33,543 nt of DNA from a virus. The stretch is from positions 1-33,543 of the IMG/VR virus record IMGVR_UViG_3300036861_000374. One strand, 5' to 3'. Under the pieces are notes generated by a model. The model ran no database searches. It saw only the letters and a list, made by a program, of their open reading frames with translations, and was not told the origin of the DNA. Position numbers and translations under genes: made by a program. Each line of letters starts with the position of its first letter. Positions within the stretch are counted from its first letter, which is position 1. Of the stretch, positions 1 through 33,543 are shown in pieces.

Positions 1-82
1 CCGCCTTCCAGTGACCCTCCATCGGTCCGTGCAGCGGATCGGAACCGGAGAACCACACATCCTGCTTCAAGACGTACTTCAT
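1..82 (-). CDS. Partial CDS, N-terminus of an unknown tail-region protein
   Basis: Only the first 27 codons lie in the window; the reading frame is open to the edge. It begins with ATG at 80-82 (MKYVLKQDVWFSGSDPL...), preceded by a purine-rich ribosome binding site (GGGGGCCGAG just upstream). The previous gene stops with TAG at 92-94, leaving a 9-bp gap. In siphoviruses the gene after a tail-terminator-like protein is often the major tail protein, but the visible fragment shows no family motif, so this is only a positional guess. Confidence 0.55.
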   Translation of the reverse strand, partial: MKYVLKQDVWFSGSDPLHGPMEGHWKA

Positions 83-91
83 CTCGGCCCC

Positions 92-586
92 CTATCCGCT
101 CACCATCTCGGTCACATCGAACCGGACCGATGCCTGGCATGTCACCAGCCGGCTTGTGGGAATCATCTGAGGCTCCCGGTACTCCCCCTGGATCCCGAAC
201 TCGCCCTCCCCGGCCTCGAAGATGACCGATGGTGCCCCGAGCTGCCGGTTCGTGCGGATCCGAGCTCGTAGCGAGTCGAGGAAGTCGTCGAACTCGGCCT
301 GCGCCTTCTCGGCATCCGACCGGGAGCGGTAGACAAGCTCCAGCCGGACTGCGTACCGCATCTCTTTGCACCCTCCGCTTCCATTGCTCGTCCCCAGCCG
401 GATCTCGGTGTCCTGATCGAAGAACAGGATCGCCCACCCGAGGTCATGCGCGTTCGTCGGGAACGCAAGGTTGGCGGCCTTGTTGAGGAACGGGGCCGGC
501 GCCCATGCGTACATGACGTCGAGGTGGGCCACGGCCGGGGGCGCGAAGAACGCCGCGATGGCCGAGCGGACGGTAGCCCGGCTCAT
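92..586 (-). CDS. Putative tail terminator / neck protein
   Basis: A 164-residue soluble protein (MSRATVRSAIAAFFAPPAVAHLDVMYAW...). It has no signal peptide or membrane segment. Size, mixed alpha/beta composition and position directly after a head-tail connector fit a tail-terminator or tail-completion protein that caps the tail tube and joins it to the neck. Residues about 80-110 are rich in charged helix-forming residues, and the C-terminal part (FGIQGEYREPQM...FDVTEM) looks strand-rich. ATG at 584-586 overlaps the upstream stop as ATGA, which is why I chose this start over longer readings. I recognise the context better than the sequence, so a different neck role is possible. Confidence 0.55.
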   Translation of the reverse strand: MSRATVRSAIAAFFAPPAVAHLDVMYAWAPAPFLNKAANLAFPTNAHDLGWAILFFDQDTEIRLGTSNGSGGCKEMRYAVRLELVYRSRSDAEKAQAEFDDFLDSLRARIRTNRQLGAPSVIFEAGEGEFGIQGEYREPQMIPTSRLVTCQASVRFDVTEMVSG

Positions 587-1482
587 GGCTTCCTCCACGG
601 GCGCAGCATCTTGCGCGTGTCTGGCGTGAGCGATGGCTGAGGGCCGCCCGGACCGAACGACACGGCAGCGTCCCCGATCTGGGCCCCAGTCGCGTCCACC
701 GGTACATCGGCCAGAGCCTCGACGTGAAGCATGTAGTAGGCCTCCCAGATGATGCGCCGCCGGACAGTCGTGGGCAGCGTGGCGGAGGTGAAGCCCCCGA
801 CGTACGTCACCGTCGCGCGTGGCTGCCATGTCCCCCATGCCGGCGGATCCGTCCAGAAGAAAGGCGCGGGTGTCTCGTCGGGGTCCACGTCCGTGATCGT
901 GAACCGGTCGATCGTCGCCCCTGCGGGCACGGAGACGGAAGTGATGGGCACCGCCGACGGGTGCACGCGGCCCGTCCGGTCGATGAGCAGCGTCTCCGTG
1001 CGCTCCTGCTCCAGAAGCGGACGGCCCAGATACTCCTCGACGAGCTCCTGCGCTTCGATGAGGGCCCCCGAGACCGCCACATCGCTCGAAGTCGTATCGA
1101 GCGTGGCCAGCCGGTACTGCCCGATCGTGACAAGCGGATTGGTTTCCGTGAGCGCCCGCAGATCAGCCCCGATCTCCACTGTGATGTAGCTCTTGTTGGG
1201 GAACGTCTGCTTGCCGGGCGGCCATGTGATCTCGAACTCGGCCAGGAACTCCCCAGGCGTGTCGACGTCGGCGAGCACCCACTGGTACTCGACTGTCCCC
1301 GTCGATCGGGGTTCCACGAAGGCCGCCGCGCTGTCCACCTTGAGTGCCGCAGCAAAGAGGCCACGCATGATGAACCGCACCGACAGGGCAGCGTCCAAGG
1401 GCACCACGGCTCCATTGGCGTCGAGCATGGTCCGGCGGATGGGCGACTGGGTATCGCCGCGCTTGATGAAGAAGTCGGCCAT
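583..1482 (-). CDS. Head-tail connector with BppU-like N-terminal domain
   Basis: A 299-residue protein with two apparent parts. Residues 1-105 (FFIKRGDTQSPIRRTMLD, GAVVPLDAALSVRFIMRG, ending in a strand-rich segment with ITVEIGADL) resemble the BppU N-terminal domain of lactococcal-type baseplate proteins. Residues about 120-299 resemble gp6-like head-tail connectors: an N-terminal helix (ALIEAQELVEEYLGRPLL), the dual-strand middle with TVTYVGGF, a helix (LPTTVRRRIIWEAYYML), and a C-terminal tail ending in LRPWRKP. Connectors of this family form the dodecameric ring below the portal; they are usually 100-200 residues, so the extra N-terminal domain is unusual. The start ATG (1480-1482) shares one base with the preceding stop (TGATG). 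Confidence 0.7.
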   Translation of the reverse strand: MADFFIKRGDTQSPIRRTMLDANGAVVPLDAALSVRFIMRGLFAAALKVDSAAAFVEPRSTGTVEYQWVLADVDTPGEFLAEFEITWPPGKQTFPNKSYITVEIGADLRALTETNPLVTIGQYRLATLDTTSSDVAVSGALIEAQELVEEYLGRPLLEQERTETLLIDRTGRVHPSAVPITSVSVPAGATIDRFTITDVDPDETPAPFFWTDPPAWGTWQPRATVTYVGGFTSATLPTTVRRRIIWEAYYMLHVEALADVPVDATGAQIGDAAVSFGPGGPQPSLTPDTRKMLRPWRKP

Positions 1483-2549
1483 CAGAGAAGCCCTCCAGTG
1501 ACCGCCACAGTGAGCGTGCGCCCAGTCGGCCCCGTGACCCTTGTCGGGTCCCACACGAACGGCGTCTCGGTCTCTCCGGGGATCACCACGCTTGCCACCC
1601 CGGAGCCGCTCGCCATCAGGTCGGCGGCGAGCACGACCGTGACCGTGACCGCCGCCGATCCCGACGAGGACGTGAACCCGATCTCTCCGACGTCGATAGT
1701 CAGGGTGATCGCTGCCGACCCCGACGTGCTCACCTCGCCGATGGCCTCCAGGTTCAGCTCGCCGACGGTCTCGAGGTCCGCCACGCCGGCGGACAATGCC
1801 TGCCCAGCCCCCTCGAGCGGCAGAACCAGATCGGCAACGGCGCTCCCCACGGAAGCCGCGAGGCCCTGAGCCACAAGGTCCCCCGGTGCTTCAAGACCTG
1901 CTGCCCCTGAAGACGACGCGGCACCCTGGGCAGCGAGCGCCCCAGTGACGACGAGACTGCCAGTGCCCGCTCCCGTGGCGAGGCCGGCGCTGGCCGTGGC
2001 CGCAGCCACCGAGAAGGCCCCCGCGCCGTCCGAGGCCCCCAAACCGGCAGACGCTACGGGGATCCCGAGGCCGAGAGCACCAGCGCCAGAGGATGCCCCC
2101 ACGCCGACGGCAGATATCGACACGGGACCGGAGACGTCAGCGATCCCATCGCTCGATGCCGCTCCCGAGGCGGTGAGCGCTACCGTCGTGAGGACGTTGG
2201 CGGACCCACTGGAGGCCCCGAGCCCCGCGGCCCCCAGTGTCGTCGCCACGTCGAGCGCTCCCGAGCCCGACGACGAGGCAAGTCCTGCGGATACCAGCGG
2301 TACCCGCAGACTCAGGTCTCCTGCGCCAGCCGACGAGCCGAGCCCCGCGGACGCGAGCACGGCGAGCACGGACAGCGCCCCCGCACCGGACGATGCGCCA
2401 AGACCGGCGCTCGCCATCGCTGCCGTGGCGAGCAGATTGGCGCCCCCGGAGGACGACGCTAGCCCCTCGGCGACAAGCTGCGGGATCTCAGCAGTCGGAG
2501 TCCTGACGAGCCTGGTATGGCTCGGGAACGCGCGGCCGGTGCGGGCCAT
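1482..2549 (-). CDS. Ala/Gly/Ser-rich 20-residue repeat protein
   Basis: A 355-residue protein built almost entirely of a tandem 20-residue repeat. After a 25-residue leader (MARTGRAFPSHTRLVRTP...), about 15 units follow from residue 26 to about 326, with a pattern close to xSAGLASSSGxAxLxVxxxL. The last about 30 residues (FVWDPTRVTGPTGRTLTV) are not repeats. The same repeat occurs 47 times in the product of 7115-12607, so the two are paralogues. There is no signal peptide or membrane segment. The regular spacing of small residues and alternating hydrophobics suggests short beta strands in a solenoid or fibrous shaft; this is inference. It lies between a beta-sandwich protein and the connector gene, joined to both by TGATG overlaps. 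Confidence 0.72.
   Translation of the reverse strand: MARTGRAFPSHTRLVRTPTAEIPQLVAEGLASSSGGANLLATAAMASAGLGASSGAGALSVLAVLASAGLGSSAGAGDLSLRVPLVSAGLASSSGSGALDVATTLGAAGLGASSGSANVLTTVALTASGAASSDGIADVSGPVSISAVGVGASSGAGALGLGIPVASAGLGASDGAGAFSVAAATASAGLATGAGTGSLVVTGALAAQGAASSSGAAGLEAPGDLVAQGLAASVGSAVADLVLPLEGAGQALSAGVADLETVGELNLEAIGEVSTSGSAAITLTIDVGEIGFTSSSGSAAVTVTVVLAADLMASGSGVASVVIPGETETPFVWDPTRVTGPTGRTLTVAVTGGLL
1577..2474 (-). repeat. 60-bp periodic coding repeat, about 15 units
   Basis: Tandem in-frame units encode 20 residues each within the repeat protein. Units are clearly related at protein level (GLASSSG core) but diverged at DNA level, so they are old or maintained by selection rather than fresh slippage products. 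One unit is 22 residues long (NLEAIGEVSTSG...). Confidence 0.8.
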
Positions 2550-3292
2550 CAGTACACCGCCGCCCTGCTCACGGCCTGAAGCGCTTCAACCTGCGAACGG
2601 CCGCCCGAGCCCCCGAACACAACGACGATCTCGGCATGGTCCCGGGACGTGATGGTCAGGTCCCAGGTCTGCGCGCCGGCGGCGTCGACCGACTTGGCCT
2701 GCCCGACGATCCGCTGGTTGGAGGCGGCGGTGCCGCTCGTCGTGGCGAGGCTGGTCAGCGTCTCCCACGTCCCGCTCGTCGTGTCGGAGTCGTACGTGGT
2801 CGCGTCCCCGGCCGGGCCCTCTCTCGCGCACGCGCCGTAGACGAGCTGGTTCCCGGCGGTCGGCGAGATGGAGATCGAGACGGTCGCTGAGCCGGCGTTG
2901 CCCGTGACCGCCGCGACCGCAACCGGGTTGCCCTGGTCGATCCCTGTCCATTCCTCGATGACGATGGCCTTGGCCACCGGGTTGCCGGCCCCCCACGTGA
3001 ACGTCACGAGGTCGCCGGTCAGCAACTGGACGTTGACGAGCGCGTAGGCGATGTAGCAGGTCGCCCCGGCGTTGGCCGCCCCGGGGTCCTGCAAGGCCGG
3101 GCCAAGCTCGATCCAGGTGTTGCCTCGCGCGTCCGTGACCGTGAGCCCAGGCGCCGCACCGCCGCTCCCGGAGTTGTCGACGGCCACGCGGGCGATCAGG
3201 AGGTTCCCGGGCGCCGTGTCGGCCGTGATCGTCACGGTCGTGGACGCCTGCCCGGTGAGGTTCTGCGTGCTCCCCCGGTCGCCGATCTTCAT
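2549..3292 (-). CDS. Beta-sandwich surface protein, paralogue of a module in the giant repeat protein
   Basis: A 247-residue strand-rich protein. It matches residues about 430-650 of the 1830-residue protein (7115-12607) along its length: shared blocks include LIARVA.DNSG.GGAA, DPGAAN, VIEEWTGI, DSDTTSGTW.TL and QTW..TITSRD. It therefore represents a single module of that protein encoded as a separate gene. The fold is probably a jelly-roll or Ig-like sandwich exposed on the virion; the ligand is unknown. The start ATG at 3290-3292 overlaps the previous stop as ATGA. A much longer reading upstream of this ATG overlaps the 61-residue gene and has non-phage-like composition, so I reject it. Confidence 0.7.
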   Translation of the reverse strand: MKIGDRGSTQNLTGQASTTVTITADTAPGNLLIARVAVDNSGSGGAAPGLTVTDARGNTWIELGPALQDPGAANAGATCYIAYALVNVQLLTGDLVTFTWGAGNPVAKAIVIEEWTGIDQGNPVAVAAVTGNAGSATVSISISPTAGNQLVYGACAREGPAGDATTYDSDTTSGTWETLTSLATTSGTAASNQRIVGQAKSVDAAGAQTWDLTITSRDHAEIVVVFGGSGGRSQVEALQAVSRAAVY

Positions 3293-3474
3293 CCGACCCT
3301 CACCGCCGGGCCCCTGGGCAGGGCGAGTCCCCGCTTGTCGGTCGGGACGACGGTCTTGCCCGTCACGGCCGGGAACACCTCGCCCCGGCGGGCGACGAAC
3401 GGGGTGGCCGCCACGTTGCCCTGGCCCATTCCCGTGACCTCGCCTCGCCTGCTCTTCGCTGGATCGGCCGGCAT
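3289..3474 (-). CDS. Small hypothetical protein
   Basis: A 61-residue basic protein (MPADPAKSRRGEVTGMGQGN...LPRGPAVRVG) with no recognised motif. It is coupled on both sides: its ATG (3472-3474) overlaps the stop of the beta-helix gene as TGATG, and its TGA overlaps the next start as ATGA. These precise overlaps and a frame filling the gap between two clear genes are the main support. Confidence 0.6.
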   Translation of the reverse strand: MPADPAKSRRGEVTGMGQGNVAATPFVARRGEVFPAVTGKTVVPTDKRGLALPRGPAVRVG

Positions 3475-4925
3475 CACACGACCACCGGGGAAGTGAACCA
3501 GGCCTTGCCACTGCCGGCACCGGCTCGGTTGACCAGCCGCACCGTGACCCACGATCCGCCAGTCGGCGTGAACTGGCTGAAGGTCATCGTCAGCCACACG
3601 TCCGTGACCGCATCCGCCGTGAGCGTCTGGGCCGTCACGCCGACCTCCCCGTTGGCGAGGAGTTGGACCTGCGGCGGAGTCGTCGTGCCGTGGTTCGTGT
3701 CGTACTGGATCTGCAGGCTGATCGACGTCCCCACCGCGGCCACGGGGATCTGCAGATCCTGGTCCCCGGGCCCATCGATGCGGTACGAGATGGGACTGGT
3801 CGACGAATCCAGGACGGCCGTGTCGTGCCGCTCCAGCGCCCCCACGGCCTTCAGGGTGGATTGCCCGCCGGCCGGCCGTGGGCGGTTGGAGAAGTCGACG
3901 GCGGGCCCGTTCGCCGAGTTCCCGAAGCCAAGGAGCACCGAGCCTGGCATCGGGGTGCAGAACGGACGAAGCTGGAACCCCGACAGCACTTGCTGGCCCA
4001 TGTGGATGCCCACGGCATATGCCGTCTTCGAGTTGCTGCCCGCCGTGACCCCCACCCGTGGCGTCGGGCAGTTGAAGAGGTTCCAGTCCTCGCTGATCGT
4101 CCCGGAGTCCGTCTGGAGTCCCGTTGCCGTCAGGATCAGGCTGTTCTCGACGACGCAAGCCACCATGCCCGCCTGGTCCGGGCCCACGTACATCGCGTAC
4201 GCGGAGCCGAGCATCGTGCAGTTGTAGACCTTGACCCCGCCGCCCCGGAACGTGCCCGAGCCCCCGTCACGGTTGACGTCGATGAGGTCGCCCGAGCTGC
4301 TCCCCGGGCCCATGATGCAATTGCGGAACACTGCGTTCATGTCCCAGCTCGCCGTGGCGGACGCGTCGACGGCGAACTGGATCATGTAGGCGCTCCCGAG
4401 CCCAGACACGAAGCGGCAGCGGTCGAACATCCAGTTGAGCACCTTGCCCGCGGTGGCGTGGATCCGCATGAGTCGCTCGGCCTCCCAGGCGAAGAAGAAG
4501 CAGTCCTCGAACGTGATGTCGTTGCCGGCGTTGGTTCCACCGGAGAGCACCGTCGGGGATCCGGTTCCGCCCTGGATCGAGAGGTTGCGAAACGTCAGGA
4601 AGTTGGTGCCGCCGAGAACCAACGCTGTAGAGGCGGAGGGCGCAGTCACGTCGTCCGTCGTGTAGGCCGTGAGCAGCACCTGACCGGGGTCGCCCGTGTT
4701 AGCCCCCGTCACGTCGCCAGCTATAATCTGCTCCGCGGTAGGGTTCGTCATGCCGACTGAGGTTGTCTCACGGTACACGCCGCCGCCGACCCACACGGTG
4801 TTCGTAACGGTTGTATCCGCTATCCCGGCGGCTCCGAGGGCCTTGCCGATCGTCGCCCAGGCCGCGCTCGGCGACGTGCCAGCGTTGGCGTCGCTGCCAT
4901 TTTTGCGGACGTAGTACGTGGCCAT
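3474..4925 (-). CDS. Right-handed beta-helix surface protein
   Basis: A 483-residue protein. The N-terminus (MATYYVRKNGSDANAGTSP...AWATIGKAL) is the typical opening of DUF1565-like parallel beta-helix proteins (YYV...GSDANAGTS.A.W.TI..A). Residues about 80-300 contain recurrent short strand/turn patterns (ITFEDCFFF, MFDRCRFVSG, VFRNCIMG, VYNCTMLG, VVENSLIL), as expected for successive helix rungs. Residues about 365-480 form a separate strand-rich C-terminal domain (SYRIDGPGDQDLQIPVAA...WVTVRLVNRAG). Such proteins on virions are often receptor-binding or polysaccharide-degrading, but I see no catalytic signature. There is no signal peptide, unlike the other beta-helix gene nearby. Confidence 0.75.
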   Translation of the reverse strand: MATYYVRKNGSDANAGTSPSAAWATIGKALGAAGIADTTVTNTVWVGGGVYRETTSVGMTNPTAEQIIAGDVTGANTGDPGQVLLTAYTTDDVTAPSASTALVLGGTNFLTFRNLSIQGGTGSPTVLSGGTNAGNDITFEDCFFFAWEAERLMRIHATAGKVLNWMFDRCRFVSGLGSAYMIQFAVDASATASWDMNAVFRNCIMGPGSSSGDLIDVNRDGGSGTFRGGGVKVYNCTMLGSAYAMYVGPDQAGMVACVVENSLILTATGLQTDSGTISEDWNLFNCPTPRVGVTAGSNSKTAYAVGIHMGQQVLSGFQLRPFCTPMPGSVLLGFGNSANGPAVDFSNRPRPAGGQSTLKAVGALERHDTAVLDSSTSPISYRIDGPGDQDLQIPVAAVGTSISLQIQYDTNHGTTTPPQVQLLANGEVGVTAQTLTADAVTDVWLTMTFSQFTPTGGSWVTVRLVNRAGAGSGKAWFTSPVVV

Positions 4926-5263
4926 CAGGTGGAGGCACTCGTACGCCGGCTCTTTTCGAGAGCGCGGCGACCCTTGTCTGTGATCTCAACCCGCATCGGC
5001 ATGCCGCGCTGGCTGTAGACCACCAGACCTACCTTGAACAGCGCCCTGGTTGTCCGCCAGTGAACGGCGGGCCAAGGGCCGAGAACATCGCCCGTGCGCA
5101 GTGCGGAGTACTGTCCGGGACCATGAGTAAGCAGTTCAAGGGCGTATCGCATCTTGGGCGTCAAGCGGTAGGGTTGCTCCGCTACCCACTGGTCCCAGAT
5201 GGCGTCACGCGTAGCCGTGTCGTTGAGCGGCACACCTTCCATCCGTTCGGCCAGCGTCGTCAT
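4925..5263 (-). CDS. Winged-helix-like small protein
   Basis: A 112-residue protein. Residues about 30-100 look like a winged helix: RLTPKMRYALELLTHGP, a helix pair (VHWRTTRALFKVGLVVY), and a wing ending in VEITDKGRRALEKSRR, the standard close of MarR/PadR-type domains. A DNA-binding-type protein inside a block of surface proteins is out of place. It might be a regulator of the late genes, or a small domain reused for protein contacts. It is joined to both neighbours by TGATG overlaps, so it is translated with the two beta-helix proteins. Confidence 0.6.
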   Translation of the reverse strand: MTTLAERMEGVPLNDTATRDAIWDQWVAEQPYRLTPKMRYALELLTHGPGQYSALRTGDVLGPWPAVHWRTTRALFKVGLVVYSQRGMPMRVEITDKGRRALEKSRRTSAST

Positions 5264-6648
5264 CAGTCCACGCTCCCCAAGAGGTCATGGCCGTAGCCCT
5301 GCCACTGCGCCCAGGTCTTCGGACTCCCCAGCCACTGCCACCACGCGCCGGCCGGATCGGGGACGTGGTAGTGATTGCCGGCGAACGTGACCGTCCCGGC
5401 GGTGAAGATCGCGCTCGTCCCGCCGCAGCAGACCAGGAGCCCCGAGGCGTTGGCGGCCATGGTCACGTCGTTGTCGTGGATTGCCACGGAGGCGATGCCT
5501 CCGGGGCAGTCGGTGGATTCCCGGCCCTGGTGCCACACGACGATGCCGCCGGCCGTAGAGGGAGCCTGGACGGTGTTCCCCCACACGTCGGCGTTGCGGG
5601 AGTCGACGACCTGGAGTCCGTCGCCCCCGTTGTTCGTCGAGGTGTTGTTGCGGATCGTGACCGTGCAGTCGACCTCGCTCACGATCCCGATGCCGGTCTG
5701 GTCGTGCACGGTGTTCCCCTCCACGAGGGCCCCGTCGTTGCCCGTGTCGAGCCACAGGCCGTTCCCGACGCCACCCCCGAGGATGTTGTTCCGCACGGTG
5801 AGGTTGACCGTCCGGGCCCACTTCGTGGCGTCGCCCGTGTCGTTGAAGAGCAGATGCTGATTGCCCGTGATCTCGTTGTTCTCGAACCGGTTGTTGGTCG
5901 ACCGGTAGCCGCCCATCCCCGTGGCGCCGTTGTCGAGCGCCTTGCTGTTGATGACGGCGATCGCGTCGTAGTCCGCTGCGATCGCCGTACCGTGAACCTG
6001 CCGTACCGTGACCCCATCGAGTGTCCACCGGACCCCTGGTTTGGCCGCCCCCCACGAGATCGTGTTGGCGATCTTCTCGAACGTCAGGCCCTCCACGCGC
6101 ACGTCTGTGGCCGGGTAGTTGCCACCGATGGCCCCGGGCGAGACCGACGCCTCGAAGGTATGGCCGACAGGGGAAGCTCCGATCCAGATGCGGTCGGCGG
6201 CGTAGTCGAAGAACCACGTGTCGGCCGTGACCGCAGCCCGGCTCCCCACGCGCGAGAGCCACTGCCCGTCGCGGTAGAGCCACTCGTTGTAGTTGCACAA
6301 GTTCGCCGTGAAGCAGGAGCCCTCCGGCGGCGTCTGTTGCGTCTGGCCATTCTTGTACCACTTGCCGGCCGAGAACCTCCAGCCCATGAGCACCTTGGCC
6401 CCCGAGACGATCGTCCCCGGCTCCCCGTGGAGCACCTGCCCCGTCTTGGGCAGCAGGCGCTCGGTGATCCGCCACGTGCCCGCAGAGAGGCAGAACGTCG
6501 TCCCCTCCGGATAGGCGTCGAACGTCGCCTGGAGGCTCATGGCCGGCGTCACCGACATACCGACGCACCCCTGTGCTCGAGCGGGGGCGGGCAGCATGAC
6601 GAGCATCATGAGCACGGCAAGGGCGAGAGCCACGGCGGACCTCCTCAT
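5263..6648 (-). CDS. Right-handed beta-helix protein with Sec signal peptide
   Basis: A 461-residue protein starting MRRSAVALALAVLMMLVM, a classical signal peptide: Arg-Arg, a 15-residue hydrophobic core and a PARA/Q cleavage site near residue 26. The mature part has many NN-type beta-helix rungs (NRFENNEITGN, LTVRNNILGG, ALVEGNTVHD, VTIRNNTSTNNG, DVWGNTVQA, VAIHDNDVTM), typical of NosD/pectate-lyase-like helices. Cys residues (SCFTANLC, CCGG) could form disulfides after export. Substrate unknown. I chose ATG at 6646-6648 because it overlaps the upstream stop as ATGA; an ATG three codons earlier (6657) is the alternative. An exported protein in a virion gene block is odd. Confidence 0.75.
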   Translation of the reverse strand: MRRSAVALALAVLMMLVMLPAPARAQGCVGMSVTPAMSLQATFDAYPEGTTFCLSAGTWRITERLLPKTGQVLHGEPGTIVSGAKVLMGWRFSAGKWYKNGQTQQTPPEGSCFTANLCNYNEWLYRDGQWLSRVGSRAAVTADTWFFDYAADRIWIGASPVGHTFEASVSPGAIGGNYPATDVRVEGLTFEKIANTISWGAAKPGVRWTLDGVTVRQVHGTAIAADYDAIAVINSKALDNGATGMGGYRSTNNRFENNEITGNQHLLFNDTGDATKWARTVNLTVRNNILGGGVGNGLWLDTGNDGALVEGNTVHDQTGIGIVSEVDCTVTIRNNTSTNNGGDGLQVVDSRNADVWGNTVQAPSTAGGIVVWHQGRESTDCPGGIASVAIHDNDVTMAANASGLLVCCGGTSAIFTAGTVTFAGNHYHVPDPAGAWWQWLGSPKTWAQWQGYGHDLLGSVD

Positions 6649-7115
6649 TCGTCCCATACCAAAGTTGCCCGGCAGTCAACAGCGGTCATCGTCCCAGTTC
6701 CGTCGTTAACGACTCTGATCCCCAGCCGGGAGCCAGCGGCGGCGCCCACCGGCTCCCGGCCGAGAGGCCACTGGACGACGATCAGCCCGCCGTTGGTGGT
6801 CAGGTAGCCGCTCGTCAGCACTTCGACGGAGGTGGGTTCCGCACTCAGGGCGGTAAGCCCCGTCCAGCTCGCAGGGCCCTCCGCGGGGTCGTACTTGATC
6901 ACGACCCCCGTCGTGCCCGCCGGAGAGCCCAAGGTGACTGTCCGATAGAGCTCGAAGGCAATATCCGTCTGCGAGGCCGTGGATCCGAACGAGAGCCATG
7001 CTTCGATGAGCCGGCCTTTGTCCGTGACGGGATTGAGCAGGACCAAGCTCTTCACCGCAGCCGCAGCGAGAGCCCCGGTAGTGACCTTGCCCGTAGACAT
7101 CGAGTACTGAGCCAT
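6645..7115 (-). CDS. Strand-rich virion-associated protein
   Basis: A 156-residue protein (MAQYSMSTGKVTTGALAAAAV...) predicted to be mostly beta. It contains RLIEAWLSFGSTASQTDIAF, a PLGREPVGAAAGSRLGIRV block and an acidic C-terminus. This arrangement recurs in small phage structural proteins near fibre genes, which I recognise as a type but cannot name. ATG at 7113-7115 overlaps the stop of the giant repeat gene (TGATG). It may be a fibre cap, adaptor or decoration subunit. Confidence 0.55.
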   Translation of the reverse strand: MAQYSMSTGKVTTGALAAAAVKSLVLLNPVTDKGRLIEAWLSFGSTASQTDIAFELYRTVTLGSPAGTTGVVIKYDPAEGPASWTGLTALSAEPTSVEVLTSGYLTTNGGLIVVQWPLGREPVGAAAGSRLGIRVVNDGTGTMTAVDCRATLVWDE

Positions 7116-10100
7116 CAATTCCCCCCAGGGTTACCCATCACGGATGTCCGCCCGGTTCCATCGCTCACGCTGGACTGCCCGGATGGCCCGCTGCTCTTCG
7201 TCGGATGACCAACATACGGCCGAGCGAACCGCGCTGCTCCGAGGGTCGACGCAAGCCCGCTCCCCATCAACGCAAGGGTCAGGGTGGCGGTAGCGGAAGA
7301 GGTTGACGTTGCCGCTCCGACTCCGCCGAGCCTGATCTCCAGGATGAGCGCTGCACTGCCGGACGAGGAGACCAAGACCGGGGCCTGCAGGGGCTCCGAT
7401 ACGACGAGGTCCGCTTCCCCCGCCGCGGCGGCAAGACCTTGTGCTCCCAACACTGCCGGGATGGCAAGGCTCGCAGCGCCCGCCGAAGATGCAAGCGCCG
7501 CCGCTTCGAGCGGAAGAGCGACCAGCGTAAGTTCGGCCGACCCGGCAGAGGAGGCAAGCCCGACCGCTTCGATGGCTCCGGCCCCCGGGATCTCCATGGC
7601 CGCCGAGCCGGACGACGAGGCGAGGGCGCCCGCAACAAGCTCCGCTCGGACAGCCGTCGATGCCATTCCCGAGCTTGACGCCAGTCCAACTCCCGTGAGA
7701 GCGGCCGACACTGCCGCGATGGCACTTCCCGACGAGGAAGCCGAGGCCGCTGCCTCCAGCACGGCGCGGGCATCGAGCGCCCCCGCTCCCGCCGAAAACG
7801 CAAGCCCCGACGCCGCGAGAACGGCCGTGGTCGCAAGACCGGCGACACCAGAGGACGACGCCACCCCAGTCGCCGCGAGCGTGGCCGTGACCACCACAGC
7901 GCCAGTGCCGGCTGAAGACGCAAGGGCCGCTGCCGCAACCGTCACCCCGGCCACCAGGGTCGCGGCCCCCGAAGAGGAGGCGACTCCAATGGAACTCAGC
8001 GGGGCGATGACTGCAAGGCTGGCCGCACCGGACGACGAAGCGGCCCCCGCCGCCCGCATGTCGACCGCTACGATCAGGGGGGCCGAGCCGCTGGACGTCG
8101 CCAGCCCGAGCCCTTCGAGGTCCCCGGGCACCTCCAGGCCGGCCACTCCGCTCGACGAGGCCAGCCCCGCAGCAGCGAACGTCCACGTCGCAATCAGGCC
8201 GGCCGCCCCGGCGCCAGCAGCGAGGCCTGAACTCGCAAGGCCGGAGACGACATGCAGATCTCCAGCGCCAGAGGACGATGCCACCACGGCCCCCGTCAAT
8301 CCAGCAATCAGATCGGCGCTCGCGGTGCCCGAAGAGGCGGCCGATGCACTCGCAACCAGCCCAATGGAGAGGAGCGCGTCGGCCACTCCAGAGGAGGACG
8401 CCACCCCGGCAGCCGAGAGGTCGGCGGACATCACGAGGGCCGCACTGCCGTCCGAGGATGCAAGGCCGGAGGAGACAAGCGCCGACGTCGCTGCGAGCGA
8501 TCCGGCACCGGCACTTGCGGCAACACCCGAGCCCGCCAGTGTGACCGCCGTGAGCACAGCCGCAGACCCATCGGACGCCGCCAGCCCCGTAGCAGCAACC
8601 GGCAAGCCCAGGGCGAGCCCTGCAATACCGGAGGAGGAAGCCAGCCCCGTACCCGCGAGTGGGACGGCAAGCTCCAGTGCTCCGAGCCCCGAAGAGGCAG
8701 CCATCCCGTCCGAGACCAGACGGACCTCCACCAGCACGGAGGCGGCCCCCGACGAGGACGCAAGGCCAGTCGCTTCGGTGCGAATGGGCGCCGTCACGTC
8801 GGCCGTGCCCGTGCTCGCTGCAAGCCCCGTGGCTATGAGCACGACGCCCACCATCACGTCGGCGGTACCGGAGGAAGCCGCAACCCCCGACGCGGCTAGT
8901 GGGAGCAGGACGCCGATCGTTGCGGAACCGTCGGACGCGGCCAGCCCGGCCGTAGCCAGCGGCGTGCGGAGTCCAGCGTCGGCTTGGCCAGACGACGATG
9001 CGACGCCCGTCACCTCCAGTGTGATCGCTGTCGTCAGGGTCCCGGCTCCAGCCGACGAGGCGAAACCGGTGGCCGTCAGGGTGGCCGAGACGAGGAGGTC
9101 GGCACTGCCGCTGGATGACGCAAGCGCTGCAGAGGCGAGCGAGAGAGTCTGGACTATCGCCCCTGTCCCCAACGAGGAGGCAACGCCGACCGCCACGACC
9201 TCGTAGGCAACCTGGAGAGTCGCCGCTCCACCGCTCGCAGCCAGTCCCGTCGCTTCGAGGGGCGGGAGCGCTCCGAGCAGCGCGCTTCCGCTGGAGGACG
9301 CAAGCCCAGTCTCCGCGAGCGGCATCTCCAGGCGCAGAGCAGCCGTACCCGCGGAGGATGCGAGACCGTCGGCCGCCAGCGGTTGCACGACGGCCCCCGT
9401 GGATGCCCTCACCTCTGCGGCGACGGTGCCCCACAGCCCGGCCGGACCCGTGGCGTCAACCGTCTCGTCGTTGGTGGCGCGCTCGGATGCGATTGACTGG
9501 ACGGGGGCCGCGCTGGCGGAGACGTCCTGCCCGATGATCGTGAAGTTCTGGCCGGCGGTGAACGTCCCGTCCACGTCGACCGCCATCACGGCCACGGCAA
9601 CGTTGTTGGTCGACACGAACGCCGGCAGCGTCGCCGCTATCGCCGTCCCGTTGCCCGAGGCCGTGATGGCCGAACCCTCGATCAGATCCGTCGGGTCGTG
9701 GTTCGTCGCCTCGAAGATGGTCCATCCACAACCGACGACCGCCTCCGTGGGCGTGATCGTAAGGACGCCGGTCGATGTGGAGGTCGGGATGCCGACGAAC
9801 AGGAAGATGCCCCGCCGTGTCCCCGCCGTGTCGAATTCGATCCCACCGAGCGAGGAGAGGGAGACGCCAGTCTTGGAAAGCGTCGGCGTCAGCACCGCGG
9901 CCGTGTCAGCGACGAGGACGCCGACGAACAGCGGCCGATCCACGGTGGAAGTGAACGAGGCCGTGTCGTACGAGGTGGCGTTGGCGTCGGAGATATCCGT
10001 CGTCAGATGAGCGATCAGCGCCGGGGCGCCACCAACCAGCCGGGCCACTGCCGCCCCAGATGACGACGCGAGCCCGGAGGCTGCGAGCGGGAACAGAAGG

Positions 10101-12607
10101 TTCGCCGCCACCGCACCAGACGAAGAGCCCATCCCCGTTGCTGTGAGAACGGACCCCACCAGGACCGCTCCAGTGCCGGACGACGATGCCAGCCCCGTGC
10201 CCTCGAGCACGACGCCGACCAGCAGGCCGGCGGTACCGGAAGACGAGGCAAGGCCGGCAGATGCCAGGACGACTCCGGTCAGCAGATCAGCAGATCCCGA
10301 CGAGGACGCGAGGCCCGCAGACGCGAGCGGCATGGTCAGGTTCGCTGCGCCAGTGCCAGACGACGAGGCGAGGCCAGCCGATGCTATGGGGATCAAGTCA
10401 CCTACGGCCGCCGTACCGGACGAGGATGCAAGGCCGACGGACGCCACGGGGAGCAGAGTCCCCAGGGCCGCAGTGCCGGAGGACGATGCCAGGCCCGCAG
10501 ACGCTACGGGGATCAGGTCGCCGACTGCGGCAATCCCCGATGAGGACGCCAGTCCGGCCGCAGCGAGGACATGCGTGACAACGCCGCCCGGAAGCTCGAA
10601 GTTGGCCCACGAGACCTGCGCCCGGTTGGTCGAGACAGCCTTGGCGATGGCGAAGGCCACGGCCGCCCAGTCCCGCGAGGTGATAGTCGGATCCCAGGTC
10701 TGAGAGCCCCCGGCCGAGACCGCCTTATAGGCCCCCGCTGTCTTCTGGTTCAGGTCGGCCGTGGCGTTGGATCCGCCGATGACCGTGAGCGTCGCCCAAG
10801 TGCCGCTCGTGGTGTCCGAGTCCTCCGTGTAGGAGTCGCTCCCCGGACCCTCGATGGCCAGCGCGCAGTAGACGACATTGCTCGCTGCCTGCGGGTCACG
10901 CGCGATGGACGGCGTTGCGGATCCGCCCGTCGCCGTGGTGGCCCCCTGCGCCTCCGGGACCGTGGCGTGGATCCCCGTCCACTCCTCAATCACAACGGAG
11001 TCGGCCACGACTGCCCCTGAGTAGGTGACGGTGATCGAGTCGCCGTTCGAGTAGGCGTTCGCCACCTTGGCGTAGGCGATGGTGCAGGTCGTGCCCTCGT
11101 TCGCCGCCCCAGGATCCCGGTTGGCTTGCGTCAGGACCGTCCAGGAGTTGCCCCGTGGGTCGGAGATCGTCACGGTTCGTGCGGCCCCGCCCCCGCCAGA
11201 GTTGTCCGCCGCCACCCGAGCGATGAGATAATTGCCCACCGTGATCGATCCACCGGCCGACATGGACACGGCCGTGGTCGTGCTGCTCGCTGTATCCGCC
11301 ACGGATCCCCGGTCCGCTACCTTGGACGGAGCCCCGCCCGTGACCGTGGGCACGAACCGCAGGCGCAGGTCGGCGTAGTTCGTGATCGAGTCGGCCTGAC
11401 CGGAGGTGAGTGTCTGGTCCTGAGTCGTCCAGGTTGTGCCGATGCCGGAGTGCACCCACGACGCGATCTCGGTCGCATCGCTCTGCCGCAAGCTCACCGT
11501 CAGGTCGACGGTGTCGGCCGCGTTCAGCTTGCGATAGCGATAGTGGACGATATGCCCGGACGACGAGACGGGATCCACTCGTGCCTCCACGGCCGTCTCG
11601 TAGTAGCTGCTCGAGTCGGCATTCGCTGGAGACTGCACGTAATCGGTGTCCGAGGCTGTCGTCTCGTCGATGGCCGCGTAGAGACTGGTCGTGCCCCCGG
11701 TGTCCGTGGTCCAGGAGTTGACCGAGACATCCGACCAGGGATTGAGGATCGCGTCCGACGACACGGGGGCCACCGTGATCGCAGCCGTCCCGGACGACGA
11801 CGCCAAGCCGGCAGAATCGGCTGCCCACTTGGCCGTGAGCCCCGCCGTGCCGGAGGAAGAAGCCAGGCCGGCCGCGTCGAGAACCGGGGCACCCGCGACT
11901 ACCGGGCGCTCCGCGCGCAGCACGGGGTACCCGTACGAGAAGATCGGCACGCTGTTCGTCGACACCGAGGTCCCCGTGATGGCCGTCTGGTTCGCGCCGC
12001 CACCGGTCATGTCGATGACGTTCTGCGCCGTGTCCGACTGGTCGAGCAGCCACAGGCCGGCCGGCGAGAGGGAGAGCCAGGCCATGAGAGAGAACGGGAG
12101 AGTCTCTACCTGAGCGTCGGTCAGCACAGAGGGGAAGATCCCGGCGAGCGCTATGTCTCCGTCGAAGGAATCGAATCCGTTGAAGATGGAACCTATCTCG
12201 ACGGTCGTGGTGGTCTGGCCACTGCCGTCGATCATCGTCCCGGCGGCGTCCTCGTGCGTCCACGTGTTCGTGTCGTAGACGTAGAGGTGGAAGCGGGGCG
12301 TGGTGGTCCCCGAGGTCTTCCCGGCTGCCACCAGGACCCAGTTCGACGCGACGGGGACGGTGAATGTCGACACCTGAAAGACATTGGCGCCATTGACCGA
12401 GAACTTGAGCTTGTTGGTCGTGTCCTGCCACTGCATCATGGCACTGACGTCGGTCGAGTAGTTCAGCCCCACGATCGAATGCTGGCCGCCCACGCTGGCG
12501 CGCTTGCAGATGCCGACGAAAGTCCGGTTCCCAGCGTCGGTCAGCGTCAGGGCCCCGGGAGTGAACCGGATCCGAGTGGCGCTCGCCCGGACAAAATTGC
12601 GAGCCAT
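7115..12607 (-). CDS. Giant modular repeat protein with LamG-like lectin domain (virion fibre / adhesin candidate)
   Basis: A 1830-residue protein, the largest in the window. Modules in order: residues 1-230 a LamG/concanavalin-A-like sandwich (RASATRIRFTPGALTL..., FHLYVYDTNTWTHED, IGSIFNGFDSFDGDIALAGIF); about 242-280 two 20-residue repeats; 281-420 a beta-sandwich (WSDVSVNSWTTDTGG...VEARVDP); 429-650 a module also encoded alone at 2549-3292; about 680-860 nine repeats; 860-1069 another sandwich (DANATSYDTASFTS...EVRAS); about 1077-1800 an unbroken array of 36 repeats; and a C-terminal tail (YVGHPTKSSGPSG). The repeat core is GLASSSGxAxL. There is no signal peptide or membrane segment, so it is likely a virion protein: a long shaft bearing carbohydrate-binding heads. 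It abuts the upstream TAG stop directly. Confidence 0.8.
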   Translation of the reverse strand: MARNFVRASATRIRFTPGALTLTDAGNRTFVGICKRASVGGQHSIVGLNYSTDVSAMMQWQDTTNKLKFSVNGANVFQVSTFTVPVASNWVLVAAGKTSGTTTPRFHLYVYDTNTWTHEDAAGTMIDGSGQTTTTVEIGSIFNGFDSFDGDIALAGIFPSVLTDAQVETLPFSLMAWLSLSPAGLWLLDQSDTAQNVIDMTGGGANQTAITGTSVSTNSVPIFSYGYPVLRAERPVVAGAPVLDAAGLASSSGTAGLTAKWAADSAGLASSSGTAAITVAPVSSDAILNPWSDVSVNSWTTDTGGTTSLYAAIDETTASDTDYVQSPANADSSSYYETAVEARVDPVSSSGHIVHYRYRKLNAADTVDLTVSLRQSDATEIASWVHSGIGTTWTTQDQTLTSGQADSITNYADLRLRFVPTVTGGAPSKVADRGSVADTASSTTTAVSMSAGGSITVGNYLIARVAADNSGGGGAARTVTISDPRGNSWTVLTQANRDPGAANEGTTCTIAYAKVANAYSNGDSITVTYSGAVVADSVVIEEWTGIHATVPEAQGATTATGGSATPSIARDPQAASNVVYCALAIEGPGSDSYTEDSDTTSGTWATLTVIGGSNATADLNQKTAGAYKAVSAGGSQTWDPTITSRDWAAVAFAIAKAVSTNRAQVSWANFELPGGVVTHVLAAAGLASSSGIAAVGDLIPVASAGLASSSGTAALGTLLPVASVGLASSSGTAAVGDLIPIASAGLASSSGTGAANLTMPLASAGLASSSGSADLLTGVVLASAGLASSSGTAGLLVGVVLEGTGLASSSGTGAVLVGSVLTATGMGSSSGAVAANLLFPLAASGLASSSGAAVARLVGGAPALIAHLTTDISDANATSYDTASFTSTVDRPLFVGVLVADTAAVLTPTLSKTGVSLSSLGGIEFDTAGTRRGIFLFVGIPTSTSTGVLTITPTEAVVGCGWTIFEATNHDPTDLIEGSAITASGNGTAIAATLPAFVSTNNVAVAVMAVDVDGTFTAGQNFTIIGQDVSASAAPVQSIASERATNDETVDATGPAGLWGTVAAEVRASTGAVVQPLAADGLASSAGTAALRLEMPLAETGLASSSGSALLGALPPLEATGLAASGGAATLQVAYEVVAVGVASSLGTGAIVQTLSLASAALASSSGSADLLVSATLTATGFASSAGAGTLTTAITLEVTGVASSSGQADAGLRTPLATAGLAASDGSATIGVLLPLAASGVAASSGTADVMVGVVLIATGLAASTGTADVTAPIRTEATGLASSSGAASVLVEVRLVSDGMAASSGLGALELAVPLAGTGLASSSGIAGLALGLPVAATGLAASDGSAAVLTAVTLAGSGVAASAGAGSLAATSALVSSGLASSDGSAALVMSADLSAAGVASSSGVADALLSIGLVASASAASSGTASADLIAGLTGAVVASSSGAGDLHVVSGLASSGLAAGAGAAGLIATWTFAAAGLASSSGVAGLEVPGDLEGLGLATSSGSAPLIVAVDMRAAGAASSSGAASLAVIAPLSSIGVASSSGAATLVAGVTVAAAALASSAGTGAVVVTATLAATGVASSSGVAGLATTAVLAASGLAFSAGAGALDARAVLEAAASASSSGSAIAAVSAALTGVGLASSSGMASTAVRAELVAGALASSSGSAAMEIPGAGAIEAVGLASSAGSAELTLVALPLEAAALASSAGAASLAIPAVLGAQGLAAAAGEADLVVSEPLQAPVLVSSSGSAALILEIRLGGVGAATSTSSATATLTLALMGSGLASTLGAARFARPYVGHPTKSSGPSGQSSVSDGTGRTSVMGNPGGN
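7200..9377 (-). repeat. 60-bp periodic coding repeat, 36 units
   Basis: The longest of the repeat arrays. Units encode 20 residues with the pattern [AV]xxGLASSSGxAxLxVxxxL. Nearly all keep exactly 60 bp; two are slightly longer. Third-position divergence between units is high. Confidence 0.85.
10030..10570 (-). repeat. 60-bp periodic coding repeat, 9 units
   Basis: A second array in the same gene. Units here are more alike than in the long array: several share the stretch ASAGLASSSGTA, which suggests more recent duplication. Confidence 0.85.
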
Positions 12608-13132
12608 CTACGTCGTTAGGTACTCGAGGGTGGCCGCGATGACCTCCATGTCCCCCGTGGCCGTGTCGCTGGCGTTGGCAGCATCCCGGGCGAGGTAGGC
12701 GATCACGTAGTCGTTGGCTGCCACCGAATCGGCGTTCGTGAGGGTCAGGCTGATCTCGTCGATGTAACCGGCCGTCGCCGGCACGGCCGTGGCACTAGAG
12801 GTGTTCGCAGCCGCAAACGCCTTGGCATCCACGTCGGTAGCGTCCCCGTCCGACACGGCCGCCAGGCGTCCCTCGATGATGACGTTCCCGGAGGTGGCCG
12901 AGGCCATCTTGTACTGCACCTTGAGCACCGGGCCACTGGCATAGTCGACGGGCATGCGAAAGCTCCACATGACCATCTCTTTCGTGGCGGCATCGAACGC
13001 GAGCTGGAGAAAGTGAGGGCTCGGGGCGGCGGCCGATGACTTCGTGCGCTGGAGTGCCGGGGCGGCATTGCTCGCCGAGCCGTCGGGGAGGACTGCGGCT
13101 CCGGGCGAGAGCATGATGCTGCCGGTTGCCAT
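12608..13132 (-). CDS. Putative virion structural protein
   Basis: A 174-residue strand-rich protein (MATGSIMLSPGAAVLPDGSA...). Central segments (FLQLAFDAATKEMVMWSFRMP, VLKVQYKMASATSGNVIIEG, DEISLTLTNADSVAANDYVIAYLARD) read as alternating strands of a jelly-roll-like domain. I recognise the type from phage head/fibre regions but know no function. TAG (12608-12610) directly abuts the start of the giant gene, so this may be the base or chaperone of that fibre. Confidence 0.6.
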   Translation of the reverse strand: MATGSIMLSPGAAVLPDGSASNAAPALQRTKSSAAAPSPHFLQLAFDAATKEMVMWSFRMPVDYASGPVLKVQYKMASATSGNVIIEGRLAAVSDGDATDVDAKAFAAANTSSATAVPATAGYIDEISLTLTNADSVAANDYVIAYLARDAANASDTATGDMEVIAATLEYLTT

Positions 13133-13333
13133 CTAGCGGCCCTCGGCGGCGAACAAACCCATCATGTGCCGGATCTTGACGATCAGCTCCACAACAGCCG
13201 ACTCGGGCAACGCGGGCGGGAGCCCGATGAACAGGAACCGACCCTCGGGCGTGATGGTGCGCTCGAGCTGGGAGATGATCGTGCGCGCTCGCTCCGGCTC
13301 CAGATCGTCGGGCAGCCGGAGAAGGTGCTCCAC
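13133..13333 (-). CDS. Small hypothetical protein
   Basis: A 66-residue protein (MEHLLRLPDDLEPERARTIISQLERTI...). It starts at GTG (13331-13333), immediately after the in-frame TAG of the 55-residue gene upstream, so no earlier start is possible. AGGGGA lies about 9 nt before the GTG. Two amphipathic helices flank a short hydrophobic segment (FLFIGLPPALP). No family recognised. It is contiguous with its neighbours on both sides. Confidence 0.6.
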   Translation of the reverse strand: MEHLLRLPDDLEPERARTIISQLERTITPEGRFLFIGLPPALPESAVVELIVKIRHMMGLFAAEGR

Positions 13334-13501
13334 CTACGCGTCCCCTATAATGGGATAGTCACCCAGATGAGCTGCGGTCCAGGCGCTAGGGTCGGTAGCC
13401 CGGCCGTCGTAACAGTCCCGAAGAATTGGCCACAGGCGCAAGCCTGCGAGACGAGCAAAGAGGCCGACGGGGGAGGACTGCGGCGCTGGATCGTAGCCCA
13501 T
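13334..13501 (-). CDS. Small hypothetical protein (55 aa)
   Basis: This short frame encodes MGYDPAPQSSPVGLFARLAG followed by 35 more residues ending in YPIIGDA. It fills an otherwise empty 200-bp stretch, starts at ATG (13499-13501) with AGAAAGG 8 nt upstream, and its TAG is followed directly by the GTG start of the next gene. Composition is like its neighbours (Trp, Asp and Arg present, no low complexity). Function unknown. Confidence 0.5.
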   Translation of the reverse strand: MGYDPAPQSSPVGLFARLAGLRLWPILRDCYDGRATDPSAWTAAHLGDYPIIGDA

Positions 13502-13536
13502 CCGAGTGGCCTTTCTATCGCTCCGATTCCTTAGTA

Positions 13537-13953
13537 TTAGACCGTGAAGCTAAGTGAAAACGCCCCGATGGCGATAGTTGCCGAGTCCCCATTGCCCGGA
13601 GTCTTGGAGGTCGTCAGCGTCCACCAGGCGTACATCTCGGTGGTCGGGTCGACGGTGCCGGCCGCCGCGAGCACCAGCTCAGCGTGCGTGATAGTGGCGC
13701 CCGTGCCGGCCGTGAACGGGCCAAAGGTGATCAGCGCCGTGTTGGACGTCACTGGGGGATCGGCAGCCGTCGGAGCCGTGAAGACGATCGCCTGACGCGC
13801 GTAGCCCGTGGCCCCATACTCCGTGCCAATGGTGGAGTCCGTTGGTGCCGTCGTGCAGAGCACTACTTCTGCCGAGTACGTCGCCGGAGCCGCCCGTCCG
13901 GTCACGGCGTCGAGCGCCCTCTGTTTGCCCAGCCGTGAGAACTGGCCGGCCAT
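13537..13953 (-). CDS. Putative virion fibre/decoration protein (GYARQ family type)
   Basis: A 138-residue protein with the pattern of a widespread small phage protein: an N-terminal helix (GKQRALDAVTGRAA), a strand listing CTTAPTDSTIGTEYG, the block GATGYARQAIVFTAP, then NTALITFGPF, ATITHAELV and a C-terminal strand (TIAIGAFSLSF). Members are often annotated as tail fibre or head decoration proteins; their exact site on the virion is not settled. TAA and a 1-bp gap separate it from the gene upstream. Confidence 0.6.
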   Translation of the reverse strand: MAGQFSRLGKQRALDAVTGRAAPATYSAEVVLCTTAPTDSTIGTEYGATGYARQAIVFTAPTAADPPVTSNTALITFGPFTAGTGATITHAELVLAAAGTVDPTTEMYAWWTLTTSKTPGNGDSATIAIGAFSLSFTV

Positions 13954-13954
13954 C

Positions 13955-14233
13955 TCACCCCTCCTTTACGAGCTCGAACATGTCTGGGTCGTGCAGATCG
14001 GATGCCGGGAACGAGACGGAGCGAAGCACCTGCACCATGCCGAGAGCGTTCGGAGGCCCAGCTTCGACGGCGAAGTCCAGGACAACAAGATCGACGTCCC
14101 GGCGCTTGACCGTCCCCACCCACCCGGCGAGCAACGGGGCCCCCGGCGTCCCATCGGCATTCACGTCGTTGCCGACCTGCCGGAGCAGGCGGTAGCGCTC
14201 CGGCGCCGCACGCTTCTTCGCGCGCGCGCTCAT
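13955..14233 (-). CDS. Hypothetical head-region protein
   Basis: A 92-residue protein with a basic N-terminus (MSARAKKRAAPERYRLL) and a strand-rich centre (WVGTVKRRDVDLVVLDFAVEAG, MVQVLRSVSFPASDL). No family recognised. Its ATG overlaps the stop of the gene upstream as ATGA. It sits between the capsid region and the fibre block. Confidence 0.55.
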   Translation of the reverse strand: MSARAKKRAAPERYRLLRQVGNDVNADGTPGAPLLAGWVGTVKRRDVDLVVLDFAVEAGPPNALGMVQVLRSVSFPASDLHDPDMFELVKEG

Positions 14234-14574
14234 CTGGTGCTCTCCCGCCTGCGAGCGCGCGTGCGAGCCGTCGGACGCTTCTCCGCGTGGATGGGCTTGG
14301 GTTCCTCCAAGGGGGCCTGCCTACCGTCGGGGCCTACCCCCCAGCGCTGCGCGTCCGCCGCGTTGATCCGATCCCCAGGCGACGCCACGAGAAGGCCCCC
14401 TTGGAAGATCCGCTCCGTCACCACCACGTCATCGGGCATGTCCGGCCTCCTTACGGGGATGCCACCGGGAAGGAAGGGATACGTCTCCAGGTACGGAGGG
14501 ACGACGAAGCCCATGCACGCTCCGCCGCCGCAGATATCGCACGGCCCCGGTCGCCACTCGTGGACAAGGGTCAC
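14230..14574 (-). CDS. Hypothetical protein with CxxCGGG zinc-ribbon-like start
   Basis: A 114-residue protein. It has one Cys pair near the N-terminus (CDICGGGACMGF), a middle part that resembles small phage head proteins (VVVTERIFQGGLLVASPGDRINAADAQRWG), and a basic tail (AEKRPTARTRARRRESTR). The start is GTG (14572-14574), overlapping the HNH stop as GTGA. Function unknown. Confidence 0.55.
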   Translation of the reverse strand: MTLVHEWRPGPCDICGGGACMGFVVPPYLETYPFLPGGIPVRRPDMPDDVVVTERIFQGGLLVASPGDRINAADAQRWGVGPDGRQAPLEEPKPIHAEKRPTARTRARRRESTR

Positions 14575-15386
14575 TCAAGCGGTCCGTACCTTTCGATGTA
14601 CTGCGCCAGCAGGTCACGATCCGAAGCCCGTTCGGCAAGCGTGACGTAGAAATGCGTGCTCCCGTCAAGCACCGACAGGTTCGCCGGCCGGTTATCGTGC
14701 TTGACGCGGTTGATGTGGTGCACTTGGTCGTCACGCGTAAGAGGGCGACCGATGATCTGCTCGGCAACAAAACGATGCTCGGCTACCCAGCCGCCATAGG
14801 TCTCCGATGCTGGGTGCTCGGGTTCCCAGATCCAGACATATCCATCACGGTCGAGGCGGGCGGGCTTGCCGTTATGCTCACGATCAAGAGGCCGCTTGAT
14901 TCTTGCCGTGCCTTCACAAGCCTTAGAGCAAAACCGACCTGCGTTGCTCTGCGATGGCTTCATGTAGAACTCTTCTCCGCAGCCATCGCATCGACGGAGT
15001 TCTCTATTCCGACCTTGCCAAGCGTCGTGGCACACCTTGGAGCAGAACCGCCCAGGTACGCTCCGCTGGCGAGGACGGAACATCTCTCCGCACTGCTCGC
15101 AGGACCGCTCCGCAATACTGACGGGCTTGGACCCAAGACGCCTGCGACACACTTCCGAGCAGAAGAATCGGCCGGAGGTGTTGCGCGCTACGTCGGATAC
15201 CCGACGGGTCATGGTCACGCCACACGCCTCACAAACAACTTCAGTGCGTTCAACTGGCGGCCTTCCTGCCGGGGGCTTACGGTTCGTGGTCCCATTGGCC
15301 CTGATGCGCTTGTAATGCCGTTCGCAGAAGCCGTGCGCGTAATGGATGCGGTCACAATCGGCAACGGAACAGATACGCTTCGCCAT
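14571..15386 (-). CDS. HNH endonuclease with multiple zinc knuckles
   Basis: A 271-residue protein. Residues 1-160 hold about five Cys-rich knuckles (CSVADC...GFCERH; CEACG...FCSEVC; CEQCG...FCSKVC; CDGCG...FCSKAC). Residues about 200-250 contain the HNH core: HRFVAEQIIGRPLTRDDQVH, then HINRVKHDNRPANLSVL and a final His. This is the layout of free-standing phage homing endonucleases. It sits directly after the major capsid gene, a common landing site for such elements, and has lower GC than its neighbours. The start ATG (15384-15386) has a strong GGAGGGG site 6 nt upstream. Confidence 0.85.
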   Translation of the reverse strand: MAKRICSVADCDRIHYAHGFCERHYKRIRANGTTNRKPPAGRPPVERTEVVCEACGVTMTRRVSDVARNTSGRFFCSEVCRRRLGSKPVSIAERSCEQCGEMFRPRQRSVPGRFCSKVCHDAWQGRNRELRRCDGCGEEFYMKPSQSNAGRFCSKACEGTARIKRPLDREHNGKPARLDRDGYVWIWEPEHPASETYGGWVAEHRFVAEQIIGRPLTRDDQVHHINRVKHDNRPANLSVLDGSTHFYVTLAERASDRDLLAQYIERYGPLE

Positions 15387-15413
15387 GTCGGTCCCCTCCT
15401 ATGGGATCGGCTG

Positions 15414-15442
15414 GCCCCGGCGTGGTCACTCACGACCGGGGC
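15414..15442. terminator. GC-rich hairpin between capsid and HNH genes
   Basis: GCCCCGG (15414-15420) pairs with CCGGGGC (15436-15442), extended by CGTG/CACG with one bulged A and a 6-nt loop. On the + strand it is followed by TTTTCTTG, like an intrinsic terminator. On the - strand, the direction of the capsid transcript, it lies 44 nt past the capsid stop without a U tract. It may be a processing or stability hairpin, or an insulator against + strand transcription. Confidence 0.45.
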
Positions 15443-15485
15443 TTTTCTTGGCTTCATTGTACCTGATTCCATGTCGAATTGTTCG

Positions 15486-16751
15486 TTACCAACTAATTGT
15501 CCCTTCAACGAAAAAATCGGGTCTGAAAATCCCAAGCCCAATTCTTTCTTCCGCCAAAATTGCGATTTTATTTTCGATAAAGTAGCTCGCGTGCTGGTTC
15601 CCTGCCCGGATGACAGTTTGCTGCCGGTCAAAGATGGCAGCGCCCAACCGGCCGGAGCCCACCAAGAACTTGAGCGCTTCCATGGCCGGGGTCCTGATCG
15701 GCGTCAGGCCGTAGACGGTGCTCGGAGCCGTCCCGTACGGCACACCGGTCCCAAAGCCAGCGTCAAACTGCGTGCTGTGCCGCGTCGTGACCATGAGCCA
15801 GAAGTCCGTCGGATTCATGGCCAGGAAGTCGGCCTCGCCGTCGACAAGCTCGATCTTGCCGATAGCCCGGCCGATCCCGGCGGCCGCCTCCCCAGCGCCC
15901 ACGGACGCGATGGTCTGGAGGCCGACTGTCTGGCGGATGCCCCGGAGATCGGGCGACACGCCGTTCCCGTTCAGGATCTCGGCCTCTTCGCGGAAGGCGA
16001 GCATGTAGCCGAGACGGCGATCAATGTAGCCCCGGAGCGTGGGCGCGTCGTCGATGATCTCCGTCGTCACCGGAATCCACGCTGCGATCTTGCGGATCGG
16101 AGCATCGGCGGCGACGAACTGCATTGTCACCTCGGGCTTGGCCACGCCTTCGGCCACGCTGGAGGCCCCCGTCTGGTTCGTGGCGGGGTTCAGCTCCCGA
16201 ATGTACGGAACCGAGTTCAGCGTGGTCGAGATGACCGAGAGCACGTCCCGGATGAACATGCGCTGCTCGCGCGGCACGGGCGGCATAGGGGTCCCACGGG
16301 GCATCCACAGGCCCGCTGCGGGGTCCGTCTGTGCCGTGTCGAGCAGGGTCCGATACTCCGCGCTGGGCAGAGCATGACGCCACTCGATGAGGTTGTTGGC
16401 CTCGATGTCCGGGAGGTTGCCACCCACGTAGGTGCCGTGATTGGCGTAGTGCTCGTGGGCCGTGTAGATCTCGCCCGGTGAGCGGTACTCGTAGCCGTCG
16501 TTCCCCGTGCGGGCCATCGCGGCCCGGGGGCCCTTCGGTGCTTCTGGGGGCTCGGGGCCACGCTCGTAGGCGATGAGGATGGCGTCGAGGTGATTGATCG
16601 AGCGCGTGGCCTCCCGGACGTCGTCTTCCCAGGTATCGGAGCGGTCCTCGGGGGCCGTGCTGCGGAGCTCGTAGAGCTTGTCGCCAGCGGCGAGCAGGTC
16701 CGACCGGACCTCGGACGCGGGCGGACGTTCGTCAGTCGTCGCTGCTGGCAT
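15486..16751 (-). CDS. HK97-fold major capsid protein
   Basis: A 421-residue capsid subunit. Residues 1-110 are charged and helix-rich (SEVRSDLLAAGDKLYELR...), a delta/scaffold-like region likely removed by the prohead protease. The HK97 core follows: P-loop and spine motifs (VPREQRMFIRDVLSVISTT, SVAEGVAKPEVTMQF, IAAWIPVTTEIIDDAPTL, REEAEILNGNGVSPDLRGI), the A-domain segment with DFLAMNPTDFWLMVTTR, and the C-terminal RAGNQHASYFIENKIAILAE and ERIGLGIFRPDFFVEGT. AGGAGG precedes the ATG by 8 nt. From about 15595 to the stop the codons turn AT-rich (ATT, TTT, AGA, AAA), unlike the rest of the gene, although the protein pattern is intact. Confidence 0.92.
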   Translation of the reverse strand: MPAATTDERPPASEVRSDLLAAGDKLYELRSTAPEDRSDTWEDDVREATRSINHLDAILIAYERGPEPPEAPKGPRAAMARTGNDGYEYRSPGEIYTAHEHYANHGTYVGGNLPDIEANNLIEWRHALPSAEYRTLLDTAQTDPAAGLWMPRGTPMPPVPREQRMFIRDVLSVISTTLNSVPYIRELNPATNQTGASSVAEGVAKPEVTMQFVAADAPIRKIAAWIPVTTEIIDDAPTLRGYIDRRLGYMLAFREEAEILNGNGVSPDLRGIRQTVGLQTIASVGAGEAAAGIGRAIGKIELVDGEADFLAMNPTDFWLMVTTRHSTQFDAGFGTGVPYGTAPSTVYGLTPIRTPAMEALKFLVGSGRLGAAIFDRQQTVIRAGNQHASYFIENKIAILAEERIGLGIFRPDFFVEGTISW

Positions 16752-16768
16752 GTCGGCGCCTCCTCGCG

Positions 16769-16801
16769 AAAAAGGATCGGGGGCCCTATCGGGGCCGATC
16801 C
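16769..16801 (-). terminator. Intrinsic-terminator-like hairpin just upstream of the capsid gene
   Basis: Read on the - strand, GGATCGG (16801-16795) pairs with CCGATCC (16780-16774), with further CCC/GGG pairing inside, followed at once by five T (16773-16769). This is a textbook Rho-independent terminator. It lies after the lysozyme-like gene and ends only 17 nt before the capsid ATG, leaving just room for its AGGAGG site. Confidence 0.7.
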
Positions 16802-16876
16802 CCGGAGACGCCTATCGGGTCGTGCTGCGGGGGGCTATGCGGTTGCGAGGGAGTGTGTCATAGGACGCTGCAAGGG

Positions 16877-17272
16877 TCAAGACCGACGTCCGCAGACAGG
16901 CCATGCTCGGCGGCCTTGCCTCTCTAAGATGGACCGGGCCTGTGCCAGATTCGTCCTCGGGTCGAACGAGCCACGGTAGACCTGAAGCAACCCGTGGTAA
17001 GGGCCCCGCGGGTTCACCGCGCGTGGGTTGCCTTGGCTCTCGCACCGCATCGTTCGGAGCGCCCACTCCACAGGCAGACCGGACTCCTCCACCAGCGGGC
17101 GCCAGCGCTCTATGGGGTTATCTGATGCCGGAGGCTCCGCTCGCGGCTCTCCGTCGCTATGCGAGGCCGGAGATGGGCTTGTGGCGGGCTCAGGCATGGG
17201 GAGAGGAATCTTGGGGGCAGGTTGCAGCGCTCCCAAGATGGCCGTCAGGGTGGCGAGCACTCCGGCGAGCAC
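16877..17272 (-). CDS. Lysozyme/transglycosylase-like protein with N-terminal hydrophobic segment
   Basis: A 131-residue protein. Residues 1-17 are hydrophobic (LAGVLATLTAILGAL), a signal or anchor segment; 18-52 are a Pro/Ser linker; 53-127 are an SLT/goose-lysozyme-like domain. The catalytic Glu is probably E78 in MRCESQGNPRAVNPRG, followed by GLLQV and NLAQARSIL, with a final AWPVC where family members have AW..C. It would cleave peptidoglycan, either as the lysis enzyme or during DNA entry. Its place between the accessory island and the capsid gene is unusual. The start is GTG (17270-17272), forced by an in-frame TAA four codons upstream; AAGGTG precedes it. Confidence 0.7.
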   Translation of the reverse strand: MLAGVLATLTAILGALQPAPKIPLPMPEPATSPSPASHSDGEPRAEPPASDNPIERWRPLVEESGLPVEWALRTMRCESQGNPRAVNPRGPYHGLLQVYRGSFDPRTNLAQARSILERQGRRAWPVCGRRS

Positions 17273-17307
17273 CCGAGCACCTTACCCGCTCGTCGTAGGA
17301 TTCCGCA

Positions 17308-17514
17308 ATGCGGTACTGCGCGGACCCCGGCTGTCGGCAGGATCCCTCGGCCCTACGAAGCGACGGGCTCTGCTACGCGCACGGTAAGGAGGCCGACGGT
17401 TTGCTCAGCATGCGGCCGGAGCGTTGGGGGCGGATGCCGCCACTGTGGACTGCTCGGTCGCTCACCGCCCCGGGCACTAGCCCTACACCGCGCAGAGAGT
17501 GGCTAGGACCTTAG
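17308..17514 (+). CDS. Small zinc-finger protein on the opposite strand
   Basis: A 68-residue frame on the + strand, inside a long - strand operon. It starts MRYCADPGCRQDPSALRSDG and continues LCYAHGKEAD, giving a C-x4-C...C-x2-H pattern that matches the first knuckle of the HNH protein at 14571-15386 (CSVADC...GFCERH). AGGA lies 8 nt before the ATG. It exactly fills the space between the lysozyme start (17272) and the methyltransferase stop (17516), where no - strand gene exists. It may be a DNA-binding moron gene or a relic of an HNH element. Confidence 0.5.
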   Translation: MRYCADPGCRQDPSALRSDGLCYAHGKEADGLLSMRPERWGRMPPLWTARSLTAPGTSPTPRREWLGP

Positions 17515-17515
17515 G

Positions 17516-18058
17516 TCACGGCTTGGTGGCGAGGATCGCGCACTGCCACGGGGCGAGCGAAGGGTTAGGCCACATCGGCGGCGTGATCTCTTCCACCGAC
17601 ACCAGCTCGGTCACTGGCAAGCCGATGCCTCGCTGAACAGCGATGAGCGTCAGGAGCGCCGTGGGGGTCCACTCATGGCCGAGGCCCGGCATTTCCGGAG
17701 TCGGATTGGCGATGATGTCCCGGAGCAACCATCTCGGCTGTCCGGTGCGGATGGCAAGCTCGATACATGGCCCCACGACGGCGAGCGAGCCCCCCGGAGC
17801 CAGCACGCGCCAGCACTCGGCAATGACCTGGGGGACCTGCGCGTAGGGGAGGTGCTCGAGAACATGCCCAGCATACGCTTTGGAAAACGATCCGTCAGGA
17901 AGCGGCAACCCCTCGAGCACGTCCACCATGAGATCCGGCCGGCGCTTGTGGTGGGGCAAGTCGTACTTGTCGACGTTCAGCCAGCCCTCGGCATAGTGGT
18001 TCCCGGGGCCCAGATTCAGGCGCTTGGTGTCCAAGACAGGCGTGACTACGACGGCCAT
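17516..18058 (-). CDS. SAM-dependent methyltransferase (class I, type 11-like)
   Basis: A 180-residue Rossmann-type methyltransferase. Motif I is degenerate but clear (RLNLGPGNHYAEGWLNVDKY), followed by the acidic strand end (DLMVDVLEGLPLPDGSF), AYAGHVLEHLPYAQVPQVIA and WRVLAPGGSLAVVGP, the standard order of Methyltransf_11 proteins. Small phage members act on sugars, lipids or peptides rather than DNA; the substrate is unknown. Neighbours (glycosyltransferase, dioxygenase) suggest glycan or small-molecule decoration. I chose ATG at 18056-18058 with GGAGG 7 nt upstream; a GTG two codons earlier (18064) overlaps the previous stop and is also possible. Confidence 0.75.
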   Translation of the reverse strand: MAVVVTPVLDTKRLNLGPGNHYAEGWLNVDKYDLPHHKRRPDLMVDVLEGLPLPDGSFSKAYAGHVLEHLPYAQVPQVIAECWRVLAPGGSLAVVGPCIELAIRTGQPRWLLRDIIANPTPEMPGLGHEWTPTALLTLIAVQRGIGLPVTELVSVEEITPPMWPNPSLAPWQCAILATKP

Positions 18059-18060
18059 CC

Positions 18061-18231
18061 TCACTCCTCCCTCAGCACTCTCTCGATGATGTCCCTATCC
18101 CCGGAGTCCAGCGGCGTCTCCCCACTATCGAGGTACAGCGTCTCCTCGTCGAGGAAGTCGGGACCCGGTGCATGTTCCTTCAGCACACGGCGCATGATCT
18201 TCGCCAGCCTGGCATCGTCGTCAGTCTTCAT
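18061..18231 (-). CDS. Small acidic hypothetical protein (56 aa)
   Basis: This frame encodes MKTDDDARLAKIMRRVLKEH followed by 36 residues rich in Asp and Glu, ending in IIERVLREE. It looks like two amphipathic helices around an acidic loop. The ATG overlaps the stop of the dioxygenase gene as ATGA, and its TGA lies just before the methyltransferase start, so it is a coupled member of the operon. Function unknown. Confidence 0.6.
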   Translation of the reverse strand: MKTDDDARLAKIMRRVLKEHAPGPDFLDEETLYLDSGETPLDSGDRDIIERVLREE

Positions 18232-19049
18232 ACCGGAACGTGGTCCCTGATAGGGAAGTAAAACCCCCCGCTCGCGCGCTGGAGAGCCGGCGGCATGTCC
18301 GGGCGCGCGCCAATCCCAGAGTAGTGAGCGATCAGGGCCTTGCGCTGCATGCCGGGCACCTCGGGGGGCGAACCGCGGTGGATCAGGCGGGAGTGCCAGA
18401 TCAACACATCGCCCCGCTCGGCGAGGAACCGCCGAACCGGGGCGCCCCGCTCGGCGATCTCAGCCTCCACTGCCTCGGTGAGGAACCGCTCCGTCGTCTT
18501 CGGCCAGTTGGGGTCCTCCCGCTCATGGGGTTCGAGAAACGACAATGCCCGCTCGCGCGTGATCTCTCCCCACAGATGCGAGCCCGGCACGAACTCGAAG
18601 GGGCCGGAGCGTGGGTCGATGTCCTCAAGCGCCATCCACACGGCGGCGTAGTGGTCGGCCACGCCGGGCGGGTTGAGATAGCAATCCTGATGCCAGTTGC
18701 GCTCCGTGGACACCCATCCCGTCAGGTTGAGGTGCACGCCCATCGGCTCGCCGACGATCTCCCGCAGCGCCGCGGCCAGAGCGGAGTAGCAACACAGATC
18801 GAGCAGCTCGGGGCAGTCCATGTACGGCGTGACGTGCGGCCAGCCGTGGGGACCGAGGTTGGCTTCCCCGTATGCCCGCGCGTAGGCGTCCATCAAGTCA
18901 TCGGGCAAAAAGTCCTGCCAGATGACATAGCCCTGCTCGCGCCAGCGAGACACCAGAACGGATTCTAACCGCTCGCGCTTGTACCATCCCGCGTTACGCT
19001 CAGCGCGCCTATCGCTGCCGGGCTCGATCAGATCAGCGAAGCGAATCAC
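18228..19049 (-). CDS. Phytanoyl-CoA dioxygenase-like (PhyH) Fe(II)/2-oxoglutarate oxygenase
   Basis: A 273-residue protein with the PhyH double-stranded beta-helix pattern. Probable iron ligands are H120 and D122 (NWHQDCYLNPPG) and H224 (VLIWHSRLIHRGSPP), with R236 (MQRKALIAHYS) placed to bind 2-oxoglutarate. Other family marks are GYVIWQDFLPDDLMDAYARA near the N-terminus and SGPFEFVPGSHLWGE in the core. It would hydroxylate a small molecule, sugar or lipid. Together with the glycosyltransferase and methyltransferase it forms a modification cassette. ATG overlaps the stop upstream as ATGA. The substrate cannot be read from sequence. Confidence 0.85.
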   Translation of the reverse strand: MIRFADLIEPGSDRRAERNAGWYKRERLESVLVSRWREQGYVIWQDFLPDDLMDAYARAYGEANLGPHGWPHVTPYMDCPELLDLCCYSALAAALREIVGEPMGVHLNLTGWVSTERNWHQDCYLNPPGVADHYAAVWMALEDIDPRSGPFEFVPGSHLWGEITRERALSFLEPHEREDPNWPKTTERFLTEAVEAEIAERGAPVRRFLAERGDVLIWHSRLIHRGSPPEVPGMQRKALIAHYSGIGARPDMPPALQRASGGFYFPIRDHVPV

Positions 19050-19336
19050 GGGGCTTCGTCCCCCGCTGCCCTCGCTGCCATCTCCATGCGGATGCCGCTC
19101 AATTCCAAGCGCATTCGGTCTAGTTCCTCCGCCCAGGCTTGCACTCGTCGCGCATACCGCTCCTCTGCCCCCCGCAAGAAATCCTCCTTGGCAGTCTGAA
19201 TGACTCGCTCAGCGCGCTCTGACCACTTGTTGGCAAGACTCGACTCTAGGCCACGCCGGAGCCATCGCGCGTAAACGGCTAATGCGATCACAATAAACAG
19301 CAAGACGCTGTTGCTCGCAATCAAGAAACCCCTCAT
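19046..19336 (-). CDS. Membrane-anchored coiled-coil protein
   Basis: A 96-residue protein with one N-terminal membrane segment (residues about 4-22, FLIASNSVLLFIVIALAVYA) followed by a basic stop (RWLRRG) and a long charged helix to about residue 90 (EDFLRGAEERYARRVQAWAE...RMRLELSGIRMEMAARAAG). The topology resembles inner-membrane spanin or superinfection-exclusion proteins, but there is no partner gene nested inside it. Function unknown. It lies 4 bp downstream of the glycosyltransferase and overlaps the dioxygenase gene. Confidence 0.6.
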   Translation of the reverse strand: MRGFLIASNSVLLFIVIALAVYARWLRRGLESSLANKWSERAERVIQTAKEDFLRGAEERYARRVQAWAEELDRMRLELSGIRMEMAARAAGDEAP

Positions 19337-19340
19337 GATC

Positions 19341-20480
19341 TCACCTCGCCAGCTCCAGCGTACGCCTCTGCCGGATCTCCCATGCTTCCTCCCACGCTTC
19401 CCACCATAGCCCGCAGTGGACCTCGATCGTGAGCGCCGACGCCACCCGGCGTCCTCGCTCCGCCACCTCCGTGCGCCAGCTCTTGTCCTCGATCAGCCGG
19501 TGCACCTCACGCTCCCACGCGCGGGGCTTGGCGGCAAGGATCCCGGCCCCCATCTTCGCCAGCGCCGCGTACTCCGGGAGCGGCGATGCCACGAACGCTA
19601 CACCGAGGGCCGCGTACTCCAGCGGTTTCAGCCACGACTTGGCGCGAGAGAACCTCGTATCCCGCAGCGGGGCTATCCCCACGTCAAGCTCAGCTACAGC
19701 TTGAGGGTACTCCTCGATCGTCTTCGTCCACGGGACGTGCTCGCCCATGCCGTCGGGGATGTCGAGCGCCGCGCATGTCCCCTCGCCGCCGATGGCCCGG
19801 AAGCGGGCGCCGGTCGATGCCACCGCCCGGCCGATGGCACCATGAGTACATTCCAAGTCGCCGGGATGCGTCGCGGTTGAACCGGGCCAGCCGACGAGGA
19901 CGCCGGCAGAGCGGGAAGCCTTCTGCCCCCCTTGCTCCCGAGTCTGGGGCGGGTGGGTTGGGTCTGACGGCCGCGGGCCCCGCTCGCCGGCCACTGAGAG
20001 ATACCACGCCGGCACATAGTTCGGAAGGATTCTCACTCTGCCGTGGCCGCGGCCGTAGCGCTCGGCGAGGGATGCCGTCGTGACCGTGACAAGATCGGCG
20101 GCGTTGACGGCCTGCATGAGCCAGCGCCAGTTTCGGTCAGGGGAGTAGGCCGGATGCGTCTCGCGCCAAGCGGGGTTCTCGGACGGCGGGCAGGTGAAGT
20201 CGTCGTCGACTTCCACGACCACGGCACGGCCCTGAGCCTGGAGCTGCGGGACGGATAGGGCGAGCTCGCGCGTCAGGGGGCGCTGGAGGACCACCACGTC
20301 GACCTCCGGGGCGATGATGCGACGGAAGACCTCTCGGCCCCCGATGCCTTCCTGCCATACGGCGTCCAAGCGCTCGAGGATCTCCACCGGGGCACTTTGG
20401 TCACGGAGAGCCTGAGCAGGCCAGCGGAGACGGTATGACCCGCACCCCCATTCATCGGCAGGGTAAACGCCAACCCTCAC
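19341..20480 (-). CDS. GT-B fold glycosyltransferase
   Basis: A 379-residue protein of the GT4-like type found in actinophages. The N-terminal half has MRVGVYPADEWGCGSYRLRW, a VVLQRPL strand and DDDFTCPPSENPAW; a linker rich in Pro/Arg follows at about 165-190. The C-terminal nucleotide-sugar domain has VLVGWPGSTATHPGDL, then ELDVGIAPLRDTRFSRAKSW and LKPLEYAALGVAFVASPLPE, the conserved donor-binding E-x7-E region of GT4 enzymes. It could glycosylate virion proteins, modified DNA bases or the host surface. ATG overlap (ATGA) with the gene upstream. Confidence 0.85.
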   Translation of the reverse strand: MRVGVYPADEWGCGSYRLRWPAQALRDQSAPVEILERLDAVWQEGIGGREVFRRIIAPEVDVVVLQRPLTRELALSVPQLQAQGRAVVVEVDDDFTCPPSENPAWRETHPAYSPDRNWRWLMQAVNAADLVTVTTASLAERYGRGHGRVRILPNYVPAWYLSVAGERGPRPSDPTHPPQTREQGGQKASRSAGVLVGWPGSTATHPGDLECTHGAIGRAVASTGARFRAIGGEGTCAALDIPDGMGEHVPWTKTIEEYPQAVAELDVGIAPLRDTRFSRAKSWLKPLEYAALGVAFVASPLPEYAALAKMGAGILAAKPRAWEREVHRLIEDKSWRTEVAERGRRVASALTIEVHCGLWWEAWEEAWEIRQRRTLELAR

Positions 20481-20722
20481 GCCAGCGGCATCCCGTACTT
20501 ACCGGACGCCTTGACCTCAGCCCGCACGCGCTGGTAAGCGTCCTCCTGGCTGATGCGGTCCTGACGGGCGATTTCCCGATATGCCTTGATCGCCCACATA
20601 AGTGGCGTGGCGATGTGCCCGAGTGCGTCGGCGACGAGCATCTCGTGGAGCTGGCGGGCAGTGTAGGACCGCGGGGGCTTGCGCTGCCCAGGGGGGGTCA
20701 GGAGGTGGTAGGGCTTGCTCAC
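20477..20722 (-). CDS. Hypothetical protein
   Basis: An 81-residue basic, helix-rich protein (MSKPYHLLTPPGQRKPPRSY...HEMLVADALGHIATPLMWAI...QEDAYQRVRAEVKASGKYG). No family recognised. It is coupled at both ends by 4-bp overlaps, between another small protein and the glycosyltransferase. Confidence 0.55.
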   Translation of the reverse strand: MSKPYHLLTPPGQRKPPRSYTARQLHEMLVADALGHIATPLMWAIKAYREIARQDRISQEDAYQRVRAEVKASGKYGMPLA

Positions 20723-20922
20723 GTTAGGTGCTCAACCCATTCTGCGCGGATAAGCACCTCGTTCTCCCGCCTGCCTTCGATCCAGATGCGGATTTCGTCG
20801 GTAGGCCACACATCGGACCGTGGTTTAGTACCGATGTCGCCCCGAGCTACAGCATCCCGAACTTGGCGTAGTCGCTCAGGTACCTGATCCTCGCTGCCCA
20901 GCGGGGCGGTCTCCTTACGCAT
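20719..20922 (-). CDS. Hypothetical protein
   Basis: A 67-residue protein (MRKETAPLGSEDQVPERLRQ...), with an amphipathic helix followed by a likely two-strand unit (IRIWIEGRRENEVLIRAEWVE). Its ATG overlaps the last 8 bases of the prohead protease gene. Function unknown. Confidence 0.55.
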   Translation of the reverse strand: MRKETAPLGSEDQVPERLRQVRDAVARGDIGTKPRSDVWPTDEIRIWIEGRRENEVLIRAEWVEHLT

Positions 20923-22462
20923 TGAACTTGTCTAAGTGCTTGCGAAGGTGGGCACGTACGGCGTCCTGCTCGCCGGTCGGGATATCCGACTGTGGGAGCC
21001 GGGACAGAGCGTTGCGCACGCCGGAGATGTTGGCAGCCCCGCCCTTGGTCTTGTGGTGGGGCAGCTTGTACGAACCCTTGGCATCCGGGTCCCCGTCGGC
21101 GCTGCGCCACGCGTGGCAGTAGCGAAGCGTGGCGGCCTCGTTGGGCATGGCAGCCACCGCGGCGGGGCCATCCCATGCCTCGTCGATCACGGCCGTGTCG
21201 TGGGAGGCGATGGCCGTCCGACTCCCCCGGTAGGCGCTGCGGCCGAGACGAGAGAGGGCAGCATCGGCGTCGGCCAGCGCTCGGGCATCGGCCTCGGCAT
21301 CGCGCGTAGGGGGGTCTGCCGCCGGCCCGTCCGGAGCAGGAGGGTCGGGCTCAACCGCTCCGGACGGCGCGGTGGCCGGCGGGGCTTCAGTGGCAGCGGC
21401 CCGGAGCTCCACAAGGGCGTCGGTGATGTCCAGCGAGCCGGCGTGGAGACGAAGCGCGAGGTCACGAGCGACGTCGATGTCCACGGCTGTGTAGAGCTTG
21501 CCGGCGCTGCGGAAACTGCCCGCGAGCGGCTTCGTCTCGGGCACAGCTCCCACCAGCACCGGGGACCACTCGATCTCGAATGCCTGGCTCATGATCTCCC
21601 GGGCACCAGCGGGCACTCCCTCTGGGGGATTCTCCGTGTCCACGTTCTCCCAGCGCTCCCGGTCGAACGCGAAGGACAACTCGTCGACATCGCCGTCACG
21701 CATCTGAGTCCATGCCTGATAGGCCCGGGGCACGGCATCGAACTCCGAGAACTGCACGGCATGCCATGCCTGGTTCCCCTTGCTCTCGGCGGCCACCGCC
21801 CGGCCGATGATGTCGAGCCAGTCGTGACCCCAGACACCCTTGGGGAGCTTTCGCTTCCACCCCTCGTCGAACACACCAGGTCTCCATAATGTTCCGAAAT
21901 CGTCCACGATGTCGTAGGTACAGACGAAGATCTCGCCCTGCCGCTTCGTCTCGTTGGTGACCCGGAACTCGGTCATCTGGAACGCCCGGTGCTCGCCCGC
22001 AATCGGGATCATCGGGCGCCCTCGGGCCGCCGGCCGGTAGCGGGGAGGTGGGACTTGGACCGATGCCCTGCCCGCGAAGTAGACGGCCATGTGCCCCTTG
22101 GCCCCCTCCTCGGTCTCGTGGCAGGAGCAGTCCTCCAGACGTTTGCCGTCCTCTCCGACCACGCCCCAGGGCTTGCTCTCCGGGCAGCCCGGCGCGCCCT
22201 CTACGACCTGGTACTTCGCCCGCTCAGCGACCTCCACGGCCCTGCCCCCTTCCTCGCTCGCGTAGAGCGCCGCCAATTGCTTGAGTGCATCCTGCTTCGT
22301 TGCGTGGCATCCGACGGCCTCGCCCGTGGCGTCCTTCACGACGGCAAACGGCTTGGAGGACGGGCAGCCGGAGTGGTCCTGCGCTATGTGCCAAGGCGTT
22401 TTTGTTCCTCCTCCCTGCTCCGAAACGCGGGGGGAACATATCCAGTGACCTTGTTCCAGCAA
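20915..22462 (-). CDS. HK97-type prohead protease (S78) with extra N- and C-terminal domains
   Basis: Up to 515 residues. Residues about 24-130 hold two related units (CPSSKPFAVVKDATGEAVGCH; CPESKPWGVVGEDGKRLEDCSCH) common in phage head proteins. Residues about 155-320 are the protease: TEFRVTNETKRQGEIFV, the catalytic His in WGHDWLDIIGRAVA (H213) and Ser in DVDELSFAFDRE (S263). Residues about 445-515 are another familiar module (CHAWRSADGD...YKLPHHKTKGG...VRAHLRKHLDKF), after an Ala/Pro/Asp linker. It matures the capsid. The start is unclear: the only canonical one is a poorly supported TTG at 22462, while a perfect AGGAGG stands 7 nt before an ACG (22397-22399) at the natural domain boundary. 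Confidence 0.82.
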   Translation of the reverse strand: MLEQGHWICSPRVSEQGGGTKTPWHIAQDHSGCPSSKPFAVVKDATGEAVGCHATKQDALKQLAALYASEEGGRAVEVAERAKYQVVEGAPGCPESKPWGVVGEDGKRLEDCSCHETEEGAKGHMAVYFAGRASVQVPPPRYRPAARGRPMIPIAGEHRAFQMTEFRVTNETKRQGEIFVCTYDIVDDFGTLWRPGVFDEGWKRKLPKGVWGHDWLDIIGRAVAAESKGNQAWHAVQFSEFDAVPRAYQAWTQMRDGDVDELSFAFDRERWENVDTENPPEGVPAGAREIMSQAFEIEWSPVLVGAVPETKPLAGSFRSAGKLYTAVDIDVARDLALRLHAGSLDITDALVELRAAATEAPPATAPSGAVEPDPPAPDGPAADPPTRDAEADARALADADAALSRLGRSAYRGSRTAIASHDTAVIDEAWDGPAAVAAMPNEAATLRYCHAWRSADGDPDAKGSYKLPHHKTKGGAANISGVRNALSRLPQSDIPTGEQDAVRAHLRKHLDKFNA

Positions 22463-22617
22463 TCATGGCATCGCCAAGGTGCCTCGCTGGTCTCCCTCGG
22501 AGCGAGCCAGATTGATTCAGACCAACCGACTTCGTGCCCGCAAGCCGGACAGCGTGCCTCAAACTCCGCCTCGGCCGTCAGGTACTCGTCCGGCCATGAA
22601 GGCGCGCTTACACTCAC
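22384..22617 (-). CDS. Small zinc-ribbon protein
   Basis: A 77-residue protein with two Cys pairs (CPACGHE...CHDCWNK) that could bind one zinc, an N-terminal acidic helix (WPDEYLTAEAEFEAR) and a charged C-terminus. It starts at GTG (22615-22617), 11 nt after the portal stop, with a weak ribosome binding site. Its end overlaps the start region of the protease gene. Function unknown. Confidence 0.6.
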   Translation of the reverse strand: MSVSAPSWPDEYLTAEAEFEARCPACGHEVGWSESIWLAPRETSEAPWRCHDCWNKVTGYVPPAFRSREEEQKRLGT

Positions 22618-22628
22618 GGCCGGATGGT

Positions 22629-24797
22629 TCAGCTCGCCACCTCCTCGGGTTGCATCTCGCCGAGCGACACGAGGACAAGCCTACGCTGTGCCTCGCCGAG
22701 CGGGAGGGAGCGGTGCCCGTTCGCGCGGGCTGGGGGCCTAGGAGCGAACCGGCCTTGCATCTCCTCGGGAGTCAGGTAGGCAACAGTGCAGCGGCACCGG
22801 GGGTACTCCAGCTCGGCCCCGCCCGCGTTGAACTTCTCCCCGATGCGAACGACCTGCCCATCCATATCCGCGTGCTCGGAGCACGTCTCGGCGCTCAGCC
22901 ACTCCTGACCCCCGACGACATTCCCACCTAACTCTTTGGCAACTTCGAGCCCTGAGCTGTTATACGCTGGGTATACCTCGGTTCTAGCAATCCTTACCGA
23001 GCGCGTGCGGTCTGCCTCTGCGAAAACCTCTCGGATGCGGCGTGCGAGTGTAGGGACGTCCTCTCCGGCTTTAGTTCCCGCCGCCAGCTCGGCTTTGATC
23101 GCCTCGTAGGTCGTCTCGGTGACAGGCCCAGCGAGCTGGTTCGCCCGGGCCTTGATCCAGCGCTCGACGTATGGCGCATCGAGGTCGAAGGCGAGCCCGA
23201 ACAGATCGGCCACTCGAGCGCCGCCCACAGCGAACACGGCCTCGTACAGGCCCCCGGCGAAGTCCACCGTCTCAGCTTCCCAGAACCCACGGTCGAACAC
23301 GTCGGAGGTATCCACGGCCCGGTGAGCGGCAGCACGGCCCCGCTTGCCCTCCAGACGGCGCAGAGTGGCGTCACGCTGGCGCCGGAACATCGTGCGCCAC
23401 TGCCGCTGCCAGAGACGCTGTAGAGCGGTCACACGGCGGTCTGAGGCCCTCCAGAGCCGGGAGCGCCGCTCCTTGTGGTCGACGGCTCGGGATTCGGGCG
23501 GGGGCGCTGCGGCAGCGGACGGGGCGGGGGGCGCGGGAGCCGGCACCGGAGTCGGAGCGACCGGCTCCCGGAAGCCACCCTTCCCGTCGGGCACGGGCGC
23601 GAGACCGAGATCCCGACGAATCTCATCTTTGGTCACGATGCTGGCCGCCTCCAGGTCCACGGGGTTCGGGGCGGCGAAGATGCGCGTGCGGGCTTCGTCC
23701 CGGCCGCTCAGGTCGAACCACATCACGAGATCGTCGCCCATCTCGGGTACGAGGTCGGTGTTCACGTCGTCAGCGAGCTCGGTCGTCCACCCGGGCACGG
23801 TCGACCCCCAGTACATGCCCATCTCCTCGCCGGCGTTCGAGAACGTGCGGTTGCTGGCGTCGCCGAGTCGGGAGAGTGGGACGCCGAACGCGACGGTGAT
23901 GGCCCGGATCTTGGACTGCTCCCGCTCGATGAACCGGGCATCGCGCTGGGACAGCCCGACGGTCTTGATGTCGAGCAGGTCGCCGACGTTCTGGCCATCC
24001 TCAGCGTCGACCTCGAAGAAGATCGGGCGGCCAGCGGCGTCGGGGCCTTCGTGCTGGATGAGGAAGCGCTCCCTCCACTCCTCCCGGGCCTCACGCTCAG
24101 CGAACGCCTGGTGGACGACGACGGCAGCCGGGCGGGCATCGTGCTTGAGGAAGGCGTAGTCGTAGCGATCCTGCATGACGGCGATCGAGACGTCGAGCTT
24201 GGCGGCCTGCAGCACGGACTCGGGCTGGCGCCAGTCGTTCATGCCAGGGCGCCACGAGTAGAAGACGTCCCGGGGCCGGAGAGTCCGCTGCTCGCCCATG
24301 CGGCCGTACTTGAAAGCGGTGAAGTACGACGTGCCGGAGGTGGAGGGAATGGCCTCCAGCATGGACCCGGGCAGGGGCCAGAAGGCGATGGGACGGTCGT
24401 TGCCCCCCCGCTCGATCTCCCAGGCCAGCTTGCCAGTTACGGCCCGCTGCGCCACGCTCCAGCGCCACAGGCGGCGGGCTGAGATGCCGGGGGCCGGGCC
24501 ACCGGGCGGGGGCGCGAGCATGCGAGCGAGGGGGGCTTTCGGATTGTAGTCGTCGGGTCGGTCGGGATCGACGCCGACGCGCACGGGCAGGCTGGCGATG
24601 TCCACGCCGAGCACCTCGACGCAGCGGTAGACGAAGACGTTGGCGTAGTAGGCCCAGCGGATGGCGATGGAGGCGTTCCAGTCGGAGACCTGCGCGAGGC
24701 CGGGCGAGGTGTAGCTGAGGGTCTTGGTGGCAGCGGTGGGGGCCCGGACCTCGGTGGGGACGAGGGCACGGGTGGGGGCCGGGGAGCGGAACCTCAT
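22629..24797 (-). CDS. Portal protein fused to MuF-type minor head protein
   Basis: A 722-residue fusion. Residues about 25-430 are an HK97-type portal: YYANVFVYRCVEVLGVDIASL, AQRAVTGKLAWEIERGGND, PLPGSMLEAIP, DRYDYAFLKHDARPAAVVV, IEREQSKIRAITVAFGVP, ASNRTFSNAGEEMGMYWGST. A Pro/Ala linker (about 432-460) leads to a MuF-like domain at about 470-690, with ARTEVYPAYNSSGLEVAKEL, EWLSAETCSEHADMDGQ and LEYPRCRCTVAYLT. The portal is the DNA channel; MuF proteins are usually a separate gene, ejected or placed at the portal. The fusion is known in some actinophages. ATG overlaps the stop upstream as ATGA. Confidence 0.9.
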   Translation of the reverse strand: MRFRSPAPTRALVPTEVRAPTAATKTLSYTSPGLAQVSDWNASIAIRWAYYANVFVYRCVEVLGVDIASLPVRVGVDPDRPDDYNPKAPLARMLAPPPGGPAPGISARRLWRWSVAQRAVTGKLAWEIERGGNDRPIAFWPLPGSMLEAIPSTSGTSYFTAFKYGRMGEQRTLRPRDVFYSWRPGMNDWRQPESVLQAAKLDVSIAVMQDRYDYAFLKHDARPAAVVVHQAFAEREAREEWRERFLIQHEGPDAAGRPIFFEVDAEDGQNVGDLLDIKTVGLSQRDARFIEREQSKIRAITVAFGVPLSRLGDASNRTFSNAGEEMGMYWGSTVPGWTTELADDVNTDLVPEMGDDLVMWFDLSGRDEARTRIFAAPNPVDLEAASIVTKDEIRRDLGLAPVPDGKGGFREPVAPTPVPAPAPPAPSAAAAPPPESRAVDHKERRSRLWRASDRRVTALQRLWQRQWRTMFRRQRDATLRRLEGKRGRAAAHRAVDTSDVFDRGFWEAETVDFAGGLYEAVFAVGGARVADLFGLAFDLDAPYVERWIKARANQLAGPVTETTYEAIKAELAAGTKAGEDVPTLARRIREVFAEADRTRSVRIARTEVYPAYNSSGLEVAKELGGNVVGGQEWLSAETCSEHADMDGQVVRIGEKFNAGGAELEYPRCRCTVAYLTPEEMQGRFAPRPPARANGHRSLPLGEAQRRLVLVSLGEMQPEEVAS

Positions 24798-25033
24798 CGA
24801 GCCTCCTCTGAGGCCGAATGCCAGATTGACTCCAGCTCGAACACGTACGAACCTGAGCTCTGCTCATTGGCTGACACCACCACAAAATAGACGTCTTCGT
24901 AGTAATCGCCATCGCCATCACGGTCGATCCACGCGGTGAACTCTGGGATGCGGTCAGGATCGCCAGAACGAAGCAGAACCTCCCTGATCTGCCGAACAGT
25001 CATACCGCGCTGACCACGCATCGGCATCTTCAC
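24794..25033 (-). CDS. Hypothetical protein
   Basis: A 79-residue protein (MTVRQIREVLLRSGDPDRIP, then EFTAWIDRDGDGDYYEDVYFVVV). The DRDGDGDYYED stretch resembles a calcium-binding loop but is isolated. The first start is GTG (25031-25033), overlapping the gene upstream as GTGA; ATG codons 2 and 10 codons later are alternatives. Function unknown. Confidence 0.5.
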   Translation of the reverse strand: MKMPMRGQRGMTVRQIREVLLRSGDPDRIPEFTAWIDRDGDGDYYEDVYFVVVSANEQSSGSYVFELESIWHSASEEAR

Positions 25034-25287
25034 ACGCCGGGCCGGGTGATGCGGACGGGTTCCTCAGCGGGGGCCTCGTCGTCCTGACCGAGCCAGAGCG
25101 CTATGCCAGCCATGAGGAGGGAGAGGCCGGCGAGTGCGGCAAGGCCGATTGTGAGGGAGACGGTAAACCCGGCAACGACCCCGGCGAGCCAGGTGATGGT
25201 GAGCCAGCCCCGGACGATCTGCTCACGGGTCGCTGGCGGGCGCCGGGTGATCCTCATTGGCAGAGATTGTAAGCGGAACCATTGCAC
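25030..25287 (-). CDS. Small two-helix membrane protein
   Basis: Up to 85 residues. A basic N-terminus (MRITRRPPATREQIVRG) is followed by two adjacent membrane helices (WLTITWLAGVVAGFTVSLTI and LAALAGLSLLMAGIALWL) and an acidic tail (GQDDEAPAEEPVRITRPGV). The size and topology would suit a class II holin, but the position between terminase and portal gives no support, so I leave the role open. The start is GTG at 25287 or ATG at 25257; neither has a strong ribosome binding site. Confidence 0.55.
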   Translation of the reverse strand: MQWFRLQSLPMRITRRPPATREQIVRGWLTITWLAGVVAGFTVSLTIGLAALAGLSLLMAGIALWLGQDDEAPAEEPVRITRPGV

Positions 25288-25296
25288 CCCGCTATG

Positions 25297-26562
25297 TCAC
25301 CCCAACGCGCGGGCCCGGCGCTTCTCCAGGAACAGCTCGTGGGCGGTCCACACGAGGGCATCGAGGCGGTTGGGAGAAACCGGGTCGTCGGGAGTCCAGG
25401 TGGTCATCTCGTCCTCCAGCAGGGGGAACACGCCGCAGTGGGTCCACTTGCCCTGCTCGTACATGGCGGCGACTGGCTCGGCGCGCACGGCCTTGCCCCG
25501 AGACGCGTGGATGATCTTGACGGGCACAGTCGGGTCCACGGTGCGGATGACGTGGGCGACCATCTCGCCTCCGTAGTTAGCCTCGGCGATGACTTTGTCA
25601 GCTTTCAGGTCGTGGTAGAGGTTGACCACCGCCCGGCCCCAGCCCTCCGGGGAGAAGTGACCGGAGCGGTCCTCCAGGACGTAGCCGCGGTCGAGCGTGC
25701 GGCCGGCGCCGATGATGCCGACCTCGTCACCGGTCTTCGTGCCAGAGGGGTCGACGCCCACGACGATGCGGGCGAGGTCGGGATGGGGGCCGCGCAGGAT
25801 GAGGTCTTCGATCCACAGCGCCCCCTCCACGTCCTCAAGCAGCTCGCCTAGGAGTTCCTGCCGGCCGAGACGCGTGCCCTCGTACGTGGTCAGCACGGCC
25901 TCCTGGAAGTGCGGGGCGAGGTTGGCGAGGTTAGCGTAGGTGGTGGCGTTCGTGACGATGGTCAGAGAGCGGGCCCGGATCTCACGTAGGAGCTTCACCC
26001 GCTTCGGCGTCGTGGTGACGATGACCTCAGGATGGGGGCCGCGGCGCAGGCCCAGCATGGCGTTGTTCCACGTCGTGTCTACAATGTCCCCCTTGTACGC
26101 ATCACCCCAGCTGGCCAATTCGTCGCACCAAATTAAATCGTGTTCAGGTCCACGCAGCAGGGACGGCTCTTCCGCGCTGTACGTCTTGGCGATGGCACCG
26201 TTGGGATAGGTGATCTGGCGTTTCGATGGCTCGTACACGGGGCGGCCCTCGTTGGGGGGGGCGCACGCCATGATGCCGGCAGGACCCTCCACCATTTCGT
26301 CCCGGACATGGGCAGCCGTGCGGGCGATCAGGCCGGCCCTGCGGTAGCCGTCACGCATGAGGCGGCGATTGACGTGCTCGGCCCCCGACTTCGTCTTGCC
26401 CGCCCCGCGACCGGCCTGGATCAACCAGATCAGCCAGTCGCCTGCGGGGGCCAGTTGGTCGGGGCGGGCCTGGGCGAGCCAGCGCGCGAAGACCTTGACC
26501 CACGGGTCGGCGGAGGCGTGGCCGAGCTCAATCGCCCGGAGCCGGAGCTCGGTCGTGCTCAC
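25297..26562 (-). CDS. Terminase large subunit
   Basis: About 421 residues. The packaging ATPase has a Walker A (IQAGRGAGKTKSGAEH) and a Walker B (HDLIWCDELASW), followed by the coupling motif VIVTTTPKR. The nuclease half has the RNase H-like acidic residues in RIVVGVDPSGTKTGDEVG, DKVIAEANYGGEMV and NRLDALVWTAHELF. It cuts and pumps the genome through the portal. I favour GTG at 26560-26562 (GAGAAG just upstream); a TTG at 26586 is the alternative. Either overlaps the end of the small-subunit gene. Confidence 0.93.
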   Translation of the reverse strand: MSTTELRLRAIELGHASADPWVKVFARWLAQARPDQLAPAGDWLIWLIQAGRGAGKTKSGAEHVNRRLMRDGYRRAGLIARTAAHVRDEMVEGPAGIMACAPPNEGRPVYEPSKRQITYPNGAIAKTYSAEEPSLLRGPEHDLIWCDELASWGDAYKGDIVDTTWNNAMLGLRRGPHPEVIVTTTPKRVKLLREIRARSLTIVTNATTYANLANLAPHFQEAVLTTYEGTRLGRQELLGELLEDVEGALWIEDLILRGPHPDLARIVVGVDPSGTKTGDEVGIIGAGRTLDRGYVLEDRSGHFSPEGWGRAVVNLYHDLKADKVIAEANYGGEMVAHVIRTVDPTVPVKIIHASRGKAVRAEPVAAMYEQGKWTHCGVFPLLEDEMTTWTPDDPVSPNRLDALVWTAHELFLEKRRARALG

Positions 26563-26926
26563 GCAGCTTCTCAGCGAGGTCGTCAAGTTCGAGGTCCACC
26601 GGGGAACGGACGGTCAGGTCGCCCTCAAGGTGGATCTTGGCCGTAGGGCTATAGCCTGCACGGTCCAGGATGTCCCGGGCGGCGGCGAGGCCCACGCTCG
26701 CCGGAAGGTCTTCGGCCCGGCCTGTCTCGATCAGCTCGGCGATGAGGGCGAGGGCGGGGTTGACGAGCTCAGCTATCCGCTCATTGGCTTTGTTCCGGAC
26801 CTGGGGGGCCGAGCCGCCGTGGCTACGGCAGACCGTACCGCCTCGAATCGGCCAATTCTTACAAGGCTCCCCGGTCACGCTCGAATGGCCTGTGCACTTG
26901 GCTGGTCTAAGGGTGCGACGGTTCAT
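26528..26926 (-). CDS. Terminase small subunit-like protein (HGG motif)
   Basis: A 132-residue protein with the N-terminal pattern of many actinophage small terminases: CTGHSSVTGEPCKNWPIRGG then CRSHGGSAPQVRNKANER. The three Cys and one His probably bind zinc; the following helices (LVNPALALIAELI, VGLAAARDILDRAGY) fit the oligomerisation part. It would recognise the packaging site. It lies directly upstream of the large subunit and downstream of a 284-bp gap that may hold that site. No clear ribosome binding site precedes the ATG. Confidence 0.78.
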   Translation of the reverse strand: MNRRTLRPAKCTGHSSVTGEPCKNWPIRGGTVCRSHGGSAPQVRNKANERIAELVNPALALIAELIETGRAEDLPASVGLAAARDILDRAGYSPTAKIHLEGDLTVRSPVDLELDDLAEKLREHDRAPAPGD

Positions 26927-27094
26927 GGGTCAGATTCTAAGACTCAGGCGTTCCCTTGGAACTCCAATCCTTCGGGATCCCTTTGGCCTGAGCTTCCATG
27001 TCCCCATCTCCTCTCGTTGTCATCATGCCTTCCAGATTCTTCCCTCATGCGCGCGTACGGGGGCGCGCGTGCGCGAGAAGCCTTTTGACCTTCT

Positions 27095-27154
27095 AAATCT
27101 CCATAATCTTCTAAACCCCCCCCCGTGAGGGTATTTAGAAGATTTATAAGATTT
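27095..27154. repeat. AT-rich inverted repeat around a C9 run
   Basis: AATCTTCTAAA (27105-27115) and TTTAGAAGATT (27134-27144) form a perfect 11-bp inverted repeat. The arms extend to 21 bp with 4 mismatches (AAATCT at 27095 matching AGATTT at 27149-27154). The loop holds nine C and GAGGG. A further CTTCTAAATCT copy lies at 27090-27100. It stands out as AT-rich in a GC-rich genome, upstream of the terminase genes. Confidence 0.75.
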
Positions 27155-27187
27155 CCCGTACTCCACGTATAGAGACACGCAGCAACT

Positions 27188-27221
27188 ACCCTCAGCGTTC
27201 ATGGTCACCCTCAGCGTTCAT
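27188..27221. repeat. 15-bp direct repeat, 19-bp period
   Basis: ACCCTCAGCGTTCAT occurs at 27188-27202 and again at 27207-27221, separated by 4 bp. The second copy covers the stop codon of the PrimPol-helicase gene. It may be a protein-binding site pair, for example part of an origin or packaging site, or a small local duplication. Confidence 0.75.
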
Positions 27222-29205
27222 CAGGTTCGCTCCACCACGACCCGCTCCAAGCCTCGTCACTGCCTTCCCTTATGCTGTAGACGTACCGTGGCCGGCCTGC
27301 CTTGCCGGCATGCTCGCGGGTCACTCGGGCCCGGCCCCCGTCGACCAGGCGCCGCAAGACGTCCCCCGCGCTCTGAGAGGACACGGCGAGGTGACGAGCC
27401 ACCATGCTGGCGTCGGAGGGCCCGAGTGAGCGCAGGGCGTCGAGATATCGCTGCTGCACCTCGGACCGGCTCACGTCCTCCGCGTCCCCGACCATCTGCC
27501 ACGCCGCCGGAGTGGGTTGGAACTCCACAACTAGGTCCCGCTCCTCGACGTCGCGGCCGACGATCGAGAGCTGCCCCCGGTGCTCGCCCTTCTTCCGGTA
27601 CAGCCCCCAGATCGTGTCCGAGACGCCCACCTTCGCTGTCGAACCCATGACCTCCTCCACCGGATTGCGCTCGGTCTGGATCCCCGTCTTGCGGAGATGG
27701 TCGACGACGACCAGTGCCAGCCCCCACTCGAGGGCGAACCGCTGGAGCGGGTTGAGCACCGACGTCATGTCCGCGTTCTTGTCCTGATCGACCCCGCGAC
27801 CCACGCCCCGGTCCAGCGCCCGGCTGATCGTGTCCACGACGACGAGCCCGGCCCCCGACGACTCCACGATCTCCGAGACGTACTCCACGCCGCCGCGGCC
27901 AATCGGGGGCATCCCGGTCTGAAAGATGAGCCCCACGACGTTCGTGGGGCACTCCAGAGCCCTCAGGCGGTCCGCCAGACGACGGGGCCCGTCCTCGAGA
28001 GCGAAGTACACGACCGGCGACGGCTCGAGTTCCTGACCAAGAAACATCCCCCCGGTGGCCCGCGCAATGGCCATCTGGAGCATCAGCCACGACTTCCGGG
28101 CCTTTGGCCGTCCCCCGAACACACACAGCCCCTCCGGCAGCAGACCTGGCACGGCCCACCGGATCGGGTCGAACGTCATCGTGAGCAACTCGGCCGCCGT
28201 CAAACGCTTCCACCCGTTCGGTGAGGGGTTCACCGCCGCCCGGGCTACCTCGAGCACCGTATCCGGGTCGTCCGGCGCCTCTTCCGGCTGCCGCGTGCCG
28301 AGCTGTGCCGTCACGCGGGCCCGTCTCGGCTCCTGCTTCTCGGGTCGCTCCGGCACCTCCCGCGGGTAGCGCATGCCCGACTCCAGCCCCGAGCGCATCG
28401 TCCGCTCGCCGGCCGCCATCCCTGGCCCGTTCCCCGGCTCCAGCGCGTCCCAGGCCCCCATGAGCGCCGAGCACACCTCGGACTCCGGCAGGGCCCCTGA
28501 TGCGACGAGCTGTCCCAGAGCAAATGCTGCCCGGTTCAGCGTGTCGTTCTGCACTCCCCTCTGAGCGTCGAGCACATTGCGCACCTCGGCGTCCAGCGCC
28601 GCACGCGCGTAGGGTGTGACATTTCCGAGAAACTTATTCCGGGGAATGTCACTTCTGGCAGGAGCTGGGAATTCCCGCACCCTGACGAGTTCCACCAACC
28701 ACTCCGGCGCCTCGGCGATCTCCGCATCCTGGTCGACCCACGCGTACACCCGGCCGGACTCATGGACGCTGGGAGGCGCGATCACATAGCCCCCGTCCCC
28801 CCGCACGTCGAGCCCCGGCGCCACCCGCGCCCGGTTGCGGATCTCCACACCCTCCGGCGCGAAGAAATACAGGTGCCGCCCGTTGCCCGTCACGACTGTC
28901 AGCGTGGGAGGCAGATCCATCCCGTCGACCGTGGCCGCGCCCTCCGGCCCGTCCGGGTCGATCACGAACATCCCGTCGCCCGTTCGCAGCCCGATGTTCG
29001 CCTCCGGCCACCTCGCCCACCACTCCAGGACCTGCGCCGGGTCCGAGCTGGCATCGTGCAGCCCGTTCTTCGTCCGCGGGTGCTTGGCTGGGGAGGTGCA
29101 CCCCGGCTTCCCGCAGGTACAGAACCCGTCCGCAGCTACCGAGTGGCAGGGGAAGACGAGCCAGCTGCCGCGCGCCAGACCTAGGGCTACTTCTGGGAGG
29201 CTCAC
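27211..29205 (-). CDS. PrimPol-helicase (primase/polymerase plus RepA-like ATPase)
   Basis: A 664-residue replication protein. Residues about 3-185 are a bifunctional primase/polymerase domain: a CxCG...C zinc-like loop, the catalytic acids in FVIDPDG (D83, D85), GNGRHLYFF (H111) and RGDGGYVIAPPSVH. Residues about 340-560 are a RepA-like AAA ATPase with a modified Walker A (GGRPKARKSW) and Walker B (GLVVVDTIS), plus LALVVVDHLRK. Residues about 590-645 form a winged helix (LGPSDASMVARHLAVSSQSA). It probably primes and unwinds the phage origin. GTG at 29203-29205 overlaps the methyltransferase stop as GTGA. Confidence 0.88.
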   Translation of the reverse strand: MSLPEVALGLARGSWLVFPCHSVAADGFCTCGKPGCTSPAKHPRTKNGLHDASSDPAQVLEWWARWPEANIGLRTGDGMFVIDPDGPEGAATVDGMDLPPTLTVVTGNGRHLYFFAPEGVEIRNRARVAPGLDVRGDGGYVIAPPSVHESGRVYAWVDQDAEIAEAPEWLVELVRVREFPAPARSDIPRNKFLGNVTPYARAALDAEVRNVLDAQRGVQNDTLNRAAFALGQLVASGALPESEVCSALMGAWDALEPGNGPGMAAGERTMRSGLESGMRYPREVPERPEKQEPRRARVTAQLGTRQPEEAPDDPDTVLEVARAAVNPSPNGWKRLTAAELLTMTFDPIRWAVPGLLPEGLCVFGGRPKARKSWLMLQMAIARATGGMFLGQELEPSPVVYFALEDGPRRLADRLRALECPTNVVGLIFQTGMPPIGRGGVEYVSEIVESSGAGLVVVDTISRALDRGVGRGVDQDKNADMTSVLNPLQRFALEWGLALVVVDHLRKTGIQTERNPVEEVMGSTAKVGVSDTIWGLYRKKGEHRGQLSIVGRDVEERDLVVEFQPTPAAWQMVGDAEDVSRSEVQQRYLDALRSLGPSDASMVARHLAVSSQSAGDVLRRLVDGGRARVTREHAGKAGRPRYVYSIREGSDEAWSGSWWSEPDER

Positions 29206-29864
29206 CGGGCCACCTCGAGCAATCGGGCCCCCAGCCATTCGGTGTAAGCCGGCGGGATCGCCTCCGAAAGCTCCTCAAGCTCCATCCAGTCGATGCCCAT
29301 GGCTCGCTGCTGCACGTCGAGCGGGATACGCCAGACACCTACCTCAACAGTGCAGCGCAGGTTTGTCCGGTTGGTAGCATGGGCAAAGCGAGGCGTCTGC
29401 CATCCGTGGTTGCACGGCAGTGCCAGAAGTGGCCAGCTTGTCTCGAACCAGCGATGCCGGCGCACATCGAGCCCGAAGCTCGAGCCGCAGAGCTGGATCG
29501 GGGTTTGGAGCTCGCTCCCCCGCACGTTCTCGATGATCCACGGCACGCCGGCCGCCTCGAGCCGATCCCGGGTTGCTCCGATCAGGTTCGGATACTCGCC
29601 GACGTGGTTGGGCCGGCGCCTGTAGGCGGTCCACGCCTGGCACGGCGGCGATGCGTGCACCGCATCGAACCCCTCAAGCGGGAACGTGAGCGCGTCCGCC
29701 TGGTGGGACTCGAACGGATACCGGGGCTGAGGTGCTATGTCGACACCGATCACCTCGAACCCCGCCCGGTGATATCCCATCGCCGCGCCGCCGGCACCGC
29801 AGAAGAGGTCCAGGAGCTTCGGGCGCCCGCTCACAGCGCCGGGTTGCATCCGAAGATGCACCAT
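29202..29864 (-). CDS. DNA (cytosine-5)-methyltransferase, compact
   Basis: A 220-residue enzyme with the C5 motifs in order: I (LLDLFCGAGGAAMGY), IV with the catalytic Cys (ASPPCQAW, C75), VI (IIENVRG), VIII (RRHRWFET). A target-recognition domain is nearly absent, since only about 60 residues separate VIII from the end, against 100 or more in typical enzymes. Such short forms are common in actinophages. It may protect phage DNA from restriction. It is the first gene of the leftward operon. The start is uncertain: ATG at 29864, an ATG at 29849, or GTG at 29834. Confidence 0.85.
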   Translation of the reverse strand: MVHLRMQPGAVSGRPKLLDLFCGAGGAAMGYHRAGFEVIGVDIAPQPRYPFESHQADALTFPLEGFDAVHASPPCQAWTAYRRRPNHVGEYPNLIGATRDRLEAAGVPWIIENVRGSELQTPIQLCGSSFGLDVRRHRWFETSWPLLALPCNHGWQTPRFAHATNRTNLRCTVEVGVWRIPLDVQQRAMGIDWMELEELSEAIPPAYTEWLGARLLEVAR

Positions 29865-29948
29865 CTATCCAAGGCGCGGTCTAGTGATTTGCCGCTTCGT
29901 GGGCTACAATCCATACCAAGCTCCTGATCCGAGCCAACCTTGATCCAC

Positions 29949-29982
29949 AAGCGCCCGCCACCCTCCTTCAGGCGGGCGCTTT
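29949..29982. terminator. Strong hairpin in the divergent intergenic region
   Basis: AAGCGCCCGCC (29949-29959) pairs perfectly with GGCGGGCGCTT (29971-29981) around an 11-nt loop. On the + strand TTTCG follows; the - strand has TTGTGG. With only a short T run it is a weak intrinsic terminator in either direction. It lies between the divergent operons and may insulate them. Confidence 0.55.
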
Positions 29983-30026
29983 CGCGTACGTCATCATCTA
30001 CCTCGCCGCTGTCTACGTCAACAAGC

Positions 30027-30055
30027 TTGACAGTGTTGGCGGGATCTGCTTGAAT
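30027..30055 (+). promoter_or_regulatory. Sigma-70-type promoter for the rightward operon, possibly leaderless
   Basis: A consensus -35 TTGACA (30027-30032), a 17-bp spacer and a -10 TTGAAT (30050-30055, 4 of 6). Initiation about 7 nt downstream would fall at 30062-30063, on the ATG of the BldC-like gene. GTCAA-N5-TTGAC (30017-30031) overlaps the -35 and could be an operator. Confidence 0.6.
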
Positions 30056-30062
30056 GACGGCC

Positions 30063-30266
30063 ATGAGCACACCCAAGCCGAAGGACTACCTGGAGACCGG
30101 CGAGGCCGCCGCGCTCCTGTTCGTCAGCCCTCGCACCGTCGCCCGATGGGCCGAGGAGGGCAAGATCCCCTGCACCCGCACGTTGGGCCGGCATCGCAGG
30201 TTCGCAGTTGCTGACATCCGAGTTCTGGCAGCCAAGCTCGCTGAGCCAGTACAGGAAGCGTCGTGA
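30063..30266 (+). CDS. BldC/excisionase-like HTH regulator
   Basis: A 67-residue MerR-type HTH_17 protein: YLETGEAAALLFVSPRTVAR, then WAEEGKIPCTRTLGRHRRFAVADIRVL. This matches the BldC/Xis layout, with helix-turn-helix, then the wing with TLG.HRR. It binds DNA head-to-tail in the BldC family. As first gene of the rightward operon it probably controls the divergent region or acts as a directionality factor; no integrase is in view. ATG at 30063 matches the predicted transcription start; an in-frame ATG at 30054 lies inside the -10 and is less likely. No ribosome binding site precedes either. Confidence 0.82.
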   Translation: MSTPKPKDYLETGEAAALLFVSPRTVARWAEEGKIPCTRTLGRHRRFAVADIRVLAAKLAEPVQEAS

Positions 30267-30463
30267 AGGTCTGCGCCTGCGGTTCACCTCTCGTAGTCGC
30301 CCGAGGGTGTTGTCGGACCTGCTACAACCGAGCGAAGCGCCGGGGAGAGTTCACCGACGTTCGCGGATCCGGCCCGACAGGGTGGGATCTCGAACCCCGT
30401 ATCTGGACCTTGTTCGACCAATCTGACCTTCGGCGTGCTGGCCTTGGCAGGGCTATGCGATGA
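30263..30463 (+). CDS. Zinc-finger N-terminal part of a frameshifted HNH endonuclease
   Basis: A 66-residue frame with a zinc knuckle (CACGSPLVVARGCCRTCYNR) and a linker ending in EPRIWTLFDQSD. After this Asp the frame runs into LRRAGLG, whereas the -1 frame gives PSACWPWQGYAMKAHGYGAI, which is the normal continuation in phage HNH proteins (SD-P-xx-CW-W-GY...GYG). The gene thus looks split by a 1-nt indel near 30425-30430. It begins at GTG (30263), overlapping the BldC-like stop as GTGA. Confidence 0.7.
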   Translation: MKVCACGSPLVVARGCCRTCYNRAKRRGEFTDVRGSGPTGWDLEPRIWTLFDQSDLRRAGLGRAMR

Positions 30464-30816
30464 AGGCTCATGGATACGGTGCCATCAGTGCCCACGGGAA
30501 GCAGGTCTACGCTCACCGGGCCGTCTATGAGCTGATGGTGGGTCCGGTCCCCGACGACCTCACGCTTGATCATCTGTGTCGCAACCGGGCCTGTGTCAAC
30601 CCCGCTCACCTAGAGCCCGTGACGAACAAAGAGAACATCCTGCGCGGCGAAAGCCTCCCGGCTCGCAACGCTCGCAAGACCCACTGCTCAAGAGGCCATG
30701 AGTACACCCCGGAGAACACGCTCTACACGAACGGCTGGCGCTATTGCCGCCAGTGCAATCGTGAGGATTGCGCAGCCTATGCCGAGAAGCGCCGACGGCC
30801 CAGGAAGCCAGCCTGA
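30460..30816 (+). CDS. HNH endonuclease, catalytic part
   Basis: A 118-residue protein holding the HNH_3 core: HGYGAISAHGKQVYAHRAVY, LTLDHLCRNRACVNPAHLEP, VTNKENILRG. The DH pair, the Asn and the final His are all present, as are CRNRAC and the later Cys/His set (CSRGHEYTPEN...RYCRQC). It can start by itself at ATG 30460, which overlaps the stop of the upstream fragment as ATGA. The same frame upstream of the ATG encodes PSACWPWQGYA, so the native protein was longer and joined to the zinc-finger part by a frameshift. It is likely a homing-type nicking or cutting enzyme. Confidence 0.85.
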   Translation: MKAHGYGAISAHGKQVYAHRAVYELMVGPVPDDLTLDHLCRNRACVNPAHLEPVTNKENILRGESLPARNARKTHCSRGHEYTPENTLYTNGWRYCRQCNREDCAAYAEKRRRPRKPA

Positions 30817-30881
30817 CCAAAGCAAAGGGGCCCCCGACCACGCGAAGCCGGGAGCCCGACGACCCCACGAGGAGGAGCCTC

Positions 30882-31088
30882 ATGGAACCGCAGCAGCAGC
30901 CTAGCAGGACCGAAGTCCGCATCACCATCTCTGTAGGCCCGGAGGACAACATCCTCGGCCACGACGAGGTGTGGGTCATCAGCCACGCCGAACGCCTCAG
31001 TGTCCAAGACGACCTTCTGCCGGGCGTCATCATGGCCATGCGAGTCGCCAAGAGCAGGCTGGCGCATGAGGCAAGCGATGCCCGATGA
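30882..31088 (+). CDS. Hypothetical protein
   Basis: A 68-residue protein (MEPQQQPSRTEVRITISVGP...DDLLPGVIMAMRVAKSRLAH) with a strand-rich first half and a helical end. Function unknown. The start is clear: GAGGAGGAG lies 5 nt before ATG. The 65 bp before it hold an imperfect hairpin (GGGCCCCCG / CGGGAGCCC) and no gene. Confidence 0.6.
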   Translation: MEPQQQPSRTEVRITISVGPEDNILGHDEVWVISHAERLSVQDDLLPGVIMAMRVAKSRLAHEASDAR

Positions 31089-31252
31089 TCCCCGGCCCCA
31101 ACCTCTCCCCCACTCGCGACCGACTGGACCCCGTGATCGTCGGCGCCGTGCTCGATTTACTGAGGTCACCATCCGCCGTTCGGGCCTTCGCCCGCCTTCA
31201 CGTCGACCCCCGCCTCACCGGCCTGAGCCGGGAGCCCTTCAATGTCCGTTGA
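31085..31252 (+). CDS. Small hypothetical protein (55 aa)
   Basis: This short frame encodes MIPGPNLSPTRDRLDPVIVG and then a helix (AVLDLLRSPSAVRAFARLHV) and tail. Its ATG overlaps the preceding stop as ATGA and its stop overlaps the start of the next gene by 11 bp, so it fits the operon's coupling exactly and fills a 150-bp space. Function unknown. Confidence 0.6.
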   Translation: MIPGPNLSPTRDRLDPVIVGAVLDLLRSPSAVRAFARLHVDPRLTGLSREPFNVR

Positions 31253-31796
31253 GGTCGTCTACCGGACTACGGATCCCGAAATCAAGGCGGCCTGGGACGC
31301 TTTTTGCGAAGCCTACAAACGGTGGCAGGCCGCCTGCCTGTCCTTCGCGGCGGAGCAGGGCGAGGGCCGAGAGCCAATCATCATGTCTGGTTGGGGAGAC
31401 AGGAGGCTCGCTGGCCTGAGTCACAAGGCGAATCAGTTAGTCCCCGACGGCTGGCGGATCGTGCCGCGGTCGTGGCCGCAGTACATCGTCCCCCTGCGGA
31501 AGACGAAGGCGGGCCGGGAACTGTCCGATAGGATGCAGGCTCTTCGCCTGCCAGCATGGACTCCTCCTGCCATGCCCGACTCCATCTGGACAGGGAACAG
31601 TGTTTTTCATCCCGGCATGGAGACTCACGGAGGCGTGCTCTACATCGTTTGGGGAACGGACATCGAAAGTAGCAAGATCGAGAGCGGGGCCGCTGGGTTC
31701 AGCAAGGAACAGTTCGACCCCGCCCGATGGGAGCGCGTGAAACTCAGCGAGTTCTACGCCGCCCGCGAGGCCGAAGAGGGGAGGGATCTCCCATGA
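31242..31796 (+). CDS. Hypothetical phage protein
   Basis: A 184-residue soluble protein. Features: an N-terminal helix (DPEIKAAWDAFCEAYKRWQAA), a basic segment with YIVPLRKTKAGRELSDRM, and a Trp/Pro-rich part (LPAWTPPAMPDSIWTGNSVFHPG) leading to strands (GVLYIVWGTDIE). I recognise the general type from actinophage early regions but no function. ATG at 31242 overlaps the gene before it by 11 bp. Confidence 0.6.
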   Translation: MSVEVVYRTTDPEIKAAWDAFCEAYKRWQAACLSFAAEQGEGREPIIMSGWGDRRLAGLSHKANQLVPDGWRIVPRSWPQYIVPLRKTKAGRELSDRMQALRLPAWTPPAMPDSIWTGNSVFHPGMETHGGVLYIVWGTDIESSKIESGAAGFSKEQFDPARWERVKLSEFYAAREAEEGRDLP

Positions 31797-31963
31797 CCCG
31801 CCGCCTGCACCCCGGAGCCAACCTCCGCACTCGCCGCAAGGGCGAGCGCATCTCGACCACGGCCGGCGAGCGCATCCTGCACGACCCCGCTACCTTCGTC
31901 GAGCGCCTCAGGACCATGAACCGTAGCGGCGTCCGTGATCTCCCAAGAGCGAAGCAGCCATGA
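31793..31963 (+). CDS. Small basic hypothetical protein
   Basis: A 56-residue, strongly basic protein (MTRRLHPGANLRTRRKGERI...ERLRTMNRSGVRDLPRAKQP). It may bind nucleic acid, judging by charge only. ATG overlaps the stop before it as ATGA, and its own TGA overlaps the next start as ATGA. No family recognised. Confidence 0.55.
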   Translation: MTRRLHPGANLRTRRKGERISTTAGERILHDPATFVERLRTMNRSGVRDLPRAKQP

Positions 31964-32202
31964 GCTACGACGAAGATGTTCGCTGGCAAGTGGCCGATCA
32001 GATCGACCAACTACTTCGTAGCGGAATCGTACCTGACGGCGACGATGCCCTCTTGCCCGTCCCACCCCTCACCCTCAAGACCGAGGACGGCCGCCTCGTG
32101 AGAGTTGCCCGCGCGATCCACATCGTTCCGAAAGATCAGTGGGGCAACGAGTACGAGGCATTCGTCGTGGTGCCCGAGTTCACGGAGGTCCCCGATGCCT
32201 AA
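31960..32202 (+). CDS. Small acidic hypothetical protein
   Basis: An 80-residue acidic protein (MSYDEDVRWQVADQIDQLLR...) with an N-terminal helix and a strand-rich rest (GRLVRVARAIHIVPK...YEAFVVVPEFTEV). No family recognised. It is coupled upstream by ATGA, and its last 8 bases overlap the WhiB gene. Confidence 0.58.
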   Translation: MSYDEDVRWQVADQIDQLLRSGIVPDGDDALLPVPPLTLKTEDGRLVRVARAIHIVPKDQWGNEYEAFVVVPEFTEVPDA

Positions 32203-32731
32203 GGCCCCCGATTTCTCCATACCAGAGCGACTCGCCTGGCAAGCCCGAGCCGCCTGCCTCAACGTCAATCCTGAGATATTTTTCCCCGAGCGCGGCGGAA
32301 GCTCCTCTGCTGCCCGAGCCGTCTGCCGAACCTGCCCAGTTTGTGACCAGTGCCGCGCATACGCCCTCGAGCACTATGAGGAGTACGGCATCTGGGGCAA
32401 CACCTCCAATCGCGAACGTCGTCGGCTCCGACGTGGCGAGCCCCTCGCAATCGTGCAGCCCGCCCAGCGCTACCGCCCGGGCTCCTACCCATCGCCCCCG
32501 CTTCGTGCCGCCCTCAAGCAGCGCGCCTCCGCCTACGGCTCGATCAGCGCCATGAGCCGCTACGTGGCAGGTCGCACTGACCTTTCCCCCGATGCGGTGA
32601 AGCAGTTCGTCAACGGCGTAGCTGCTCGCCCCGGAGTCTCCCTCGCCTGGGCCACCAAAGTCCTTACCGCCCTCGACTGCCCCGATCTCATCTCCACCAT
32701 CTGGCCTGACGTCCAGGATGTGGCCGCATGA
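32195..32731 (+). CDS. WhiB-family iron-sulfur regulator with a C-terminal extension
   Basis: A 178-residue protein. Residues 14-80 are a WhiB domain: WQARAACLNVNPEIFFPERG, then CRTCPVCDQC, the turn YGIWGNTSNRE and basic RRRLRRG. C21, C44, C47 and C53 would hold the [4Fe-4S] cluster. WhiB proteins bind the sigma-A factor and redirect transcription; phage members such as mycobacteriophage TM4 WhiBTM4 block host septation genes. Residues about 95-178 add a helical region (PLRAALKQRASAYGSISAMS, LSPDAVKQFVNGVAARPGVS) that looks like an extra HTH domain. ATG at 32195 is set by overlap with the previous stop. Confidence 0.9.
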   Translation: MPKAPDFSIPERLAWQARAACLNVNPEIFFPERGGSSSAARAVCRTCPVCDQCRAYALEHYEEYGIWGNTSNRERRRLRRGEPLAIVQPAQRYRPGSYPSPPLRAALKQRASAYGSISAMSRYVAGRTDLSPDAVKQFVNGVAARPGVSLAWATKVLTALDCPDLISTIWPDVQDVAA

Positions 32732-33114
32732 AGCTCCCATCCGCCCCAATCTTGGCAGTCCTCGAAAGAGCCGCGATCACCAATGGCTACACCGGAGACC
32801 AGGCCGTGGGTGACACCCTGGCGACCGGCTTCCGAGCCTTCTGCGAGGCCATCGGTATCTCCCGCAAGGCGATCGAGCGCTCCCGCCAGACCGGCGAGAT
32901 CGATCTGTGGGTAGCCGACCGGATCGCTGTGGCGCTCAAGCTGCACCCTCTCATCATCTGGCCCGTGGAGTACGACGCCTGGCTGGACGTCGGCGAATTC
33001 TGGCAAGATCCCGACGAGCCCGGCCCCCGCCTCTGCTCCCGATGCGGCACCAACAATCGTTACGACGACGGGCACTGCAAATGGTGCAAGCAGAGAAGGG
33101 AGTCCGCGGCCTGA
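32728..33114 (+). CDS. HTH protein with C-terminal zinc ribbon
   Basis: A 128-residue protein. Residues about 30-80 resemble a Cro/C1-type helix-turn-helix (FRAFCEAIGISRKAIERSRQ, then IDLWVADRIAVALKLHPLIIW). Residues 103-120 are a zinc ribbon (CSRCGTNNRYDDGHCKWC). Probably a regulator or a DNA-associated protein of the early operon. ATG overlaps the WhiB stop as ATGA. It follows a WhiB protein whose own C-terminus has a similar helical layout (FVNGVAA...WATKVLTALDCPDLI), so the two may be related. Confidence 0.65.
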   Translation: MKLPSAPILAVLERAAITNGYTGDQAVGDTLATGFRAFCEAIGISRKAIERSRQTGEIDLWVADRIAVALKLHPLIIWPVEYDAWLDVGEFWQDPDEPGPRLCSRCGTNNRYDDGHCKWCKQRRESAA

Positions 33115-33126
33115 CGATACAGAGGG

Positions 33127-33183
33127 GCGAGCGGGTTGGAGGGTTGCCGGAATAGGGACCGGCGCCAACCGGGGAAGGCTCGC
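33127..33183 (+). promoter_or_regulatory. Nested stem-loop in a 102-nt untranslated stretch
   Basis: Three stems are nested: GCGAGC (33127-33132) with GCTCGC (33178-33183); GTTGG (33135-33139) with CCAAC (33165-33169); and GCCGG (33146-33150) with CCGGC (33159-33163) around the loop AATAGGGA. The block lies between two genes of one operon and ends 34 nt before the next ATG. It may regulate translation of the 50-residue gene, protect or process the mRNA, or be a small RNA. No known riboswitch was recognised. Confidence 0.5.
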
Positions 33184-33216
33184 TTGCTCCCCCGAATCGC
33201 CAGACTAGGAGGATCT

Positions 33217-33369
33217 ATGGCCGATGATCTGATCTCCGGTACTTGGAAGCACTGGCGCTGCCATGGCCTCGACTGGTGGACGTGCGACTTCATGGGCCAC
33301 GACGGAGGCAACGAATGTCCCCGCTGCGGTGAGATCGCCGAATTGCTCGAGGAGGTCGATGTCCCGTGA
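33217..33369 (+). CDS. Small zinc-ribbon protein (50 aa)
   Basis: This protein (MADDLISGTWKHWRCHGLDW...) contains an RCH...WTCDFMGHDG segment and a CPRCG pair, giving enough Cys and His for one zinc site, and ends in an acidic helix (EIAELLEEVDVP). AGGAGG lies 6 nt before the ATG, the strongest ribosome binding site in this operon. Function unknown. Confidence 0.62.
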   Translation: MADDLISGTWKHWRCHGLDWWTCDFMGHDGGNECPRCGEIAELLEEVDVP

Positions 33370-33515
33370 CATTCCGAGTGGTCGCTGCTGACGACAAGAC
33401 CCGTGTCTACGCTCGCGCGCTTCCTGAGTCCGAGGCCCCCGCCAAGCTTCGTGAAGCCCGCCTCGTCTTCCCAAGCAGGTTCTGGAAAATTGTCCCTGAG
33501 GGAAAGAAGTCATGA
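33366..33515 (+). CDS. Small hypothetical protein (49 aa)
   Basis: A short frame starting at GTG (33366), which overlaps the previous stop as GTGA. It encodes MTFRVVAADDKTRVYARALP followed by 29 residues (AKLREARLVFPSRFWKIVPE...). The pattern looks like a small alpha/beta protein. Its TGA overlaps the next ATG. No family recognised. Confidence 0.6.
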   Translation: MTFRVVAADDKTRVYARALPESEAPAKLREARLVFPSRFWKIVPEGKKS

Positions 33516-33543
33516 GAACCAGCCAGATCGTCGCCCTCGTCTT
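33512..33543 (+). CDS. Partial CDS at window edge
   Basis: ATG at 33512 overlaps the preceding stop as ATGA and opens a frame (MRTSQIVALV...) that runs off the window. Ten codons are visible. Its start pattern matches the rest of the operon; the product is unknown. Confidence 0.45.
   Translation, partial: MRTSQIVALV

Follow-up and report, generated by a model that had tools for sequence, protein, structure and literature searches.

A 20-residue repeat array as the putative shaft of adhesion fibres encoded between phage capsid and head-tail adaptor genes

Two proteins encoded on the minus strand of a 33,543-base virus record (the whole of which was analysed and is here called the window) share one 20-residue repeat unit, and we propose that they are parts of an appendage of the virion. 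Its likeliest form would be an adhesion fibre at the capsid or head-tail neck, with the repeat arrays as shaft or spacer. This reading, drawn from sequence, structure models and analogy, is one that we hold at about even confidence; the arrays would probably act as the stiff spacing element in fibres close to where capsid and tail join. As a system, the operon appears to encode a variation on adhesion appendages already described in phages, and as a repeat class, the unit appears to be both uncatalogued and common.

The larger of the two is a giant protein of 1830 residues (7115..12607, read from 12607 to 7115), for which the original prediction had given the right coordinates and length; the strand is minus. 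Unit tiling yields 47 units in three arrays, the same 36, 9, and 2 that had been counted before. From the N-terminus, the protein comprises a Laminin-G-like (LamG) domain (residues 1-230; 11918..12607), array 1 with 2 units (residues 241-280; 11768..11887), beta domain I (residues 285-440; 11288..11755), beta domain II (residues 445-672; 10592..11275), array 2 with 9 units (residues 679-858; 10034..10573), domain III (residues 860-1072; 9392..10030), and array 3 with 36 units (residues 1075-1797; 7217..9385), all on the minus strand. Pieces of beta domain I are 48-58% identical in a compared locus (L004), and beta domain II is 46% identical to a stretch of the same locus and 52% identical to another ORF of the window (2549-3520). 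Domain III, a non-repeat stretch, had no match to the other domains compared.

The unit reads G-L-A-S-S-S-G-x-A-x-L-x-V-x-x-x-L-x-A-x. Across 59 units, with those of the second array protein included, the most constant positions are G1 (51/59), A3 (52/59), S5 (55/59), and G7 (58/59), accompanied by conserved L/V at position 2, A/G at 9, hydrophobic residues at 11 and 13, and L/V/I at -3. The interval between units of the giant protein is exactly 20 residues in 42 of 44 cases (the exceptions are 22 and 21), which bears out the earlier statement that the period is almost always 60 bp. Residue identity at a lag of 20 in the long array is 0.363, compared with 0.147 +/- 0.012 in shuffles (maximum 0.175), and a two-unit DNA pattern with 60-bp spacing had 14 matches in the window, where dinucleotide shuffles gave an expectation of 0. 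DNA identity between units is low, as had been noted: adjacent units share 0.33-0.72 of their bases, and TRF reported only 4.3 copies at period 60. Between units, identity is 0.32 at third codon positions and 0.57 at positions 1 and 2, and at sites with the same residue the codons agree at 0.297, close to the 0.314 expected from the codon usage of the gene. Synonymous sites between units are saturated. With codon identity at the chance level, what is conserved is the protein pattern; the claim that the 20-residue spacing is under selection is supported. Recent DNA duplication does not explain these figures, while old duplication followed by purifying selection on the protein pattern accounts for both the third-position drift and the codon choice. 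We attribute the long antisense ORFs over the arrays to the G+C content of about 67-70%.

A beta-solenoid is the fold that we favour for the arrays. The AF2 model of nine units of array 3, built on a 10-row alignment, reached moderate confidence (pLDDT 70, pTM 0.60) and placed its strands roughly at positions 3-10 and 14-19 of the unit, and a model of the complete second array protein repeated the pattern over most of its length at low confidence (pLDDT 56.5, pTM 0.47). Both models thus have two strands per 20 residues. A 29-row superfamily alignment was left out of the folding because MAFFT had shifted its register. In Foldseek searches with the nine-unit model, the best interpretable PDB neighbours were the putative adhesins 3lyc, 4opw, and 3ljy (TM about 0.5-0.67, probability up to 0.99), which we take to be of the DUF2807 type; some are beta-helical, but they stand at E of about 0.1 or worse and at 11-17% identity, and predicted structures of unnamed Caudovirales proteins scored similarly. 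Neither model had a PDB match at E<0.001, the PDB search with the second gave nothing useful, and a sequence profile found nothing in the PDB. The solenoid put forward in the original prediction stands as a plausible fold, the nine-unit monomer being solenoid-like at moderate confidence.

The same strand-turn-strand unit would also fit an intertwined homotrimeric beta fibre, whether triple-beta-spiral-like or a new trimeric fold, in which the repeats would make up the shaft of the trimer. Phage and adenovirus fibres are usually trimers, and the low confidence of the longer monomer is what the wrong oligomer would give. However, the nine-unit monomer folds regularly at its pTM of 0.60 and resembles beta-helical adhesins, and the unit of 20 residues is unlike the 15-residue repeat of the adenovirus shaft; unit length (a period of about 15 in the adenovirus and reovirus shaft) also speaks against a triple beta-spiral as such. 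We consider a trimeric shaft unlikely, at something like one chance in four.

The beta-solenoid arrays that we favour are embedded among virion genes. On the one strand, the order runs from terminase (named by eye) through a portal or head morphogenesis protein (22629..24797; phrog_2662, E=4e-82), the major capsid protein (15486..16751; phrog_10, E=8e-35), a Gp80/head protein family member (13537..13953; PF23140, E=4e-15; phrog_240, E=9e-10), and a 174-aa protein (12608..13132; phrog_34856, E=1e-5) to the LamG-array protein. It continues, with several start/stop overlaps, through a 157-aa protein that overlaps the stop of the giant gene (6645..7118), a right-handed beta-helix (pectin-lyase-like) protein (5263..6657; PF13229, E=1e-18), a 483-aa protein that is weakly tail-fibre-like (3474..4925; phrog_32409, E=0.067), and a stand-alone copy of beta domain II (2549..3292; 52% identity over 210 aa, start inferred within the ORF). 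Next comes the second array protein (1482..2549; 355 aa, recognized by tiling), an addition to the original prediction, which has at least 12 clear units, identical in type to those of the giant protein, along with degenerate ones. Directly downstream of it lies the head-tail adaptor with its BppU_N-like N-terminal domain (583..1482; phrog_442, E=9e-11; start inferred at 1482), the two genes overlapping in a sense TGATG. The arrays of the window thus sit between the capsid and adaptor genes, co-oriented with those for portal, capsid, head protein, and adaptor, and the virion-gene context proposed earlier is supported. The beta-helix protein starts with a signal-peptide-like stretch (MGRMRRSAVALALAVLMMLVMLPAPARAQ), which is unusual in a virion protein.

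A similar placement recurs among relatives. The adaptor family phrog_442 was carried by 14 of the 41 records searched, 13 of which also had the array pattern; in 9 of these 13, the array lay within 3.1 kb upstream of the adaptor on the same strand, and in the other 4 it lay elsewhere. Uniform placement would give 0.6, and 9 was reached in none of two million simulations, a probability that serves only as a guide since the 3.1 kb limit was chosen after the distances had been seen and the set includes short contigs and records that are not wholly independent of each other. The array falls between capsid and adaptor in six records (the window, G009, G020, G021, G032, and G038) and, among the others that carry capsid, adaptor, and array, upstream of the capsid in two (G011 and G022) and elsewhere in two (G014 and G030). 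This arrangement points to the capsid or neck region more than to a classical tail fibre.

A classical distal tail fibre or tail-tip component, whose gene had been displaced into the head-neck module, would explain why the array lies far from the adaptor in two records (G014 and G030) and why two loci (L027 and L176) fuse it to the minor tail protein phrog_837 (E=2e-34 and 4e-41). These fusions indicate that some members of the repeat class are tail parts. For the proteins of the window, a tail fibre is nonetheless improbable given the position before the head-tail adaptor, both here and in most adaptor-bearing relatives, and given the conserved order of the LamG genes.

That conserved order bears on the orientation of the proposed capsid or neck fibre. 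Residues 1-240 of the giant protein match Laminin_G_3 (PF13385) at E=2.2e-4, with a score of 21.9 bits that falls short of the curated cut-off (27.6). The same profile is matched by 3 of 4 aligned members, at best with E=8e-17, which lends support to the LamG-like head of the original prediction. The LamG domain of loci L112/L113 is 44% identical over 226 aa and occupies the same place in the gene order, but a repeat of another kind, some 18 residues long (FAGSLTPAGALVRQTAKS), comes after it. In L112 and in MW202554 (ctLwi270), the LamG gene follows a homologue of the 174-aa protein, as in the window; MW202554 further shares the order of the 174-aa homologue, LamG (concanavalin-A-like lectin), and a polygalacturonase-like gene, but its LamG protein has 263 aa and no array. 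Because these relatives share LamG and not the array, LamG is the conserved N-terminal part, and because phage fibres usually attach through the N-terminus, it may serve as anchor instead of tip, with the array projecting outward, or the fibre may be oriented the other way round. The carbohydrate-binding modules named earlier are candidates: they would correspond to the Laminin-G-like domain and to beta domains with no assignment. Two further features of these relatives may be recorded: a signal-peptide-like stretch (MRLLLAILAFFYLADPVWA) opens the LamG protein of MW202554 too, and in L112:3527-3955 and in L113, a different repeat of about 18 residues (AGSLTPAGALVRQTAKSF) replaces the 20-residue array behind the LamG domain.

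A cultured likeness is found in the haloarchaeal siphovirus HRTV-25, whose gp7, a LamG protein of 1569 aa with S/T/A/G-rich stretches, immediately precedes the BppU_N protein gp8. The adaptor of the window is 36-37% identical to gp8 (37% over the first ~110 residues of the adaptor), and gp8 matches BppU_N at 1.2e-8, although Pfam did not call BppU_N directly on the window adaptor itself. HRTV-25 differs in that the repetitive part is too degenerate for a 20-residue unit to be seen by eye and the genes are located before the terminase. In lactococcal neck passage structures (NPS), BppU-like domains are modelled as a neck collar bearing fibres that end in carbohydrate-binding modules (CBMs) or beta-helices, and an NPS CBM on its own shows weak binding to host cells (PMC6669499, PMC10747895). 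The likeness of the window to the NPS of TP901-1 and the 936 phages would lie in accessory adhesion fibres at the neck, here predicted from gene order, a BppU_N-like collar domain, and CBM or beta-helix modules (PMC6669499, PMC10747895). In the NPS, however, a single polypeptide carries BppU_N N-terminally and often has a coiled-coil shaft, whereas in the window the BppU_N-like domain is on the adaptor, the giant protein begins with LamG, and the shaft would be a 20-residue beta repeat. On the capsid, HFTV1 bears turrets with a proposed carbohydrate-binding module (PMC12494034). By analogy, we infer that the window operon encodes a head or neck adhesion device with the arrays as spacers.

The mechanism that we propose extends this inference to fold, oligomeric state, virion location, glycan binding, and docking. 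Each unit would contribute two short beta strands split by an S-S-G turn and would probably stack as a single rung in an extended beta-solenoid; the reach of the fibre would then be set by the length of the array. The Laminin-G-like domain and the interposed beta domains would serve in anchoring, glycan contact, or both; the beta-helix proteins encoded alongside in the operon may act on surface polysaccharide by binding or cutting it; and the BppU_N-like domain of the adjacent adaptor could be the docking ring.

The unit also occurs well beyond this protein and belongs to a large G-hyd-A-x-x-x-G repeat class that is widespread in viral contigs of uncultured phages. A three-unit DNA pattern with 60-bp spacing matched at least 118 stretches in viral contigs, which left at least 56 ORFs of 77-1744 aa after unrelated types had been removed; a position matrix counted at least 594 units in these ORFs and the window. 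One contig (IMGVR_UViG_3300036792_000096) carries exact-type units in a 315-aa ORF immediately before its adaptor, while in another of its ORFs the array lies ahead of a domain of the minor tail family phrog_837 (E=2e-34). In L117, the array is joined to LamG (E=7e-17). Among the early viral matches, GVAVGSGV, PEGFAP leucine-rich, and ALSLGCALAI reading frames were discarded as unrelated, and 74 pattern matches in genome contigs, inspected as short stretches, looked antisense or short-period and none was convincing.

The original prediction had called for a profile check, and Pfam, PHROGs, and NCBIfam gave no match over the array of the giant protein; the arrays of relatives were likewise without a match in family libraries save for one serine-rich hit far below cut-off. 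We found no description of the repeat in the open-access literature. A tblastn search of the giant protein, L182, and L011 against cultured phages returned no match and is uninformative owing to low-complexity masking.

Even spacing is preferred within the class. Against at least 99 candidates at 20 aa among all loci compared, a spacing of 19 aa gave 16 stretches and 8 candidate ORFs, of which few were similar; at 21 aa there were 117 stretches, mostly collagen (93 ORFs were assigned to it); and 22 aa gave 94 stretches and 50 candidates, including a marine 22-residue type (GLAGTGGLGSLTATGIANTSVT) that shares the motif and alternating pattern of the window unit and is two residues longer. Class periods are thus mainly 20 and 22 residues, with 19 and non-collagen 21 rare, although the ratios are only indicative since the 20-aa counts are lower bounds and the loci were partly selected for 20-aa spacing. 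A collagen-like fibre was rejected: Gly does not occupy every third residue of the unit, and the collagen matches separate at 21 aa. Intervals other than 20 between 14 and 27 within ORFs were even in 81 cases and odd in 28. Strands with beta alternation would be expected to favour periods of 20 and 22 over 19 and 21, in agreement with these counts. This even spacing across relatives, together with the strict 20-residue register, the position-specific G, A, L/V, and S-S-x-G, and the regular strands predicted by AF2, would be unexpected in a flexible low-complexity linker of the silk or elastin kind, lacking a fixed fold and conserved by composition, which we regard as very improbable despite the modest pLDDT and a long array that is 86% Ala/Ser/Gly/Leu/Val/Thr, with no Cys and few charged residues.

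More broadly, we suggest, with somewhat less than even confidence, that beta-solenoid repeats of 20 or 22 residues make up a large, uncatalogued class which supplies phage adhesion devices in general with a modular shaft, exchanged among capsid or neck fibres and tail proteins, with the number of units as the length setting. Catalogues of the neck and capsid fibres that aid phages in finding hosts are poor. Provided that the class is real and structural, a single profile would suffice to annotate many giant phage proteins now listed as hypothetical and would identify adhesion devices in metagenomes, and the repeat would offer a designable, length-tunable beta scaffold.

Several loci combine repeats with other modules. 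In L175:1079-3838 (+), the array is interleaved with BNR/sortilin-type propeller repeats, and in L152:2986-6318 (+), the array protein ends with what is probably a glycoside hydrolase domain of family GH16, a weak match that narrowly misses the Pfam cut-off (E=2e-4). L004:6030-8450 (+) encodes an 806-aa protein of AIAIGxxAxASG repeats that resembles trimeric autotransporters (YadA-type) and adjoins a match to the head-decoration family phrog_2647. Lastly, ORFs that by eye are methyltransferase-, dioxygenase-, and glycosyltransferase-like occupy the stretch of the window (17516-20480, minus strand) that separates the capsid gene from the genes on the portal side, and might modify virion proteins; glycosyltransferase-like ORFs, again by eye, also occur near the LamG-type genes of L004 and L112.
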